From assembly GCA_022450155.1 (NCBI GenBank), contig JAKUQR010000010.1:1-64000 (forward strand): a DNA stretch of 64,000 bases. The letters are read 5' to 3'. Under the pieces are notes generated by a model. That model searched no databases. It was not told the DNA's origin and saw only the letters and a program-made list of their open reading frames with translations. Source of the DNA: Gammaproteobacteria bacterium. GTDB lineage: Bacteria > Pseudomonadota > Gammaproteobacteria > Arenicellales > UBA868. Shown here piece after piece: positions 1-64,000 of this stretch (positions are counted from its first letter, which is position 1; the number at the start of each line of letters is the position of its first letter). The translations under genes and the position numbers were made by a program.

Positions 1-525
1 TTCGGTCGGGGTGGTGAAGAGATTGCGGACCTGGTGCGTGAAAAAATCCCCTTCCAGGTCATACCCGATATAACCGCTGCATCGGGTTGTGCCGCCTATG
101 CCGGTATACCACTTACCCACCGTGACTACGCGCAATCGTGTGTTTTTGTAACTGGCCATCTAAAAGATGGTCAGCTCGATCTCAACTGGTCTGCGCTTTG
201 CCAGCCTGGCCAGACAGTGGTCGTCTATATGAGTCTGACCGGTCTTGAGACACTGTGCAGCGAGATGATCAAGCATGGCGCGGATGGAGATTTACCGGCT
301 GCATTAATTCAACAGGGTACAACACGGAACCAGAAAGTCATTACAGGCACACTGGCGACCCTGCCTGGTACAGTAAGCAGCGGCGACATCAAACCACCCA
401 CTCTGCTTGTCATAGGCCATGTTGTCGGTTTGCACTCAGATCTTGCCTGGTACAACCCCGACGACTGTAACCCCGATACCGACACTGAAACAAACTTGCA
501 CGCGAAATCGGACTTTTCCAGATGA
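1..525 (+). CDS. cobA: Uroporphyrinogen-III C-methyltransferase, C-terminal part (CobA/CysG type)
   Basis: The reading frame is open from the first base, so the 5' end lies outside the window; 174 residues remain. Family role: SAM-dependent methylation of uroporphyrinogen III at C2 and C7 to precorrin-2, in siroheme and cobalamin synthesis. Visible signatures are FGRGGEE at the left edge, the [16 protein letters not shown] segment, the VVYMSL strand, the GTTRNQKV motif and the closing [10 protein letters not shown] strand. It could be a stand-alone CobA or the C-terminal half of a CysG fusion; the missing N-terminus would decide. The Rieske ferredoxin gene follows after 22 bases on the same strand. 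Confidence 0.9.
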
Positions 526-547
526 GCGGACAAGCGATACTCTGTCC

Positions 548-865
548 ATGACCACCGTCTGGCTGGATGTGGGTGCTGACACCGATCTTGAGCCGGGCGA
601 CATGAAAAGACTGGACATCGGCCGCGAGCCTGTACTACTTTCCAATGTCGAGGGGACAATCGTTGCTGTTGCCGATACCTGTACCCATGAAGACGCATCT
701 CTCTCGGGTGGCGCACTCAATGGTGTTTTTGTTCGTTGCCCACTGCACGGCAGTAGATTCTGTCTGCTTGACGGCAAGGCTGTGGATGATCCTGCAGAGA
801 TCGACCTTGAGATTTTTTCTGTCAAGATCGAGCATGGGCGGATCCTGATACAAGTGCAGAGTTGA
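548..865 (+). CDS. Rieske-type [2Fe-2S] ferredoxin
   Basis: Small 105-residue Rieske protein, probably a soluble electron carrier like those serving oxygenases or reductases. The cluster ligands are complete: Cys45 and His47 in CTHEDASL, and Cys64 and His67 in CPLHGSRF. The frame is open further upstream, but the ATG at 548 gives the standard NirD/BphF-like N-terminus and avoids a long overlap with the previous gene. No membrane segment or signal peptide is visible. Its position directly behind a siroheme/cobalamin gene could suggest a role with a siroheme enzyme, but this is inference. A NirD-type small subunit is the main alternative. Confidence 0.88.
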   Translation: MTTVWLDVGADTDLEPGDMKRLDIGREPVLLSNVEGTIVAVADTCTHEDASLSGGALNGVFVRCPLHGSRFCLLDGKAVDDPAEIDLEIFSVKIEHGRILIQVQS

Positions 866-875
866 TCCCGCCGGC

Positions 876-1529
876 TCAGTGTGCCTGAGTACCCGTGTCT
901 CCAGAGAATCCGGCTCCAAACTCGCACAGTGCCTTCACCAGATGGTATCGATCCTCGACTACGGCAGCTTCGAGCAAGCCCTGCTTCTCACGCGGCGAAA
1001 AAGGCAGACTGCAGGCCAGTGTGTCGACCAACTCGTGCATTTCAAGCACTTCAAGAGACTTCCATTCAACACTTAAGTTCTGATGCTCGAGATAGACCTT
1101 TACCGAATCCAGGAGCAGCTTTTTTTCGAGTTGAATATCCTCAAGTACGGTGTCATGGGCAAAACGTTCCCAGCACACGTGTGCGCTTCGATAGCCGTGC
1201 CTGACTTCAAGTTCACTGCGGATATCAAACCGACAGACCCCGCCAAGCACAATCAGCAAGCGACCGTCGCGCGTCTCACTGAAACTGATAATTCGGCCGG
1301 CACATCCAGTTCGGTGTAGTTCCGGCTGTTCAGTGTCCGCACCAGGTAGGGGCTGGACCATGCCGATCAGACGCGCACCGGCCAGTGCATCCATCACCAT
1401 ATTCAGATAGCGAGGTTCGAAAATATTCAACGGGAGCTGTCCGTTCGGCAGCAGCAGTGCACCAGTCAACGGAAAAAGTGACAGCTCCTGGGGCAGATCC
1501 TCGAACTGAATTGCAAACGATCTGGTCAT
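876..1529 (-). CDS. Lon N-terminal substrate-binding-domain protein (stand-alone)
   Basis: 217-residue protein consisting of the PUA-like LON substrate-binding domain without the AAA+ and protease domains of Lon. It opens with the typical LSLFPLTGALLLPNGQLPLNIFEPRYL segment (about residues 16-42), followed by the GMVQP and GCAGRI strands of the fold and a helical C-terminal half. Such proteins are common beside housekeeping genes in Proteobacteria; their function is not settled. It converges on the Rieske ferredoxin gene with an 11-base gap and diverges from the next gene. Confidence 0.85.
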   Translation of the reverse strand: MTRSFAIQFEDLPQELSLFPLTGALLLPNGQLPLNIFEPRYLNMVMDALAGARLIGMVQPLPGADTEQPELHRTGCAGRIISFSETRDGRLLIVLGGVCRFDIRSELEVRHGYRSAHVCWERFAHDTVLEDIQLEKKLLLDSVKVYLEHQNLSVEWKSLEVLEMHELVDTLACSLPFSPREKQGLLEAAVVEDRYHLVKALCEFGAGFSGDTGTQAH

Positions 1530-1709
1530 CGTAAATACCTCTACTTGATCTGCGATTGTAGCGTGAACGCTTGAAGATGCAGACCGTCCGGTAACGGTCT
1601 ATGCCAGTATCGAGTTCGTAGATCGCAAAAGCATCTGTGGAAATTGATCACCATGATGTCTTGTATGATCTGCACCTGGCATCGGCACGTGGCTGGAGGA
1701 CATTGAACC

Positions 1710-2288
1710 ATGGCAGGTTTTGCTGTAATTGGTTTTGGCTCACTGATCTGGGATCTTGACGACCTGGCACCTCGCGTCGAGGGTCAATGGACGCTCTATG
1801 CCGGACCCCGGCTACCACTGGAGTTTTCACTCGTTTCGGCCAAGAGACGCCGCGGGCTTGCCCTGGTGATCGATCACGAACAGGGTCAGTCCTGTCCAAG
1901 CTGCATAATCAGTAGCCGGCGCAATACGATTGAAGCGGTAGTGCAGGACCTCGCTGCGCGGGAACGCACATCAGACCAGAAGATCGGTTTCATCGAACGT
2001 GATTCCGGGGCAGCCCGGTCATGTTCGGCAGCCACGCTGGCCAGCGTCCGGAACTGGCTGGTTAAATCTGACTATGCTGGTGCGGTCTGGACCGACGGTG
2101 TATCCAATTTCGAGTCTGTCCTGGGAGTCAAATTTTCGGTTGCCGCGGCTACAGCTCACTTGCGCAGCCTCGAAGGCACATCTGCGGCAGAGGCAAAGCG
2201 GTACATTACACTGGCCCCGGGAAAGGTGGATACACCTCTGCGCCGCGCTTTAGCAGGACAGCCCTGGTGGATCGAACAGCTCTATTGA
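1710..2288 (+). CDS. Hypothetical protein with gamma-glutamylcyclotransferase-like N-terminus
   Basis: 192-residue protein. The first strand and loop, VIGFGSLIWD (residues 5-14), matches the substrate-binding loop (YGSLiW) of the GGCT/ChaC fold. That fold in known families performs cyclotransfer on gamma-glutamyl compounds such as glutathione. The rest is too divergent for me to place the catalytic glutamate, so enzyme activity is not claimed. It ends just where gluQ begins and may overlap it by up to 22 bases depending on the gluQ start, so the two are probably cotranscribed. Confidence 0.6.
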   Translation: MAGFAVIGFGSLIWDLDDLAPRVEGQWTLYAGPRLPLEFSLVSAKRRRGLALVIDHEQGQSCPSCIISSRRNTIEAVVQDLAARERTSDQKIGFIERDSGAARSCSAATLASVRNWLVKSDYAGAVWTDGVSNFESVLGVKFSVAAATAHLRSLEGTSAAEAKRYITLAPGKVDTPLRRALAGQPWWIEQLY

Positions 2289-3232
2289 GTTCCGTGTCCA
2301 ATACCCCCTCGACCCGAACTATCGACTACGTCGGTCGGTTCGCCCCTTCACCAACGGGGCCCCTTCACTTTGGTTCTCTGGTCGCGGCTGTCGGCAGTTT
2401 TGCTGATGCACTGCACTGTGACGGGACCTGGCTGGTTCGAATCGATGATGTCGACCAGACCCGCAGCATAGCTGGGATGACTCAGACCATACTTCGGCAG
2501 CTCGAATCGTTCGGTTTCCAATGGACGCAAGCACCGGTACGGCAAAGCGCACGGAAGGACCTGTATCTGGAAATCATCGAACAACTGCTCGCTGAAGATC
2601 ATGCATTTGGATGTCGCTGCACCCGCCAGGATGTGCTCTCAGCCGGGATACGAGGTACAGCTGGACCGGTTTATCCCGGCACCTGCCGGCACAATCAGCT
2701 GCCCCCCGGTTCCTATCGTACGGTCCGGATCAAGGCCGGTTCGGCACCGATACGGTTCAACGACCGCATTGCCGGAGACCTGCTGCAGGACCTGCTTCAC
2801 GACGTGGGTGATTTTGTGGTCAAGCGCGCAGACGGGTATGCGGCTTACCAGATAGCGGTTGTGGTCGACGACCATTTGGACGGCATCACCGACGTTGTTC
2901 GAGGTGCAGACCTGCTGGCCTCAACACCCCGTCAGATACACCTCCAGCACCTTCTTGGTTACTCCACTCCCCGCTATGCCCATCTGCCCCTGGTAGTGGA
3001 CTCTAGCGGCAGAAAACTCAGCAAGCACGATCACGACCGCCCCGTCGACGTAGACAAAGCGTTGCATTCTCTAGTCGCCGCATGGCGGTTTCTTGGGCAG
3101 AAGATACCCCAGCATGACCTAGGGGATGTTGAAGAATTCTGGTCTTTCGCTGCCAACCACTGGTCTATTAAAGCGATCCCGGCTACTGGTCATTATTTCG
3201 AATCTGCCGAAACTCAAAAACCTTTGCTTTGA
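2267..3232 (+). CDS. gluQ: Glutamyl-Q tRNA(Asp) synthetase
   Basis: Truncated glutamyl-tRNA-synthetase paralogue that activates glutamate and attaches it to queuosine at position 34 of tRNA(Asp). It has the RFAPSPTGPLHFGSL segment (HIGH-like signature), a zinc-type cluster CRC..YPGTC, and RKLSKHDHD as the KMSKS equivalent. It lacks the anticodon-binding domain, as is typical. The first possible start, GTG 2267, overlaps the upstream gene; GTG 2294 (MSNTPSTRT...) would avoid this and fits the family N-terminus equally well. About 312-321 residues, slightly long for the family. Confidence 0.93.
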   Translation: MDRTALLSSVSNTPSTRTIDYVGRFAPSPTGPLHFGSLVAAVGSFADALHCDGTWLVRIDDVDQTRSIAGMTQTILRQLESFGFQWTQAPVRQSARKDLYLEIIEQLLAEDHAFGCRCTRQDVLSAGIRGTAGPVYPGTCRHNQLPPGSYRTVRIKAGSAPIRFNDRIAGDLLQDLLHDVGDFVVKRADGYAAYQIAVVVDDHLDGITDVVRGADLLASTPRQIHLQHLLGYSTPRYAHLPLVVDSSGRKLSKHDHDRPVDVDKALHSLVAAWRFLGQKIPQHDLGDVEEFWSFAANHWSIKAIPATGHYFESAETQKPLL

Positions 3233-3247
3233 ACCCGGCTTTGTTGC

Positions 3248-4168
3248 TCAGGCAGTTTTGCTGGCGACCACTGCCCCCAATGCCGCACTGGCGAGTCGCG
3301 CAGCAGGCGGATCGGCCCGACTGGTCAGAAGAATAGGCACATCGGCACCCAGCACGATGCCTGCCGCGCAGGCGCCCATGAAGTACACCATCATTTTAAA
3401 CAGTGCGTTTCCTGCTTCGATTGTCGGCACAACAATAATATCTGCCGCACCGGCTACGACATGTGAGATACCTTTGAGACGCGCCGCCTTTTCAGACACG
3501 ACGTTGTCAAATGCCAGTGGGCCATAAACGTCAGCAGCCATCTCCAGATCGGCACATCGCTTTGTGATTTCCTGGCAATCCACGGTTACCGACATGGCGG
3601 AGCTAATCTCTTCTGACGCTGCCAATAGAGCCACCTTGGGTCTGCCGTTCCCCAGTGCGTGGCTGAGGTCGACTGCATTCTGAATGATTGAGATTCTCGC
3701 CCTGACATCAGGTGCCACATTGACAGCGCCGTCGGTGATCATAAGTACACGGTCGCTGCCCAGCACGGTCATGTGAAAAACATGGGAGAGTCGTCGTCGA
3801 CACCTCGGTCCGGTCCGGCGGCTGATCAGGGGTCGCATAAAGTTATCCGTGTGAATATGGCCTTTCATAACCATATGGACTTCGTTGGCGCGCGCCAATG
3901 ACGCACCAGCCTCCCCCATGGCCTTCTCGTCAGGTGTGGAGATGATCTCGTGGTGGTTGATATCGAAACCGATTTCATCGCCTATTTGTGCAAGAATGCC
4001 CGGTTCACCAATCAGTACAGGATCAATGATCCCGGCATCAACCGACGCACGTACGCTCTCTAAAACGACCCGAGCACCTGTTCCCACAATCGCTGTCTTA
4101 ACCGGAGGACAATTCCTTGCCTTTTGCAGCAGATAGTCTGGGCATGTCACTACTTCGGGGCTCAGCAC
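3248..4168 (-). CDS. Phosphate acetyl/butyryltransferase family protein
   Basis: 306-residue PTA/PTB-fold enzyme, expected to interconvert acyl-CoA and acyl-phosphate. Family features are TAIVGTGA near the start, MKGHIHTDNFMRPL in the middle, the MITDGAVNVAPD strand and the C-terminal PILLTSRAD segment. The frame is open to 4312, but an AAGGAG ribosome-binding site sits 6 bases before GTG 4168, and that start gives the usual Ptb length. No acetate or butyrate kinase gene lies nearby, so the physiological acyl group is unknown. It converges on gluQ. Confidence 0.86.
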   Translation of the reverse strand: MLSPEVVTCPDYLLQKARNCPPVKTAIVGTGARVVLESVRASVDAGIIDPVLIGEPGILAQIGDEIGFDINHHEIISTPDEKAMGEAGASLARANEVHMVMKGHIHTDNFMRPLISRRTGPRCRRRLSHVFHMTVLGSDRVLMITDGAVNVAPDVRARISIIQNAVDLSHALGNGRPKVALLAASEEISSAMSVTVDCQEITKRCADLEMAADVYGPLAFDNVVSEKAARLKGISHVVAGAADIIVVPTIEAGNALFKMMVYFMGACAAGIVLGADVPILLTSRADPPAARLASAALGAVVASKTA

Positions 4169-4326
4169 GTTATTCTCCTTCAATACCACCAGGGGTTGGC
4201 CCTGACGGTAAACTATCATATTCGCCAGCACACCGGACGCCTGCAATCCAGTGTTAGAACAAATTCCTGGGTTACCCTTTCTCCACAGACCGATGCCGAA
4301 CACCGATAGCATAACGGGCTATCTGG

Positions 4327-4345
4327 AAAATGGGTTACCCATTTT
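4327..4345. promoter_or_regulatory. Perfect 19-base palindrome in a divergent intergenic region
   Basis: The sequence AAAATGGGT-T-ACCCATTTT has 9-base perfectly complementary arms around one base. It sits between the divergent phosphate acyltransferase and pirin genes (4169-4443), where both promoters must lie. No gene ends into it, so an operator for a dimeric regulator is more plausible than a terminator, although the trailing T residues leave that open. The binding protein is unknown. Confidence 0.5.
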
Positions 4346-4443
4346 TACCTTGTCCTTGTTCATGTCGCCCAGAGATATAGCGCTGACCCAAGATCCCCCG
4401 CACAGCGAATCAGACCACACCACCAACCCCCAAGATCATCAGC

Positions 4444-5292
4444 GTGGGCAATAGACAAATCAGCCGTATCATTTCAGGACAAGCCACGGCCGACGGTGCC
4501 GGGGTGCGCCTGCGACGATATATCGGTTCCGCTGAATTAGATCAGATTGACCCCTTTTTGCTATTGGACTTTTTTGAGTCCGATAATCCCAACGACTACA
4601 TCGCCGGATTTCCGTCTCATCCCCATCGGGGGTTTGAAACAGTCACCTACCTTTTGGCTGGAAAAGTCAGGCACGAGGATAACGCAGGCCATGGCGGAAT
4701 CATTGAGACTGGTGGGATCCAGTGGATGACTGCAGGCCGAGGCATCATCCATTCTGAAATGCCGGAACAGGAACATGGGCGGCTGGCCGGTTTCCAGCTC
4801 TGGGTTAACTTGCCTGCGACCGAGAAAATGTGTCCGCCCGCCTATCACGAGTACCCCGCCAGTGAGATCCCCACAGAAATTCGCGACAACGGCACCACAT
4901 TGCGGGTCATTACCGGCGCCACCAGCGCCCAGACGATCGGACCAGTACAAGGCGTCGCGACGGACCCGGTCTACCTGGATGTGACCCTGCCCGCTGACTG
5001 CACCCTGACAGAGCCAATGCCAAATGGGCATACGGCTTTCATATTTGTCATCGATGGCGAGCTCACCCTGCCAGATGGCGAGAACACGCCGGCATTGCTG
5101 AGTGCTACCCAGCTTGGCACATTGAGTAACGGCGCCGCGGTCTGTGTTACAGCAGGTGATGCCGGTGCGCGGTTTCTTCTGGTCGCAGCGAAGCCCTTAA
5201 ACGAACCCATAGCACGCTATGGCCCATTCGTCATGAATACCCGGCATGAAATTGAACAGGCTGTAGCCGACTACAATGCTGGACGGTTCTAG
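4444..5292 (+). CDS. Pirin family protein
   Basis: 282-residue bicupin of the pirin/YhhW family. The N-terminal cupin carries the full metal set: His59 and His61 in SHPHRGFET, and His103 and Glu105 in GRGIIHSEMP. Family members bind Fe and some have quercetinase activity; others act as redox-responsive cofactors. The start is GTG 4444; no strong ribosome-binding site is visible. It stands alone between a divergent acyltransferase gene and an EamA permease, so context gives no substrate. Confidence 0.9.
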   Translation: MGNRQISRIISGQATADGAGVRLRRYIGSAELDQIDPFLLLDFFESDNPNDYIAGFPSHPHRGFETVTYLLAGKVRHEDNAGHGGIIETGGIQWMTAGRGIIHSEMPEQEHGRLAGFQLWVNLPATEKMCPPAYHEYPASEIPTEIRDNGTTLRVITGATSAQTIGPVQGVATDPVYLDVTLPADCTLTEPMPNGHTAFIFVIDGELTLPDGENTPALLSATQLGTLSNGAAVCVTAGDAGARFLLVAAKPLNEPIARYGPFVMNTRHEIEQAVADYNAGRF

Positions 5293-5375
5293 ACCTGTCA
5301 ATCGCTCCTCAGGACGATATTCCAGCAGTCGCGAGCACCTGAGAATCATCGCCTGCACCTAAACCCGACTGCCTG

Positions 5376-6293
5376 ATGCCAACAGCATCCCCGCACCGCC
5401 CAGTTGCCGAACGGTGGGCCATACCGATGATCGCCGGCAGCTGTGTGCTGATATCTGTCAACGGCCTCGTAATCAGGAGCTTTGACTCCGCCAGTGACTG
5501 GCAGATCATCTTTTACCGACAGGCTTTCTTTATTGCTGGGCTGCTGCTGGTCCTGATACTCCAATACCGTTCGAGGCTACCAGGGATGTTTCGTCAGGTT
5601 GGGTGGGCTGGGATTGGCGCCGCCATATCACTCGGGCTTGCAAATCCAACCTTCATCATGGCGCTCAGTCATACGACCGTCGCCAGTGCCTTATTTACGA
5701 TTAGCGCGTCGCCACTGATCACCGCCGTCTTGGCACGAATATTTCTTAAGGAACACATCTCGCGCCCAACGATGGTTGCCATTATCGTCGCGATGATTGG
5801 GATCAGTATCATGGTGAGCGACGGTATTCTGTCTGGCTCGATCTTCGGGAACCTGCTGGCTCTACTGTGCGCATTCTTTTTTTCGACCTTTGTGATCTTC
5901 CTGCGTGTCGGCAAAGACAGAAACATGCTTCCAGCCAGTGTCATGGGTGCGATCATCGGCGGGTTGATCGGGCTGGTCGGGTGTGAATTCGACTTTAGGG
6001 TATCTCTGCATGATCTCTCGCTCTTCTTTTTGTGGGGTGCAGTCATCGTCACAATAGTTCATTATTTCTTCACTCTCGGCTCTCGTTACATCACAGGCGC
6101 CGAAATTATGCTGATCACTTTGATCGAATTTACTCTGGGACCCATCTGGGTATGGCTGGTGTTTGGAGAACAACCGACGCGAATTGCTTTGATCGGAGGA
6201 TTGATCGTACTCAGTGCAGTCGCAGCACGTGCTCTGCTCATGATGTATGAGGACCGAAGCACCCGTCACCTCAGCGCCACACGTCTTCCTTAG
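5376..6293 (+). CDS. EamA/DMT-family permease
   Basis: 305-residue inner-membrane protein with about ten hydrophobic segments arranged as two EamA repeats. Examples are the segments beginning IPMIAGSCVLISVNG, FFIAGLLLVLIL and ALLCAFFFSTFVIFL, and the last one ending VLSAVAARALLMMY. Characteristic inter-helix motifs are present: MALSHTTVASALF, and the acidic ITGAEIMLITLIEFTLGPIWVWLVFGE segment before the last pairs. Such transporters export metabolites or amino acids; the substrate cannot be told. It converges on the amidinotransferase gene. Confidence 0.88.
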   Translation: MPTASPHRPVAERWAIPMIAGSCVLISVNGLVIRSFDSASDWQIIFYRQAFFIAGLLLVLILQYRSRLPGMFRQVGWAGIGAAISLGLANPTFIMALSHTTVASALFTISASPLITAVLARIFLKEHISRPTMVAIIVAMIGISIMVSDGILSGSIFGNLLALLCAFFFSTFVIFLRVGKDRNMLPASVMGAIIGGLIGLVGCEFDFRVSLHDLSLFFLWGAVIVTIVHYFFTLGSRYITGAEIMLITLIEFTLGPIWVWLVFGEQPTRIALIGGLIVLSAVAARALLMMYEDRSTRHLSATRLP

Positions 6294-6364
6294 ATATCTG
6301 CCAACCAGCCAGGTGCCCTTATATCCCCATTGCAACATTCCAAAGGCAGCAGCGATGATGCCGA

Positions 6365-7489
6365 CTAGATCTGTGTTCCAGGCACCTGCTTAGGAAAGTA
6401 ATCTTCACAGTTGCCCTCTCGCAATACATCCCCCGTGGCGCAGTGCAGGCCACCGCCGAACGGATACGCATCGCGAAATTCCACCGGCAGCACATTGAAT
6501 CCCAGGGCATCGAGCTGCTCAATCTGGTTCACTTCGCTGGCCTCGACAATCACTGTGTTGTGATCAAGTATCAGGACATTCATGGACAACCAGACGCTGG
6601 AATAGCACAGTGGCGGCGGTGAGTCGTGGGCCGGTTGTGCGGCGTCGATAATCTCCCAGTCATTGGCTTCAAAGATCTTTCGCTGCTTTTCCGGCAGTTT
6701 CCTGTTGGGATTATTCATCACCAAACCCGGCCTTAGCGGTACGAAAGTCGCGTCGATATGAATCGGGTAGGGGTCACCAGGAAAATTCACTGTATGAACC
6801 CGGTGTGCCGGATAATGTCGCTGCAGCCACTGCATTCCCCGCCGGTTGGTGGTCAGCCCGTGCTGGCAGAACAGGTCTTTGCCAATTCTCAGCACATCGG
6901 CGGCATCAAACAGCGGTTCGTGTTCGGTGGTCACGAAATCAAGGTTCGCGGTACGCTCGAGCCGTTCTTCAATGGTAATTTCCTCAAAATATCCTGCTTT
7001 ATAAGCCTCATCAGCCAACCGGGGTCGTGGCGCCTGCTCCCAGCGAAATTCCGTATCTTCGTCGAAATATTTCTGCATCAGACTGTGGTAGGCCAGGTAT
7101 TCCCAGAATCGGCAGCGAAATGACATCGGTGCCGAAAGAATTTCCTTACCAACGGTCAGCAGCACATCACGCGGTGGCATACAGCCAAAGGAGGAACCTG
7201 TCGAAAAATCCGGCGTCATGACAGCCTGGTTCCACTGAAGCGGTTGCGGACGATCGACCCGGACACCTCGAGACTCCAGCAGTGCAGCGAGGGTATTGAG
7301 CTGGACATTCGCACGCTCCACGGTCTGCTGGGGCCGCGGCCCCCACATCCCCCGCATGTCACTGTCTTCGGGAATTTTCGCTTCCGTTGCCGGTTCAGTC
7401 GGGGGGATACAGGTAAAATCTGCACGCCCCACAATAGCGTGTTTTAATGGATCGAAATCATTCCACGAACTGACGACCGTGTTTTCCAT
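6365..7489 (-). CDS. Amidinotransferase (glycine amidinotransferase/AGAT-like)
   Basis: 374-residue pentein-fold enzyme. Known relatives move an amidino group from arginine to an amine such as glycine. The catalytic set of AGAT is visible: FDAAD near residue 195, His244 in YPIHIDATF, and Cys350 in GGGLHCATGD. The start ATG 7489 is preceded by GGGAG at good spacing. The acceptor amine is unknown. An arginase-family protein at 18231 and arginine-like chemistry elsewhere make guanidino metabolism a possible theme, but they are not in one operon. Confidence 0.9.
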   Translation of the reverse strand: MENTVVSSWNDFDPLKHAIVGRADFTCIPPTEPATEAKIPEDSDMRGMWGPRPQQTVERANVQLNTLAALLESRGVRVDRPQPLQWNQAVMTPDFSTGSSFGCMPPRDVLLTVGKEILSAPMSFRCRFWEYLAYHSLMQKYFDEDTEFRWEQAPRPRLADEAYKAGYFEEITIEERLERTANLDFVTTEHEPLFDAADVLRIGKDLFCQHGLTTNRRGMQWLQRHYPAHRVHTVNFPGDPYPIHIDATFVPLRPGLVMNNPNRKLPEKQRKIFEANDWEIIDAAQPAHDSPPPLCYSSVWLSMNVLILDHNTVIVEASEVNQIEQLDALGFNVLPVEFRDAYPFGGGLHCATGDVLREGNCEDYFPKQVPGTQI

Positions 7490-7680
7490 CTGTTGATCTC
7501 CCGTACAGTCACTGACTGGTCCAGTGATTTAAAAACCCAAAACTCTCAATCTGAGCCAACTATATAGCGATGTGTTCTGCTTCACCAGATTGATGATCAC
7601 TCTTTCGGAACCCAGCACCGGGGCCTTGCAGCGTGCTTTCAAGTTGTATACCGTGCTGCTTATCCGAGGAGAACTCACCA

Positions 7681-8463
7681 GTGTATGACCCCCTTCCCGC
7701 TGCAAGACTGATCTATGATGCACGCCTACCCGGGCAGAGCCTGGCAGCCCTGCCTGACAATATCATACCGGTCAGTCTCGACCAGGCCTATGCTGTTCAG
7801 TTCACACTGTGCGAACTATTGATCCCGAACCAGGGCCCGGTCCAGGGATATAAAGTCGGCTGCACCAACGCCAGCGCACGCAGCATGCTGGGCATAGACA
7901 GTTGCTTCTCAGGACGTTGTTTTGAAAACGACATCAAACACGCGCCGGCAATAATCAACCACAGTGACTATCACATGGTCGGGATTGAGCCGGAAATTGC
8001 GGTACGGGTCGGCCAAGACCTGACTCCGGGAGACCCCTGGACTGCCAGACGCGTCGCCGACCTGACCTCAGAAGTAATGCCATCGGTCGAGCTTGTTGAA
8101 AGCCGCTTCTCTACCTGGCCAAAGATGGGGGCATTTTCAGCGGTGGCTGATAACGGCGTACATCGTGAATTGATTCTCGGTGATCCGGTGTCTGACTGGT
8201 CACCGGAAAGCGTCAACAGTACCGAGGTGACCCTTTTGGCGAACGGTCAACGTGTCGAGCAGGGACATGCCATGAACGTTGACAGCGGCCCTTTTGGTGT
8301 CCTGGCCTGGTTGGCCAACCATCTGAACGCACAAGGTGACGTTCTGATTGCCGGTGACATTGTGACCACGGGCGTTCTGACGAATATCTATAACGCCACG
8401 CCGGGTCAACAGCTCGTCGCGGACTACGGATCTTTCGGCGCCCTTAAGATAGAGGTCACGTAA
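7681..8463 (+). CDS. 2-keto-4-pentenoate hydratase / fumarylacetoacetate-hydrolase-superfamily protein
   Basis: 260-residue protein of the MhpD/HpaH-like hydratase group, which adds water to 2-hydroxy-penta-2,4-dienoates in aromatic meta-cleavage pathways. Visible features are GYKVGCTNA near residue 60, the metal-type GIEPEIAVRVG segment, the VMPSVELVESRF strand and a GDIVTTGVLT C-terminal motif. GTG 7681 is chosen because GAGGAG lies 8 bases upstream, although the frame is open to 7633. The amidase starts 3 bases after its stop, so the two form one operon. Confidence 0.82.
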   Translation: MYDPLPAARLIYDARLPGQSLAALPDNIIPVSLDQAYAVQFTLCELLIPNQGPVQGYKVGCTNASARSMLGIDSCFSGRCFENDIKHAPAIINHSDYHMVGIEPEIAVRVGQDLTPGDPWTARRVADLTSEVMPSVELVESRFSTWPKMGAFSAVADNGVHRELILGDPVSDWSPESVNSTEVTLLANGQRVEQGHAMNVDSGPFGVLAWLANHLNAQGDVLIAGDIVTTGVLTNIYNATPGQQLVADYGSFGALKIEVT

Positions 8464-8466
8464 CCC

Positions 8467-9873
8467 ATGAGTGAAGAACTGATCAGATCCAGCGCCCGAG
8501 ACATACGGGCGCAGCTCAAAAACAAAGCAGTCAGCAGCGCTGAACTGCTCGATGCGCTCGAGGCACGGATCGCGAAAATCAATCCCATCGTCAACGCCCT
8601 GCCGACACTGTGCTTCGACCGGGCTCGAAAGAATGCAGCCACTCGGGACTATCAAAGCTCTGCACTGCAAGGTATGCCCATTGCGATCAAAGATCTGCTG
8701 CCAGTCGCTGGCGTTCGCACCACCTGGGGATCGATGCTCTATGAACACCACATACCCGACACCTCCGATCTGCTGGTAGAACGCCTGGAATCCTCAGGGG
8801 CTGTGGTCTACGCCAAGTCAAACACCCCCGAATTCGGTGCCGGTGCCAATACGTTTAATGATGTTTTTGGCGTTACCCGGAATCCGTGGAATACAGCGCT
8901 GTCCTGTGCCGGTTCCTCCGGAGGTTCGGCTGTCGCGCTGGCGACGGGGATGGCGTGGCTTGCCAGTGGTTCAGATCTGGGCGGGTCGCTGCGAAACCCT
9001 GCCAGCTTCTGCGGCATCGTGGGATTTAGACCCAGCATTGGCCGAATCCCGACCAACCCGGGCGACATGGCGTTTTATCGGCTCAGCGTGGAAGGACCCA
9101 TGGCCCGAACCGTCGGCGACGTTGCCATGCTGCTCGATGTGATGGCCGGACGTGACCCCCGAGACCCGCTGTCCGTCACTCGCCCTGAGCAGCGCTTTGA
9201 GGCCATGGCTGAAGCGCGAACCGTGCCCAAACGGGTCGCCTTTTCACCTGATCTAGGGGTCACACCGGTGGACCCGGAGATCGCCAGTATTTGCCGCCGT
9301 GCTGCCCAACGATTCGAGGACATGGGGGCGACTGTCGAAGAAAACCATCCGGATTTTTCCGACCTGCAGCACGTATTCCACACTTTTCGCGCGCTCGGGT
9401 TTGCGGCACGCCATGGCAGTCAGCTGGACAAACAGCGCTCTGTGCTTAAACCTGAGATCGTCTGGAACGTAGAGAAAGGTCTCTCGCTCACTGGTGAGGA
9501 GATCGCCCGCGCTATGAGCGCACGGGCTGCGATCTATGCCAGGGCGCAAGTTTTCTTCCAGGACTACGATCTGCTGATTTCACCGGCCACGATTGTCCCT
9601 CCGTTCCCAGTTGAGCAGCGCTACGTCGAACGCCTGGGCGAACACGAGTTTTCAAACTACATTGAGTGGTGCTCAATCGCCTATGCCATCACGGTTATCG
9701 GTGCACCAGCAGTGTCGATCCCCTGCGGATTTACTTCGGCTGGCCTACCGGTCGGCCTGCAGATTGCCGCAGCACCGCTTAATGAGGGACCTTTGCTGTC
9801 GGCGGCACTGCTTTTTGAGGAAGCAGTTGATCTAACATCCGGGTTGCCGATCGATCCGGTCACTGCCCACTGA
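8467..9873 (+). CDS. Amidase-signature family amidase
   Basis: 468-residue amidase of the GatA/AS family. The Ser-cisSer-Lys triad is intact: Lys75 in IAIKDLL, cis-Ser151 in CAGSSGGS and nucleophile Ser174 in GSDLGGSLRNPAS. It hydrolyses a carboxamide, but the substrate is unknown. It is not a GatA subunit, as no gatB/gatC lies nearby and the C-terminal region is that of free-standing amidases. It is coupled to the hydratase upstream, which suggests cleavage of an unsaturated or aromatic-derived amide; this is inference. Confidence 0.9.
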   Translation: MSEELIRSSARDIRAQLKNKAVSSAELLDALEARIAKINPIVNALPTLCFDRARKNAATRDYQSSALQGMPIAIKDLLPVAGVRTTWGSMLYEHHIPDTSDLLVERLESSGAVVYAKSNTPEFGAGANTFNDVFGVTRNPWNTALSCAGSSGGSAVALATGMAWLASGSDLGGSLRNPASFCGIVGFRPSIGRIPTNPGDMAFYRLSVEGPMARTVGDVAMLLDVMAGRDPRDPLSVTRPEQRFEAMAEARTVPKRVAFSPDLGVTPVDPEIASICRRAAQRFEDMGATVEENHPDFSDLQHVFHTFRALGFAARHGSQLDKQRSVLKPEIVWNVEKGLSLTGEEIARAMSARAAIYARAQVFFQDYDLLISPATIVPPFPVEQRYVERLGEHEFSNYIEWCSIAYAITVIGAPAVSIPCGFTSAGLPVGLQIAAAPLNEGPLLSAALLFEEAVDLTSGLPIDPVTAH

Positions 9874-9885
9874 ATCCGCCCGGGT

Positions 9886-11052
9886 TCAGGGATTTAGCCC
9901 TGCTGTCAGCCACCGATCTGCAAGATAGCCACCTTCTATACCACCGGCTGACAAGACCACCTGCCAGAGCTGATTATCTCGCGCCCTGAAACTGCCGGCG
10001 CTGGTGAGCAGGTAGTAGTCGAACATTCGCTTGAACCGGTCACTGTAACGGCTCTTGAGCTCAGGCCACGCATCATTGAAATTTCTGTACCAGGCCATCA
10101 GTGTAGGATCGTAATCCGCGCCAATATTGTGCCAGTCTTCGATGATAAACAGACCGTCACAGTTGTTGACGATACCCCGGGGCAGGGGCAGTACACTGTT
10201 GGGGAAAATATACTTCTGTGTCCAACGGTCATACGCATAGTGACTGTCGCCGGCGCCGATCGTATGCAGTAGAAATATCCCACCCTCCGCCAACAGGCTG
10301 CGCAACACCCTGAAATAGGTTCGGTAGTTCTTTTGACCCACATGCTCGAACATGCCCACCGAGACTATCCGATCATAGCAACCGCTCAATGACCGGTAGT
10401 CAATCAGTTCAATGGTCACGGGTAGATCACGGCAGCGGTTCTGTGCCAGCTCTGCCTGTTCCTTGGACACGGTGATCCCAGTGACTTCAACACCGTGACG
10501 TTCCGCCATCCACCACGATAAACCACCCCATCCACAGCCAACATCGAGCACCCGCATACCGGGTTCGAGCTGGAGCTTGCGGCAGATCATCTCCATCTTG
10601 TGTTCCTGGGCCTCACCCAGGTTCCGTGCAGATGCCCAGTAACCGCAGCTGTAGTTCATGTGGGTATCGAGCATGGCTTCAAAAACGTCGTTGCCTATAT
10701 CGTAGTGTTTTTCCCCCACCATAAATGCCCGTTGCACACTCTGCAGGTTGAACAACCTGCAAAAAATGGAAAAAACAACAAACCGCCAATTGTTGCGAAT
10801 CGAATGATGGAGTCCCGAACGCAGAGTGCGGCAGACCAATTCGTCCAGTTGTTCACAGTCCCACCAGCCGTCCATGTAGGCCTCACCCAAGCCCAGGGTT
10901 CCATCCCGCAGGACCCGCCGGAACAGGCGTTCGTTACTGACCTTGATATCCGAGCTATTGGCGCCATTGAGCGTGATATTGGCCGGTGCCAAAAGCTGCT
11001 CGAAATAGCTGAAGCCTTTTGGGTCGGTCTTATGGGTCAACTGAGGCAACAT
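9886..11052 (-). CDS. cfa: Cyclopropane-fatty-acyl-phospholipid synthase
   Basis: 388-residue SAM-dependent enzyme that methylenates unsaturated acyl chains of membrane phospholipids. It has the family motif HYDIGND (116-122), the SAM-binding VLDVGCGWGG (168-177), GITVSKEQ and the SVGMFEHVG segment. The length matches the CFA family. It converges on the amidase gene with 12 bases between the stops. A C-terminal YWxxY-like stretch is not obvious, so a related mycolate-cyclopropane-type methyltransferase remains possible, but Cfa fits best. Confidence 0.92.
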   Translation of the reverse strand: MLPQLTHKTDPKGFSYFEQLLAPANITLNGANSSDIKVSNERLFRRVLRDGTLGLGEAYMDGWWDCEQLDELVCRTLRSGLHHSIRNNWRFVVFSIFCRLFNLQSVQRAFMVGEKHYDIGNDVFEAMLDTHMNYSCGYWASARNLGEAQEHKMEMICRKLQLEPGMRVLDVGCGWGGLSWWMAERHGVEVTGITVSKEQAELAQNRCRDLPVTIELIDYRSLSGCYDRIVSVGMFEHVGQKNYRTYFRVLRSLLAEGGIFLLHTIGAGDSHYAYDRWTQKYIFPNSVLPLPRGIVNNCDGLFIIEDWHNIGADYDPTLMAWYRNFNDAWPELKSRYSDRFKRMFDYYLLTSAGSFRARDNQLWQVVLSAGGIEGGYLADRWLTAGLNP

Positions 11053-11191
11053 AACTCCGGATCAGACGATCCACTCAGTACCGCTATCCACGGGGACCTG
11101 AGCGCTCGTGGCCCGGTTGAAATTCGGACCGGCCATGGCACAGACCACCGCCACGACATCCTGTGTCCCAACTTGGATTTAATTGCTGTTT

Positions 11192-11293
11192 AAGGTCCAG
11201 GTCCTGTCCGATCAGTCGAGAAGAATAGATCCGCAGTGCCAGAAGGTCTTCCCTACAGGCTGCAGCCTGTGACGTGTTCAATAGATTTTTCAT
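11192..11293 (-). pseudogene. N-terminal remnant of a class II aldolase/dehydrogenase (RhaD-like)
   Basis: A 34-codon stretch, beginning MKNLLN and continuing through DLLALRIYSSRLIG, closely matches the N-terminus of the large aldolase-dehydrogenase encoded at 21770 (FALRVYTSRLIG). In family members this is followed at once by VLHGGGNTS, but here the frame continues into unrelated residues and stops at 11084. It therefore looks like a decayed 5' end. The rest of the 11053-11453 gap shows no other gene. Confidence 0.5.
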
Positions 11294-11453
11294 CGGTCAG
11301 GTCTGGAACGCACACAGGTGAAGGTTAGCGCAGTACCGTCCCGGAGTGCAAAGACTAACCGTTATTTACTGAACCTCCAACTGGCTGTCGGCGCTAGAAT
11401 ACCTGCGGCGCCCGTGCTGGGGCAGCTGAAATGGCAATCAGGAGAAATCACCC

Positions 11454-11807
11454 ATGAGTATCCGCAGAATTGAGACCGGCGAACGAATGAGTCAGACGGT
11501 CGTACATGGCAACACAGTCTACACCGCAGGCCAGGTTGCCAGAACTGCAGCAGGTGCTTCGGTCACTGACCAGACCCACGCAGTACTGGACCAGATCGAT
11601 GCACTGTTGGCCGAAGCCGGGACGGACAAGTCAAAACTAATTTCCGCCACCATCTGGATCAGTGACATGTCGACCTTCAATGAGATGAATGCGGTCTGGG
11701 ACGCCTGGGTCAGTCCCGGTAATACGCCAGCGCGCGCCTGTGTAGAAGCCAAACTGGCGTCACCTGATTTTACGGTTGAGATTGCGGTGATAGCGGCTGT
11801 AGACTGA
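11454..11807 (+). CDS. RidA family protein (Arg-containing type)
   Basis: 117-residue RidA/YjgF/YER057c protein. RidA hydrolyses reactive enamine/imine intermediates such as 2-aminoacrylate. The catalytic arginine region is kept (PARACVEAKL near the C-terminus), followed by the closing VEIAVIAAV strand. An AGGAG site precedes ATG 11454. It begins a same-strand run with a racemase-like protein, an amidotransferase, diaminopropionate ammonia-lyase and an M24 hydrolase. The lyase makes 2-aminoacrylate, which gives this protein an obvious possible substrate. Confidence 0.92.
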   Translation: MSIRRIETGERMSQTVVHGNTVYTAGQVARTAAGASVTDQTHAVLDQIDALLAEAGTDKSKLISATIWISDMSTFNEMNAVWDAWVSPGNTPARACVEAKLASPDFTVEIAVIAAVD

Positions 11808-11847
11808 ATCGTCTGTCACAGCAGGAATAACGACTTAGCAGTATCTT

Positions 11848-12621
11848 TTGAACGACAGTGTCGACATCCTTTCGATGCCCTGCGTGCTTGACGAGGGCAT
11901 CGCCAGTAGAGCGCGTATTGGGCTTGTTGTTCTGGCTTCTGACCACACGGTGGAACATGAATTCCGCCAGGTCGTCACGATGCCCGGCGTTGCTGTCTAC
12001 CAGACACGTATTCCCAACTCTCCCAAGATCACGACACACTCTCTGCGGGCCATGGCCGGCGATATTGCTGGCCAGGCGTCAGTCATTCTCCCGGGTGTAG
12101 AGCTGGATGTACTGGCCTACGGCTGTACGTCCGCATCGATGGTGCTCGGTGAAGACCGTGTCTTCGAACTCATCAAGAAAGGACGGCCCGAGGCACGACC
12201 GACAACCCCGATTACCGCAGCCTTCGCCGCTTTCCGCGCTTTCAGGAGCCGCCGCATTGGCGTGGTCACCCCTTACAGTGAGGACATCAATCGGATTGTC
12301 CGGCGATACTTCATTGACAACGGTCTTAAAGTCCCGGTTTTCGGGTCGTTCAACCAGACCGATGACAATCGAGCATCTCGTATCAGCGCTGACAGCATTC
12401 GGGATGCCATTATGAAGATCGGAAGCCACACCGAGGTCGAGACCGTTTTTCTCTCCTGTACCAGTCTCAGGCTCACTGACACCGTACACGATATCGAGTC
12501 TCAACTCGGCAAGCCGGTAACCTCGTCTAACCATGCCTTGATCTGGCACGCCTTGAGGCTCGCGGGAGTGAGTGAACCCATCAACGGATATGGCTCGCTG
12601 TACCAGTTGCCCGCACACTGA
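11848..12621 (+). CDS. Asp/Glu racemase superfamily protein (maleate isomerase / EutA-like)
   Basis: 257-residue protein of the group that includes maleate isomerase and arylmalonate decarboxylase. The two cysteine positions of the active site are present, in YGCTSASMV (about residue 92) and LSCTSLRL (about residue 202), with the GVVTPYSEDINR segment between. Reaction chemistry in the family is proton transfer at a carbon alpha to a carboxylate. The start at TTG 11848 is uncertain; ATG 11875 is an in-frame alternative. EutA-type relatives occur in ectoine-utilisation clusters with PLP lyases and M24 hydrolases, which resembles this neighbourhood. Confidence 0.82.
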   Translation: MNDSVDILSMPCVLDEGIASRARIGLVVLASDHTVEHEFRQVVTMPGVAVYQTRIPNSPKITTHSLRAMAGDIAGQASVILPGVELDVLAYGCTSASMVLGEDRVFELIKKGRPEARPTTPITAAFAAFRAFRSRRIGVVTPYSEDINRIVRRYFIDNGLKVPVFGSFNQTDDNRASRISADSIRDAIMKIGSHTEVETVFLSCTSLRLTDTVHDIESQLGKPVTSSNHALIWHALRLAGVSEPINGYGSLYQLPAH

Positions 12622-12645
12622 ACCTGATCCAGGATCGACCTACAG

Positions 12646-13356
12646 ATGGGTCAGCGCATTGTCTTCATAGAGCATGAATCCGAACCTCGGGATGACAGGG
12701 CATCTAGATATCTTGCCGACCGGGGGTTTGCGATCGCCTGGTTCCAACCGTTCAAAGGGGAGCTTTTGCCGGATATAGATCCAGAAATTGCTGGCGTGGT
12801 TGTTACAGGTGGCGGTGCCCAAATCGATCAGATCGAACAATCACCTTATCTGTACAGCGAGGCCCAGTGGATAGAGCAGTGTCTGAAAGCTGATGTACCG
12901 GTGCTTGGGTTGTGCCTGGGTGGTCAACTCCTGGCCCATGTGCTGGGTGCGCAGGTCGCACCCCGGGATGATGGCCTGCAGGAATTCGGTTACTACACCA
13001 TTCAGCCCAACGATTCGGAAAAGCCATTCGTGCCGCAGGACTTTAACGTCTTACAGAACCATAGCCGGGGGTTCGAAGTCCCCGATGGGGCAACGCTACT
13101 CGCCCGTGGAGAACTTTTCCCAAACCAGGCGTTCTGTTACGGTGGTAACGCCTATGGACTACAGTTCCATCCCGAGGTGACTTCCACCATACTTCTTAAA
13201 CGCTGGCATGAGGCAGATTGGGCCCCCTGGAATCAACCCGGCACTCAGAGCAGGACGGAACAACAAAAGCTGGCGCCACGACACGATCCTTTGATTGGTA
13301 GCTGGTTTACCACTGTTCTAGATCGACTATTCCCAAAAGCATTAGTGACTTCTTGA
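12646..13356 (+). CDS. Type 1 glutamine amidotransferase (class I GATase)
   Basis: 236-residue stand-alone GATase1 domain related to GuaA N-terminal domains. The catalytic triad is complete: Cys90 in GLCLGG, and His175 and Glu177 in LQFHPEV. Such proteins release ammonia from glutamine or cleave gamma-glutamyl compounds. No synthetase partner lies beside it. It is embedded between the racemase-like gene (24 bases) and diaminopropionate ammonia-lyase (9 bases), so a role in nitrogen-compound catabolism is likely. Confidence 0.88.
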   Translation: MGQRIVFIEHESEPRDDRASRYLADRGFAIAWFQPFKGELLPDIDPEIAGVVVTGGGAQIDQIEQSPYLYSEAQWIEQCLKADVPVLGLCLGGQLLAHVLGAQVAPRDDGLQEFGYYTIQPNDSEKPFVPQDFNVLQNHSRGFEVPDGATLLARGELFPNQAFCYGGNAYGLQFHPEVTSTILLKRWHEADWAPWNQPGTQSRTEQQKLAPRHDPLIGSWFTTVLDRLFPKALVTS

Positions 13357-13365
13357 GGTTGTTCA

Positions 13366-14604
13366 ATGACGAAAGAAAGGTTACTCGCTAAAACGCTCAG
13401 GGCTGAAATAACTGCACACTACTGCAACCCTAACGCTCTGCGGGGACAACCCCGGCCGACAAGGGTGGATTCAGCGCTGGATGACCAAACCTGCTCACGC
13501 GCACGAGCGTCGATCACATCATGGTCAAACTACGCGCCTACGCCATTGCACCCCCTCCCTGCCCTGGCACATGAAATCGGCATCGGGCAACTTCTCTACA
13601 AGGATGAAGCAACCCGGTTTGGGTTGGGCAGCTTCAAGGCACTGGGCGGCGCTTACGGAGTACTGCATTGTGTGGCCCAAGAAATTTCCGTGCGCAGCAG
13701 TACACCGACTGATATTGATGCTTTGATGACGGGACAGTTGAGCGAAGCCGCCGCCGAAATCACTGTGGTCACCGCAACGGATGGTAACCATGGACGATCG
13801 GTCGCCTGGGGCGCCGGAAACGTCGGCTGCAAATGCGTAATCTACATGCACGCAGAAGTAAGCCCCGGCCGCCAGAGCGCAGTCGAGGCGTTCGGTGCCG
13901 AGGTGGTGCGTGTGCCGGGGGATTACGGAGAATCTGCGCGCCAGGCAGCACAGGTTGCAGCAGAGAACGACTGGCTGCTCGTCTCTGATACTGCCTGGAG
14001 TGGCTACACTGAAATCCCAAGGGCAATCATGGCCGGGTATACCGTCATGAGCAGTGAAGCGATGGACCAGTTGCCACCAGCCACCACACCGACCCATGTG
14101 TTTGTTCAGGGTGGATGTGGTGGACTGGCCGGGGCCGTCTGCACTGACCTGTGGCACCGATACGAATCCCGGCGACCCCGATTTATTGTAGTTGAGCCGG
14201 TGCCGGCGGACTGCCTGTTTCAGAGTGCCGTGGCCGGAGCGATGGTCAATATTTCGGTCACACGGGAGAGCGTTATGGGCGGCCTCTCCTGTGGAGAAGT
14301 GTCGCTGCTGGGTTGGGATATCCTCGAAGCAGGCGCTGACCATTTTCTAACCATCGAAGACGATGCAGTGGGTCCACTGATGAAACAGCTTGCGCAAGGC
14401 ACTGGTGATGATCCTAGAATCGTGGCCGGCGAAGCTGCAGTCGCGGGGCTCGCCGGCTGCATCGCGGCCTGTGCCGACACGGACCTGTGCCAGACACTCG
14501 ATCTGAATGAACACAGCACCGCGCTGGTGTTTGGGACAGAAGGTGCGACCGACCCTGCCGTTTACCGCCAGTTGGTGGGTACGGCTGCCGACGACCTGCT
14601 TTAG
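13366..14604 (+). CDS. dpaL: Diaminopropionate ammonia-lyase
   Basis: 412-residue fold-type II PLP enzyme. It converts 2,3-diaminopropionate to pyruvate and ammonia through 2-aminoacrylate. The PLP lysine is Lys91 in FGLGSFKALGGAYG. The YGESARQAA segment, the TAWSGYTEIP segment and the glycine-rich FVQGGCGGLAG phosphate loop are as in YgeX/DpaL. It lies 9 bases behind the GATase and 11 bases before the M24 hydrolase. Threonine-dehydratase-like enzymes such as EutB are a related alternative, but the TAWSGYTEIP region favours DpaL. Confidence 0.9.
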   Translation: MTKERLLAKTLRAEITAHYCNPNALRGQPRPTRVDSALDDQTCSRARASITSWSNYAPTPLHPLPALAHEIGIGQLLYKDEATRFGLGSFKALGGAYGVLHCVAQEISVRSSTPTDIDALMTGQLSEAAAEITVVTATDGNHGRSVAWGAGNVGCKCVIYMHAEVSPGRQSAVEAFGAEVVRVPGDYGESARQAAQVAAENDWLLVSDTAWSGYTEIPRAIMAGYTVMSSEAMDQLPPATTPTHVFVQGGCGGLAGAVCTDLWHRYESRRPRFIVVEPVPADCLFQSAVAGAMVNISVTRESVMGGLSCGEVSLLGWDILEAGADHFLTIEDDAVGPLMKQLAQGTGDDPRIVAGEAAVAGLAGCIAACADTDLCQTLDLNEHSTALVFGTEGATDPAVYRQLVGTAADDLL

Positions 14605-14615
14605 TCGAGTAAATC

Positions 14616-15788
14616 GTGTCGAATCACCCCATGCCAACCCGCGGCTTCCCGACCATTGAGTTCGAAACCCGTACAAGCTCTGCTCAGCAGGTGATGCACG
14701 ATGCTCAACTGGACGCACTGCTCGTGACAACGGAACCTGAGATTCGTTATTTCACTGGTTTTCAAACACAGTTTTTCGAAAGCCCTACCCGACCTTGGTT
14801 TCTGATCGTACCCGCCGACGGAAAGCCGATTGCGGTGATCCCAACGATCGGAGAAGCCGGCATGGCTGCCACCTGGATTGACGAGGTCAAGACTTGGCCA
14901 TCGCCCACACCCGAAGACGACGGTATCTCGCTGCTGGCTGCGACCGTCAATGCCCTGCCGACCCGTTTCGGCCGACTCGGTCTCCCACTCGGCCAGGAAA
15001 GCGTGCTCCGGATGCCGGTTCGCGACAGCCGGGTGCTGGCGGACAGCGTGTCACTCGAAATGGTCGATTGTGCACCGCTGATGCTCCGACTGCGCTTCGT
15101 CAAGTCGGACCTTGAAATTGAAAAGATTCGATTTGCCTGTGAGATCACTTCGGACGAATTCGAAGCACTGCCGGCGATTGCCGCACTCGGCGAGTCGGAA
15201 CGCGAGATCAGCCGTCGGATGCGGATGAACCTGCTGGGGCGGGGCGCCGACAGCACGCCGTATCTGATTGCCGGCTCCGGTCAGGGCGGATACGACAACA
15301 TCATCATGGGCCCGACGGATCGCTTGCTCGAAGACGGCGACGTTCTGATCATCGATACCGGCACCACCTTTGATGGCTACTTTTGCGATTTCGATCGAAA
15401 TTTTGCCTTTGGCCATATTGCCGACGATACCCGCCGTGCCCATGAAACGGTTTACCGCGCGACGGATGCGGGTTTTTCAGCAGCTAGGCCCGGCATTACG
15501 ATGGCGGAAGTCTGGGCTGCGATGTGGGAGATCTTGGAAGCGGGGGGTGCACTGGGCAACAACGTTGGACGCATGGGGCATGGCCTTGGCATGCAACTGA
15601 CCGAATGGCCATCGATCAAGCAGACCGACCACACTGTGCTCGAGCCAGGAGCAGTGATTACACTGGAACCCGGGATGTCGTTTGCACCCGGCCGTCAGCT
15701 CGTCCATGAAGAGAACATCGTGATCACAGCCGACGGCGCTGATTGGCTCACCCATCGTGCTCCCGGTGACATGCCTGTCATCACCTGA
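14616..15788 (+). CDS. M24 family metallohydrolase (Xaa-Pro peptidase/creatinase fold)
   Basis: 390-residue pita-bread enzyme with an N-terminal creatinase-like domain (EIRYFTGFQTQ) and a C-terminal M24 domain. Dimetal ligands are visible: the Asp pair in IIDTGTTFDGYFCDFDR, His in GMGHGLGMQLTEWP-type sequence, Glu in TLEPGMSF and Glu in HEENIVIT. It starts at GTG 14616, or ATG 14631. It could be an Xaa-Pro dipeptidase or an amide hydrolase like the ectoine hydrolase DoeA; the neighbours leave both open. Confidence 0.88.
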   Translation: MSNHPMPTRGFPTIEFETRTSSAQQVMHDAQLDALLVTTEPEIRYFTGFQTQFFESPTRPWFLIVPADGKPIAVIPTIGEAGMAATWIDEVKTWPSPTPEDDGISLLAATVNALPTRFGRLGLPLGQESVLRMPVRDSRVLADSVSLEMVDCAPLMLRLRFVKSDLEIEKIRFACEITSDEFEALPAIAALGESEREISRRMRMNLLGRGADSTPYLIAGSGQGGYDNIIMGPTDRLLEDGDVLIIDTGTTFDGYFCDFDRNFAFGHIADDTRRAHETVYRATDAGFSAARPGITMAEVWAAMWEILEAGGALGNNVGRMGHGLGMQLTEWPSIKQTDHTVLEPGAVITLEPGMSFAPGRQLVHEENIVITADGADWLTHRAPGDMPVIT

Positions 15789-16506
15789 TACAACCCCGAC
15801 TCCCAGTCGAAAATCAACTTTGCCCAGTGTACTCATTACCGGTGCGAGTCGTGGTCTTGGCCGTGAATTTGCGCGCCAGTACGCATACGCTGGCTGGACG
15901 GTGCACGCCGGTGTCCGCAATCTGCACCAACGTTCCGCCATCGAAGAACTCCAACACGAACAGATCATCTGCCACCAACTCGATGTTGCCAAGCACGACC
16001 AGATTCTTTCCGTTAACACTGAACTCGCCCAGGAACCGATAGACCTGCTCATCAACAACGCCGGTTTCTGGCTCGGAAAAGATGAGCACTACGGCCGCTG
16101 TGATGATGCACGATGGATGGAGGAGTTCCGGGTCCACATGTTCGGCACCATGGCCATGTGTGAGAGCTTTGTGCAGCAGGTGGCAGCGAGCAAGCGAAAG
16201 CTTATCGTCAATATATCCAGTGGTAACGGCAGTCTTACCCTAGAAAACGGCATCGGTGATTATCCGTACAACACCAGTAAGGCAGGCTTGAATCTGATCA
16301 CTAAAGGATTGGCAGCAGACCTTAAACAACGGGGCATCACCGTTGTCTGTTTCACCCCGGGCTTTGTTGCAACGGACATGTCGGGGCCCGATGCGGATCT
16401 CACCCCGCATGAAAGCGTGAGCGCGATGCGCGCCATCATCGATACGCTCGGTCCTGAACAGACGGGCACTTTTTTGCGCTACAACGGTGAAACGGTGCCC
16501 TGGTAG
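15757..16506 (+). CDS. Short-chain dehydrogenase/reductase (first of tandem pair)
   Basis: SDR with the NAD(P)-binding TGASRGLGREFARQ motif, the NNAG structural motif, a catalytic Ser in NISSGNG and YPYNTSK (YxxxK). The frame opens at GTG 15757, overlapping the M24 gene by 32 bases. TTG 15820 would start directly before the first beta strand (PSVLITGAS) and may be the real start, giving 228 residues. The C-terminus ends ...GETVPW, the same style as its neighbour, so the two are probably duplicates. Confidence 0.87.
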   Translation: MLPVTCLSSPDTTPTPSRKSTLPSVLITGASRGLGREFARQYAYAGWTVHAGVRNLHQRSAIEELQHEQIICHQLDVAKHDQILSVNTELAQEPIDLLINNAGFWLGKDEHYGRCDDARWMEEFRVHMFGTMAMCESFVQQVAASKRKLIVNISSGNGSLTLENGIGDYPYNTSKAGLNLITKGLAADLKQRGITVVCFTPGFVATDMSGPDADLTPHESVSAMRAIIDTLGPEQTGTFLRYNGETVPW

Positions 16507-16509
16507 GCC

Positions 16510-17211
16510 ATGACAAACAAACGACTCTCTGTTGTCGTTACCGGTGCCAACCGCGGGATCGGGCTGGAGCTTGTGTCCCAGTATCTGACCGATGGCTGGC
16601 AGGTGCACAGCTGCTGCCGCGAACCCGAATTGGCAACGCAACTAGCAAGTCTGGCATCAAACTCAGCGCTGAGCATTCATCAACTTGACGTCGGCAATCC
16701 AGATTCAGTCGAGAACCTGGGGCTTGCACTGTCAGAACATTCGATTGATCTCTTGATCAACAATGCAGGTATTTATGGCGGTGAACGGCAATCCTTCGGT
16801 GACATCGACTATGAGCAATGGGCGCGGGTGCTTAACGTCAACACGTTGGGCCCCTACCGGGTCAGCACGGCACTGGCAGACCAAGTCGAGAACAGTGAAC
16901 GGCGTCTGATAGTCAACGTCTCGAGCGCTATGGGCAGTATCGAGCAATATGCATCGGGCGGCCACTATATCTACCGCAGCAGTAAAACCGCACTGAATAT
17001 GGTGACCGTCAACCTGGCCCATGATCTTCGCTCCCGTGGCATTACCGTCCTGTCAGTACACCCGGGCTGGGTACGCACAGACATGGGTGGCTCAAGCGCC
17101 GATATTTCAACCCCGACGAGTGCAGCCGGACTGCGTCAACTGATCGACGATGTATCGATCGTGGACAGCGGCCGATTTTTTTCCTGGGACGGTTCACCCC
17201 TGCCCTGGTAA
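16510..17211 (+). CDS. Short-chain dehydrogenase/reductase (second of tandem pair)
   Basis: 233-residue classical SDR beginning 3 bases after the first. It has TGANRGIGLELVSQ for cofactor binding, NNAG, VNVSSAMGS with the catalytic Ser, and YRSSK (YxxxK). It shares the short C-terminal FSWDGSPLPW-type ending with the upstream SDR. Substrate is unknown; the pair could work as a heteromer or on successive steps. Cytosolic, with no targeting signal. Confidence 0.88.
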   Translation: MTNKRLSVVVTGANRGIGLELVSQYLTDGWQVHSCCREPELATQLASLASNSALSIHQLDVGNPDSVENLGLALSEHSIDLLINNAGIYGGERQSFGDIDYEQWARVLNVNTLGPYRVSTALADQVENSERRLIVNVSSAMGSIEQYASGGHYIYRSSKTALNMVTVNLAHDLRSRGITVLSVHPGWVRTDMGGSSADISTPTSAAGLRQLIDDVSIVDSGRFFSWDGSPLPW

Positions 17212-17256
17212 TCCCGGCGAACGAGGCAGGCTGGGCCCCATGTCAGAATCGGTGTT

Positions 17257-18201
17257 GTGACCGCGCTGCAAAACAAACCCCGAACTGACATATCTGCCGC
17301 TGACCTGGCAGACACAGTTTTTCTGATCAATCCGCTTGCCGGCAATGGCCGCGGACAAGAAACCTGGTCAATGCTGCTGGCGCACTTGCCTGAGCTGGGC
17401 AACACTCGATTGATCAAGAGCCGGAATCCCGCTGAGGCCTTGCAGAAACTCAATGAAACACTGACCGAAAATGTCCGCCGTCTGGTGGTCATTGGTGGTG
17501 ACGGCAGCCTGCACTTGGCTGCCAACCACGTACTGAAGAACGGATACACGAAACAGGTCGCGTTAGGGCTCATTCCGGCAGGTACTGGATCAGACTACGC
17601 CAGGATCCTGCGGTTGTCAGGAGATCCGCTACAAGCACTCCACCAGATCTGCACTGCAGTACCCAGAAAAGTCGATGTCCTTCGTATCACGGGGGGGAAC
17701 GGTGAGGTGCGCTACGCAATCAATACCTTCTCTACCGGTGTGTCTGGGTGGGTCAGTCGTCGCCTGGCTGGGTTAGCAGTCAAGGGATCTGCGGTGTATC
17801 TGCGTACCACCTTAAAGGCGTTTATCAGTTTCGAAGCCGTCGACTGCCGGGTAGTTGTTGACAACACACCCTGGTTTGAGGGTCCGCTGTATCTGCTGGC
17901 CATCACCAAGGGGAGTCACTTTGGCCAGGGCATGCATATCTCACCCCGCGCCAGTCTGGACAACGGTCTATGCGAAGTTGTTGCCGTGGAACCCATGTCG
18001 CGCTGGCGACTGCCGCTGCGACTGTGCCGGCTCTACCTGGGAAACCATCTTTCCGCCAGCTACGTGCACTACCGACAGGGCCGAACGGTTGTAATTGAAC
18101 CTATTACCAACAATCCCGGATTCGAGATCGATGGAGAATCAACCGACGCTGCGTCAGTCACTGTGGAGACTGTGCCCGCGGCGCTGACCATGCTGGCGTA
18201 A
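17257..18201 (+). CDS. Diacylglycerol kinase family lipid kinase (YegS-like)
   Basis: 314-residue protein of the DAGK catalytic-domain family. Signatures are FLINPLAGNGRG near the N-terminus, the nucleotide-binding GGDGSLH, PAGTGSDYAR, and a C-terminal FEIDGE motif. It is expected to phosphorylate a lipid such as diacylglycerol or phosphatidylglycerol at the membrane face. The start is GTG 17257. It follows the tandem SDRs by 45 bases and converges on the arginase-family gene. Confidence 0.9.
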   Translation: MTALQNKPRTDISAADLADTVFLINPLAGNGRGQETWSMLLAHLPELGNTRLIKSRNPAEALQKLNETLTENVRRLVVIGGDGSLHLAANHVLKNGYTKQVALGLIPAGTGSDYARILRLSGDPLQALHQICTAVPRKVDVLRITGGNGEVRYAINTFSTGVSGWVSRRLAGLAVKGSAVYLRTTLKAFISFEAVDCRVVVDNTPWFEGPLYLLAITKGSHFGQGMHISPRASLDNGLCEVVAVEPMSRWRLPLRLCRLYLGNHLSASYVHYRQGRTVVIEPITNNPGFEIDGESTDAASVTVETVPAALTMLA

Positions 18202-18230
18202 ACTGCTCGATCACCTGGCACATAATTCAG

Positions 18231-19184
18231 TCAGCGGCCTGTCGACAAATCGCACAAAAGCGCCAGGCACTGCACCATCACGGTTGCCGCCAGAAACGCC
18301 GTCATACCCCCTATGTCGTGCGGCGGACTGACGGTGTTCACATCGACTGCGACCAGATTCAACCCCTGCAGTCCAGTGATCAGCTGCAGTCCTTGCTGTG
18401 CAGTCGCACCGCCGAAGGTTGGTGTACACACACCGGGTGCACAGGATGGATCGAAAAAATCCATGTCAAAACAAAGATATACAGGCTTGTCGGCCAGAAT
18501 TTTGTGGACCTCGCTCAGCACCGAGCCAAACCCGCGTGCATAGAGCGCCGCGCCGTCAATCAAACGATAGCCCATCTCGCGGGTGTGCTCAAAAACACCG
18601 GGAACGGTTACGGTACCGCGAGCGCCAATGTGAAAGGACTGCCGGGTGTCGATCAACCCTTCCTCAGCAGCCCGGGTAAAGGTGGTGGCCGTGTTATAAC
18701 GCTGATGTTCATATTCACCGTCGCCAGGATAAGTGTCGGTATGTGCATCGATGTGAAGCACTACCAGATCGGAATACCGGCGATGCAGGGCCCGGAGCTG
18801 CGGCAACGTGACCAGACCGTCACCACCCATGGTCACGGGCACCGCGCCTGCCGACACGACAGTGGCTACCGCCTGCTCGATACTGTCCAGTGACGGCGTT
18901 ATCACACCGGGTGTACAGGCCACATCGCCGCAGTCGACCACGTTGAGTCGCTTCAGGGGATCAAAATCCCACTGTGGCGGCTGGTAGGGCCGCACCAACG
19001 CGGATTGTTCGCGGATGGCTGCTGGGCCAAGCCTTGCGCCAATGCGGGTTGGATGTATGCCACAGTCAAATGGCACACCTAACACAGCTGCCCTGCTTTC
19101 TGATGCATCGCTGGAAAACGGCACGCCCATAAAGCTGGATCGAATTTCTAATCCGCTGTTCTGTTGATGCTCTGTCGATTCCAT
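18231..19184 (-). CDS. Arginase/agmatinase-family protein lacking one metal-binding His
   Basis: 317-residue ureohydrolase-fold protein (numbering from ATG 19184; GTG 19223 is an alternative). Family enzymes hydrolyse guanidino groups with a Mn pair. HIDAHTD (144-150) and the later FDMDFFDPSCAPG motif supply most ligands. The GGDH motif, whose His binds one Mn, reads GGDG (120-123), and the usual VEVSPPYD region reads VNTVSPPHD. Active-site occupancy is therefore doubtful, or the substrate class differs. The amidinotransferase at 6365 handles related compounds, but is not adjacent. Confidence 0.85.
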   Translation of the reverse strand: MESTEHQQNSGLEIRSSFMGVPFSSDASESRAAVLGVPFDCGIHPTRIGARLGPAAIREQSALVRPYQPPQWDFDPLKRLNVVDCGDVACTPGVITPSLDSIEQAVATVVSAGAVPVTMGGDGLVTLPQLRALHRRYSDLVVLHIDAHTDTYPGDGEYEHQRYNTATTFTRAAEEGLIDTRQSFHIGARGTVTVPGVFEHTREMGYRLIDGAALYARGFGSVLSEVHKILADKPVYLCFDMDFFDPSCAPGVCTPTFGGATAQQGLQLITGLQGLNLVAVDVNTVSPPHDIGGMTAFLAATVMVQCLALLCDLSTGR

Positions 19185-19302
19185 AATTTGAGCTGAAATG
19201 ATTCTGCAAAACGCCGCACTCACACCTGTACGGACAGGGATGCTATTGTAGGCAAATCAACTGCTTCGTGTCCCAGCACAACCCATCTCCTGGAGATTTT
19301 TC

Positions 19303-20208
19303 ATGGACCGTGTTTTGCGCACCCCGGACGACCGATTTCAGAACCTTCCGGGTTATGATTTCGACCCGCACTATGTAGAAGATCTGATCGGTTACGAAGG
19401 TCTTCGCTGTCATTATATTGACCTTGGCCCCAAGGATGCGGAGCAGACCTACTTGTGTCTTCACGGCCAACCCACCTGGCTCTACCTTTACCGTCACATG
19501 ATCCCGGCCTTTCTTGAAAGCGGCGCTCGAGTGGTCGCACCGGATTTCTTCGGTTTTGGACGGTCTGATAAACCTGCTGATCAGAGTGTTTACACCTTTA
19601 ACTTTCACCGCAACATGCTGCTGGCTTTCCTGTCGCGTTTTGATCTGACAGAACTGACTCTGGTCTGCCAGGACTGGGGCGGCATACTCGGGCTGACTTT
19701 GCCTATGGAAGCGCCCCATCGATTTTCCCGCCTGCTGGTCATGAACACAGCTCTAGGTACAGGGGATGCGCCGTTGGGCGACGGGTTTCTGGCCTGGCGC
19801 CAGTGGTGCCGCGACAACCCTGATCTGTCTGCAGGCAGGCTGCTCTCCAGAGCCTGTCCACATCTGCAAGCCGATGAGGTCGCGGCCTACGATGCGCCGT
19901 TTCCCGATAGTGAATACAAAGCAGGGGTACGCGCTTTCCCCGAACTGCTGCCGGAACAGCCGGACGACGAAGGCGCTGAACTCTCCCGCCGGGCAAGATC
20001 CTGGTTGGAAGACGAATGGCCGGGCGAGACATTCATGGCCATCGGCATGCGCGACCCGGTACTGACACCGAAGACTATGCACTACCTGCGGAAGAACATC
20101 CGCAACTGCCCGGACCCTTATGAAGTCGCTGAGGGTGGCCACTTTCTGCAGGAGTGGGGTGTAGATGTTGCAACCCGAGCGATTGCTGCTTGGTCGGCTG
20201 AAGCCTAA
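19303..20208 (+). CDS. Haloalkane dehalogenase (DhlA/DhmA type)
   Basis: 301-residue alpha/beta-hydrolase matching haloalkane dehalogenase subfamily I, which hydrolyses carbon-halogen bonds to alcohols. The nucleophile is Asp124 followed by the halide-binding Trp125 in CQDWGG, with the HGQPTW oxyanion motif (54-59). An acid lies in GMRDPVL and the base is about His280 in EGGHFLQEWG. Cap-domain Trp165/Trp168 may give the second halide contact. A GGAG site precedes ATG 19303. Epoxide hydrolases share the fold, but the residues after the nucleophile fit dehalogenases. Confidence 0.88.
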   Translation: MDRVLRTPDDRFQNLPGYDFDPHYVEDLIGYEGLRCHYIDLGPKDAEQTYLCLHGQPTWLYLYRHMIPAFLESGARVVAPDFFGFGRSDKPADQSVYTFNFHRNMLLAFLSRFDLTELTLVCQDWGGILGLTLPMEAPHRFSRLLVMNTALGTGDAPLGDGFLAWRQWCRDNPDLSAGRLLSRACPHLQADEVAAYDAPFPDSEYKAGVRAFPELLPEQPDDEGAELSRRARSWLEDEWPGETFMAIGMRDPVLTPKTMHYLRKNIRNCPDPYEVAEGGHFLQEWGVDVATRAIAAWSAEA

Positions 20209-20247
20209 ACCCGGCGCTAAAATCAAACCCTGTTAAAGCCGGCTAGA

Positions 20248-21681
20248 ATGACTGGACAGAACGTTCTTGTCATCGTTTCTGATGAGCATACACGTGAGGC
20301 GCTGGGCTGTTACGGCGCCGATCACATGCATACCCCCAACATTGATGGCCTTGCCCGCCGCGGCACACGCTTCAGTCACGCCTACACGCCGTCTCCCATC
20401 TGTGTCCCGGCCAGAGCATGCATCGCAACGGGTACCTACGTTCACCAGAACCGTTGCTGGTCTAATGCGCAGCCTTATCACGGGCAAGTTACCGGGTGGG
20501 GCCACCGCCTGATTGAAAATGGACACCGGGTGGTGTCTGTTGGAAAACTTCACCATAGAAGTAGCCGGGACGACAATGGTTTTGATACTGAAATCATGCC
20601 ATTGCACGTCAAGGACGGCATCGGCTGGGCCCGGGGCCTGCTGGGGCGTAATGGAAGCAGCTGGGATGCTGCCGCACATTTCGCTGAAGAAATTGGCCCT
20701 GGACTGTGTGACTACAATCAATATGACATGGAAATTTCAGCAGCCGCATGTCAGTGGCTTCGACACGAGGCAACGAAAGATCCAGAAAAACCATGGGTGC
20801 TGTATGCGTCCTTTGTCAGCCCACACTACCCACTGATCGTGCCTCAACGCTATTTTGATCTCTATCCGCCGTCGCAGATCGAACCACCCCGCCTGAATAC
20901 CCCGACCGACCACAGCGAGCACCCTGTCCTGCAGGCGATGCGTCATTACCTCAACTATGATGACTTTTTCGATGACCAGAGCCGCCAAGTCGCCAAGGCC
21001 AGCTACCTTGGTCTGTGTTCATTTCTAGACGATCATGTGGGAGCACTCATCGACGCACTGCACGACAGCGGCCAATACGACAACACGCTCATCATTTACA
21101 CCAGTGATCACGGAGAAATGGCTGGCAATCACGGGCTGTGGACCAAGTGTGTGATGTACGAGGAATCGGCCGGGATACCGCTGATCCTGTCCGGGCCCAG
21201 TGTACCTAAAGGTGAGGTACGCTCAACCCAGGCCTCACTGGTTGATCTTCATCCTACCATCCTCCAAGCCACGGGGCTTGGGCTGTCCCGTGATGACCTT
21301 GATCTACCGGGATGCTCACTGCTCGACCTGATAGATGGCGAGACTCCTAACCGACTGGTGCTGTCAGAGTATCACGATGGCGGTTCGATTACGGGCATGT
21401 TCATGATTCGCCGAGAACAGTTTAAATATGTTTGCTACCCGGGATATCCACCCCAGCTGTTTGACCTTGAAAAGGACCCGTATGAAAGCACTGATCTCGC
21501 TCCAGAAGCTGCCTACCAGCAGGAAGTCCAGGCGTGTCACCGGGCTCTGTGCACACTGGTTGACCCCGAACGTGCGAATGAACTCGCGTTCTCCGACCAG
21601 AGCGCCAGAATCAGCGAACTCGGTGGCCGAAAAGCAATCGAGTCGATGGAGAATTTCGACCAGAGTCCTGTCCCGCATTGA
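20248..21681 (+). CDS. Sulfatase (choline-sulfatase-like)
   Basis: 477-residue alkaline-phosphatase-superfamily sulfatase. The formylglycine signature CVPAR (C-x-P-x-R, about residue 52) follows TPSPI. The metal-binding SDEH near the N-terminus and the TSDHGEMAGNHGLW segment are present. No signal peptide is visible, so it is probably cytosolic like choline sulfatase. It needs a sulfatase-maturating enzyme that is not in this window. It starts 39 bases after the dehalogenase. The sulfate ester substrate is unknown. Confidence 0.9.
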   Translation: MTGQNVLVIVSDEHTREALGCYGADHMHTPNIDGLARRGTRFSHAYTPSPICVPARACIATGTYVHQNRCWSNAQPYHGQVTGWGHRLIENGHRVVSVGKLHHRSSRDDNGFDTEIMPLHVKDGIGWARGLLGRNGSSWDAAAHFAEEIGPGLCDYNQYDMEISAAACQWLRHEATKDPEKPWVLYASFVSPHYPLIVPQRYFDLYPPSQIEPPRLNTPTDHSEHPVLQAMRHYLNYDDFFDDQSRQVAKASYLGLCSFLDDHVGALIDALHDSGQYDNTLIIYTSDHGEMAGNHGLWTKCVMYEESAGIPLILSGPSVPKGEVRSTQASLVDLHPTILQATGLGLSRDDLDLPGCSLLDLIDGETPNRLVLSEYHDGGSITGMFMIRREQFKYVCYPGYPPQLFDLEKDPYESTDLAPEAAYQQEVQACHRALCTLVDPERANELAFSDQSARISELGGRKAIESMENFDQSPVPH

Positions 21682-21769
21682 TCTCCGCTATCTTTGGGCA
21701 TTGACCAGAAGTCGGTCGGACCCCATTGCCTAACAACGACAACACGATCAATCCGATAACAAAGGGTGA

Positions 21770-23881
21770 CTAGCGGGGTGTAGCCGCGGGCAGGCCACCA
21801 TCTACAGGTAGCGTTACACCAGTGGTCGGAGTAGCGCGCGTCAGAAAAAAGAGTACGGCGCTGCCGACGTGCTCCGCGGTAATTTGGGCCTTTAGGAGAT
21901 TTCGATCACGGTAATACGCTTCGAGTCCCGCTGGGTCGAGTCCCCGTGATCGCATGCGGTCCGGCCCAACCTCCGCCCATAGCCCAGAGGATCGTTCCCC
22001 ATGTGAAAAAACCGCATCAGGTGCGACCATGTTCACGCGTATGTCATGACTTGCGAACTCCTGACTGGCGACCCGAGCGAGTTGGTGGGCGGCTGCCTTA
22101 GTGGCGCTGTAAGCGCCAAAATCAGCCCCAGGTGCAAACACGTTTTTTGTCGATATCAGAACGATGTCTCCCCCGGTTCCCTGAAGATTCATGTTTTTCG
22201 CCGCCTCTCGCAAGAGAAGCAGGGTACCGTCTGTATTAACACGCTCTAGGTCTCGAAACTTCTCGAAATCAATCGTCTCCAGTGGGGAAACGTGAGCCAA
22301 TCCTGCGTTGATCACTACGATATCCACCCCTCCCCATGCTCGATTCACTTGTTCGAATCCGGCGACAACTGAACCGGGGTCAGCCACGTCGAGCCCAAGC
22401 GAAAGAACCCGGTCGGGGAACTGCTGACTGAGGGATTCTGCGAGTTGGTCAAGTGAATCACCAGGCAAGTCCGTGACCGCCACATGTGCACCCTCCGAAA
22501 GGAGTCGGGCAGAAATGCCTGAACCGATCGCGCCTGCCGCACCCGTCACCAGTGTGATCCTGCCGGTAAGTGCCGGCCTGTTGTCGCGGGCAAGTTTCGC
22601 GTGTTGCAGTGACCGGTATTCCATATCGAACAGGTGCTCCTCTGCGGGGGCCTGATAGCGGGAGCCCATGGCAGCGATCAGAGCCTTGGTGGCCAGCGTC
22701 TGGGCCATGATATCGCGGACGATTACGGCCGGACCGGCGTCTTCACCTGCGCAGAGCACACCCATCCCAGGAAAAAGCACGATGCTCGGATAGGGTCCGA
22801 ATGGTGTCACTCCGTCAGGCATGCGATGAGCATGGCGCTCTAAGTAGGTCTGGTAGTCTTCGGCGTACCGCTTAAGTGAGGTGTCGATCTGATTCACGAG
22901 CAATGTCTCGTCGTCATAAGCTGGTTCGTCCACCCATGCGGGTAGAATCTTCGTCCGAATCAGGTGATCACTCGTAAGCGGTGGCGAGAGCGCGAGGCTG
23001 CGAGCTCCCTCGGTATCGAGAAAAGCCAGAATGTCCGGGGTCAGCAGCGGGCGCAGTACCATTCGTCGGTACGGGCGGTCCGGGTCACCGGTCGTGCGAG
23101 CGAGTCGCCCACGGATCAAAGGAGCAACTGTAGACAAGCGCTGGTAGGCCACCTCCATGGAAGTCTGTCGTACGCGCGGCAGGCTCAGAGTGGCGGATTT
23201 GTTCAGGTAAGTCTCGGCGCGGGAAACGAGATCAATCATGCGTTCGTAGCTCTCGCGTGGAGACTCTCCGCAGACGATGATACCGTGATGCATCCACACC
23301 ATCGCCTGCGCCTCCGGTGCAGCAGCGATCGCAGAGGCAACCTGCTTGGCCAGTTGAAATCCCGGTCGAATATACGGCAGGACGATAATATCGTTCCCTA
23401 GAGCCGCGCGGACGTGCTGCTCTCCCTGGGGCTGGTTTGTGAGTGCAAGAATCGCATCAGCGTGAGTGTGGTCAACGACGCGGGCAGGAAGGAATGCGTG
23501 GACAGGTGTCTCAATCGATGGAGTCGGTGCACGGTGATCGAACAGGTGCGTGCGAAGTTCGCTCACCATCTCCTCATCGGAAAGATTGTCAATCCCGCAA
23601 AGACGCTTTAAGTAGGACAGGTCAACAGCTACGTAGTCTTCGGGCGTCATGGATGCCAAGTCGTGTCCTGACGCTTTTATGAATAGAGCGGGTACATTCT
23701 CACCAAAGAGGTTCTGGACGTTCCCCTTAATAGATGTATTCCCACCACCATGAAGCACGAGAGAGGGCTCTGCACCAATCAGTCGGCTGGTGTACACGCG
23801 TAGCGCAAATTCTTCGCCACGAATTGCTCCGTATCGCTCGACGAATTCGGTCGCGTCAGTATCGGACCAACGATTTTTCAC
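21770..23881 (-). CDS. Bifunctional class II aldolase / short-chain dehydrogenase (RhaD-like)
   Basis: 703-residue fusion: an N-terminal class II aldolase domain (LVLHGGGNTS, then the zinc-type HTHADA and HHGIIVCG segments) and a C-terminal SDR domain (VTGAAGAIGSGI, YSATKAA). In family members this organisation combines cleavage of a deoxysugar phosphate or sugar acid with lactaldehyde or sugar oxidation. GTG 23881 is preferred over GTG 23887 because GGAG lies 5 bases upstream. The LsrF-like gene sits directly upstream on the same strand, so both likely act on one carbohydrate route. Confidence 0.9.
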   Translation of the reverse strand: MKNRWSDTDATEFVERYGAIRGEEFALRVYTSRLIGAEPSLVLHGGGNTSIKGNVQNLFGENVPALFIKASGHDLASMTPEDYVAVDLSYLKRLCGIDNLSDEEMVSELRTHLFDHRAPTPSIETPVHAFLPARVVDHTHADAILALTNQPQGEQHVRAALGNDIIVLPYIRPGFQLAKQVASAIAAAPEAQAMVWMHHGIIVCGESPRESYERMIDLVSRAETYLNKSATLSLPRVRQTSMEVAYQRLSTVAPLIRGRLARTTGDPDRPYRRMVLRPLLTPDILAFLDTEGARSLALSPPLTSDHLIRTKILPAWVDEPAYDDETLLVNQIDTSLKRYAEDYQTYLERHAHRMPDGVTPFGPYPSIVLFPGMGVLCAGEDAGPAVIVRDIMAQTLATKALIAAMGSRYQAPAEEHLFDMEYRSLQHAKLARDNRPALTGRITLVTGAAGAIGSGISARLLSEGAHVAVTDLPGDSLDQLAESLSQQFPDRVLSLGLDVADPGSVVAGFEQVNRAWGGVDIVVINAGLAHVSPLETIDFEKFRDLERVNTDGTLLLLREAAKNMNLQGTGGDIVLISTKNVFAPGADFGAYSATKAAAHQLARVASQEFASHDIRVNMVAPDAVFSHGERSSGLWAEVGPDRMRSRGLDPAGLEAYYRDRNLLKAQITAEHVGSAVLFFLTRATPTTGVTLPVDGGLPAATPR

Positions 23882-23992
23882 AGTCACTCCATTCCCGCGT
23901 CGGCAGCAACCATACCGACACTGATCGTGGGTGAGGTGGTACAGATAGCTTTAAAGACCGAAAGAGTCACGATGCTCACGTGGTGTTTCGCT

Positions 23993-24889
23993 TCAACTCT
24001 CGGCCGATTGTTTGTTATTCTCTTTGAGCGTCAGATAGAGGTCGTAAGCGTCCGTTGGAGAGAGATTCTCGTGGACGACAGCCCGAACGGCCTGGATCAT
24101 CGCAGCAGGCGCTTCTGACTGAAAGATGTTCCGACCCATATCGACGCCGGCTGCGCCTTGTTGTACTGCATTGTGGGCGAGTTGCAACGCGTCGGGCTCG
24201 GGGAGTTTCTTGCCGCCGGCGATGACGATCGGCACTGGACATGACGCGGTAACTGTATCGAAGTCCTCTTCAACATAATACGTTTTGACATACGTTGCAC
24301 CGAGTTCCGCACACATTCTAGTTGCCAGGCGCATGTACTGGGCGTCCCGGACCATCTCCTTGCCGACTGCAGTCACAGCGAGAGTTGCAATTCCATGACG
24401 ATTTCCCATATCGACAAGCCGCGTCATGTTGTGGACCGAGCGGGTCTCATGCTCACCGCCTATAAAAACTTGAACTGCCATGGCTGCCACATTAAGTCGG
24501 ATTGCTTCATCAATGCTGACAGCTATCTCCTCGTCCGAGAGCTCTTTCAAAATGCTCGGCCCACCACTGGCACGCAACACGATACCTCTGGTGTAGGTCG
24601 GAGGGATCGTTGTGCGCAGAATTCCGCGGGTCAACATCAACGTGTCGGCGTATTCGATCAGAGGAACAATATTGAGGTCTATCCGCTCCAGACCGCTGGT
24701 CGGGCCGAGAAAGTACCCGTGATCGAAGGCCAACATGACGGTACGACCAGAGGTCGGATTAAAAATCTGGGACAGGCGATTTTTCATCCCCCAGTCAAGA
24801 TTGTTCGACCCTTTAAGGAAAAAGGGCACATTTTGCATCGGAACGCTGGTAGCGTAATTCTTCGCTTCAGTGGTGTCAGCGTCAGCCAT
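23993..24889 (-). CDS. LsrF-like class I aldolase/thiolase
   Basis: 298-residue protein very similar over its length to LsrF, the 3-hydroxy-5-phosphonooxypentane-2,4-dione thiolase of AI-2 breakdown. Examples are [35 protein letters not shown] and the [12 protein letters not shown] and [11 protein letters not shown] motifs, with the Schiff-base lysine in [12 protein letters not shown] lies 10 bases before ATG 24889. No lsrK, lsrR, lsrG or Lsr transporter is nearby. Pairing with the aldolase-dehydrogenase suggests another phosphorylated sugar as substrate. Confidence 0.9.
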
Positions 24890-24991
24890 GGGTCTTGATC
24901 TCCATCGATTTATTCGATCTACTGCAGCAGTACTATCAGCGTACTTCCAGTATAACTCGGGGGCCTAGCCACTTGAACTTCCGCCCGCTCA

Positions 24992-26500
24992 TCAAACTGA
25001 TTGTCTTGTCGCAACGTTATCCAGCGGATAAATCGGTCGCCGCACGTTGTCAAAGGTGATCTCCGAATAATCCGAAGTACACACGCCGAGCCCGGCGCAT
25101 TCCACGACCTCGCGCACCAGATCACGGAAACCGACGCGGTAGTGAATGCGGCTCTTCAGCATCAGGAAGCGCTGCTCGGTGGGTTCGATGCCGACCGCGC
25201 GGAAACATCCGGGGTCGACCGGTTCAAAATGGCGGGAAATAACCATGATGTCCACCGCACCCACAGACAGCACGCCAGTTGTACCCATATCGGTGATCAG
25301 GCCTCTGCCCATCGCGATGGTGGTCGGAAAGCGACCTTCGCTGATCAGCTTGACTCGCCCGGTCAGTTCAAGGGGATGACTGTGGCGCTGCAGAACCGGC
25401 ATAGCGAGCTTACCGCCCAGTGACAAGCGGACCTCATTCCCCACGCCCGCAGCCTGCATTACACTGACGGCATCAGGATCGAAAATGCCGCAGAAAGCCA
25501 CGTCCTCCAGACCTTGCGCCAGCACCTCGGCCAGCACATTGGTGGTATCCATCGTACCGCCAGACGCGGTGTTGTCATAGTGATCCAGAATCAGTACCGG
25601 TCCGTTGTCGCTGGGTTCTGCTCCCACGGTTCGGGCCCTGGCAACGGACTGTTCCAGCGGCTCGAGCTGATAGACAAAATTTTGACGTTGCGCCCAGGCC
25701 TGATCAAGCAGTTCATCACGCAGGCACCCAGCCAACTCGGGGTCATTGTCTGTTGCGACCACCACTGACAGACCCGCTTGCGCGATATCTGCATGTGGAA
25801 AACCAGTGAACACACTGACAGCCAGGGCACCATCACGCTCCATTTCCTGGGCCCGCGCCTGCAGCGCCCGATTTGGCTGATCATCCGTACCCTGGCGCAT
25901 GATGTGCGGGAGCATTGGATTGTTGCCCCATGCCATGGTGGGTTTAATGCCGTTGACGATGTGATCCAGCAATAATTTTCCGGCTAACTCGGCAGTTTCA
26001 TACATATCGATATGGGGGTAAGTGTGGTAACCCGCGACGATGGTCGAAAGACCGACGATGTCATCGTAGAGATTTGCGTGCATGTCCAGCGCGACCGCAA
26101 TCGGTACATCCGGATTGACAGCCCTTAACCGACGCAACAGTTCACCTTCACCGTCTTCGTGTGAACGGGTCACCATGGCACCGTGAAGATCCAGGAAAAG
26201 CGCATCGCATCCTTGTGCTGCTGCGTGTACGATTTTTTCAGCGATATATTCGTAAGCCTCATCTTCCACAGGGCCGGATGGTGCTGCACCCGCCACCACC
26301 GGTATGGTGATTTGAGCATCTGCAGCTTCAGCAACCGTTAGATATCCACCCATGCAACTGGCCGTGCCCCGAAACATCTCCTGCGCAGCATCACCGGCGA
26401 TGGGTACACCGCTGCCAGCGGGTGAAAACCGGGCAAGATCACTGACCACCGGAGAAAAGGTGTTGGTTTCATGGCTCATCTGCGCAATGACGATATGCAT
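24992..26500 (-). CDS. M81 family metallopeptidase (MlrC-like)
   Basis: 502-residue protein of the MlrC (microcystinase C) family. It begins with the family hallmark IAQMSHETNTFSP and continues with the DLHGAMV metal motif, LDMHANL, GYHTYPHID and a C-terminal MlrC domain. The founding member degrades linearised microcystin, but most homologues sit in amino-acid or amide catabolism and have unknown substrates. It stands alone between LsrF and a divergently transcribed ligase operon. Confidence 0.9.
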   Translation of the reverse strand: MHIVIAQMSHETNTFSPVVSDLARFSPAGSGVPIAGDAAQEMFRGTASCMGGYLTVAEAADAQITIPVVAGAAPSGPVEDEAYEYIAEKIVHAAAQGCDALFLDLHGAMVTRSHEDGEGELLRRLRAVNPDVPIAVALDMHANLYDDIVGLSTIVAGYHTYPHIDMYETAELAGKLLLDHIVNGIKPTMAWGNNPMLPHIMRQGTDDQPNRALQARAQEMERDGALAVSVFTGFPHADIAQAGLSVVVATDNDPELAGCLRDELLDQAWAQRQNFVYQLEPLEQSVARARTVGAEPSDNGPVLILDHYDNTASGGTMDTTNVLAEVLAQGLEDVAFCGIFDPDAVSVMQAAGVGNEVRLSLGGKLAMPVLQRHSHPLELTGRVKLISEGRFPTTIAMGRGLITDMGTTGVLSVGAVDIMVISRHFEPVDPGCFRAVGIEPTEQRFLMLKSRIHYRVGFRDLVREVVECAGLGVCTSDYSEITFDNVRRPIYPLDNVATRQSV

Positions 26501-26730
26501 TCTGTACGCTCCAAAAAGGTTATAGCGATCAGACCAGTATAAACGGCATCACTCACTCAATCGGGTCAGCGCATAAAGCTGATCTCTACCAGAAAGCATT
26601 CACCACGACCTAACGGTAGGTGTGCTTCGGGGTTTGACCCTCTCTCCTGCCAGGTGCCAGAATGCTTCTTTCCACAACCAGTTTTATAAGGCCGGGATAC
26701 TTAAGGTCCGCTCTGTCCAAGAGGTAAACC

Positions 26731-28368
26731 ATGCTAGATGATCTGGGCAGCCCAGTTGAGCGACAGATGCAAACATGGCTAAGCACCTTCGATGCTGACA
26801 CCATCAGCGTTGCAGGTATCCTGTGTGACCAGCACGCCGAAGACCCGCAAAAGACAGCCCTGCTTTACGAAGACGCACTGGGCAACAGTGCCCGTTATAC
26901 ATTTGCACAGCTACGCGACCTGTCGTCCCGGTTGGCCGGTGTCCTCAAAGCGCTGGGGGTGACCAAGGGGGACCGCGTCGCGACATTACTGCCCAAATCA
27001 CCCGAACTACTGGTCACCACGTTGGGGCTGTGGCGTCTCGGTGCAGCGCATGTCCCCTTGTTCACGGCCTTTGGCCCGCAAGCCATTTCATCGCGGGTCG
27101 AAAACAGTCAAGCGCGTGTATTGGTGACCGATGTCGCCAATCGACACAAGGTCTCATACGCAAACGCTGGACCCGGGTCTCCACAAGTCGTCACCGTCAC
27201 CGATGACAGCAGCGGCACGCATGATGGCGATGTGGCGTACCGGGACGCACTGGCTCAGGCAGATCCAGTAACGGATCCGGTTTTAACCTGTGGCGACGAT
27301 CTGTTTATTCTGATTTATACATCCGGCACCACCGGCAGCCCCAAAGGGGTGGAGATTCCGGTCAAAGCACTGGCTTCTTTTGTAGCCTACATGCGTTTCG
27401 GCCTGGATGTGCGCGATGACGATGTGTACTGGAACATGGCCGACCCTGGTTGGGCCTACGGTCTGTTTTATGCACTCGTTGGGCCCCTGCTATTGGGCAA
27501 CACTACATTGTTCTTTAATGCACCGTTTGACGTCAGCGCAACCTATAGAATTCTTGAGACTTATGGTGTGACCAATGTGACCACTGCACCCACTGTTTTC
27601 CGGATGATGCGAGCAGCGGAAGATCAGGTCATACCATCAGACACCTCTTCGCTGCGGTTGGCATCTTGTGCCGGAGAACCGCTCAATCCCGATGTTGTCA
27701 GCTGGGGCCGTGACCAACTCGGTGTACCCATTCACGACCACTATGGCCAGACCGAGGGCGGTATGATGGTCTGCAATCATCATCTCCCAGAACTACAGCG
27801 ACCCATCCGCGCCGGTTCAATGGGGCACACGATGCCGGGATTCAGGATCGTCATTCTGGATCCTGATGGCAAGGAGTTAGCGGCCGGCCAGGAGGGCCAA
27901 CTGGCCGTAGACACATACGCCTCCCCGTTGTTCTGGTACCGTGGCTACTTCAACGATCCTGAGCGCACCGCCGAGCGCTTTACCGACAATGGCCGATACT
28001 ACCTGACTGGTGACTCAGCGAGTCGGGACGCGGACGACTATGTGTCTTTCAGTGGCCGGGCCGATGACATCATCACCAGTGCCGGTTACCGGATCGGTCC
28101 GTTCGAACCTGAAAGCGCACTACTCACGCATGAGGCCGTGGCTGAAGCTGCGGTGGTCGGTATTGCCGATGAACTTCGGGGCGAAATCGTCAAGGCGTTT
28201 GTGGTTCTTAAAGCAGGATACGACCCCTCATCTGAACTGGCCGAAACATTGCGTACATTCGTACAGTCCACACTGTCAGCACACGCGTACCCGAGACAGA
28301 TTGAATTCATCAGCGATCTGCCCAAGACACCCAGCGGCAAAATCCAACGCTTTTTGCTGCGCGGATAA
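26731..28368 (+). CDS. AMP-dependent acyl-CoA synthetase (ACS-like)
   Basis: 545-residue adenylate-forming ligase that activates a carboxylic acid to its CoA thioester. It has P-loop YTSGTTGSPKG, YGQTEGG, the TGDSASRD-type adenine/ribose motif, GRADDIITSAGYRIGP hinge and the catalytic lysine in PKTPSGKIQR. An AGAGGT site precedes ATG 26731. It resembles medium-chain or propionyl/acetyl-type synthetases. A second ligase and a MetE-like gene follow at 29 and 14 bases, forming an operon. Confidence 0.9.
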   Translation: MLDDLGSPVERQMQTWLSTFDADTISVAGILCDQHAEDPQKTALLYEDALGNSARYTFAQLRDLSSRLAGVLKALGVTKGDRVATLLPKSPELLVTTLGLWRLGAAHVPLFTAFGPQAISSRVENSQARVLVTDVANRHKVSYANAGPGSPQVVTVTDDSSGTHDGDVAYRDALAQADPVTDPVLTCGDDLFILIYTSGTTGSPKGVEIPVKALASFVAYMRFGLDVRDDDVYWNMADPGWAYGLFYALVGPLLLGNTTLFFNAPFDVSATYRILETYGVTNVTTAPTVFRMMRAAEDQVIPSDTSSLRLASCAGEPLNPDVVSWGRDQLGVPIHDHYGQTEGGMMVCNHHLPELQRPIRAGSMGHTMPGFRIVILDPDGKELAAGQEGQLAVDTYASPLFWYRGYFNDPERTAERFTDNGRYYLTGDSASRDADDYVSFSGRADDIITSAGYRIGPFEPESALLTHEAVAEAAVVGIADELRGEIVKAFVVLKAGYDPSSELAETLRTFVQSTLSAHAYPRQIEFISDLPKTPSGKIQRFLLRG

Positions 28369-28397
28369 CACGATACATAGTCATAACCGAGGTCGAT

Positions 28398-29828
28398 ATG
28401 TCCCAGGATAGAAAGCAGGCGACCCGGCAACGCTGGCTGGAGTTGCTCCAATCCCACCGTGCCGATTTCGATGCAGCGGGTTCGGAACAATTCTGGTCGC
28501 CTGCCCGTGACTGCGCCTCACGCGATGAACTTCGCGCCCTGCAGAACGAGAAGCTGAAGGTGCTGACACCATTTCTTTATGAAAACAGCGATTTCTACCG
28601 CCACCGGTTCGATTCACTGCGGCTGACTCCGGCTGACATTCAAACCGTCGACGATCTTCTGAAATGGCCGCCCGTCGACAAAAAGGAGATGGTCGAAGAC
28701 CTGATGGCCAATCCGCCCTGGGGCACCTACACCACCCATAACGATGCACTCTGGAACGAACGGGGCTGGAGCCTGTTTACAACCTCGGGAACCACCGGGC
28801 TACCACGGGTTTTTCGCTATTCCAAGTTCGACCTGGAACAGTGGTGCTGGGCCAACGCCCGGGCACTGTGGTCGCTCGGTGCCAGGCGCGGTGACAGTGT
28901 TTTTCTGGTAGTTGGATTTGGACCACATGTCTGGGCCTGGGGTGTGCATCAGGCGCTCGCGTACATGGGGATACCGTGTATTCCCGGCGGTGGCATGACG
29001 GCGGAGATGCGCTGCAACATCATCGAGCGATACAAGCCGACGATCCTCGCGACACTGCCGTCACAGCTATTGCGCCTCGGCCGGGTAATGCAGGGCCTAG
29101 GGCTAGATCCCGCCAGATCTTCGATCAAGACCTTGTTCACGGGAGGTGAACCCGCGGCCGGGATATCCACTACGCGTGCCCGGCTCGAAGACCTGTGGGG
29201 TGCCCGGCTGGTCGAATTTTATGGCTGTACCGAGGCCTCCCCACATTCCGGCGGCTATTCCTGCCCGGCTTCCAGCTTACCCGGCCAACAGGTACATACC
29301 CACCTGATGGAAGATTTTCAGATCTGGGAACTGGTCGACCCTGACACGCTGAAACCGGTTGCCGAAGGTGAGTGCGGCATCACCATCTGCACCAATATGA
29401 ACTCCGAGAGTTCCTCACAGTTGCGTTTTATTGTTGGCGACTACACGACCTTCAATTCGTCTCCCTGTGACTGCGGGCGCACCCATGTACGCGCGATGGG
29501 TGGATTTTCCGGTCGTGCCGATGACTTGATTAATCTGCGCGGATTAAAGTTCTATCCGTCGGTCATCGAAGAAGCCGTGCGCGCTGTCGCCGGCGTGGGT
29601 GATGAATATGACGCCACAATCGAGACCAACAAAGCTGGCATCGATGTGATGACCGTGCGTGTTGAACACGCCGATTTTGAGTCGTCTGAAACGGTCGCCA
29701 GGGCTGTTGCGTACGAGGTTCGAACCCGGATCGAGGTCCGCTGCGAGGTGGAGATCATCGCACCGGATACCCTGCCCAAAACAGAATTCAAGGCCAAGCG
29801 CATATTCGATAATCGGAACAAACGTTAA
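28398..29828 (+). CDS. Phenylacetate-CoA ligase-like adenylate-forming enzyme (PaaK family)
   Basis: 476-residue protein of the PaaK/CapK class. It carries FTTSGTTGLPRVF as nucleotide loop, FYGCTEASPH, and GGFSGRADDLINLRG as the hinge, and a C-terminal lysine in PKTEFKAKRIF. Family members activate aryl acids as CoA thioesters. The double ligase arrangement with the upstream ACS-like enzyme suggests two related acids, or an activating pair for one pathway. Substrate is unknown. Confidence 0.87.
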   Translation: MSQDRKQATRQRWLELLQSHRADFDAAGSEQFWSPARDCASRDELRALQNEKLKVLTPFLYENSDFYRHRFDSLRLTPADIQTVDDLLKWPPVDKKEMVEDLMANPPWGTYTTHNDALWNERGWSLFTTSGTTGLPRVFRYSKFDLEQWCWANARALWSLGARRGDSVFLVVGFGPHVWAWGVHQALAYMGIPCIPGGGMTAEMRCNIIERYKPTILATLPSQLLRLGRVMQGLGLDPARSSIKTLFTGGEPAAGISTTRARLEDLWGARLVEFYGCTEASPHSGGYSCPASSLPGQQVHTHLMEDFQIWELVDPDTLKPVAEGECGITICTNMNSESSSQLRFIVGDYTTFNSSPCDCGRTHVRAMGGFSGRADDLINLRGLKFYPSVIEEAVRAVAGVGDEYDATIETNKAGIDVMTVRVEHADFESSETVARAVAYEVRTRIEVRCEVEIIAPDTLPKTEFKAKRIFDNRNKR

Positions 29829-29842
29829 ACCGGAAAAACGAT

Positions 29843-30955
29843 ATGACAGTGGCTCATGCCCCGCCTTTTCGCGCCGAACATGTGGGCAGTTTGCTCCGTC
29901 CCAGTGAGCTGACCCAGGCCTTTCGGGCGTTTAATGCGGGAACGATCTCAGCGGACGCATTCAGGGCGGTCCAGGACAAGGTTATCGGCGACGCCGTCAC
30001 GACACAGGAGTCACTGGGTCTGAAGCTGGTGACGGACGGCGAGTTCCGCCGGGCGTCTTACTGGGGGCACTGGGTCGACGCCGTCGAAGGACTGGGTGTC
30101 GCACCAGCGCTTTTCGCGTTCCATGACGAGAGCGGCGCAGAACAGGAATTCATAGCTGCCACCTGTACCGGAAAGCTGAAAAAATCCGCTTCCATCTCAA
30201 CCGACGAATTTGCGTTTCTTCAGTCGGTGGCATCGGTGACGCCGAAAATTACGATGCCGTCGCCGTCGACCCTGCACTTCTGGCGACTGAACGAGACCAT
30301 CGCGGGCTCGGGATACCCATCGGAGCAGCATTATCTGGCCGATTTAACAGCGATTTACCGCCAGGAAATAGCCGACCTGTATGACCTAGGGTGCCGTTAT
30401 ATTCAGTTGGACGAAGTGCCACTGATCATGCTGGCCAATCCCGCCATCCGCAAGCGCGTGGTGTCACTGGGCGGCGACCCCGAGCGGCTCACGGCACTGT
30501 ACATCGAGGCACTGAACGCGGCTGTGCAGGACCGCCCGACTGACATGACCGCGGCACTGCATATCTGCCGGGGTAACTTCAAGGGTAAATGGCTCACTGA
30601 AGGGGGCTACGACGACATTGCGGAATCCGTATTCGGCCAGGCAGAAGTCGACGCGTTCTTCCTTGAATTTGACACCGACCGTGCCGGCAGTTTCGAGCCG
30701 CTCAGACACGTACCGCTCAATAAAAAGGTGGTCCTGGGACTGGTCAGTTCCAAAACGCCTCACGTTGAAGATCCGAAGCAACTCAAAGTGCGTATTCTCG
30801 AAGCCGCTGAGTACCTGCCACTTGAGTCGCTGTCGATCAGCCCGCAGTGCGGATTCGCCAGCACAGTCGCGGGAAACCCGATCACCGAACGGAACCAGAT
30901 CGACAAACTCTCGGCACTGGTCGGGCTGGCCGAAGAGATCTGGGGCAAGGACTGA
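29843..30955 (+). CDS. MetE-like cobalamin-independent methyltransferase
   Basis: 370-residue single-domain protein equivalent to the C-terminal catalytic barrel of MetE. The substrate loop AEHVGSLLRP opens the protein. The zinc site appears intact: His and Cys in LHICRGN, Glu in FFLEFD, and Cys in SPQCGFAST. MetE itself needs an N-terminal half, so this short form may transfer a methyl group between other donors and a thiol, as seen for archaeal and xenobiotic-demethylating homologues. It is cotranscribed with two CoA ligases, suggesting removal of a methyl group in a degradation route (inference). Confidence 0.87.
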   Translation: MTVAHAPPFRAEHVGSLLRPSELTQAFRAFNAGTISADAFRAVQDKVIGDAVTTQESLGLKLVTDGEFRRASYWGHWVDAVEGLGVAPALFAFHDESGAEQEFIAATCTGKLKKSASISTDEFAFLQSVASVTPKITMPSPSTLHFWRLNETIAGSGYPSEQHYLADLTAIYRQEIADLYDLGCRYIQLDEVPLIMLANPAIRKRVVSLGGDPERLTALYIEALNAAVQDRPTDMTAALHICRGNFKGKWLTEGGYDDIAESVFGQAEVDAFFLEFDTDRAGSFEPLRHVPLNKKVVLGLVSSKTPHVEDPKQLKVRILEAAEYLPLESLSISPQCGFASTVAGNPITERNQIDKLSALVGLAEEIWGKD

Positions 30956-31000
30956 ATCCGAATACCCTACATTTCGGGGCTCGCCAGGTACTAGCTGGTG

Positions 31001-31756
31001 TCAGTTGCGCACTGCTTCCAGTGCCGCGGCCGTTGCGCTGGTCAGGATCCTGATGTCGCTGCCAACAGTCACCAGATCAAACCCCATCGATATCATCTCC
31101 CTGGCATAGGCCGGCGAGAGACAGTGGATTCCTGCCCGTATACCAGCCGCTTTGGCAGTCTCAAGAATCCGTTTGATCGCAGACACGACCTCCGGCTCGT
31201 CAGGGTCAAGTTTTGGGGTGTATCCCATCGACAAGCTGAGGTCGCTTGGCCCGATGTAGACCCCTGTCAGCCCCGAGGTGGCCACAATGCCATCCAACTC
31301 GTCAAGCGCCCGTCTAGTTTCGACCATGGCCAGCGTCACGATCTCCTCATTGGCAGCCTGGGCATAATCTGGACCATGCGCCATGATGGCTCGGGTCGGC
31401 CCAAAACTCCTTTCACCAGCCGGTGCGTAAAGCGCGTAACGCACAAGGCGTGCTGCATCTTCAGCTGAATTGATCATCGGGCAGATCAATCCTACCGCAC
31501 CCGCATCGAGTAGCTTACCGACGATTCCCGGCTCCAACCAGGGCACCCGCACGAGGGGCGCCGATTGTCCAATCGATATGATCTGCAGCAGATTAAGCGC
31601 TGACTGATAATCATTGAGTCCATGCTGAAGATCGACCGTCAGCGAGTCGAAACCCGCTCTGGCGTTGATCTCGGCAGTCACCGTGCTGGGGATGGAAAGC
31701 CAGCCGTTGACGACAGGCCTGTTTTCAGCCCAGATTTCACGAATTCTATTTTTCAA
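31001..31756 (-). CDS. HpcH/HpaI family aldolase
   Basis: 251-residue class II pyruvate-type aldolase of the 4-hydroxy-2-oxoheptanedioate / 2-dehydro-3-deoxyglucarate group. It has the SLTVDLQHG metal motif, GLICPMINSAEDA and GVYIGPSDLSLS. TTG 31756 is chosen because GCGGGAG lies a few bases upstream and it yields the typical MKNRIREIW start; GTG 31783 would add 9 residues. It splits a hydroxy-keto acid to pyruvate plus an aldehyde. It converges on the MetE-like gene. Confidence 0.87.
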   Translation of the reverse strand: MKNRIREIWAENRPVVNGWLSIPSTVTAEINARAGFDSLTVDLQHGLNDYQSALNLLQIISIGQSAPLVRVPWLEPGIVGKLLDAGAVGLICPMINSAEDAARLVRYALYAPAGERSFGPTRAIMAHGPDYAQAANEEIVTLAMVETRRALDELDGIVATSGLTGVYIGPSDLSLSMGYTPKLDPDEPEVVSAIKRILETAKAAGIRAGIHCLSPAYAREMISMGFDLVTVGSDIRILTSATAAALEAVRN

Positions 31757-31822
31757 ATCACGCTCCCGCCATGATCCAGGCACCAGCCAGAGCCCGCGTG
31801 CCGATTAGCGCTGACGACCCGA

Positions 31823-33223
31823 TTAACCTGACCACAGGCCTTCCCGGGTAAGATCATCCATGGTTGCACGGATACTTTCGTGCAGAACTTCGACCATGGT
31901 ATCGATCTGGCGTCGCGTCAACACCAACGGTGGCGACATGACATTGAGATGAGCGATGGGCCGCACGATCACACCACGCTCCTGGCAGTGATCGGCAATC
32001 CGTTTTCCGATATTGGCGTCATCTGGCAGCAATTCCCTGGTTTCCTGATTCGCGACGTTCTCAATACACATCATGAAGTGGCTGCCCCGCACATCACCCA
32101 CGATGGGATATTCCCGCAAGGTATTGAGTTGTTCCTCAAAATAAGGCCCGACTTCGCGAACATAGCCACATATGTCGTCGCGTTCCATGATCTCAATATT
32201 CTTAAGGCCAGCCGCGCAACTGACCGCATGTCCAGAATAGGTAAAGCCATGGGTAAACAACGCACCCTCAGCCTGCGGCACGCTGATCACATCATAGATC
32301 TTTTTTGAAAGTATCGTCGCTGACAGTGGCACGTAGCCTGAAGAAATACCTTTGGCACAGGTGATAATGTCGGGGACAAAATCAAATACTGTTTCAGAAG
32401 AAAAAAACTGTCCCAACCGACCAAAACCGGTAACCACTTCGTCGGAGATATACAGCACTTCGTAGCGGTCACAGACCTCACGCGTTCGCCGGTGGTATCC
32501 CGGTGGCGGTACGATGACGCCGCCGGCGCCCATGATGGGTTCGGCGATAAAGCAGGCCACATTTTCAGGACCGAGTTCCAGAATTTTGTTTTCAAGATCT
32601 GCCACTTTCTCATCACAAAACGCTTCCATCGACATTCCATCTGGTCTTCGATAAGGATTGGGCGCTGGAATGTGATGGACCAGATCGGGGACAAGGTCAA
32701 ACCCCTGATGATCGAATGCCACGCCCGTCATGGACATGGCGAGGTACGTGCTGCCGTGGTAGCCGTCTATTCTGGAAATGATTTTTTTCTTGTTCTTCTT
32801 GCCTAAGCGGTTGAAGTAAAAATGGATAATCCGGATCGCCGTGTCGTTTGACATTGATCCACCCGTACCAAAAAACACATGATCAAGCTGTCCTGGCGTC
32901 AGTTTGGCCAGCTTGGCTGCCAATTCTGCGGCGGGCGGCGTCGTCAGGTGACCAAATACTGAGTAATAGTGAATCTGCCTGACCTGATCGGCGATTGCCT
33001 CGGCCATCTCTTCATTGGCATAACCAATGTTGTTACACCACAAACCGCCTATGCCGTCGATATATCGTTTACCGTCTGAGTCAATTACATAAGCGCCTTC
33101 AGAGTTGGCCATCACCATCGATCCTTCTTCCTTGAAGGTCGAAAAATCAGTCCAGGGATGAATGTAGTGATCGCGATCTTTTTGCCACAGACTCTCGGTA
33201 TCGTATTTAGGCTGTGTCGTCAT
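31823..33223 (-). CDS. Class III aminotransferase (omega-amino acid:pyruvate / taurine type)
   Basis: 466-residue PLP enzyme. It carries the GYHGSTYLAMS segment, DEVVTGFGRLG with the PLP-pyridine Asp, and the Schiff-base Lys in CAKGISSGY. Relatives transfer amino groups from taurine, beta-alanine or omega-amines to pyruvate. ATG 33223 has GGAG 8 bases upstream, though the frame is open to 33301. It precedes the HpcH aldolase by 66 bases on the same strand and follows the ArgE-like operon; cotranscription is possible. Confidence 0.9.
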   Translation of the reverse strand: MTTQPKYDTESLWQKDRDHYIHPWTDFSTFKEEGSMVMANSEGAYVIDSDGKRYIDGIGGLWCNNIGYANEEMAEAIADQVRQIHYYSVFGHLTTPPAAELAAKLAKLTPGQLDHVFFGTGGSMSNDTAIRIIHFYFNRLGKKNKKKIISRIDGYHGSTYLAMSMTGVAFDHQGFDLVPDLVHHIPAPNPYRRPDGMSMEAFCDEKVADLENKILELGPENVACFIAEPIMGAGGVIVPPPGYHRRTREVCDRYEVLYISDEVVTGFGRLGQFFSSETVFDFVPDIITCAKGISSGYVPLSATILSKKIYDVISVPQAEGALFTHGFTYSGHAVSCAAGLKNIEIMERDDICGYVREVGPYFEEQLNTLREYPIVGDVRGSHFMMCIENVANQETRELLPDDANIGKRIADHCQERGVIVRPIAHLNVMSPPLVLTRRQIDTMVEVLHESIRATMDDLTREGLWSG

Positions 33224-33355
33224 TGGATTTTCTCCGAATAGCGTTATAGATTTTATCGTTGGGTTTTTGGGGATCCCTGCTCCTAAAACCGCAAAGCTCA
33301 TTAACCACGTTTACACCGAATTCGTCAACACAATTGCACAGACAATTATGTGCTC

Positions 33356-34534
33356 TCATGAAAAGGCGATGCCGTCGACGAGTGAATCAGTCAGCTTCGA
33401 AATAAAACGCATACACCTATCTAACTGTTTTTCCGAAACATACTCATCGGCTCTGTGCGCCTGCTGGATACTGCCCGGACCGCAGACCACCGCAGGTATG
33501 CCGAGCTCACTGGTAAAAAGACCCGCCTCGGAACCGAAGCTGATTTTCTGCGTACCCTCAGTATCGCTCAACAACGACTGAACCAGGCTCACCACCGCTG
33601 CATCCGTTTGGGTTGACAAGCCCGGGTAGCGGGTCAAAACCTCAAACTCGACACCTGCTTCAGGATCAACGGCCTGCATAGGCGGCTCCAGCACCGTTGC
33701 GATGTGACCACGGATATCAGCGACAAGACTTTCGGTGTCCTGCTCCGGGAGATGACGAATTTCAAACTCCAGTACACATTTTTCTGGCACGATATTAAGG
33801 GCTGTTCCACCGTGTATCGTACCCACATGTAAAGTGGTGTTCGGTACGGTGTAAGCATCATCAAACGGCCCGTGTACACGAATGTTCTGCTGTAGATGCC
33901 GTATATAGCAGACCAGCTCGGATGCAGTGTCTACCGCATTAACGCCCGAGGTCGGGTAAGCGGAATGACTGCTGCGGCCGCGCACCGTGACCCTGAATGC
34001 CTGTTTCCCCTTGTGCCCCCGAACCACCTGCATTCCGGTCGGTTCGCCAATCACACCCATCATCGGCCGTGCCGGCAGGGTCGCCATCAGCTCGATCAGA
34101 CGCCGTACGCCGAGGCAACCGATCTCTTCATCGTAAGACAAGGCAATGTGAGCTGGTGTCCTGAGTGGACGACGCGTCATCTGCGGTACCTGGGCCAGAA
34201 CACAGGCAATAAACCCTTTCATGTCAGCGCTGCCACGAGCATAAAAACATCCGTCCCGACTGACCAGTGAAAACGGATCCGTGTGCCAGTCCTGCCCATC
34301 GACAGGTACAACGTCGGTGTGACCAGAAAGCATGACGCCCGGCGAATCGGTTGTGCCAATCGTTGCGTAGAGATTCGCCTTACAGCGCGTCTCGTCAAAA
34401 ATCAGCTCACTGTCGACGCCGTGACCGCGGAGATAATGCTGAACATAGTCGATCAGATCAAGGTTGGAGCGGCGGCTGGTGGTATCAAATGCAACCAGAT
34501 CCGTCAACAACCTCAGCAGATCATCCGACACCAT
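33356..34534 (-). CDS. ArgE-like M20 deacetylase (acetylornithine deacetylase family)
   Basis: 392-residue M20A amidohydrolase. Metal ligands are visible in LSGHTDVVPVDG, GSADMKGF, YDEEIGCLG and near the C-terminus GPGSIQQAHRADEYV. A dimerisation domain starts with GRSSHSAYP. It hydrolyses an N-acyl amino acid. ATG 34534 overlaps the flavin reductase stop by 14 bases, consistent with translational coupling in the HpaB operon. In this setting it probably acts on an acylated pathway intermediate rather than acetylornithine; this is inference. Confidence 0.9.
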   Translation of the reverse strand: MVSDDLLRLLTDLVAFDTTSRRSNLDLIDYVQHYLRGHGVDSELIFDETRCKANLYATIGTTDSPGVMLSGHTDVVPVDGQDWHTDPFSLVSRDGCFYARGSADMKGFIACVLAQVPQMTRRPLRTPAHIALSYDEEIGCLGVRRLIELMATLPARPMMGVIGEPTGMQVVRGHKGKQAFRVTVRGRSSHSAYPTSGVNAVDTASELVCYIRHLQQNIRVHGPFDDAYTVPNTTLHVGTIHGGTALNIVPEKCVLEFEIRHLPEQDTESLVADIRGHIATVLEPPMQAVDPEAGVEFEVLTRYPGLSTQTDAAVVSLVQSLLSDTEGTQKISFGSEAGLFTSELGIPAVVCGPGSIQQAHRADEYVSEKQLDRCMRFISKLTDSLVDGIAFS

Positions 34535-35084
34535 CAGGTTTGACTCGCTCAGAAGGTAACAAAGCCCGGTACCGGCGGGTAGCATAAATCAAAGGGTCAC
34601 CCTGCTCGTTAAGCCTGACATTCTGGATCCTGCCGATCAGAACGTAGTGGGTCCCGTACAACATTTCCCCTGCGATCAGGCAATCCAGGTTTACCAAGGC
34701 TTCTGCGAAAGCCGGTGCCCCGGTCGCCATACGGTCCCAGTTACCCGACACAAAAAGATCAACATTGGCATCCAGGTAGTCACCCGCAAACGCTGTAGAC
34801 ACGTAGTCCTGATCATCGCGTAGAACGTTGACACACATAGTGCCGTTGGTCCGGACAACCTCACTGACCGGGGAGGTTTTATTCAGGCAGACCAAAACAG
34901 AAGGGGGATCATCCGAGACTGAACACATACTGCTCACGGTCATCCCGGCACAGCCGGATGCACCATCGGTAGTAACGACCGACACCGCAGATGCCACACA
35001 GCTCATTGCCTCGCGAAACAGATCGCTACTGACCATATCTACAGTCATCTTCGGTGAGGAGTTTGCTGACCGGTTCAGTATCAT
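34521..35084 (-). CDS. Flavin reductase (HpaC/RutF-like)
   Basis: 187-residue flavin-reductase-domain protein that supplies reduced FMN or FAD to a partner monooxygenase. It has the AGMTVSSMCSVSDDPPSVLVCLN core motif of the DIM6/NTAB family and the HYVLIGRI strand near the end. Its ATG overlaps the DUF1028 stop as ATGA, showing coupling. The HpaB-type oxygenase is encoded three genes upstream in the same operon and is the obvious partner. Confidence 0.9.
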   Translation of the reverse strand: MILNRSANSSPKMTVDMVSSDLFREAMSCVASAVSVVTTDGASGCAGMTVSSMCSVSDDPPSVLVCLNKTSPVSEVVRTNGTMCVNVLRDDQDYVSTAFAGDYLDANVDLFVSGNWDRMATGAPAFAEALVNLDCLIAGEMLYGTHYVLIGRIQNVRLNEQGDPLIYATRRYRALLPSERVKPDGVG

Positions 35085-35755
35085 TCATCGCCCGGCACCC
35101 CATAGGTGGGTGCTGCGCCGGGATTGAGGGCTCGGGTCAGGTAGACCATCATCTCGGGTTCGTATCGTTCCCAGCACCGGCGCAGTTCTTTCACGGGTTG
35201 TTCGGCCCAGTCCACACGCAGATCGACCAATGGCCAAGGCTGCTCGTGGGCGACCAGCAAGGCCGCCGAATGAGTTGGGCCCTTCTCACCACCGGCTGCA
35301 ACGCCGGCTTCCAGTGCCTGCAACAAACGTTCGGCAAGGTGTACCCCTATCGATTTCTCAAACATAGCGCACATTGCCTGCGCCACCCCGACATCGGACA
35401 GCAGGTTACCAGCACCAACACAGTGCTGCCCTTCGCTCACGGCGTGGATGCCCAGGACTTCTTGTCCACTGAAGTGAGCAGTACGACTCGATAGATCTAC
35501 GACCGCTACCTGACGATACTCAGCGTAAGGACGCTGGTCCATTACCGAATTCAGTGCATCCGATGCACTCTGCCCGCCCGCCATCAGATCAAGCACCTCA
35601 TTGCCGATTGTCGGGTCGGTAATATTCTGGGTTGACACAGCACCTGCACCCGCCCGTACCCAGGGGCAGCGACTGCCGACACAGATACTCGAGGTCGTGA
35701 TCGCAATGCCGCTCATTCCACTCTCATCGCACATACCCGTGATTGAAAAAGTCAT
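35081..35755 (-). CDS. DUF1028 family protein
   Basis: 224-residue protein with the conserved N-terminal MTFSI of DUF1028 and the GSRCPWVRAGAGAVSTQ segment. Methionine removal would expose Thr2, which would suit an Ntn-type hydrolase, but no activity is established that I can name. DUF1028 genes often accompany amino-acid or amide catabolism genes. Here it is coupled by ATGA to the flavin reductase and lies between RidA and reductase genes, suggesting an amide or peptide-like bond cleavage step (inference). Confidence 0.85.
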   Translation of the reverse strand: MTFSITGMCDESGMSGIAITTSSICVGSRCPWVRAGAGAVSTQNITDPTIGNEVLDLMAGGQSASDALNSVMDQRPYAEYRQVAVVDLSSRTAHFSGQEVLGIHAVSEGQHCVGAGNLLSDVGVAQAMCAMFEKSIGVHLAERLLQALEAGVAAGGEKGPTHSAALLVAHEQPWPLVDLRVDWAEQPVKELRRCWERYEPEMMVYLTRALNPGAAPTYGVPGDE

Positions 35756-35788
35756 GGCTTGTCCCGGTAGTATTCAGACCATCGAAAA

Positions 35789-36217
35789 TCAGCTGACGTT
35801 ACTATCGGGTATTACCGCAGTCACTTCGATCTCCACCGACCACTCAGGCCGGGCCAGTGCCGAGACAACCAGCCCAGTTGAACACGGGTGTACACCCTTG
35901 AACCATTTGCCCATCTCCTGATAAACGGAATCTCGATACCGGATATCGGTCAGGTAGACCACCACACGGCACACCTGTTCAAGACAGCTGCCCGCTTCCC
36001 CAAGCAATAGGGAAACGTTTTCCATTGCTTTTCTGGTCTGGGCACCGGCGTCATCGGTGAAAAGCGACTCACGAGTCTCGAGATCCTGGGCCACCTGTCC
36101 CCGCAGAAAGACCGTAGTTCCTTTCGCGACGACTGCCTGGCACAGATCATTGTCCAGGCTCTGTTCGGGATAGGTGTCTCGGGTATTGAACTTGCGCAGG
36201 CGTGTGTGAGTCATCAT
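35789..36217 (-). CDS. RidA family protein without the catalytic Arg
   Basis: 142-residue Rid-family protein. The C-terminal motif reads HPCSTGLVVSAL where RidA proper has PARS/PARA, so the arginine needed for 2-aminoacrylate hydrolysis is absent. Such forms belong to the poorly characterised Rid4-7 type groups or to RutC-like pathway proteins. The Glu of VEIEVTAV is kept. GGAG precedes ATG 36217. It lies directly downstream of the HpaB-type gene, as RutC accompanies RutA, suggesting a dedicated pathway role. Confidence 0.88.
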   Translation of the reverse strand: MMTHTRLRKFNTRDTYPEQSLDNDLCQAVVAKGTTVFLRGQVAQDLETRESLFTDDAGAQTRKAMENVSLLLGEAGSCLEQVCRVVVYLTDIRYRDSVYQEMGKWFKGVHPCSTGLVVSALARPEWSVEIEVTAVIPDSNVS

Positions 36218-36232
36218 CGGTTCTCCGTTTAT

Positions 36233-37753
36233 TCAGGCCGCTGATTTGCCGGCGGGCCTGGCACCAAACAGCTGTTTGGCGCTGGTGTCCCCGGCCGTCT
36301 GATCGATACGCTCTAATAATTCTTCCGACAGACCAGCTGCCCGGTGGGCAAAGCCCAGTGATTCGCCCCAGTCAAAATTTCTGTACACCGCTGCCAGATG
36401 TGCAAATGGTGGTGACTGCGCAAAGAGCTGGAAAGTCAATCGATGGCCTGCATAGTCCGAATTCAGCAGATCGCGGGCGAATGCCAGAAGTTTACGTCGA
36501 TCCTCAGCAGTCCACTCGTCATTGATTGTATAGAATTTCTCCATCCATTTACCGGTCTCCGGATGCCTGAAGCTTGCAACATCCGGGGTCACACAGATCT
36601 GTCCACCACACAGTTCCCGCGCCAGGTGCATCATCGCCGGCAGATTCGAGCACGCATGAACCCGTCCTGTAAAAAGCAATGACTGATTGGGCATCAACAG
36701 TCCGCCAGGGCTCCTTTCAGCGGTCGCGATAGCAGCGGTCAGGTGTGCGTTGATTCCCTCGCGGTAGACCGCAAGTTGGGACAGTTTCTCCTGTACGGCT
36801 GGCTGCTTGTCCAGACCAGTCTGGCGCACGTTAAACAGTGCAGCGCCGATCATCAGATCGGCCATCTGCAGGTTGCGCTGTACAAATGCAAAGGCGCTGT
36901 AACGGTGCAAGGTTGACCGAATGAAGGTGGCCGCTTTCGTGTGACGGTAGAACAGCACATTTTCCCAGGGTATCAGGACATTATCAAATACCACCAGCGC
37001 ATCGATTTCATCGAACTTGTTGGCGAGCGGATAATCCTCAGCTGATGCGCGCCCGGTAAAACCGGTACGGCAAATCATCTTGATACCTGGAGACCCGAGA
37101 TCACAGATAAATCCAACTGCATAGTCAGACAATTCGCTGTCACCCCAGTTGGCGATGGTTGGCTTGGTGAACGCCTGGTTCGCATAAGGCGCCGCCGTTT
37201 CGTACTTTGCCCCGCGAACAACAATGCCCTGATCTGTCTCACGGACCACGTGCAGCAACATGTCTGGATCCTGGTCCTGAGGTGCCTTGGATCGGTCACC
37301 CTTGGGATCGGTGTTGGCCGATACATGAAAAGGATCGATCCTGATCACGCGATCAACATGATCACGAATATTTTGTGAAAACTGCGGGTCCATTTCGTTC
37401 AGCACGTCCTGCCCATCGTACAGGGACCACATCTCGCCGACGGTTTCATCACCCACACGGGTCACAATCCCACCGACATCATCCATCACTGCGTCGGTGG
37501 CCTCACGCTTCCGGTACCAGTCCTCCTGCGCGTACGGCAATTTAAGTCCCACCGAGAAGGTCTCACCTTCCTCTTCATAGGTCATCACGTGCCGCGTTGC
37601 GGCATCGTGCTGCATCTCGTAAATACGGGCCCGAATGTCGACCACGGGCTTGAACATCGGATGCGTCGGCACGTCGTCGACTTTCTCGCCATTGATCCAG
37701 ACCTGACGACCATCGCGGATAGAGTCCAGGTATTCAGCAGCGGTTCTGATCAT
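36233..37753 (-). CDS. HpaB-type flavin-dependent monooxygenase, large component
   Basis: 506-residue protein of the 4-hydroxyphenylacetate 3-hydroxylase family. Family features are YLDSIRDGRQVWINGEKV at the start, the FHVSANTDPKGDRSK segment, the FDNVLIPWENV flavin-region motif and the RELCGGQICVTPD segment near residue 370. It uses reduced flavin from the reductase at 34521 to oxygenate an aromatic or heterocyclic ring. It is the first gene of the operon and is divergent from a LysR gene. The true substrate is unknown; the rest of the operon does not match 4-hydroxyphenylacetate breakdown. Confidence 0.92.
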   Translation of the reverse strand: MIRTAAEYLDSIRDGRQVWINGEKVDDVPTHPMFKPVVDIRARIYEMQHDAATRHVMTYEEEGETFSVGLKLPYAQEDWYRKREATDAVMDDVGGIVTRVGDETVGEMWSLYDGQDVLNEMDPQFSQNIRDHVDRVIRIDPFHVSANTDPKGDRSKAPQDQDPDMLLHVVRETDQGIVVRGAKYETAAPYANQAFTKPTIANWGDSELSDYAVGFICDLGSPGIKMICRTGFTGRASAEDYPLANKFDEIDALVVFDNVLIPWENVLFYRHTKAATFIRSTLHRYSAFAFVQRNLQMADLMIGAALFNVRQTGLDKQPAVQEKLSQLAVYREGINAHLTAAIATAERSPGGLLMPNQSLLFTGRVHACSNLPAMMHLARELCGGQICVTPDVASFRHPETGKWMEKFYTINDEWTAEDRRKLLAFARDLLNSDYAGHRLTFQLFAQSPPFAHLAAVYRNFDWGESLGFAHRAAGLSEELLERIDQTAGDTSAKQLFGARPAGKSAA

Positions 37754-37832
37754 TTCAAAATTCCTGGCTGGGTTTTAGCCGATTCACTCACCTTTCGGCT
37801 TGATAGTGGAGGATCATGCGCAGTCTGCCTGT

Positions 37833-37864
37833 ATTGTAAAATACAATTTAATAATCCATTGTAT
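37833..37864. promoter_or_regulatory. Putative LysR operator between the HpaB operon and its regulator
   Basis: The inverted repeat ATTGTA-AAA-TACAAT (37833-37847) has the T-N11-A form of LysR-type sites. A second half-site ATTGTAT lies at 37858-37864, in the AT-rich stretch just before the LysR start codon. This placement suits repression of the regulator and activation of the divergent operon. Assignment rests on pattern and position only. Confidence 0.6.
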
Positions 37865-37875
37865 CTATTATTTTT

Positions 37876-38775
37876 ATGCAATATACACTCAAACAGCTCC
37901 AGTATCTGATCAGTGTGTCCGAGCACGGCAACATATCGGCCGCTGCCAAAGACTTATTCATCTCCCAACCTGCCCTCTCGACCTCCATCGCACAACTCGA
38001 AAGTTCGCTTGGCCTGACGTTGCTGATTCGACATCACGCCAAGGGGGTCTCGCTGACACCGGCAGGTGCCGATTTCCTTGCCCGTGCAAGATCACTGCTC
38101 ACTCATGCGCAGGAAATTGAGGAGGACGTGCGGGAACTCCGCGATTCGATCAGCGGCGACCTTGCAGTTGGGTGCTTTGTGACGCTTGCACCGTTTTTTA
38201 TTCCACGGCTGATGAGCGATCTGAAAGAAAACCACCCCAAGCTGCGGATTCGCCTGATTGAGGGCACGCTGGACCGACTCCAGCAACTCCTTAAATCGGG
38301 TGACATTGAAATGGCACTGCTTTACGACCTCGAGTTGGATTCTGAACTTCGAAGTGAAGGCTTGACCGTCATAGCGCCACATGTTCTGCTGCCGTCTGGC
38401 CACCCGCTGTCCGGTGGGAAATCCGTTTCACTTAAAGCGCTGCAGGATGAATCAATGATCCTGCTGGACCTCCCGCACAGCCGTGAATATTTTCAGCGAC
38501 TGTTCCAGCACCTGGGTATCAATCCGCGAATTGACCAGCGGTCTGCGTCATTCGAACTGGTCCGTGGTCTTGTTGCCCGGGGCCACGGCTACAGTGTGCT
38601 CAATCTACAGCCGGCCTCCGAACTCACTTACGATGGCGCTCGCGTCCGCTGTCTGCCGATCCGTGAAAAAGCCATGCCATTGCGGGTGGTGCTGGTCACA
38701 CTGTCGAAAACCCGGCGAACCCGTCGTTCTGAAGCTTTTACGCAGACCTGTAGAGCGTTTTTCGCCCGTTTATAA
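37876..38775 (+). CDS. LysR-type transcriptional regulator
   Basis: 299-residue regulator with an N-terminal winged helix-turn-helix (residues about 1-60, including ISAAAKDLFISQPALSTSI) and a periplasmic-binding-protein-like effector domain. It is divergent from the HpaB-type monooxygenase operon, with 122 bases between the starts that hold an inverted repeat. It most likely senses a substrate or intermediate of that operon. There is no clear ribosome-binding site ahead of ATG 37876. Confidence 0.93.
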   Translation: MQYTLKQLQYLISVSEHGNISAAAKDLFISQPALSTSIAQLESSLGLTLLIRHHAKGVSLTPAGADFLARARSLLTHAQEIEEDVRELRDSISGDLAVGCFVTLAPFFIPRLMSDLKENHPKLRIRLIEGTLDRLQQLLKSGDIEMALLYDLELDSELRSEGLTVIAPHVLLPSGHPLSGGKSVSLKALQDESMILLDLPHSREYFQRLFQHLGINPRIDQRSASFELVRGLVARGHGYSVLNLQPASELTYDGARVRCLPIREKAMPLRVVLVTLSKTRRTRRSEAFTQTCRAFFARL

Positions 38776-38797
38776 CCGCGAGAATCTCGTCCCAGCC

Positions 38798-40051
38798 TTA
38801 TGTCGATGCCATCGCTGCCAGCACTTTCTGAACGGCCAGTTCACCACTCATCAGGGCGCCGTGACAGGTACAGAAATGGTTAAGCGATGTCGCTTCACCG
38901 GCAAAAAACAGGCGCTCCGCAATCGTTTCAGCGAGCACAGCACGCTGATTGAACTGTCCGGGACTGGCGCTTGAATACGCACCGCGCACAAACGGGTTTC
39001 CGCGCCATGCGGACTGTCGATCACCCTTGATGTGGCGCACTATGTCATGGCCAAAGGCACAACTCAGAGCCTCTTTGACCACAGCTGCCGAAGCCGCCGG
39101 TCCCGATCGTTCCAGCCAGTCTGCATAACGACCCGCTACGATCCCGATGACACAGTCAAATCCGTGGGGGCGTAGGTTGAGCAAAATCGGGGCATCGTGA
39201 TCGACCTGGACCACCACGCGCTCGGGTACATCTGCCGGGAAAAGCCGGTGATCGAGCCAGAACCTGATATGGTTGTAGTTGCCCAAGGGCAGGGCAGCGA
39301 TGGCGCTCTGCTTGCTGCCAGGCAACTCTGGCAGAAAACGAAGCGCGCCAGAGTCCAAAATACCTGTTGATACAGTGATAATGACCCGCTGGGCCTGTAC
39401 ATCACCGCGTGTTGTTTCCACGCGCACGCCCGCATCGCCCCAGTGAATGGTCCTGACCTCCGTATTCAACGAAACGGGTACACCAGAGCCCCAACGTTCG
39501 ACCAGTTGGCCGTAACCGTCTACAACAGGCCAGTTTTCGTGGGTATCTTCATAACTAACCATGTCACCTATGGAAACCTGATCGGAATCAGACGACGTAT
39601 TCAGTGCCGTGTAGTAGTCAAGTACAGATGTCCATTCGCCGTCGCGTTCTGTCACCTCAGCAACAGACTTGTCCAGACCGTCCGACCACGCCTGTGCTAG
39701 CACTGCTTCAGCGGCCTCGAATTCTTCCTCCAAAGACTCAAGCGCCGGTTCAGACACCCACTGACCGCCCCTGAAATAGCCCTCTTCCGGTCCATAACCA
39801 TCACGCTTCTCATAGCGGATTGAATACTGGTCAGCAATTGGAACAAAGGGATTGATACTGGCGGAATGCATCCAGTGGCAGCCGAGATCAAATGCTGCAC
39901 CATCCGGTGGATACTCGGTGTGCGCGCGCCCACCGATCCGGTGAGATGCTTCAAGCAACACGTAGGGTACACCTCGGGCGGTCAATGCTATCGCTGCCGC
40001 CAGGCCTGCTGCACCGGCACCAATGACTGCAACCTCAACCCGGTCGGTCAT
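38798..40051 (-). CDS. FAD-dependent monoamine-oxidase-family protein
   Basis: 417-residue flavin amine oxidase. The dinucleotide-binding VIGAGAAGLAAAIAL is at residues 9-23, followed by LLEASHRIGGRAHT, and the C-terminal FAD motif LFFAGEATS. It oxidises an amine to an imine or aldehyde with release of hydrogen peroxide. Its ATG overlaps the stop of the MFS gene by 4 bases, so the two are translationally coupled. The amine substrate is unknown; polyamine-type oxidases are related. Confidence 0.9.
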   Translation of the reverse strand: MTDRVEVAVIGAGAAGLAAAIALTARGVPYVLLEASHRIGGRAHTEYPPDGAAFDLGCHWMHSASINPFVPIADQYSIRYEKRDGYGPEEGYFRGGQWVSEPALESLEEEFEAAEAVLAQAWSDGLDKSVAEVTERDGEWTSVLDYYTALNTSSDSDQVSIGDMVSYEDTHENWPVVDGYGQLVERWGSGVPVSLNTEVRTIHWGDAGVRVETTRGDVQAQRVIITVSTGILDSGALRFLPELPGSKQSAIAALPLGNYNHIRFWLDHRLFPADVPERVVVQVDHDAPILLNLRPHGFDCVIGIVAGRYADWLERSGPAASAAVVKEALSCAFGHDIVRHIKGDRQSAWRGNPFVRGAYSSASPGQFNQRAVLAETIAERLFFAGEATSLNHFCTCHGALMSGELAVQKVLAAMAST

Positions 40052-41322
40052 GAGGCGCGCACCGACCCCGCTGGCCTGCGGTTGTTCGGGACCGTCTCGG
40101 ACAGTTCACGGCCATCAATCCGGCGAATGTTATGTTGACTGATCATGACGGCAATTGTCACAACCAGCACCACACCAGCACCCACGATCACGGCGATCGA
40201 TGCGTTATAAGTAGATGCGATCGCACCCACAAACAATCCCCCCAGCGGCATCAGGTAGAAACTGATGATGTGAATTCCCATCACACGACCCCTTAGCGCA
40301 TCGGGTACCGCTATCTGGAGCACCGTCATCGAGGTGATCAAATACACCGAACCGAAAACGCCGACAAAAAACGTACAGGCCAGTGCAGTCTCAAAAGCCA
40401 GATGTGCAGTACCGTAAGCTACCGTGAGTCCAAATCCTATCAAGGCGACCCCCCCACACAGAAGGCCTGCCAGCATGGCGACGCCAAGATGTCGGTGCTG
40501 CTGAAACGATGAGACCAGCACAGTGCCCACTGCCGAACCCAGCCCAACAGCGGACATCAGTGCACCAAACCCGATTTCCTGGGTGCCCAGGCTGTTGGCG
40601 AACACTGGCATCAACTGATTGAATGAAAACCCAAAGAACATCCAGACCCAGGTCAAGGGAATCAGCACCAAAAATGTCCGGTTAGTAAAAATAAAACGGA
40701 TACCTTCGGCGAACTGTTGCCCAGTACCGCCAGTCGCTGCCGCCTGACGCTCTACCTGCATACCGACCAGTGTGAAAAACATCCCGACAAAACCGAGTGC
40801 GCCCAATGCAAATACAACGGACGTGCCTGCCGCTGCGATCAGTACCCCGGCCAATGCCGGTAGGATCATTCGGCTGCCCTGCCAAAGAATAGAATTCAAA
40901 GACACCGCACTCATCATCTGGTCCGGTGTAATCAGCTTCGCAAACAACGCCTGGCGTACAGGCCATTCAAACCCCGTCACGATACCGATCACACAACCCA
41001 GCACAAGGACATGCCAAACCTCGACGACACCAGAATAGTCGAGGAACGCCTGAACCAGCAGCAGTACTGCAGTAATCAGCGATGTGGTCATCAACAGCAC
41101 TCGGCGATCGAATCGGTCGGCCAGTACGCCGCCAAACAATAAAACGATTATCGCCGGTCCGGATACGGCCGCACCCAGCACGCCAAGATCCATCGGCGAT
41201 CCGCTGAGTTCAAAAATCAGCCACCCCTGTGCCATCAGCATCAACTGACTGGCACCCACGGTACCCATGGAACCAAACCAGTAACGCCGGTAACGACGGG
41301 ACTTCAGCGCTGAAAACAACAT
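40048..41322 (-). CDS. MFS transporter (EntS-like MFS_3 family)
   Basis: 424-residue membrane protein with twelve predicted hydrophobic segments. The loop motif GVLADRFDRRVLL follows segment 2, and GFEWPVRQALFAKLI is typical of the EntS/MFS_3 group of exporters. The start ATG 41322 lies just downstream of the frameshifted cupin. It is coupled to the monoamine-oxidase-like gene. Substrate is unknown; export of a siderophore or small amine is possible. Confidence 0.9.
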   Translation of the reverse strand: MLFSALKSRRYRRYWFGSMGTVGASQLMLMAQGWLIFELSGSPMDLGVLGAAVSGPAIIVLLFGGVLADRFDRRVLLMTTSLITAVLLLVQAFLDYSGVVEVWHVLVLGCVIGIVTGFEWPVRQALFAKLITPDQMMSAVSLNSILWQGSRMILPALAGVLIAAAGTSVVFALGALGFVGMFFTLVGMQVERQAAATGGTGQQFAEGIRFIFTNRTFLVLIPLTWVWMFFGFSFNQLMPVFANSLGTQEIGFGALMSAVGLGSAVGTVLVSSFQQHRHLGVAMLAGLLCGGVALIGFGLTVAYGTAHLAFETALACTFFVGVFGSVYLITSMTVLQIAVPDALRGRVMGIHIISFYLMPLGGLFVGAIASTYNASIAVIVGAGVVLVVTIAVMISQHNIRRIDGRELSETVPNNRRPAGSVRAS

Positions 41323-41408
41323 TGGAATTAGATCACGCGGTCAGAGTAATCGCGGGGTGTCATTGAGTCCACGCAAGCATTGTCTTTTGGCCGGCAGTCG
41401 ACCAGTCT

Positions 41409-41781
41409 TCAGGAATCTGGAGCGAAGACCCCGGTCCCGGCCGTTCGATATTCGTCCCGCGGCGGACTGAAGATATCCAGCACCATTGCCCCATCTGGAC
41501 CTGCTCGAAATGCATGCGGTACATCACCTGGTGTGCGCCAAAAATCGCCGATGGTTTCAGGATGTTCCACACCATCCTGAATTGGAACGCCGCTACCCGC
41601 AATGATAACGCCCCATTGTTCCGGGGGATGTGAATGCACTTCACTTTGACTGCCAGGTTCCAGCTGAACCACCGACAACATGGCCTGATCTCCCGGAAAT
41701 ATCCGTGTAGATACACCCTTAAGCCAGATCTCGGGCGATGCCTTGTGAGAGATCTTGAAGGTTAAAGATATTTTCTGTCAA
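41409..41781 (-). pseudogene. Cupin protein with an apparent frameshift
   Basis: The cupin core (EVHSHPPEQWGVIIAGSG, GDFWRTPGDVPHAF) is in one frame and has no in-frame start giving the family N-terminus. An N-terminal piece in another frame starts at TTG 41781 behind GGAGG, runs LTENIFNLQDLSQGIARDLA and hits TAA at 41719-41721. The first frame then continues as KGVSTRIFPGDQAML. Together they make one ordinary cupin of about 123 residues. This is a one-base indel, a sequencing error or a slippery site (GCT TAA G). A short form from ATG 41681 is possible. Confidence 0.7.
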
Positions 41782-41875
41782 CTCATTACCTCCAGGCAGT
41801 GCGAGTTTCCCTGCCCGTTCATGAGATCGGCACAGTCGGTAAACGGCGATAGTCAGGTCACCGATATAGTCTTTA

Positions 41876-43567
41876 TCAACCTGGACCAGAGAATTCCCGC
41901 AACAAATGACCGGGCGTACCACAATCTGCGATCAGTCCATTCTGATCGACCACCCGTGTACCGTTCACCCACAGTCCATGCAGGCCCACAGCAGGGGTGT
42001 CGACCCGGCTGTTGCCCCCCGGAAGATCAGTCACCCGTCGCCGCGGCCCGCGACCCACCGTCGACGGATCAAAAAGCATCAGATCAGCCTGCTGGCCAGC
42101 AACGATCCGACCTCGATCAGCGATTCGACAGATATCAGCCGGTCGGCTGGTCACTGCCTGTACAGCTTGCTCCAGCGACAGATCTTCCCTGTCCCGTACC
42201 CAGTGACCCAGAAGGTGCAATCCAAATCCCGCGTCACAAAGAAACGACAGATGGGCACCCGCGTCCGACAGTGTCACGGCGGCATGGGGGTGATTGAGCA
42301 GATCTTTTACCCGATCTTCTTCAGTATTGAACAGCTTACAGTCGAACATCGCATCCATCTCATCATCGAGCGCGAAATCCAGTAACCAGTCAAAGGGATC
42401 CTTCCCGCTTGCGTTCGCGAGTTGACCGACGGTTTTCTGAACCAGGTCCTGGTGTCGCTGTTCAATCACACTGATGATCGTCAAATGATCAAACTGATGA
42501 TAGGAAAAGCGGTTGGGCACGCCTTTTGTACGTGCTTCTGCCTTGATCTTGTCACGGAATGATACATCCGCCAGTATCTGCCGAAAACGTTCTTCGCCGT
42601 CAGCTTCAAGCGCAGGTCGCCAGGCCAGAAACGCTTCAAGCGGATAGGGATGCCTTATTGTGAACTCCATACCCAGTGGAAAACAGCCCACCTGGCCCCA
42701 CAGTTCACGGCCACGACTGCGAGCGTTTTCTATTTCACTGAATTCCCGGAACACGCGTTCAGGATCATTGGGATCCACGAACATCGCTGCGATCATGACC
42801 GGCCTGCCATTGTTCGCAGAAATCTGTTCCAGAAATTCTATCGTTGTCGTCATCCCTTTGGTCAGCATAAAAACACCTCGACCTGCTTCCTTAAGGGCGC
42901 CAGTCAGCTCCAACATCTCGTATTCATCGGCAAGACGCGATGGCATCGGAATTCCGTTCTCACCGTTGTGCTGTTCCAGAGTCGATGTCGCAAAACCGAC
43001 TGCACCGACCGACAGGGCTTCAACGAGGATCGATTTCATCTGCGCAACCTCATCGTGTGTCGCAGCTCGCGTTGATGCCTCTTCACCCAGCACCCACATC
43101 CGAAGCGATGAATGTCCGCAATAAGAGGCCACATTCGGCACCATGCCCCGCCTCTCTAGGAGATCGAGGTACTCGGGATAGGATTCAAAATTCCAGTCGA
43201 CCCCTGTTCGCAATGCATCCAGCGACATACCCTCGACATGTGTCAAGTTGCGTAAAGTCAGATCTCGGTGCTCAGGTTTGCATGGCGCAATAGTGAAACC
43301 GCAGTTACCGATGAGTGCGGTGGTCACCCCAAGACCTGTTGACGGACTCGCAGAAGAATCCCAGGTCAGCTGTGCATCGTAGTGGGTATGCAAGTCAATA
43401 ATACCGGGCGCCAGAGTCAATCCGTCCGCATTAACTTCCTCGACACCTCCCCCAAGCCCAGTGCCGAGCTCAGTGATTTGCCCTCCGTCTACCGCAACGT
43501 CACCCCACTGTGCCGGATTTCCTGTGCCATCGACAATCTGGGCATTACGAATGATCAGGTCGTGCAT
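41876..43567 (-). CDS. N-acyl-D-amino-acid deacylase family amidohydrolase
   Basis: 563-residue urease-superfamily enzyme, starting at ATG 43567 (MHDLIIRNAQIVDGTG). It shows DLHTHYDAQLTWD metal ligands, SLGVTTALIGNCG-type sequence, the YCGHSSLR motif, LSDAGAHLSFLCD and the C-terminal ADLMLFDP barrel strand. Relatives hydrolyse N-acyl-D-amino acids or related cyclic and aryl amides. It begins an apparent operon with the cupin, MFS exporter and amine oxidase, suggesting nitrogen-compound degradation. Confidence 0.88.
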   Translation of the reverse strand: MHDLIIRNAQIVDGTGNPAQWGDVAVDGGQITELGTGLGGGVEEVNADGLTLAPGIIDLHTHYDAQLTWDSSASPSTGLGVTTALIGNCGFTIAPCKPEHRDLTLRNLTHVEGMSLDALRTGVDWNFESYPEYLDLLERRGMVPNVASYCGHSSLRMWVLGEEASTRAATHDEVAQMKSILVEALSVGAVGFATSTLEQHNGENGIPMPSRLADEYEMLELTGALKEAGRGVFMLTKGMTTTIEFLEQISANNGRPVMIAAMFVDPNDPERVFREFSEIENARSRGRELWGQVGCFPLGMEFTIRHPYPLEAFLAWRPALEADGEERFRQILADVSFRDKIKAEARTKGVPNRFSYHQFDHLTIISVIEQRHQDLVQKTVGQLANASGKDPFDWLLDFALDDEMDAMFDCKLFNTEEDRVKDLLNHPHAAVTLSDAGAHLSFLCDAGFGLHLLGHWVRDREDLSLEQAVQAVTSRPADICRIADRGRIVAGQQADLMLFDPSTVGRGPRRRVTDLPGGNSRVDTPAVGLHGLWVNGTRVVDQNGLIADCGTPGHLLREFSGPG

Positions 43568-43703
43568 GAATATCACCTATATTATGTTTGAAGTCATCAA
43601 CGGGTCTGCTTGAATCACTCTAAACAAACCCGCAAGACCTTTCAATTCATTCATCATTCAAAGTTTCCGTCCTCACGCCTAATTCTGGCGCCAGCGGGGA
43701 TGC

Positions 43704-44699
43704 TTAGGCCTGCTTCGAGGGAAACCCGGTTAGCCTGCCTACTGCTATAAGTTGATTTTCATGTTCGGTACAAATATCGAGTTCGGTACGACCTTCTCGG
43801 AATGCCCAAAACTGTCGCCAATGGAGTTTGGTATAGGACGTGCTTGGCAGCGCATAGCCCAGCTGCTGCTCCACTTCCCGATGCAATGTAGGCAGTCTGT
43901 AGAACGGAACACCGGGAAACGTATGATGCACACAGTGATAAGTCATGTTCCAGTTGACCCATCGCATAAACCAATTAGTGCTGAAAGTTCTCGTATTCCA
44001 CAGGGTGTGTGGTTGATGTGTTAGGCCGGTGTGCTCTCCGAGCCCCTGCAGCATATACGACCAGCGCATCAGAAAAAACGGACCCCACCAGAACACCAGC
44101 ACCCACCACGATTGCAACACGAGGGCACTCCCAAGCGCGACGGCGTAGCCAGTCACATGCCAGCGCGCAGCCTGTTTCACGTCCTGCTGCTGTGATGGGG
44201 TCAGATACCATTCATCTGCGCTAATAAAAGCATGACACCAGATTCTTTTGAGCTTTGATCGGATCAGCGGGAAACCGCTCAAGGCCAGCAGATACTGTCC
44301 GGCACTGCGGATTTCCGGGCGCTCGAGCTCGGTGTCCTTTTGCCAGTCCTGCGTGTTGCGATGGTGTACAAAATGTGTCCAGCGATGATGGTCACTGGGA
44401 TTGAAAATAACGAAACCACACAGCCTCGCCACCCAGATATTCAGCCAGCGTGACTTGAAAGCAGTCAGGTGATCACATTCGTGGGTGGGTGCATAGAGAT
44501 AGTTCAGCAATATGCCTTGGAGTATAAACAGGGGCATACTCCACCAGCTGCCCCAGCTAACAGACAGTCCCCAACTCGTGGCGGCAATCGCGCCGAAGTG
44601 ACCGGCAAGCTGAACCAGACCCGGCCAGTTACGCCGCGTCGACAGCTCGGCAAGTCGTTCTGTCGATATAACACCTTTGGCACCGATAAAATCCTGCAT
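43704..44699 (-). CDS. Membrane fatty acid desaturase-type protein
   Basis: 331-residue di-iron membrane enzyme. The three histidine boxes are present: HECDH (about residue 75), HRWTHFVHH (about 105) and HCVHH (about 255). Hydrophobic segments such as ALGSALVLQSWWVLVFWW lie between. ATG 44699 is chosen; the frame is open to 44744 but overlaps the flavin reductase. Members desaturate or hydroxylate lipids and other hydrophobic chains. The adjacent flavin reductase could provide electrons, though ferredoxin partners are more usual. Confidence 0.86.
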   Translation of the reverse strand: MQDFIGAKGVISTERLAELSTRRNWPGLVQLAGHFGAIAATSWGLSVSWGSWWSMPLFILQGILLNYLYAPTHECDHLTAFKSRWLNIWVARLCGFVIFNPSDHHRWTHFVHHRNTQDWQKDTELERPEIRSAGQYLLALSGFPLIRSKLKRIWCHAFISADEWYLTPSQQQDVKQAARWHVTGYAVALGSALVLQSWWVLVFWWGPFFLMRWSYMLQGLGEHTGLTHQPHTLWNTRTFSTNWFMRWVNWNMTYHCVHHTFPGVPFYRLPTLHREVEQQLGYALPSTSYTKLHWRQFWAFREGRTELDICTEHENQLIAVGRLTGFPSKQA

Positions 44700-44722
44700 A
44701 CCCTTTTCGTTCTCGTTAGCCG

Positions 44723-45391
44723 TCAGCGATAGACACCGTCCCACTCACCGGGATCAACATCAGCAAGGGTACCATCGGGATTCACGGCCGGCCGATTGAT
44801 GGCAAATACGGTCTCTGGTCTCACCACCGAGTACTCCATGTAACCCATGCGCGCGATGGGTTGCATCGCTCCTGTATTGACCATACCGTCGTCAATGAAC
44901 TGGTCATCGATGTAGATGCCGACAACATGCCCAATTACAACGAAATGACCGTTCTCGGTGCCAGGCACCACATCGGGTAACGGCACAGTTTTCCAGTGGC
45001 GGCACTCGAACGCGGCGGGACTCTCCTTAACCCGAGGCGGTTTTACAAATTTTGAAGTAGTTGGTGTCAGACCCGACAATGGAAATTCATCAGTATCAGC
45101 CGGCACCGATGCTGAAGAGATGTTCATACCCCCGCGTGTGTCCCAGGTCGCCATCGAGCAGGTGAATTCGCCGGTCTGCTCGATGTTGCGTACACTGTCC
45201 TTGAAGTCAGCAGAAGAAAACATCACATAAGGAGGCCGGTCGCTGACCGCATTGAAGAAGCTGTACGGCGCAAGATTACAGATGCCGTCTGCACTGATAC
45301 TGGAGATCCACCCAATCGGTCGGGGTGCAATCAGTGCCTTGAACGGGTCGTGCTTGAGGCCGTGTTTGTTTTCAATTGAATCGTAATACAT
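44723..45391 (-). CDS. Flavin reductase-like FMN-binding protein
   Basis: 222-residue protein of the flavin-reductase-domain family, a separate subgroup from the HpaC-like protein at 34521. It has IAPRPIGWISSIS, NLAPYSFFNAVSDRPPYVMFSS and an HFVVIGHVVGIYI strand. ATG 45391 (MYYDSIENKHGL) is the likely start. It precedes the desaturase gene by 23 bases and is probably cotranscribed. Role: FMN reduction or FMN-dependent oxidoreduction; partner not known. Confidence 0.85.
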   Translation of the reverse strand: MYYDSIENKHGLKHDPFKALIAPRPIGWISSISADGICNLAPYSFFNAVSDRPPYVMFSSADFKDSVRNIEQTGEFTCSMATWDTRGGMNISSASVPADTDEFPLSGLTPTTSKFVKPPRVKESPAAFECRHWKTVPLPDVVPGTENGHFVVIGHVVGIYIDDQFIDDGMVNTGAMQPIARMGYMEYSVVRPETVFAINRPAVNPDGTLADVDPGEWDGVYR

Positions 45392-45522
45392 GTGTTTTAT
45401 CCACGATAGTCGGGCTGTGTGCAATGGTCAGGTCTGGGTAGCTATTGCAATCTGCTGCGTCTGATGGTCCGCCCTGGGTTTAGGTTATGATCGGACGAGT
45501 ATAAGCAAATCGGAGTTTCTGA

Positions 45523-46416
45523 ATGTTCGAAAGTTTTGAGCGATCACAGATAGACAGTAACGGCTGCCGAATCAACGTCGTTCATAGTGGTTCTGGACCC
45601 GGTCTGCTGTTGCTGCACGGCTACCCACAGAATCACGTCGAATGGCACAAAGTTGCTCCACGCCTAGCAGAGAATTTTACGGTCGTTTGCCCAGACCTTA
45701 GAGGGTATGGCGACAGCGGGAAACCACCTTCGTCAAATGACGACCTCTCAACTTATTGCAAACGGACCAGCGCCCGGGATCAGATTGCAGTGATGCGGCA
45801 ACTCGGTCATCCGCAGTTCCACCTGGTTGGTCACGACCGCGGTGTCCGAGTTGGACTTCGTCTGGCACTTGACCATCCAGATTCTGTGCTGAGTTTTACC
45901 AACCTGGATGTCATGCCATCGATGGAGGCCTTTGAGAACATGGATGCCTCGCTCGCCTATTCCTGGTTCCACTGGCACCTGATGCGGCAACCATCACCGC
46001 TACCTGAAATTGTATTCAGTACCAATCCTAAACTTTTTCTCGACTTCTTTCTGGAAAACTGGACATCGGTATCGGGCAGTTTTACAGATGCCGCTTATAA
46101 AGAATACCTACGCTGCTTTTCAGACCCCGATACCGTGCGTGCCATGTGCGCAGACTACCGCAGTGTAACGCTCGACATGAAACACGATAATGCGGACCGG
46201 GGAACAAAGTTATCCTGTCCGGTGCTGGTACTGTGGGGTAGCGAAATGTCGAAACGACCTGGTTGGCAAACTGGGAAGAATCTGGACATGATGGAGGCTT
46301 GGCGTGCACGGGCGCCCGACGTTCGAGGCAGCGCACTTGCTTGCGGCCATTTTATACCCGAAGAAAAACCTGATGAGTTGATTTCCGAATTGCTCAAGTT
46401 TTTGTCATCAATATAA
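45523..46416 (+). CDS. Fluoroacetate-dehalogenase-like alpha/beta-hydrolase
   Basis: 297-residue alpha/beta-hydrolase with the complete active-site set known from fluoroacetate dehalogenases: Asp105, Arg106 and Arg109 in GHDRGVR, Asp129 in LDVMPS, His150-Trp151 in WFHWHL, Tyr212 in CADYR and His276 in CGHFIP. The residue spacing is near identical to FAc-DEX. These enzymes hydrolyse the C-F or C-Cl bond of haloacetates. General haloacetate dehalogenase or epoxide hydrolase activity remains possible. It is monocistronic and precedes the AT-rich region. Confidence 0.85.
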   Translation: MFESFERSQIDSNGCRINVVHSGSGPGLLLLHGYPQNHVEWHKVAPRLAENFTVVCPDLRGYGDSGKPPSSNDDLSTYCKRTSARDQIAVMRQLGHPQFHLVGHDRGVRVGLRLALDHPDSVLSFTNLDVMPSMEAFENMDASLAYSWFHWHLMRQPSPLPEIVFSTNPKLFLDFFLENWTSVSGSFTDAAYKEYLRCFSDPDTVRAMCADYRSVTLDMKHDNADRGTKLSCPVLVLWGSEMSKRPGWQTGKNLDMMEAWRARAPDVRGSALACGHFIPEEKPDELISELLKFLSSI

Positions 46417-46453
46417 TAAGGATAAACAGTAGAAATCCGCCCGATATTTCACC

Positions 46454-47938
46454 CTATCCTTCGACTATCGCCTCTGCCTCGATCTCAACCAGATAATCAT
46501 CTATCAACTGTGAAATCTCAAACGTCGCATTTGCCGGGCACACGTCACCGAAATAACGGCCATGAACCAAAGATACCGCTTCACAATCTTCTGCGTTCTG
46601 CAAATAAACCCGCGTGCGGACGATATCAGAAAGAGACCCACCAAGAGACATGACACTAGCCTTAATCTTATCGAGTATATATACCGCCTGCCCCGGAGCG
46701 TCTCCTCGACAAACAATAACGTCCTGACCGTGGGTTGCGGTCGTGCCACTAACCAGAATCCGGTTTCCAATTCGGACTGCTCGGGAATGCCCACAGATCT
46801 TTTCCCATTTAGTGCCGCTGAACACTTGAGTGCGGTCGGTCTTTCCGGGTACAGCAATTGGCTCATAAACAGTAGGCAGCGAATCGAGATGGTGACTAAG
46901 ATCACCAGTTGCAGTCAAAAAAGGAGGTTCACGATACTCATCACCACAGTCGCCCTTTAGGCGGCAAATATCAGCCATCGATTCGGCGATCAGACTCTTG
47001 TCTTCCTCATCCAAAACAAAAGAAAATATCGTAAGATTATCTTGTCGGTGCTGGCTTTCGGTCAGTCTCGCGCCGATAATTACTGCGCCTACAGCCGGTT
47101 GATCCAGAACCCAGCGAGTTGCAACATTGGCTACTGAGACATCGTGACGTTGTGCAACAGATGTTAGTGCTCGCAAGATAATTTGTAAGTTTTCCCAGCC
47201 TCCCGTCTCATCTATAAACCGCTTGTATTTCATTTTGCTCCAGTCATTCAATTCTGAATTCCCTGGTTCCGGCTTGTCTAACCATCTTTCTGTAAGAAAT
47301 CCACCTGCCAAAACACCATATGCAAAAAGTTTGATGCCATTTTTCAACACCTCCGTGGTCATATCTCCCAAAGCACGTTGATCCAGCAGTGAGACCACCA
47401 CCTGGTTAGAAACAACCGGGAAACCGTGACGAAGGAGTACCAATAAATGATCGGTATCAAAGTTGGTTAAACCAATATTGGCGATCCGACCACCTTCATG
47501 TGCCAGCATGAGGCCCTCCATAGCATCTAAGTATCCTGGGTGCTGGAATGTCCACCAATGAAGCTGCAGCAGGTCTACCGATTCAACACCAAGTCTATCT
47601 GCACGCTCATCAATAGCATCTCGAACTACTTTGGGTGACATTCTGCCGGGCTTTGGACACCACTTTGTATGAAACCGCGCTACGTTCAAATTGTCGCAAG
47701 TCTCTTGACGAAGTTGAAGTATTTCCCTCGCCCGGCCAGAGATTAACTCGGCGCTTCCATAGTGATCAGCCATATCAAATGTGTCGAAACCTTCCAAAGC
47801 ATATTCAACAAGATTCTCAGCTGCCGCTTCGAGATCGAGATTGGACCCATCTTTTTCAAGATCTGCCACTTGCCATAGACCCGTAATAACTTGACTGATC
47901 TCGTAGTTTGGCGACAACAACAACCGTTCTGGTTTCAT
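46454..47938 (-). CDS. Aldo/keto reductase fused to a Rid-family domain
   Basis: 494-residue fusion. Residues about 1-335 form an aldo/keto reductase with an intact tetrad: Asp55 and Tyr60 in FDMADHY, Lys92 in FHTKW, and His127 in LLQLHWW. Residues about 370-494 form a Rid domain ending in VEIEAEAIVEG. The Rid arginine position reads CPANATFEI, so it is not a classical 2-aminoacrylate deaminase domain. An enzyme joining NADPH reduction with imine/enamine handling would fit conversion of an imine or ketone intermediate. Length is about 130 residues above usual AKRs. Confidence 0.9.
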   Translation of the reverse strand: MKPERLLLSPNYEISQVITGLWQVADLEKDGSNLDLEAAAENLVEYALEGFDTFDMADHYGSAELISGRAREILQLRQETCDNLNVARFHTKWCPKPGRMSPKVVRDAIDERADRLGVESVDLLQLHWWTFQHPGYLDAMEGLMLAHEGGRIANIGLTNFDTDHLLVLLRHGFPVVSNQVVVSLLDQRALGDMTTEVLKNGIKLFAYGVLAGGFLTERWLDKPEPGNSELNDWSKMKYKRFIDETGGWENLQIILRALTSVAQRHDVSVANVATRWVLDQPAVGAVIIGARLTESQHRQDNLTIFSFVLDEEDKSLIAESMADICRLKGDCGDEYREPPFLTATGDLSHHLDSLPTVYEPIAVPGKTDRTQVFSGTKWEKICGHSRAVRIGNRILVSGTTATHGQDVIVCRGDAPGQAVYILDKIKASVMSLGGSLSDIVRTRVYLQNAEDCEAVSLVHGRYFGDVCPANATFEISQLIDDYLVEIEAEAIVEG

Positions 47939-48057
47939 ATGGCTTTACCCTGATCTAATCACTAATCCTATTTGGTCGAATTTGTTTCTGATGATAGCGA
48001 CTAATTTGATGTCAATAACCGTACGTAACATCCTTTGCTCAGAAATTTTTGTCAGCC

Positions 48058-48921
48058 TTAATCACTGATCATTAAATTTCTTATCATCCGATTGATTTTA
48101 CTGCCGTTGTCTGCAAACTCGTCCATCACGATATCAATATGGTTACGATTCGGAACGACAGTCGCAAAACTCTTAAGGCCAGCCGCAGACCAACTCTCGT
48201 TTATCTCTAACTGCTGGAATAAAAATTCTTCGGTCTCATTCCCACCCACAATGAATAGCAATTCTCCAGCTTCGCTCGGAACATTGTGAATGGGGCTATA
48301 CATGCGAACATCGTCCTCGGAAATACATAGTATTTTATTCTTAGTACTCTGTCGGACAGGTTCTAGATCATACAATCCGCTGATCGCACAACCTGTAGAA
48401 ATAACATCAGCAGGAAGACCCTTTTCCACAGGCCATAATCTATCCATTAGCAAAGTTACCAGATGACCTCCTGCCGAATTACCCGAAATCGAAATGTTAG
48501 TTGGATCAATATTCAGATCTGACTGATGCTCATATATCCATTGAACAGCTCGCTGACAAGAGTCAATAATGATCGGGAAGTTAGCTTCTGGAAGCATTGG
48601 ATAGTCGATGACAATCACAACTGTTCCATCTTCACAGAACCCATCAGCAACAAAACTGAAGGCCTTTGCATCCAGTGAATGCCAGAATCCACCATGGATA
48701 AACATCTGAACACAACCATTTTGCTCAATAGTCTTATCAAGAAAAATATCTAACATCTGCTCTTGATGTGTGCTGTAGGGTACATTCAATACCGGTTCAA
48801 GTCTTGTCCGCGACCGGACACTTCTTTCAAGCCTTCTCTCAAACAATGAGTCTAAAAAAGGCACGCTGTCGAGGACAAACTGTGCCTCAAGCTGATCGCT
48901 ACTGTAGTTTCGATATGCCAT
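48058..48921 (-). CDS. Alpha/beta-hydrolase, kynurenine-formamidase-like (paralogue 1)
   Basis: 287-residue hydrolase with the HGGFW oxyanion motif (76-80) and the nucleophile Ser149 in SGNSAGGH, as in arylformamidases and related carboxylesterases. His of the triad is likely in NRNHIDIV near the C-terminus. It shares N-terminal layout (SSDQLEAQF..) and length with the hydrolase at 53965, so the two are paralogues flanking the transporter operon. The substrate is probably an N-formyl or ester/amide group on a small molecule. Confidence 0.83.
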   Translation of the reverse strand: MAYRNYSSDQLEAQFVLDSVPFLDSLFERRLERSVRSRTRLEPVLNVPYSTHQEQMLDIFLDKTIEQNGCVQMFIHGGFWHSLDAKAFSFVADGFCEDGTVVIVIDYPMLPEANFPIIIDSCQRAVQWIYEHQSDLNIDPTNISISGNSAGGHLVTLLMDRLWPVEKGLPADVISTGCAISGLYDLEPVRQSTKNKILCISEDDVRMYSPIHNVPSEAGELLFIVGGNETEEFLFQQLEINESWSAAGLKSFATVVPNRNHIDIVMDEFADNGSKINRMIRNLMISD

Positions 48922-48993
48922 ATATCGGACTTAACATTGCTTATTATCGATATTGAGACCAGAGAAAGAATTGGTTATCCAGAATTACAGTCT

Positions 48994-49932
48994 CTAACTC
49001 GAAAGGTGTTTTTTCTCGGGTAATATTCCTGATGGTCTAAAGACCAGCATAAGCACCAATACCATCCCCACAATAATTATTCGCAGGGATGCCGCTTGTG
49101 TCTGATAGTCGGGGGTTACGATAAAATTGATTAGACTATCACTTGCAGACCACAACCCCCAGATGACAATTGCGCCGACGATGGCACCTAGGTTGTTGCC
49201 TTTTCCACCAACGATCAACATCACATACACCTGAATTGTGAATATCGGCAAGAAATCTTGCGGACTGATAAATCGGACAAAATTTGCGTACATCGCACCC
49301 GCCAATCCCATGATTCCACAACCAAGAACAAAGGCTTGCAGACGAAACAAAAATACATTTTTTCCCAAAGCCTCGGCGGCGACTTCATCCTCTCTGATTG
49401 AACGAAGCACCCTGCCCCAGGGAGATTTCACGACACGCTCAAGAGCGTAGTAAATGAATACTATGGTCACGATACAGATGATGAGATAGCACAAATTGCT
49501 CATGAATGCAGAGTCTAAGAATCGAGAAAATGGCTTGGGTAGTGCATACAGCCCGTTTGGCCCGCGTGTCACCGACTCTGCATTAAGCGCCACCAACTGA
49601 ATACTTATTGCTATTCCAAATGTGGAAATCGCAAGAAAATCTTCTCGCAATCTCAAAGTCACCAAACCAACCAACACTCCAGCTAGACCAGAAACCACAA
49701 TCGCGCATATCCAGCCTAGAAGTATAGGCAATTCGAAACCACCGAACATGGTATCCGGGTAATCAGGACCGGTAATAATTGCACTGGTATACGCCCCAAC
49801 TGCAAAGAAGCCCGCGATACCAACATTAAACATGCCGGTAAACCCATATTGGATGTTTAATCCTAGAGAACTGATGATATAAAAAGAACAAATAATGAAA
49901 AAGAAAATAAAAAATGACAGGATATCAATCAT
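48994..49932 (-). CDS. livM: Branched-chain amino-acid-type ABC permease LivM
   Basis: 312-residue inner-membrane permease of the LivM family with about nine hydrophobic segments. The SSLGLNIQYGFTGMFNVGIAGF segment and the EAA-like SIREDEVAAEALG loop are typical. ATG 49932 overlaps livH by 8 bases and has an AAAGAG site; 49947 is an alternative. It works with LivH and the two ATPases. The ligand need not be a branched-chain amino acid; many Liv systems import amides, urea or aromatic acids. Confidence 0.93.
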   Translation of the reverse strand: MIDILSFFIFFFIICSFYIISSLGLNIQYGFTGMFNVGIAGFFAVGAYTSAIITGPDYPDTMFGGFELPILLGWICAIVVSGLAGVLVGLVTLRLREDFLAISTFGIAISIQLVALNAESVTRGPNGLYALPKPFSRFLDSAFMSNLCYLIICIVTIVFIYYALERVVKSPWGRVLRSIREDEVAAEALGKNVFLFRLQAFVLGCGIMGLAGAMYANFVRFISPQDFLPIFTIQVYVMLIVGGKGNNLGAIVGAIVIWGLWSASDSLINFIVTPDYQTQAASLRIIIVGMVLVLMLVFRPSGILPEKKHLSS

Positions 49933-50830
49933 CTCTTTCTTTCTCACCTATGATTCCCTGAGGTCTCACAATTAGGACAACAATCATGATTAGAAATGAT
50001 ATCGCGCCACGATAAGCAGAAAGATCTGCGGCGACCGCAAAGGCTTCCGTCAAACCAATCAAGAATCCACCGAGCACCGCTCCATAGACATTCGTCACAC
50101 CCCCCACGATCAACGCCGCAAACATCGGGAGTATGAGTTCGAACCCCATTTCGGGATCAAGTTGTGTGACATGAGCATGTAGCGTTCCCGCAATTGCCGA
50201 CAGCGACGCACCAATTACCCAAGACCATCGAATAACAGATTTCACGTTAATGCCATTAACCATCGCCAAGATTGGATTCTCTGCAACCGCCCGCATTTTC
50301 TTGCCCATCGTGGTTATGGATAAAAACGAATGTAGGGAAACCACACAAATAGCTGTGATAACAAGAATGACAATGTCATCTGGTACTACCTTGATGTCAC
50401 CAAATATCGGAATTGCTCGTGGGATGTAAAAGCTTAGGAACATCTGGTCCGCACCCGCAACCAGCGTGATGACATTTCGGATGATCAGCGATAACCCAAA
50501 TGCAGCAATTATGAATGTAATTCGAGATGCTGCTCTCTCTCTGAGCACACGGAAAAGCACCGAATCGACCACGAGGACAATGACACTAGTAACCGCAATG
50601 GAAAACACTATTGAGCCAAGCAAAGGCCATCCAAATGAGATGGGGCCAATAGATCCAATCCCTGCGCCCATCAACACGATAAATGCCATGGAGATGTATG
50701 CACCAATTGCAAGAATTTCACCTTGAGCAAAATTTGCAAATCGTAATACGTTGTAGGCAATGCTGAGGCCTACGGCACCAAGTGCGATGATTGAACCGCT
50801 AACAAGGCCGTCGATAAAGTACTGAATCAT
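49925..50830 (-). CDS. livH: Branched-chain amino-acid-type ABC permease LivH
   Basis: 301-residue permease of the LivH family. It opens with FIDGLVSGSIIALGAVGLSIAYNVLRFANFAQGE, the family signature, and continues with several hydrophobic segments and the AVAENPILAMVNGIN cytoplasmic loop. Its ATG overlaps the LivF stop as ATGA, so translation is coupled. It forms the membrane channel together with LivM. Confidence 0.94.
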   Translation of the reverse strand: MIQYFIDGLVSGSIIALGAVGLSIAYNVLRFANFAQGEILAIGAYISMAFIVLMGAGIGSIGPISFGWPLLGSIVFSIAVTSVIVLVVDSVLFRVLRERAASRITFIIAAFGLSLIIRNVITLVAGADQMFLSFYIPRAIPIFGDIKVVPDDIVILVITAICVVSLHSFLSITTMGKKMRAVAENPILAMVNGINVKSVIRWSWVIGASLSAIAGTLHAHVTQLDPEMGFELILPMFAALIVGGVTNVYGAVLGGFLIGLTEAFAVAADLSAYRGAISFLIMIVVLIVRPQGIIGEKERDD

Positions 50831-51582
50831 GATGCTCGTGCCATTGAACCGGCTCCAAAATAAATTTCGGCAACTTCGGGGTCCTCTAAAAGCTCGCGAG
50901 CATTTTTTACCAGTCGAAGACGGCCATTCGCTAAGATAGCCCCACGGTCGGAGACAGAAAGTGCAGCGCGTGCATTCTGTTCGACCATGACCACAGTTAC
51001 ACCACTGTCTCGAATTTGGACGACATGCTGGAAGACCTGATTTCTAAGGACGGGAGACAATCCTGCCGAAGGTTCATCAATAAGCAGTAACACGGGGTCG
51101 GCCATGAGTGCACGACCTAACGCAAGCATCTGTCTCTGACCCCCAGATAGTTTTCCAGCAGTGGTGTCTCTGAATCTGCTTAGATCGGGAAATAATTCGA
51201 AGACTTTCTCTAGCCTTTCAGCATAGGCTTGCGTGTTTAATATCGCGCCTAAATCTAGATTATGCAAAACCGTCAGTTTCGCAAATACATTTTCTGTCTG
51301 GGGCACATAAGCCACCCTGCGCTCAATGATTTCATACGTTTCCAACTCGGATATATTTTCACCCTGAAACAATATTTCACCCGATATTACTTCTATCAGC
51401 CCACAGATCCCCTTTATTAACGTTGACTTTCCGGCACCGTTCGGACCTAACAATGTAAGAATTTCACCCTGGATAACTTCCAGTGACACATCGATAACAA
51501 TCGGCAACACGCGTTGGTATCCGGCCACAAGGTTACTGACTTGGAGAATGGCTTTACCTGAGCTGGGATCAGAATTATTCAC
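50827..51582 (-). CDS. livF: Branched-chain amino-acid-type ABC ATPase LivF
   Basis: 251-residue ABC ATPase: Walker A GPNGAGKST, signature LSGGQRQ, Walker B LLLIDEPSAGLSP, and the family His-switch replaced by VEQNARAAL as usual for LivF. GTG 51582 is taken as start; GTG 51618 is possible and lies 28 bases after livG. It energises transport with LivG. Confidence 0.93.
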   Translation of the reverse strand: MNNSDPSSGKAILQVSNLVAGYQRVLPIVIDVSLEVIQGEILTLLGPNGAGKSTLIKGICGLIEVISGEILFQGENISELETYEIIERRVAYVPQTENVFAKLTVLHNLDLGAILNTQAYAERLEKVFELFPDLSRFRDTTAGKLSGGQRQMLALGRALMADPVLLLIDEPSAGLSPVLRNQVFQHVVQIRDSGVTVVMVEQNARAALSVSDRGAILANGRLRLVKNARELLEDPEVAEIYFGAGSMARAS

Positions 51583-51645
51583 GGTGACTGTTGGTGCAAA
51601 ATAATAAAGCACCAACACCTCTAGTGTTCTATAACCAATCTTGTA

Positions 51646-52416
51646 TTAGTTGTTCCTTGGAGATGCCTCACTACCCAAGAATGCATCTATCAAGCGAGGA
51701 TCTGAACGAATTTCTTCCGGACTACCTTGCATCAGCATATCGCCATCGGCCATAACTAGAATAGATGAGCACAATCGCATCACAAGTTCCATGTTGTGCT
51801 CAATGATCAGAAACGTCACTCCTTGACGGTGTATATCTTTTATTCGATCGATTATTTCTTCCAGTAAAATTGGGTTCACACCTGCAGCTGGCTCATCTAG
51901 TAGGATAAGCTTAGGATCAGACATCAACGCTCTGCCAAGTTCCAGGAGCTTCAATTGTCCGCCTGAGAGATTCCCTGAAAACTCATTCTGAAGATCAGCC
52001 AGATTTAAAAATTCCAGCAAATCCTTGGCTTTGTCTTTTATTTTGAGCTCTTCCTTTTTTACTGCACTGTTCTGCAACCAGTTGTTCCAGAGCTTTTCGC
52101 CAATTTGTTTGCGTGGGACCATAGTCAGGTTTTCAAGAACTGTCATTCCTGAAAATGGTCTAGGAATCTGGAACGTGCGAACAATGCCGAGCTGAAAAGT
52201 CTGATATGGTCTAAGGCCTGTGATCTCATGCTCATTAAAAAATACTGCGCCACTCGAAGGAGTAAGATGACCAGCGATCATATTGAATGTTGTTGTTTTC
52301 CCGGCTCCATTCGGTCCAATCAAGCCCGTAATCGTATTCGGCTCAACGGTGAATCCGAGGCCACTCACCGCAGTCAAGCCGTCAAATTCTTTTGTTAGAT
52401 TCTCAACAGTTAGCAT
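51646..52416 (-). CDS. livG: Branched-chain amino-acid-type ABC ATPase LivG
   Basis: 256-residue ABC ATPase with Walker A GPNGAGKTT, signature NLSGGQLKLLELGRAL, Walker B LILLDEPAAGVNP and the LIIEHNMELVM switch segment typical of LivG. ATG 52416 (MLTVENLTKEFDG) is the natural start; the frame is open to 52503. It is preceded by the hairpin that separates it from the binding-protein gene. Confidence 0.93.
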   Translation of the reverse strand: MLTVENLTKEFDGLTAVSGLGFTVEPNTITGLIGPNGAGKTTTFNMIAGHLTPSSGAVFFNEHEITGLRPYQTFQLGIVRTFQIPRPFSGMTVLENLTMVPRKQIGEKLWNNWLQNSAVKKEELKIKDKAKDLLEFLNLADLQNEFSGNLSGGQLKLLELGRALMSDPKLILLDEPAAGVNPILLEEIIDRIKDIHRQGVTFLIIEHNMELVMRLCSSILVMADGDMLMQGSPEEIRSDPRLIDAFLGSEASPRNN

Positions 52417-52493
52417 GGTGTAGAAATTCGTGAATCCGACTAATACTACCCTCCCTAGTGATAAAGAGTAGGTTGTAACTGTTTCAACTATTA

Positions 52494-52525
52494 AAGAGGC
52501 CAAGAAGCTAGCTTCTTGGCCTCTT
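52494..52525 (-). terminator. Perfect 32-base hairpin between livJ-type and livG genes
   Basis: Two perfectly complementary 15-base arms, AAGAGGCCAAGAAGC and GCTTCTTGGCCTCTT, surround TA. It lies 22 bases after the stop of the substrate-binding protein gene and before livG. It can act as a partial terminator or 3' mRNA stabiliser, so the binding protein is made in excess over the membrane parts, as is common in ABC operons. No strong U-run follows, so read-through is expected. Confidence 0.7.
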
Positions 52526-52547
52526 AGATCGAATATTTTGTTCCTGT

Positions 52548-53855
52548 TTAGTTGTTCATGGCTCGAACCTTCGCCTTCACTTCAGAAACCTCCTCAAGCG
52601 ATACACTGCCGACAGTAACATATTCGCCATCTTTGATTTTCATCATGACAAATGGCACGGCAACATCGCCATAAGGATCAAAATCAATCGGTCCTGTTGC
52701 GCCAACATACCAAATATTCTTACCAGCTTTGATGGCACTTATGGCCAACTTTAATCCCTCAACACCACCATGATGCTGCTCACCGTCTGGACCCGTAATT
52801 TCTCGGACAATCTTGGCAAGCGTTGGCCCGCTCGTATCGAGGCCACGCATATCAGCGGCTACCATCGCCAATCCAATAAGCACACCGGCGTCATAACCTG
52901 AATTTCGTCCGGGACCTTTGGGACTCGCGTCCCAGCGAACCTGAAAGTCGGCTTCCATCTGTTGGAGAGAAGAATTTTCTGGCGTTCCAGGACTAATGAA
53001 CCACGCATTCTTCAAAAGATCTTCACCGACGGTATCTACAAATGCGCTGTCGTTCATACCTTGTGGCATGATGAAATTTTGTGGTCCATCAAATCGAATC
53101 CAATCTCTAAAATGTTTGACGCCATCCTGGGTATTGCTGAGCATATATAAGCTATCCGGATCGCCTTCCAGTGTTTTGGTAATTTCGGACCGGTAAGTCG
53201 GTTGATCTGGATTAAATGGAACGGAATTAGCTATCTCTCCACCCAACGCCTTAAATGCATCTATAAAGCCGGCCTTGTTATTTTTCCCCCAGTCATTGTT
53301 AAAATAAATAATCGCTGGTTTACGAAATCCTGCCTGGTAAGCCATCATGGCAGCAGCGACTGCCTGTAATGAGTCTGACGGTAAAGTGCGGAAAAAGAGC
53401 CCTTTGGTCTCTCCTCTTTTCGCCATATTGGTAAACGTCGAAGACGTAGATGCTGTGGCTATGACCAGAACGTCATTCTCAACTGTCACAGAACTGAGTA
53501 ACGGAGCAGTAATACCTGACGAGACTGGACCTACCAAAGCAGTTACGCCTTCAAGATCAATCAGCTTTCGTGCGGCATCCACAGCAAGGGAGGCTTGGGT
53601 GTTTGAGTCTCGAACGTCGTATACGAGATCACAGCCAACCCCGAGTGCCGCTCTGGCTTCATTGACTTGCTCAACTCCAAGCTGAGCCGCCCTTGATATG
53701 GGAACGCCATGCGCACCATAGGCCCCGGTCAGCGAAAGCACAGCGCCGATCTTATGTTCACACGCTGCTAGAGACGCATTGAATCCACTCGAACCGGCCA
53801 TACACAATAGAGCGGCGCCCAGCACCCCCACAACCTTCTTTTGTCGCATTTTCAT
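52548..53855 (-). CDS. Periplasmic substrate-binding protein, LivJ/LivK type
   Basis: 435-residue type I periplasmic binding protein. ATG 53855 has AGGAG 8 bases ahead; ATG 53861 and an open frame to 53939 are less likely. Residues about 1-30 are a signal peptide (KVVGVLGAALLCMAGSSG) with likely cleavage after SLA. IGAVLSLTGAYGAHG and GPVSSGITAPLL are ligand-pocket strands of the family. It delivers the ligand to the LivHMGF permease. The ligand is unknown but is presumably metabolised by the neighbouring reductases and hydrolases. Confidence 0.93.
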   Translation of the reverse strand: MKMRQKKVVGVLGAALLCMAGSSGFNASLAACEHKIGAVLSLTGAYGAHGVPISRAAQLGVEQVNEARAALGVGCDLVYDVRDSNTQASLAVDAARKLIDLEGVTALVGPVSSGITAPLLSSVTVENDVLVIATASTSSTFTNMAKRGETKGLFFRTLPSDSLQAVAAAMMAYQAGFRKPAIIYFNNDWGKNNKAGFIDAFKALGGEIANSVPFNPDQPTYRSEITKTLEGDPDSLYMLSNTQDGVKHFRDWIRFDGPQNFIMPQGMNDSAFVDTVGEDLLKNAWFISPGTPENSSLQQMEADFQVRWDASPKGPGRNSGYDAGVLIGLAMVAADMRGLDTSGPTLAKIVREITGPDGEQHHGGVEGLKLAISAIKAGKNIWYVGATGPIDFDPYGDVAVPFVMMKIKDGEYVTVGSVSLEEVSEVKAKVRAMNN

Positions 53856-53964
53856 CTCCATTACTCCTTTTATTTGTAGAGGAAACAAACCATAGCTAAT
53901 AAATTTCGTTAAGCGTGAAGTGATTGTATAACGAACCAACTCTGAGTCGGAATATTTTCCATGC

Positions 53965-54828
53965 TCAATTTGAAGTTGCTAGTTTGAACAATAAACCGTC
54001 GGGCTCGGCGTAGTGATCCAGAATTGAAAAATGGTTCGCGTTTTCAATGAGTGCTGATTGACTACCCTTTCCGAGGCCAGCTTGCATCATCGCAAAGTCA
54101 TGCGTTTGTCGGACCATTTCCAAACCTTCATGGGTACCGACAGCCAGAACCAGGTCGCCGGCGTAGTTTTCACTACAGGACAGTGGCGAAAACTCGTCCA
54201 CATCGCGTTGTGTCAGACCTATTTCCCTATTACGATCGATATAGACGACTGGCTGCAGGTCGTAGATTCCACTGATACCCAAAGTTCTGCTGATTATCGG
54301 TCGTTGGTCGTGAGAGTAGCGATCCCACTGGGTTGCGGCCAGAATTGCAACGATCTGAGCACCCGCGGAGTGGCCCGCTAAATTGATCTCTCCGCTGTCA
54401 ATCCCCCAGGTTTTCAATCGACTCACAAGATCCAGAACCATTTTGCGACACGAGTTAACAAGTTCAGTCATGGTCACATCTGGGCAAAGCGGATAATTTG
54501 CGCCAATAAACGTCCAGCCCTTGTCTACAAAAGCGGGGGCCATAAACTCAAAATTTGCCTTGTCTTGGGAATACCAAAACCCGCCATGGAAAAATATGTG
54601 TACCGGAAACTCTGACCCACCCGGAAAAACATCATAGGTCTCAAGACTATGGTCTCCGTAACAAACATCAAGTTTTGTCTCTAAGTCTGCCCGAGCACGG
54701 TCGCTGTCGCGCTTCCAGCTAATCGGATAGTCATCATAGTGTGGGATTCTGTGTTTTTGGTTATAAAGATTCTCCAGTTGATCCTTGGTAAACCCTCGAT
54801 AAGGCTTGTCTGTCATTGAATTTTCCAT
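53965..54828 (-). CDS. Alpha/beta-hydrolase, kynurenine-formamidase-like (paralogue 2)
   Basis: 287-residue hydrolase with HGGFW (81-85) and the nucleophile Ser154 in AGHSAGAQ, the Asp-containing NLA..strand before it, and His in ENANHFSILD near the end. It is the paralogue of the protein at 48058 and the same length. It is the first gene before the transporter operon on the minus strand, with 109 bases to the binding protein gene. Likely function: cleavage of a formamide, amide or ester of the imported compound. Confidence 0.83.
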   Translation of the reverse strand: MENSMTDKPYRGFTKDQLENLYNQKHRIPHYDDYPISWKRDSDRARADLETKLDVCYGDHSLETYDVFPGGSEFPVHIFFHGGFWYSQDKANFEFMAPAFVDKGWTFIGANYPLCPDVTMTELVNSCRKMVLDLVSRLKTWGIDSGEINLAGHSAGAQIVAILAATQWDRYSHDQRPIISRTLGISGIYDLQPVVYIDRNREIGLTQRDVDEFSPLSCSENYAGDLVLAVGTHEGLEMVRQTHDFAMMQAGLGKGSQSALIENANHFSILDHYAEPDGLLFKLATSN

Positions 54829-55012
54829 CTACCTGAACATTAAGTGTTTAGTGACACAATCGGGAGTGAGCAATCAAGGATACTACGGACTACATCCTAC
54901 GAGTACTCTCATAAACTCATAGATTGAAGCACAATTACTATGATCGGAACCAACAAATGCGATTAATAGGAGCTAATCAATATATCCTCAAAAATCGTTT
55001 TCACTGAATACT

Positions 55013-56026
55013 ATGATTCCTAAAGTATCACTTGCCCCAGATTACTCAGTCAGCCGCTTGATTGCCGGAGGCTGGCAGTTACAAAACCAAGGCGACAATG
55101 TGATCAATGACCTTTTGCGACTCAGTCGCTATGGGATTACCACTTATGAAACTTCAGATACCTATAAAAACGGACAAACTCTTCTAGGTAGATTTCTTGC
55201 CAGAGCTAAACAATCACTCTCCAGCGAGATATTTTCAACGCTTCAAATTCATACCCGATATACAGCACCGATTACAGGTTCTGTCCCAGGTAAAGCCACA
55301 ATTGTCGATACTGTTGATCGCTCATTGAGAGAATTGAATGTCACTCGACTGGACCTGTTACAACTCCAATGGTGGAACATCGAAGTGCCTGGCTTCGAGG
55401 AAACGCTATCGGTAATTGGTGATCTTCGCAAGGCTGGAAAAATTCATCACATCGGCACTACAAACTTCGGCGTCTATCTTCTGGACCGAGCAAGATCAAC
55501 TAATGTTCCTCTAACAACAAACCAGGTTCACTACTCAATTCTAGATCGCCGAGCAGAAAATCAACTTGCCAACTATGCAAAGCAGTATGGAATAACTTTA
55601 CTAACCTACGGTGCACTGGCGGGCGGATTTCTTGCTCGGAAGTGGTTCGGTGCTCATGACCCTTTAGTCGTTCCTTCAAACGCTATCAGGTTTAGTCGGG
55701 AATATCGGTGCATCATCGATATGGTGGGTGGGTGGAATTCCTTCCAGACTCTGTTAGGTGTCCTAAATACCATCGCGTCTAAACAAAATTGCTCACTCTC
55801 AGCGGTAGCTCTGAGATGGGTGCTACAAATGGGACTTCCAAGTGCGGTTCTAGTCGGCTTATCTACCTCGCAACGACTAACAGATCTTCTGTCGGCATTT
55901 AAGATTAATCTTTCGCCAACCGACCTCGTCTCCATTCAAGAAACAGTAGGTCGTTCGAACGAAGACGTGGGCCAACTCGAGCGCGATACTGAGTCTTCAC
56001 TATTTGCAGCGATACATTCAAACTAG
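55013..56026 (+). CDS. Aldo/keto-reductase-fold protein with altered catalytic tetrad
   Basis: 337-residue AKR barrel. In the place of the Asp-Tyr-Lys-His tetrad it has Glu46, Tyr51, Arg82 and Gln119 (YETSDTY, IHTRY, LLQLQWW), so three of four positions are replaced. Other barrel features are kept, including GAGGIxxxK-type residues such as YGALAGGFLARKW. Reduced or different catalysis is likely; it may act as a lyase-like, racemase-like or binding protein. It diverges from the hydrolase and the other AKR converges on it. Confidence 0.87.
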   Translation: MIPKVSLAPDYSVSRLIAGGWQLQNQGDNVINDLLRLSRYGITTYETSDTYKNGQTLLGRFLARAKQSLSSEIFSTLQIHTRYTAPITGSVPGKATIVDTVDRSLRELNVTRLDLLQLQWWNIEVPGFEETLSVIGDLRKAGKIHHIGTTNFGVYLLDRARSTNVPLTTNQVHYSILDRRAENQLANYAKQYGITLLTYGALAGGFLARKWFGAHDPLVVPSNAIRFSREYRCIIDMVGGWNSFQTLLGVLNTIASKQNCSLSAVALRWVLQMGLPSAVLVGLSTSQRLTDLLSAFKINLSPTDLVSIQETVGRSNEDVGQLERDTESSLFAAIHSN

Positions 56027-56059
56027 ATTGAATCTCGGACTCAGACTCATCAGAATTAA

Positions 56060-57100
56060 CTAAGTTAACTGATTCTGGTTATAGCGCATTATTTGTCCAT
56101 GGCGCCCAGTCTTATCTCGCTCGAGATCATAGCAATCACCCACTGGCCCCGACCGTTCCTTTAGTGCTGAATCTAGTAGATCATTGTCGCCAGGCGTCAG
56201 CGAGAATCCAAATACCCGAAGGTTCTCTGTGATGTGAAGTGTGGACGTCGCGCCAACAATCGCAGCTGCGACTCCCGGTTTATCCAGAACCCAGCGCAAC
56301 GCCACAACTGGAACAGTAACCTCATACTTATCCGCTACAGTTTTTAAGCACCTGAGCAGTTGTTGAAAGGTGTCCCACCCGCCGAAGTCTTCGATAATTA
56401 GTTTGTACTTCGTTAGGGACCTATTTGGGAAAGGCTCTAGAGGCTCGGATTTCCCAATCCAATCAGAAGAAATAAATCCACCAGCCAAAGTTCCGTAACA
56501 CAGCTGACTAATGTTGTTCTCCAAGCTACAAGGAATGAATGACTGTTCCGGACGAACGTCTATAAGCGAGTATTGCGGCTGGTTAGTAACTATTGGAACA
56601 TTGGCTTCCAGCAATGTGCGCAGATGTGAGGTATTAAAGTTCGTAGCTCCGATCCTCGCAATTTTTCCAGCTTCTCTCAGTTCATTGAGTACAAGTGCCG
56701 TCTCAACGAAACCAGGCGTTTTGTCCGGGTCCCACCAGTAATATTGAACCAGGTCAAGTTGCTCGACCCGTAATCTCTTGAGTGAACGATCAATAATGCT
56801 TTCTACATATTGACGATCAACTGTAGCCAAACGGTCATAATCGGGTACGATCTTTGTGTGTATCTGTACGGATTTTGCCAGTTCTGGATAGGTGGTTCGA
56901 AATTTCCCTATGAGTTCTTCTACTCCCGTATAGTGATCTGCACAATCGAAAGTTGTAATTCCATGCTCAACAAATGTAGCCATATCTTTAATTGCTTGTG
57001 CTGGATCTACAGTGCCATGTCCACCCGCAAGATGCCAACCGCCCTTGATAAGTCGTGAGATCGAGTATCCCTTTGTCAATTCAATACGTTCAACGTTCAT
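56060..57100 (-). CDS. Aldo/keto reductase with Tyr in place of tetrad His
   Basis: 346-residue AKR with Asp52 and Tyr57 (TTFDCADHY), Lys83 (IHTKIVPDY) and Tyr121 in LVQYYWWD, where His is usual. It has an LCYGTLAGGFISSDW strand near residue 215 and a NADP-type GATSTLHITENL loop. His-to-Tyr or His-to-other changes occur in some AKRs, for example steroid 5-beta reductase with Glu. Its start ATG overlaps the TIGR04076-like gene stop by 4 bases (ATGA). Converges on the AKR at 55013. Confidence 0.88.
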   Translation of the reverse strand: MNVERIELTKGYSISRLIKGGWHLAGGHGTVDPAQAIKDMATFVEHGITTFDCADHYTGVEELIGKFRTTYPELAKSVQIHTKIVPDYDRLATVDRQYVESIIDRSLKRLRVEQLDLVQYYWWDPDKTPGFVETALVLNELREAGKIARIGATNFNTSHLRTLLEANVPIVTNQPQYSLIDVRPEQSFIPCSLENNISQLCYGTLAGGFISSDWIGKSEPLEPFPNRSLTKYKLIIEDFGGWDTFQQLLRCLKTVADKYEVTVPVVALRWVLDKPGVAAAIVGATSTLHITENLRVFGFSLTPGDNDLLDSALKERSGPVGDCYDLERDKTGRHGQIMRYNQNQLT

Positions 57101-57444
57101 TTAGACTTATTCCTAGGAAGTGGGTTGGCCGTGGTTTCGGAATGTGAAAATGTTCGCCGATTTAGTCTATTGATCTTAAATTTAGAACCACAATTTGGGT
57201 CAGGACAAGCAATAAGATTGTCTGTTGACATCCAATCGTTGGGATCAGTTTCTCTCTGTTTAGCAGGAAGAAGTGGCAAGAGAGCTGCCAAAGTATAAAT
57301 TGACCATGTTTGTGATTCTGGGAATTCTAGATGTTCCCCTCTCAAATAGAAGCAATCCCCAGCTTTAGCGCCACACCAACAAGGCCTGTCTCCCTCAAGC
57401 CACTCGATCTTTAAATCATAAAGTGAAAAAGTATCGTCAATCAC
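57097..57444 (-). CDS. TIGR04076-like small protein
   Basis: 115-residue protein resembling the TIGR04076 family: LKIEWLEGDRPC, GDCFYLRGEHLEFPE, and the IYTLAALLPLLPAKQRE helix. Cysteines at CWC..GDC and CPDPNCGSKF could bind a metal. AGGAG precedes GTG 57444. It is coupled with the AKR downstream. I know no established function; family members often accompany aldo/keto reductases and alpha/beta-hydrolases in anaerobes and catabolic operons, which fits here. Confidence 0.7.
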   Translation of the reverse strand: MIDDTFSLYDLKIEWLEGDRPCWCGAKAGDCFYLRGEHLEFPESQTWSIYTLAALLPLLPAKQRETDPNDWMSTDNLIACPDPNCGSKFKINRLNRRTFSHSETTANPLPRNKSK

Positions 57445-57630
57445 AGATATCTCCTGTTGGAATGGAACAGCGATTTGAATCCGACATGAGAGGCCGAGTT
57501 AACACCCAAAACTCCCGACTGATTTAATGAGTCGTTCGCGCCATTCTATCCCAAGAGAGATTTCAAAATTGTTCACCGATCAATTCAAAAAGTACACTAG
57601 TCCTCTCAGATCTTACTGGTGGAAATACTG

Positions 57631-58236
57631 ATGGCATTACGCACTGAAAACACTGCACTGATTGTCATCGATATGACAAATGGGTGGTGCTCATCTGAAG
57701 GACACATGGCAAAACTTGGTTTTGACACAACAATGTGTCGTGACACTGTGGACAAATGCAGATCACTGATCATGTACGCACACCAAAGTAATGTGCAAGT
57801 GATATTTACACAACATATCTATCGAGAGGATTACTCCGATGGGGGTTTCATCGTTGATGAAATAATGCCCGAATTGAAATCAGTTAAACCAGCTTCTGCT
57901 AACGCATGGAGTAATCAAATCGTTACCCAACTAAGGCCTCTACAACAAGACATAGTCATCAAGAAAAATAGATACAGCGCATTTTTTTCTAAGGATTTCA
58001 CAAACCATCTTAAGCGACTCTCCATCACTGACTTGGTACTATGCGGTGTCACAACCAGTATGTGTGTCGAAAGTACAGCACGGGACGCAGCTCAAAGAGA
58101 TTACCGAACTTTCGTGGTTAAAGATGCAACAGCCGATATCGAAACTATTCGATACGAACAAGCACTAATCAACTTGGAATTTGGTTTTGCCCGCTTGATA
58201 TCGGTTTCCGACGCTAAGGACAAATGGAGCGGGTAA
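57631..58236 (+). CDS. Isochorismatase-like cysteine hydrolase
   Basis: 201-residue protein of the isochorismatase-like hydrolase family. The Asp-Lys-Cys triad is visible: Asp14 in IVIDMTNG, Lys111 or Lys112 in IKKNRYSAF, and Cys145 in LCGVTTSMCVESTARDA. Members hydrolyse small amides, such as nicotinamide, N-carbamoylsarcosine, maleamate or ureidoacrylate. ATG 57631 has a GGTGG site at good spacing; GTG 57619 is possible. It closes the AT-rich block and may release ammonia from the degraded compound. Confidence 0.87.
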   Translation: MALRTENTALIVIDMTNGWCSSEGHMAKLGFDTTMCRDTVDKCRSLIMYAHQSNVQVIFTQHIYREDYSDGGFIVDEIMPELKSVKPASANAWSNQIVTQLRPLQQDIVIKKNRYSAFFSKDFTNHLKRLSITDLVLCGVTTSMCVESTARDAAQRDYRTFVVKDATADIETIRYEQALINLEFGFARLISVSDAKDKWSG

Positions 58237-58258
58237 CTAGTTTGTGTAGATCCAGCCG

Positions 58259-59179
58259 TTAAGCATCGTATCCTTTAAAGGCGTCCTCTAACAAAGAGTC
58301 AAACTGTAACCGAGCACACCAGCCGAGTTCCCGTTCGGCCAGAGCGGTACTGAACATCGACGCATTGGGTTCAGCACGATAACGATCTGGATCCCGCACG
58401 ATGCTGGCCGGAATGCCCATCGCCTGTGCCCGCTCCAACGTGGGTAGGGGACTCATGGACCATGGTGCAACAGCAAAGTACAACTGCCAGGATGATGACA
58501 GGTCAGCCCTTACTGCGGCAACAAAACCGTCTGCAGCATCCTCCGGCGCTATAAACGAGCGAGTCGCCGTCAATGGCTCGTTCAGCGCATGGTTATCCTG
58601 GGGCAGATCACAGAGCCACTCGACACCGTCCTGCCCTGCCAGCGCCCGGGCGGTTGCGATCACCACATCTGGAAAAACGACAAACGCCGGTCTCAGGCAC
58701 ACTACCTCGATACGGCCTCGACGGGCAAAACAGCGTCCCACGGTCTCAGCCACCTGTTTGCTCAAACCATAAGCCTGCCGTGGACGACACGGATGATTTT
58801 CATCAATCGGTAGATAGTCCGGTGGGGTGTCGTCACCGATTCCCAGGGCAGCAACGCTGGAGCACAAAACCACACGCTGAACACCGGTCTCCTCGGCCGT
58901 TTCCAGCACATTCCAGGTGCCTTGCACATTGATCTCAAAAAACGCTTGCTCCGTCGCTGGCACTGCTGCGTCGAGCGCCGCCAGATGGATCACCATATCT
59001 CGATCGACCATCGCGGCCTGCAAACTGGTACGATCCAGGATATCCGCCTGAACCTGATCAATGTCGCTCCCCCAACCCACCTTGTCGAAGTTGCGTACAT
59101 CAAAACCCTGGGCCACAAGCGCCGTGTGCACATAACGGCCCAGACGCCCACTTCCTCCAGTGAGGAGAACGCGATTCAT
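58259..59179 (-). CDS. NAD-dependent epimerase/dehydratase
   Basis: 306-residue extended SDR. It has LTGGSGRLGRYVHTAL (cofactor loop), the DMVIHLAALDA strand, CSSVAALG and YGLSKQVAE (YxxxK). ATG 59179 overlaps the stop of the Rieske oxygenase gene by 4 bases, so it is coupled to it. It may oxidise or epimerise the product of the oxygenase or a nucleotide sugar; the substrate is not evident. Composition returns here to that of the left part of the window. Confidence 0.9.
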   Translation of the reverse strand: MNRVLLTGGSGRLGRYVHTALVAQGFDVRNFDKVGWGSDIDQVQADILDRTSLQAAMVDRDMVIHLAALDAAVPATEQAFFEINVQGTWNVLETAEETGVQRVVLCSSVAALGIGDDTPPDYLPIDENHPCRPRQAYGLSKQVAETVGRCFARRGRIEVVCLRPAFVVFPDVVIATARALAGQDGVEWLCDLPQDNHALNEPLTATRSFIAPEDAADGFVAAVRADLSSSWQLYFAVAPWSMSPLPTLERAQAMGIPASIVRDPDRYRAEPNASMFSTALAERELGWCARLQFDSLLEDAFKGYDA

Positions 59180-60285
59180 GCCTGATCGAACAGCGCTCTA
59201 GCGACCCTTGACCGGAATGCAGCCGTACCCTGCTCCCATACCGGCGACATGTCTGCGGTACGGGATGCTGTTGGTGAATGGGCCGCAGCCTGTAGGTCCG
59301 CAAGCACTTCAATATCCTGATTCATAATCTCGCACCAGGCCTCGGCCGTGCGTTGGCGCTCATCGACCAGTTTCGGATCGGTTGCATCTTGATCAATAAA
59401 ATAGAAGTTTAGGTGCTCGGTACAGCGAGCCGGACCATCAGGCTCTACCGCAACCAGCATCATGTGGCGTGGCTGCAGTTCGATCAAGGTATTCGGGTAC
59501 AACGCAAGGATATCCTGGGAGATCTTTTGGGCATCGGATAACCGGTCAAATTGACGCAAGTGCTGACCCGATGATTTTGGCTTGTCCGCCGCGCCGGTGG
59601 TGTAGCAGATGCCGAAAACCGTGTCATCGATGTTGACGTCTGTAAAACGCCGAGCTGCGGCAACATCGCCGAGCTGCGGGTGGACCATGGGCAAGTGATA
59701 AGTATCCAGGAAATTCTCGATCACAAACTTCCAGTTGGCATCCACTGTCAGGGTTCGCTGCTCGCCTAAACCGAAACGGGATAAATCATAGTTTTCCCAG
59801 CGCGAGATCAGCGGCGCCACAAAATCTTCGAACTCAGGTGCTTTGCCGTCAATGTTCACGAATACCTGGTCCAGCCAGACCGCAACGCGGACGGGTTCCA
59901 GGCCATAGTGCTGTGGGTCAAATTCAGCCGGTGCGCTGCGATCGCCGGTCTTCCAGTGTGGCGTGCCGCGTAACGCCCCGTCCATCCCATAGGCCCAGCC
60001 GTGATATTTGCAATGCAGAAGTATTTTCCCCTGGCACGGTGCTCGCAGCACTCGCGCACCACGATGACGACAGACATTGTGGAATCCTCGAATACTCCCG
60101 TCTTCATCCCGCAGCAGAATCAACGGAAGACCAGCCACCGTCACGGGAATCGCATCGCCCCGACCGGCCATCCGGCTGGCGCTTCCGGTATTGACCCAGG
60201 TACGGGCAAACAGGACATCATTCTCCTGTTCATAAAGCTTAGGATCATGGTACGCCGCTGTTAACTGTTCTTGCCGTGACCTCAC
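59176..60285 (-). CDS. Rieske non-heme iron oxygenase, alpha subunit
   Basis: 369-residue oxygenase. The Rieske [2Fe-2S] ligands are in CRHRGARVL and CKYHGWAYG (about residues 67-92). The mononuclear iron site is in ENFLDTYHLPMVHP near residues 195-210. Its form is closest to single-subunit groups such as choline, carnitine or betaine demethylases. No reductase gene is adjacent, so electrons may come from elsewhere. It precedes the C26 hydrolase gene region by same-strand orientation and is coupled to the epimerase. Confidence 0.9.
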   Translation of the reverse strand: MRSRQEQLTAAYHDPKLYEQENDVLFARTWVNTGSASRMAGRGDAIPVTVAGLPLILLRDEDGSIRGFHNVCRHRGARVLRAPCQGKILLHCKYHGWAYGMDGALRGTPHWKTGDRSAPAEFDPQHYGLEPVRVAVWLDQVFVNIDGKAPEFEDFVAPLISRWENYDLSRFGLGEQRTLTVDANWKFVIENFLDTYHLPMVHPQLGDVAAARRFTDVNIDDTVFGICYTTGAADKPKSSGQHLRQFDRLSDAQKISQDILALYPNTLIELQPRHMMLVAVEPDGPARCTEHLNFYFIDQDATDPKLVDERQRTAEAWCEIMNQDIEVLADLQAAAHSPTASRTADMSPVWEQGTAAFRSRVARALFDQA

Positions 60286-60306
60286 CCGAATCTCTACCAG
60301 TGTCGC

Positions 60307-61098
60307 TCAGGCCGGTATCCGATTTACCGACGACTCACGAATACGCGCCCGTGCACGAGTCGCGTCACCAAAGGCTTCGAACAGTCGGCGCGACAGCGTA
60401 TGGTTATTGGGTTCCCATTCCGCATGCCACTGTACACCCACGGTGAAAGTGGCATCGTCCTTCAGACGTATCCCTTCAATCAGGCCATCTTCGGACTCAG
60501 CTTCAACCGCAAACACGTCAGCCAGCCGATCGATTCCCTGTCCATGCAGTGAATTGACTCGAATATCAGACTCGCCGGCGATCCGGGCCAGGCTACCACT
60601 CAACCTTACCTGATGGCGCAGCTGGAAAACTTCCTCAATCGTGATGTCTTTGTTGCGCGGCATACGGTGATCGTCTTTCCCCTCGACCAGATGGACCCGG
60701 TAGTACAAGGACCCCCCCATCGCAACATTCATCTCCTGAATCCCCCGGCACATACCGAAAATCGGTACGCCTTTGTCGATGCAGCTTCTGACCAGCTGCA
60801 ATATGGTGTCGTCCCGGCCCGGATCTATGGGCTCATCGTCGGGAAAAGGGTCTCCTGCAAAATGGTGTGGTTCGACATTGGCACGGCCACCCGGCAAAAC
60901 CAGCCCGTCAATGCGCTCGGCTAGGCGGTCTGAATCATAGTGATCCTTGATGCCAGGCAACAGAAAAGGCTCGCACTTCGCAAATTGTGAGACTGACCGC
61001 ACAACCGCCTGGCCGGTACCGTGCGCGGCATAGCGGCCGTTGGCCACTTCCACCAGGCTGGCGGCAATACAGACTAAAGGTTCAATATTGTGAGTCAT
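60307..61098 (-). CDS. Gamma-glutamyl-gamma-aminobutyrate hydrolase-like (peptidase C26)
   Basis: 263-residue class I glutamine-amidotransferase-fold hydrolase of the PuuD type. The nucleophile is in FGMCRGIQEMNVAMGG and the base His in GVQWHAEWEP. PuuD cleaves gamma-glutamyl-GABA to GABA and glutamate in putrescine catabolism. No puuA, puuB or puuC is adjacent, so a different gamma-glutamyl amine is possible. It lies 21 bases upstream of the Rieske oxygenase on the same strand and may share its transcript. Confidence 0.88.
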   Translation of the reverse strand: MTHNIEPLVCIAASLVEVANGRYAAHGTGQAVVRSVSQFAKCEPFLLPGIKDHYDSDRLAERIDGLVLPGGRANVEPHHFAGDPFPDDEPIDPGRDDTILQLVRSCIDKGVPIFGMCRGIQEMNVAMGGSLYYRVHLVEGKDDHRMPRNKDITIEEVFQLRHQVRLSGSLARIAGESDIRVNSLHGQGIDRLADVFAVEAESEDGLIEGIRLKDDATFTVGVQWHAEWEPNNHTLSRRLFEAFGDATRARARIRESSVNRIPA

Positions 61099-61233
61099 GC
61101 ATTAAAGACATCAATTCAAGCGATCCACTGTAGCCCGCATTAATGCATCTAAACATAACATGTAGAACCTGACACTGCCTCTCCAACACCGTAGAGGTCC
61201 GAATTTAGACCCTGGTGGACAGCTCGGTAAAGG

Positions 61234-61818
61234 TCAGCTTTGCAGATCGCGGACAAGTGCTGTCCGCGTGCTAGATGAAACCTGTACGTCATAGCCGTAA
61301 GCCGGATGATCAATCCCGATGATGAGTGTTTCCTCGGATCCTAGCGCACCGATCATCTGCCCGGTGAGTTCGAATCGAACAAAATGCACCGATGAGGTTT
61401 TGTCGGCAGTCTCCCGAACGAGATCCTCGTTCGCGATTGGTGTAACGCGACTCAGATCCCCGACCGCAAGCCACAAGGCTGTTTCGATCCCGATCAACCG
61501 CTGCAATGCCGTGCGCCGCTCCTCGACGTCGGGAAATTCGATCATCATGGTTGCCTTGAGGTTACTGCCATCAGGAATCAAAGGGTTATAGGCATCGAGT
61601 TCTTGCTGGATCTTGTCCGCCTCACAGATGCGTTCCAGTCGCAGCATCTCCTGGATCTGGTACTGCATGGTCAGAGCGTCTTCAAAATAGAGGGTCACGT
61701 TGGGACCGACGGCCACGCGCCGATTATTCTTGTGCGCCATTACCCGTGCACGAAAATCCTCGCGGTCATTCGCGTACTGTTCCAGAGTCATAAGACTCGC
61801 TCGTGTCAGTTTGTCCAC
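61234..61818 (-). CDS. DUF3501 family protein
   Basis: 194-residue protein matching DUF3501: it begins with LTRASLMTLEQYANDREDFR, then VGPNVTLYFED, MLRLERI and a C-terminal GIDHPAY segment. Genes of this family stand next to GlpC-like iron-sulfur oxidoreductase and rubrerythrin genes. GTG 61818 begins 13 bases after the stop of such a gene's 3' end, which is truncated here. Function is unknown; a role in oxidative stress or redox processing is inferred from its usual partners. Confidence 0.85.
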   Translation of the reverse strand: MDKLTRASLMTLEQYANDREDFRARVMAHKNNRRVAVGPNVTLYFEDALTMQYQIQEMLRLERICEADKIQQELDAYNPLIPDGSNLKATMMIEFPDVEERRTALQRLIGIETALWLAVGDLSRVTPIANEDLVRETADKTSSVHFVRFELTGQMIGALGSEETLIIGIDHPAYGYDVQVSSSTRTALVRDLQS

Positions 61819-61831
61819 AACCCAAACCTGT

Positions 61832-61945
61832 TTATATACCGTAAGCCTTGCGCAACAGAGCTATAGGGTGGACAGCCTGGGTTCCATCACCGACACCGTT
61901 CGCAAGGTGCTGACCTGCGATCGGGCAATCACTGCCGTAGTGGTC
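61832..61945 (-). pseudogene. 3' remnant of a GlpC-like (Fe-S)-binding oxidoreductase
   Basis: The minus strand reads DHYGSDCPIAGQHLANGV...AVHPIALLRKAYGI and stops at 61832. This matches the C-terminus of the GlpC/HdrD-like CCG-domain iron-sulfur proteins that precede DUF3501. Upstream of about 61945 the similarity ends abruptly at what looks like transposase sequence, so at least 90 percent of the gene is missing. Confidence 0.65.
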
Positions 61946-62059
61946 CGGCACGCCCGGTACGTGACTTTCCAGATGGCGGAGGTGGCGGTGCCGAAGGCGC
62001 TGTTCGAGCAGATTCTCGCACAGATTGCCCGGCTCACGCCGTCGTGCGACACGGGATAG
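61940..62059 (+). mobile_element. 3' end of an IS1380-type transposase
   Basis: The plus strand encodes VVRHARYVTFQMAEVAV followed by PKALFEQILAQIARL and a stop at 62057-62059. This closely matches my recollection of the C-terminus of IS1380-family transposases. The 5' part of the element is not present; the sequence switches to the iron-sulfur gene at about 61940. I could not recognise a terminal inverted repeat in 62060-62310. Confidence 0.6.

Positions 62060-64000
<1,941 letters not shown>

Follow-up and report, generated by a model that had tools for sequence, protein, structure and literature searches.

Does the AT-rich run of catabolic genes in this gammaproteobacterial contig (JAKUQR010000010.1) form a genuine unit, and if so, what might that unit do? 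We addressed this using the whole stretch of 64,000 nucleotides, hereafter the window. GC content was 0.455 across 46,454-57,444, compared with a median of 0.553 for sliding segments of equal size across the window. The five lowest-GC segments of the scan all lay over this block, bearing out its description as AT-rich in the first-pass annotation. All 12 genes of the region were found within 46,454-58,236 and were assigned to families using Pfam and NCBIfam. Outside the island lie an alpha/beta hydrolase gene on the left (45523..46416, + strand) and an NAD-dependent epimerase gene on the right (58259..59179, - strand), the latter followed by genes for a Rieske oxygenase (59176-60285) and a peptidase C26 (60307-61098).

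The same flank was found without the block in G007, a relative from the same family. Here the corresponding flanking genes enclose only 31 bp at the block's position, with the hydrolase gene abutting the epimerase gene and the oxygenase and peptidase genes in synteny beyond, so that G007 carries an empty site. Cassette genes also differed from right-flank genes in GC3 (0.33-0.49 vs 0.58-0.60) and had dS values of mostly 1.0-3.4 vs 0.38-0.64. The omega values of all cassette genes were 0.03-0.17, indicating purifying selection. The gene for an aldo/keto reductase (AKR) fused to a Rid domain was rare, occurring in one of 369 sampled Gammaproteobacteria and in four of 194 relatives, the window included. 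With its empty site, composition shift and patchy distribution, the block is a horizontally acquired island, and we consider it probable that it is an uptake-and-redox cassette. A repeat scan gave no candidate mobile-element border, and promoter and terminator scans gave counts at or below shuffled expectation.

A lack of co-occurrence in other genomes had been named beforehand as a refuting outcome for the cluster, but co-occurrence was far above chance for eight core genes: those for a TIGR04076 protein, AKR3, LivKGFHM and the AKR–Rid fusion. Among 50 fusion loci, 29 were well flanked, having 6.5 kb or more to either side of the fusion. Each partner of the fusion was present in 25-28 of these (TIGR04076 in 25; AKR3 in 26; LivK, LivF, LivH and LivM in 26 each; LivG in 28), and three well-flanked loci (L025, L035 and L047) had the fusion without the core. 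Carriers belong to the Alpha-, Beta-, Gamma- and 'Delta'-proteobacteria and the Acidobacteriota, with Hoeflea alexandrii and Rhizobium sp. SL42 as culturable examples. In the tree, Acidobacteriota were nested within Comamonadaceae and 'Deltaproteobacteria' fell at two positions. The core is often carried on plasmids, and on annotated plasmids the cassette is self-contained. An FCD-GntR regulator occurs in many of the cassettes. An independent search seeded with TIGR04076 matched 16 of 399 Pseudomonadota genomes; ten of 12 regions retrieved from it held the cassette and one more the TIGR04076-AKR pair alone. E. coli genomes gave no match at megablast sensitivity. The window holds many catabolic genes, as expected if these had become neighbours by chance within a catabolism-rich region. 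Yet the set recurs in no fewer than 25 independent well-flanked loci, in different phyla and on plasmids; together with the empty site, this refutes chance for the eight core genes and leaves chance adjacency a negligible probability for the block.

The same comparison redrew the membership of the cluster. The two alpha/beta hydrolases and the third AKR occurred in only three to four of the 50 loci and the isochorismatase in one. The 'hydrolase set' included in the original description is thus a local addition and is not kept with the cassette.

The importer predicted by the first-pass annotation was confirmed as a complete LivKHMGF set, with a type-I binding protein, two BPD_transp_2 permeases and two ATPases in one run on the - strand. 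It comprises the core genes for the permeases LivM (48994..49947) and LivH (49925..50830), both matching Pfam PF02653; the ATPases LivF (50827..51618; NCBIfam LivF at 214 bits, below cut-off) and LivG (51646..52416; Pfam); and the periplasmic solute-binding protein LivK (52548..53861; Pfam PF13458). The LivG start was set at an internal Met that matches the 256-aa length of relatives (the ORF reaches 52503), and that of LivK was chosen by alignment with relatives (the ORF reaches 53939). The AlphaFold model of LivK (pLDDT 84) was identified by Foldseek as a LivK/LivJ fold. The cassette therefore shares a complete LivKHMGF and this fold with known Liv-type (branched-chain amino acid family, HAAT) importer operons with catabolic enzymes, but differs from them in that its LivK matched no NCBIfam model. 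The fold was uninformative as to ligand, as its Foldseek neighbours have ligands as varied as leucine, 4-hydroxybenzoate, pyroglutamate and urea, among others. LivK of the window's clade is only 33-39% identical to that of most other cassettes, indicating that the imported compound may differ between clades.

Three AKRs had been claimed and three were found, one of them the fusion. AKR3 (56060..57100, - strand; Pfam) belongs to the core and retains D52, Y57 and K83 but has Tyr121 at the position of the catalytic His. Across 47 relatives, D/Y/K were kept in all, whilst the His position held His in 36, Tyr in six and Phe in five. The activity of AKR3 in the window's clade may thus be altered. 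AKR2 (55013..56026; Pfam) is clade-specific and lies antisense within the cassette, on the + strand. Its tetrad is E/Y/R/Q in place of D/Y/K/H (D to E, K to R and H to Q, with Y kept), as it is in G002 and L013, and its omega of 0.15-0.17 indicates purifying selection. The cassette AKRs reached the cut-off of no curated NCBIfam AKR model. They share the AKR fold, and the fusion also the tetrad, with YhdN/IolS/YdjG-type (AKR11-like) enzymes; for AKR3, GSP69/YhdN (1pz1) and IolS (1pyf) are among the top PDB hits. The cassette differs from that group by an 'HWW' motif after the catalytic residue, the fused Rid domain and its operon partners.

AKR3 overlaps by 4 bp with the core gene for the TIGR04076 protein (57097..57444, - strand; 115 aa). 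Its assignment as TIGR04076-like was upheld, at 63.9 bits against an NCBIfam cut-off of 33. Within the cassette family C24, C80, C85 and H101 are invariant in the alignment. The AlphaFold model (pLDDT 84) had no PDB match at E<=0.001, and a search of the open-access literature returned almost nothing on TIGR04076.

The remaining core gene encodes the AKR–Rid fusion (46454..47938, - strand; 494 aa), with PF00248 at 17-319 and a C-terminal Rid (YjgF) domain, PF01042, at 383-491 that was missed earlier. The AKR tetrad is intact (D55/Y60/K92/H127), and D/Y/K/H was found in all 48 readable fusions. The Rid half shares PF01042 and an equivalent of RidA Glu120 with the Rid/YjgF/YER057c/UK114 family (RidA, RutC, TdcF, AmnE); this residue was Glu in 42 of 44 readable fusions and Asp in two, with six unread. 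It differs from that family by the attached AKR and, like Rid4-Rid7, by lacking the essential Arg (PMC4433059): aligned to solved Rid proteins, it has Asn470 where the catalytic Arg is expected, and Asn stands there in all 50 fusions. The nearest solved structure is the uncharacterised 3i7t. Imine hydrolysis by RidA depends on Arg105, and Rid proteins that lack this residue are predicted to be incapable of the reaction (PMC4433059). The Glu of the imine hydrolases (RidA, Rid1-Rid3) is thus present and their Arg absent. The functions of the Arg-less Rid4-Rid7 group were called completely unknown in 2015 by Niehaus et al. (PMC4433059). The proposed deamination with release of ammonia is weakened accordingly, as the sole domain hinting at imine deamination lacks the essential Arg in every fusion. 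Nor do the present data support the broader suggestion that the substrate contains nitrogen and yields formate or ammonia. In Mesorhizobium cassettes (e.g. L048 and L090) the fusion is replaced by an FAD (DAO-family) oxidase and DUF3830, so oxidation can apparently substitute for its step.

An isochorismatase-like amidase had been counted as part of the set. The gene exists (57619..58236, + strand), encoding an isochorismatase-like cysteine hydrolase, and is AT-rich, yet it is missing at the same place in the congener G002 and from other cassettes, making it a doubtful member that plausibly lies here by chance. Among NCBIfam models and PDB entries alike, it is closest to RutB and biuret hydrolase, with which it shares the isochorismatase fold. 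A pyrimidine-like (Rut-like) pathway could be imagined on this basis, in which cleavage of a ureido or amide group by the isochorismatase-like protein is followed by Rid hydrolysis of the resulting enamine, with ammonia released, and by AKR reduction of the aldehyde, and the Rid half does match the RutC model weakly (39.9 bits). However, the hydrolase scores far under the cut-offs for both enzymes (108.8 vs 378 bits for RutB, TIGR03614), is not linked to the cassette in other loci, and no rut operon was seen within the window. As the Rid domain also lacks its catalytic Arg and the matches are weak, we dropped this pathway as unlikely.

The two alpha/beta hydrolases are likewise accessory. ABH1 (48058..48921, - strand; BD-FAE/kynurenine-formamidase-like) has a GNSAG nucleophile motif and is confined to the window's clade, apart from a distant copy in L023; ABH2 (53965..54828, - strand) has an HSAG nucleophile motif and is 30% identical to it. 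Both genes were found, with a correction to their formamidase-like label: Pfam places them in BD-FAE/Abhydrolase_3, and the best named model is instead the lipase HaHSL, below cut-off (130-138 vs 320 bits). Kynurenine formamidase 4e11 is one of several best PDB relatives of ABH1. Elsewhere in the window's genome, a homologue 28-29% identical to ABH1 and ABH2 precedes kynureninase in a run with an ORF read as IDO-like; ABH1 and ABH2 themselves lie outside such a context.

This raises the reading that the cassette serves a kynurenine-like or oxidised-tryptophan compound (an aryl-ketone amino acid or lactam), with Liv import, formamidase-like deformylation, AKR action on the ketone and kynureninase-like cleavage. 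L014 has a kynureninase-like gene (225 bits, cut-off 246) 59 bp upstream of TIGR04076 and co-directional with it; ahead of that gene come a caprolactamase/hydantoinase beta subunit-like gene and one for a small protein unassigned to a family. This module (61, 31 and 48% identical) also occurs on a second contig of the window's genome. In L085, genes for tryptophan dioxygenase and part of a kynureninase sit some 2.5 kb away from the fusion, and a haloarchaeon has annotated IDO and kynureninase genes about 9 kb from TIGR04076-AKR. However, the in-line gene occurs in one cassette only and has an orthologue in the cassette-less G007, and ABH1 and ABH2 are missing from most cassettes. Kynureninase was found in 30 of 36 cassette genomes vs nine of 23 cassette-less relatives, an enrichment confounded by phylogeny, and the other six cassette genomes had no match at E<=1e-40. 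Across 60 genomes, kynureninase was thus ruled out as an obligate partner. The reading is doubtful, and kynurenine-like compounds are a weak lead to the substrate.

Neighbouring genes also brought coenzyme F420 into consideration, as the cofactor of a reductase that the cassette would feed. In L036, the cassette adjoins an F420_oxidored-domain protein (Pfam) and ORFs interpreted as cofC, cofD and cofE; the presence of cofD was confirmed both there and in the window's genome. However, CofD exceeded its cut-off in only seven of 26 fusion-carrying genomes (with one further partial match), and no F420-binding domain was seen within the cassette. With most carriers lacking cofD, this link is largely refuted and very improbable.

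We therefore return to the uptake-and-redox cassette. From its gene content, linkage, spread, selection and residue patterns we infer the following catalytic steps. In the periplasm, LivK would bind a solute, small and polar, which LivHMGF would bring in at the expense of ATP. AKR3 and the fusion AKR domain may then interconvert carbonyl and hydroxyl groups on the solute or its product using NAD(P)(H). The Arg-less Rid domain could serve as a partner that binds, oligomerises or catalyses in a non-classical way, keeping a reactive intermediate (enamine, imine or carbonyl) near the AKR, whilst the small Cys/His protein TIGR04076 may bind metal and act as a partner to AKR3. The window's clade has further gained two hydrolases of the alpha/beta type and a third, divergent AKR, which might make an acylated or formylated form of the compound usable.

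A limited open-access literature search found no described pathway with this exact gene set, as the first-pass annotation had stated. In that search, papers on TIGR04076, AKR with Rid, DUF3830 and AKR with isochorismatase and transporter held nothing on the set, and those on homarine catabolism were uninformative. The gene set is apparently new to the literature, although of a known kind, the Liv-linked catabolic operon. More tentatively, the AKR–Rid(Asn) fusion could be a new bifunctional enzyme whose Rid domain handles the reductase intermediate. Together with TIGR04076 and the importer, it could make up a catabolic pathway, widely shared yet undescribed, for a metabolite common in the environment, possibly kynurenine-like or another oxidised amino-acid derivative. 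The AKR fusion and dedicated importer place an Arg-less Rid domain in a concrete metabolic setting, and TIGR04076 gains a recurrent functional partner. As carriers include cultivable marine and soil Alphaproteobacteria, the imported compound should be findable by ordinary genetics.

All twelve genes described in the first-pass annotation were found in the window. The GC content of the block at 46,454-57,444 is 0.455, whereas window segments of equal size have a median of 0.553. Every gene from TIGR04076 (57097-57444) to the AKR–Rid gene (46454-47938) lies on the minus strand, separated by short gaps or overlapping, except the aldo/keto reductase (AKR) gene AKR2 (55013-56026), which is antisense between AKR3 (56060-57100) and the alpha/beta hydrolase gene ABH2 (53965-54828). 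The main omission at first pass was the Rid (YjgF/UK114) domain to which the AKR domain of the gene at 46454-47938 is fused.

When each species was represented by a single genome, the scan located the fusion at 28 loci spread over several phyla; adding plasmids and more genomes brought the total to 50 fusion loci, including a few duplicates of one genome. Searching other genomes for the same gene set, a check proposed at first pass, showed that an eight-gene core recurs in 25-28 of the 29 well-flanked loci (at least 6.5 kb either side of the fusion). TIGR04076 was present in 25 of these, AKR3 and each of LivK, LivF, LivH and LivM in 26, and LivG in 28. Starting independently from TIGR04076, the cassette was recovered in 10 of 12 fetched regions and the TIGR04076-AKR pair alone in one more. 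On several annotated plasmids the cassette is a self-contained unit amid unrelated genes. A GntR-family regulator, of FCD type in the single one tested, usually accompanies it, and a DUF4440/SnoaL-like gene sometimes does. The protein tree is at odds with taxonomy. We conclude that this import-plus-redox cassette, horizontally spread and with a conserved eight-gene core, is real. As first proposed, no described pathway matched the set in the papers searched.

The nearest non-gamma relative of the window's cassette, locus L014, has the same gene order without ABH1 (48058-48921, minus strand), ABH2, AKR2 and the isochorismatase-like gene (57619-58236, plus strand), indicating that the window's clade added these four genes. 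The hydrolase half, originally counted as part of the set, is accessory.

Two related arrangements were also seen. An Antarctobacter plasmid (L047 17362-20139) carries the fusion but lacks the core; the fusion's neighbours there are Pot-type and amino-acid ABC transporters, an N-formylglutamate amidohydrolase, a glutamine-synthetase-like gene and an isochorismatase. In Rhodococcus (L111 12001-15775) a distant TIGR04076 protein (33% identity) is flanked by an APC permease on one side and two LLM flavin oxidoreductases on the other, and an amidase is close by, a transport-plus-redox theme as in the cassette.

The cassette mechanism is predicted here from protein families. In the apparently undescribed AKR–Rid fusion, the AKR tetrad D55/Y60/K92/H127 is intact in 48/48 readable sequences. 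The Rid domain is alignable with RidA-type structures but carries Asn470 in place of their Arg of 'PAR', and Asn occupies this position in 50/50 fusions. According to Niehaus et al. (PMC4433059), imine hydrolysis requires this Arg and subfamilies without it probably do not hydrolyse imines; the cleft of the 2-aminomuconate deaminase AmnE likewise retains an Arg (PMC6742747). The fusion is thus unlikely to hydrolyse imines by the classical mechanism, though some other activity is possible. The nitrogen-releasing chemistry suggested at first pass depends on a Rid domain without the needed residue. AKR3 has lost its catalytic His in the window's clade; in AKR2 three positions of the tetrad are altered and one is kept, yet the gene is conserved. 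Invariant C24, C80, C85 and H101 in the TIGR04076 alignment suggest a metal site; its predicted fold had no PDB match at E<=0.001.

LivK has a general Liv fold whose structural neighbours bind many ligands. Cassette variants offer hints, as pointers to the substrate rather than an answer. In two Mesorhizobium cassettes (L090 14361-15662; L048 5574-6875) a DAO-family FAD oxidase replaces the fusion and DUF3830 is added; among named models the L090 oxidase comes closest to L-pipecolate oxidase, scoring 305 bits against a cut-off of 600. Directly upstream of the L014 cassette lie kynureninase-like and caprolactamase/hydantoinase-like genes. The window's genome has this module too, on a different contig (G000:C20, L115 7638-13803). 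There, a divergent kynureninase-like gene lies close to both a caprolactamase/hydantoinase-like alpha subunit and a beta subunit of the same type, and to a small protein of no known family. Kynureninase occurs in 30/36 carriers (six lack it) versus 9/23 cassette-less relatives, a comparison confounded by phylogeny.

Separately, the window's genome has a kynurenine-type run (G000:C5, L116 6681-9972) of alpha/beta hydrolase, kynureninase (326 bits, above cut-off) and an ORF without NCBIfam match that we take by eye to resemble indoleamine 2,3-dioxygenase. At 34521-37753 in the window, near a LysR regulator, are ORFs presumed by eye to resemble flavin reductase and HpaB-type monooxygenase.

A link between coenzyme F420 and the cassette was tested and rejected. 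The genome has a bona fide cofD (G000:C1:146874-147779, L059; 269 bits, above cut-off), and from this gene content the organism probably makes F420, which would be unusual in a gammaproteobacterium. In a 'Deltaproteobacteria' MAG (L036 4536-8847), an F420_oxidored-domain gene and ORFs we read as cofC, cofD and cofE adjoin the cassette.

In G007, from another genus of the same family, the cassette is absent and both flanks form one stretch of uniform GC, fatty-acid desaturase, flavin reductase and alpha/beta hydrolase on the left and epimerase, Rieske oxygenase, peptidase C26 and DUF3501 on the right, with 31 bp separating hydrolase from epimerase. The congener G002 has the cassette between the same flank genes, without the isochorismatase and left alpha/beta hydrolase. 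The fusion was found in 4/194 relatives, counting the window's genome, which was its only carrier among 369 sampled Gammaproteobacteria. A contig labelled SAR202 (Chloroflexota; L013) has cassette and gamma flanks at 73-91% protein identity, and is likely mis-binned or a very recent transfer.

Between the window and G002, dS was 0.73-3.4 in the cassette (at least 1.0 except for LivM), compared to 0.38-0.64 in right-flank genes, and omega was 0.03-0.17 for all of the cassette. Because dS is high, separate acquisitions or replacement inside the genus are also compatible. The first-pass annotation was right to describe an acquired catabolic set, and the simplest reading is that the cassette was acquired and its function then maintained.

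Follow-up and report, generated by a model that had tools for sequence, protein, structure and literature searches.

An aldo/keto reductase fused to an arginine-less Rid domain at the end of a conserved ABC importer cassette

The stretch of DNA analysed here (the window) comprises 64,000 nucleotides of contig JAKUQR010000010.1 from the gammaproteobacterial assembly GCA_022450155.1, and it encodes an aldo/keto reductase (AKR) with a C-terminal Rid domain in the same chain. About 60 loci of Alpha-, Beta- and other Proteobacteria carry this AKR-Rid fusion. Comparison of these loci shows that it ends a conserved uptake cassette, consisting of a branched-chain-type ABC importer with its substrate-binding protein (SBP), a second AKR (AKR2) and a TIGR04076 protein, often joined by GntR and DUF4440 proteins. 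Judged from the sequences, the cassette may import and degrade an amino compound, the Rid domain handling an enamine or imine and the AKR its carbonyl; this reading is offered tentatively, with somewhat less than even confidence.

The fusion lies in a single open frame on the minus strand, the plus strand at 46454-47938 being full of stops. Its parts are as follows:

46454-47938, minus strand: AKR-Rid fusion gene, 494 amino acids, one ATG-to-stop open reading frame, recurring in about 60 loci
46982-47890, minus strand: AKR domain, residues 17-319 (PF00248, E 4e-47, 161 bits against a cut-off of 24)
46886-46954, minus strand: conserved AKR C-terminal/linker segment, residues 329-351 (GDCGDEYR-PPFLTA-GDLSHHL)
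46466-46792, minus strand: Rid domain (Ribonuc_L-PSP), residues 383-491 (PF01042, E 8e-19, 68.2 bits against 27.3)
46529-46531, minus strand: AAT codon of Asn470, in the PAN motif, at the position equivalent by alignment to RidA Arg105

The Pfam matches and the reading frame agree with a first-pass annotation of this DNA, which had described a full AKR with an intact tetrad and a Rid domain in one 494-residue chain. Its report of an asparagine at the Rid arginine position is likewise borne out by N470 of the PAN motif, the strand (minus) having been left unstated. A full-chain AlphaFold2 model of the monomer, built with an alignment, has a pLDDT of 90.5 and a pTM of 0.90. The structure prediction that the annotation had proposed thus gives a Rid domain modelled with high confidence within the whole protein. 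When folded alone from a single sequence, the Rid domain reached a pLDDT of 40, which is uninformative, and the full-length model was used instead. Residues 329-351 rank among the best-conserved stretches of the protein in the alignment, and residues 344-349 are of low confidence in the model.

The AKR domain belongs to the aldo/keto reductase superfamily, and would be expected to have NAD(P)(H)-dependent carbonyl/alcohol activity. The tetrad residues D55, Y60, K92 and H127 are invariant in 38 of 38 homologous rows. A Foldseek search with the model returned AKRs as the best matches (E 5e-17, probability 1.00) with the (beta/alpha)8 fold, and the matches listed for the model are AKRs alone. The AKR11 proteins (GSP69, IolS), DepB and 7utf share PF00248 and the D-Y-K-H tetrad with the fusion, at a TM score of about 0.75 by target. 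Identity to solved AKRs is about 20-23%, and no AKR family number is therefore assignable; the C-terminal Rid domain sets the fusion apart from them.

A scan of GTDB genomes detected 28 fusion loci, 27 of them spanning both domains and the other (L034) interrupted by a contig end, and a scan of plasmids yielded 17 records over nearly the whole AKR-Rid query as well as one partial record. The fusion is present in 44 of 249 genomes in a sample that represents one family around Hoeflea. It is sporadic in the window's own class (1 of 274 genomes), and three relatives from the window's family carry it, one as a truncated copy. The domain-architecture search suggested by the first-pass annotation thus finds that AKR-Rid fusions recur, and this recurrence in GTDB, plasmid and Hoeflea-family loci excludes a sequencing join of two genes, which the annotation had named as a ground for refutation. 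That two separate genes were wrongly joined by assembly or annotation is vanishingly improbable: a single open frame is found in about 60 loci, including isolates, MAGs and finished plasmids, one linker is conserved across loci, and the Rid domains of the fusions form one clade.

The sequences are well preserved over their whole length. An alignment of 30 AKR-Rid sequences has more than 100 invariant columns, including the stretches FDMADHYG, TKWCP and HWW, the C-terminal AKR segment DCG-EYR...GDLS-H, and PAN and EI-A-A of the Rid domain, and the minimum pairwise identity among 62 distinct fusion Rid domains is 42%. One locus (L009), on a contig bearing the label SAR202 (Chloroflexota), shares 85% identity and synteny with the window, flanking genes included, and is likely to reflect a binning error or a very recent transfer. 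Two homologues (G425:C1:1178438-1179889 and G497:C45:487917-489368) contain one in-frame TGA and are possibly broken copies.

The position equivalent to Arg105 of RidA, the residue that marks the RidA/Rid1-3 imine deaminases, is asparagine in all 62 distinct fusion Rid domains (and in 38 of 38 homologous rows), as with Asn470 in the window, and the NCBIfam model TIGR00004 scores AKR-Rid at 55 bits, below its cut-off of 106. In a tree of 83 Rid domains, all 62 AKR-Rid rows form one clade (100/95), nested in a broader group of equally arginine-less standalone Rids (100/96) and separate from the arginine-bearing RidA-like proteins. The tree rests on few columns and includes several long branches, which makes its inner order untrustworthy, but support for a single clade of fusions is good. 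The first-pass annotation was therefore right that the catalytic arginine is absent, but this is no peculiarity of the protein in the window; it extends to the whole arginine-less group, with asparagine fixed in the fusions. Standalone members of this group that are unlinked to the cassette mostly have T, A, S, C or D at the arginine position, which, set against an asparagine that is invariant in 62 rows, rules out decay as the cause of the loss.

Other positions also separate the two kinds of Rid. In AKR-Rid numbering, position 386 is R in the arginine-less group, 443 is mostly R and 459 often H, whereas arginine-bearing Rids have Q or P, T or G, and Y or M at these positions; E485 is common to all Rids in the tree. 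R386, R441, R443, H459, N470 and E485 are invariant in the fusion Rid domains. By a simple offset to the published numbering (PMC6742747), S397, G398 and position 441 appear to match cleft residues of AmnE. This 2-aminomuconate deaminase was considered and rejected as a model for the asparagine, as AmnE retains a cleft arginine (Arg117, PMC6742747). More generally, RidA deaminases share the fold and Rid-like cleft residues with the fusion, but their essential arginine is an asparagine here. The same is true of RutC, which has the essential arginine and whose gene, too, belongs to a catabolic operon (PMC8113886).

The Rid4-Rid7 subfamilies lack the arginine and keep the glutamate, as does the fusion (N470, E485), with which they also have in common PF01042, the Ser-Gly pair (S397/G398) and mostly a tyrosine (384). 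In place of the arginine, Rid4 and Rid7 have tryptophan, whereas the residue varies in Rid5 and Rid6 (PMC4433059). Since tryptophan makes Rid4 and Rid7 unlikely, the fusion Rid is most likely, to judge from its residues, a domain of the Rid5/Rid6 type. It differs from the arginine-less subfamilies in its AKR partner, in an asparagine that is fixed instead of variable and in its transport and catabolic cassette. The nearest solved chain, 3i7t, is likewise without the arginine. The functions of Rid4-Rid7 were termed completely unknown in 2015 (PMC4433059), and deaminase activity had been shown for none of them by 2021 (PMC8113886).

In the window, AKR-Rid is the last gene of an eight-gene co-directional run with gaps of -23 to 119 nt, in the order HSLb, binding protein, two ATPases, two permeases, HSLa and AKR-Rid. 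The genes of this run and those beyond it are:

48058-48921, minus strand: HSLa, alpha/beta hydrolase with an HGGFW motif, 119 nt from AKR-Rid
48994-49947, minus strand: branched-chain-type ABC permease 2
49925-50830, minus strand: branched-chain-type ABC permease 1
50827-51618, minus strand: ABC ATPase 2
51646-52503, minus strand: ABC ATPase 1
52548-53939, minus strand: periplasmic SBP (Peripla_BP_6), with orthologues in most AKR-Rid loci
53965-54828, minus strand: HSLb, a second alpha/beta hydrolase of the HSLa type, probable first gene of the run
55013-56026, plus strand: AKR3, a third AKR with a degenerate tetrad (K to R, H to Q)
56060-57100, minus strand: AKR2, a standalone AKR and cassette partner, whose tetrad His is replaced by Tyr in the window
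57097-57444, minus strand: small Cys-containing TIGR04076 protein (64 bits against a cut-off of 33), overlapping AKR2 by 4 nt
57619-58236, plus strand: isochorismatase-family amidohydrolase at the edge of a low-GC island, of uncertain cassette membership

The PDB matches of HSLa include the kynurenine formamidase 4e11 (E 2e-15) among several esterases, HSLb has relatives of 43-44% identity in L139 and L140, and for neither hydrolase was a curated equivalog found over its cut-off. A PDB sequence search with the SBP (E 1e-12) found no solved relative, and hence no hint of the ligand. The tetrad histidine replaced in the window's AKR2 is His in 19 of 27 aligned AKR2 rows and Tyr or Phe in the other 8. 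The isochorismatase-family gene shows no conservation in other AKR-Rid loci. Together with the AKR-Rid gene it coincides with the edges of a 12-kb stretch (about 46.0-58.2 kb; 46000-58240 in the window) of 40-51% GC, set between flanks of about 53-58%. This low GC content suggests horizontal transfer, and the cassette in the window was probably acquired in this way. At the far end of the window (62001-64000), the GC content rises abruptly to 64.5%, and both strands contain long overlapping ORFs.

The same set of genes is preserved elsewhere. In 55 fusion loci, many of them cut by contig ends, the SBP and ATPase 1 were each detected in 49, permease 2 in 47, AKR2 in 44 and TIGR04076 in 37, with TIGR04076 adjoining AKR2 across loci. 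Higher counts for AKR2 (59 of 59) and for standalone Rids (RIDsolo, 36) were set aside as too high, since they include cross-hits to the domains of the fusion itself. In the Hoeflea-family sample of 249 genomes, a second AKR match occurs in all 44 fusion genomes, and 10 more genomes have the second AKR alone. On plasmids, the cassette forms an intact block between unrelated genes, with GntR, TIGR04076, AKR2, sometimes DUF4440, and the binding protein in this order on one strand, and two ATPases, two permeases and AKR-Rid on the other. The cassette is thus apparently mobile.

Cassettes of this type that lack the fusion indicate what may stand in for it. Of 29 AKR2 loci that lack the fusion, 10 contain a DAO-family FAD oxidase (PF01266), as against none of 59 fusion loci. 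In L054, L084 and L090, the oxidase occupies exactly the AKR-Rid position after permease 2; this is not always so, and in L082, L086, L088, L089 and L137 it is located beside the SBP. The best NCBIfam match of the FAD oxidases is the L-pipecolate oxidase AmaA (NF050086), at 305 and 303 bits, far below the cut-off of 600. On one plasmid without the fusion (L130), an AspDH-like gene follows the transporter. Standalone Rids associated with cassettes (L010, L086, L139, L140, L142, L143) have asparagine at the arginine position in six of six cases, and two of them (L142, L143) are encoded directly next to the FAD oxidase and on its strand. HydA/HydB genes (hydantoinase/caprolactamase-like or oxoprolinase) are found in six sister loci (L139, L140, L142, L143, L083, L091). 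Both DAO-type enzymes and AspDH produce imines from amines, and the context of the cassette therefore argues for an amine/imine step and against a random fusion.

A link to tryptophan and kynurenine catabolism is seen in some loci. Kynureninase is encoded in 36 of 44 fusion genomes and in 97 of 205 others (Fisher P 2e-5, a statistic that ignores relatedness), and lies less than 5 kb from the fusion gene in 5 of 44 genomes compared with 0.09 expected by chance placement, again ignoring relatedness. In the same five genomes, which belong to a sample of Rhizobiaceae-like genomes and several of which may be kin, tryptophan 2,3-dioxygenase (TDO) adjoins the fusion gene. One locus (L114) has both genes inside the operon, in the order ATPase-ATPase-permease-permease-kynureninase-TDO-AKR-Rid on one strand. 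In L144, kynureninase and a formamidase-like hydrolase adjoin the transporter, and L010 has a kynureninase-like gene and HydB in one co-directional run whose last genes are AKR-Rid and a standalone Rid; in L010, L139 and L140, the score of the kynureninase-like gene falls short of the cut-off for the family. In several genomes, the cassette has operons of the kynurenine pathway (TDO, formamidase, kynureninase) next to it or interleaved with it, but most cassettes are without TDO or kynureninase nearby. The substrate stays a lead, given such cassettes, the possible kinship of the genomes and statistics that ignore relatedness. No step in the kynurenine pathway is known to need an AKR-Rid.

The window's own genome contains a kynureninase, and TDO was not found in it. 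Its contig C20 (L151) carries a kynureninase-like gene adjoining HydA/HydB hydantoinase/oxoprolinase genes at 7716-12795 and a Rid-like ORF at 15549-15950. In L153, where a kynureninase-TDO operon faces AKR-Rid, a small RidA-like ORF (7928-8359) directly follows TDO. An indoleamine dioxygenase about 8.6 kb from a haloarchaeal TIGR04076-AKR2 pair was judged too distant to count.

In the proposed pathway, the importer would take up an amino compound, perhaps a kynurenine-like one or another derived from tryptophan or kynurenine, and the cassette enzymes would degrade it. N470 and the invariant E485, with R386, R441, R443 and H459, would be located at or near the inter-subunit cleft of the Rid domain, which may bind a reactive enamine or imine intermediate and speed its tautomerisation or hydrolysis. 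With its classical tetrad and NAD(P)H, the attached AKR could reduce the carbonyl so formed or, in the reverse direction, make the precursor. Where the fusion is absent, the DAO-type FAD oxidase, sometimes with a standalone Asn-type Rid, would perform the equivalent amine-to-imine step. The earlier suggestion that the AKR and Rid domains act on one unstable imine or enamine is thus partly upheld: the conserved fusion fits it, as does the context of FAD oxidase, AspDH-like and Asn-type Rid genes, but the arginine-less Rids tested so far show no deaminase activity. Neither the arginine-less Rids assayed so far nor RutC R104A have detectable imine/enamine deaminase activity (PMC4433059, PMC5619798, PMC8113886), which makes imine hydrolysis by the fusion Rid uncertain. 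The most far-reaching version, in which Asn-type Rids are active enzymes that use Asn470 and the relocated arginines on a tryptophan- or kynurenine-derived enamine or imine and the fused AKR consumes the released carbonyl, is rather unlikely.

The Rid domain may also, in line with the effector-binding alternative of the first-pass annotation, be a non-catalytic, trimerising ligand-binding module, detecting an effector or substrate in the clefts between its subunits and either regulating three AKR barrels or bringing them together. This is fairly unlikely, although the RidA arginine is absent from all fusions, no deaminase activity is known for arginine-less Rids (PMC8113886) and the model is one confident chain (pTM 0.90). 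Standalone Asn-type Rids in sister cassettes, beside an FAD oxidase in L142 and L143, imply that the Rid works without an AKR tether, and the invariance of E485, R386, R441, R443, H459 and N470 goes beyond what a scaffold needs. Catalysis of another reaction (isomerisation, lyase, or lactam or ester chemistry, compare the Rid-fold chorismatases), with the AKR taking the product, would account for R386, R443 and often H459 where Gln, Thr and Tyr are otherwise found, for a weak match to the profile of FkbO/Hyg5 chorismatases and for the hydantoinase/oxoprolinase genes of some sister cassettes. However, that match is far below the cut-off (14.7 against 325 bits), and the FAD amine-oxidase-type genes found alongside speak for imines; such a reaction seems distinctly unlikely. 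The identity of the substrate is a separate matter, and another amine or a cyclic amine or lactam (pipecolate-like, hydantoin-like) is a real but doubtful possibility, with the proximity of TDO and kynureninase reflecting clustered catabolic islands. The best score of the FAD oxidases with L-pipecolate oxidase, HydA/HydB in L139, L140, L142, L143, L083 and L091, and the lack of kynurenine genes from most plasmid-borne cassettes are in keeping with such a compound; TDO and kynureninase within the L114 operon and less than 5 kb away in four more genomes, and the formamidase-like hydrolases in the operon of the window, favour the kynurenine-derived substrate of the proposed pathway.

In the open-access literature, no description of the AKR-Rid fusion or its cassette was found, and public annotation on plasmids labels the protein simply 'aldo/keto reductase'. 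Nor was a paper found there showing substrate channelling for a Rid fusion, which the first-pass annotation had given as established. The DUF71/Dph6-RidA proteins likewise carry Rid C-terminal to a partner enzyme (PMC3541065), and the tandem 3x-RidA proteins (PMC4433059) are the other known Rid fusions; AKR-Rid differs in having an oxidoreductase as the partner and a Rid domain without the arginine. It links one arginine-less Rid type to a defined partner enzyme, to an importer with a testable binding protein and to sister cassettes with an FAD oxidase, and the partner, the importer and the oxidase replacement make the function of such a Rid directly testable. If the Asn-type Rid does prove active, this would be the first function for an arginine-less Rid subfamily, in an undescribed uptake and catabolic pathway.

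The TIGR04076 protein was found in the open-access literature only in passing, in the Bilophila isethionate cluster. Its pairing with AKR2 extends to a further group of loci (L083, L087, L091, L145, L148) that include an M14 carboxypeptidase, and judged by gene content these are another cassette type around AKR2. In L083, L087 and L091, the pair is also accompanied by HydB, TDO and a dipeptide-type transporter.
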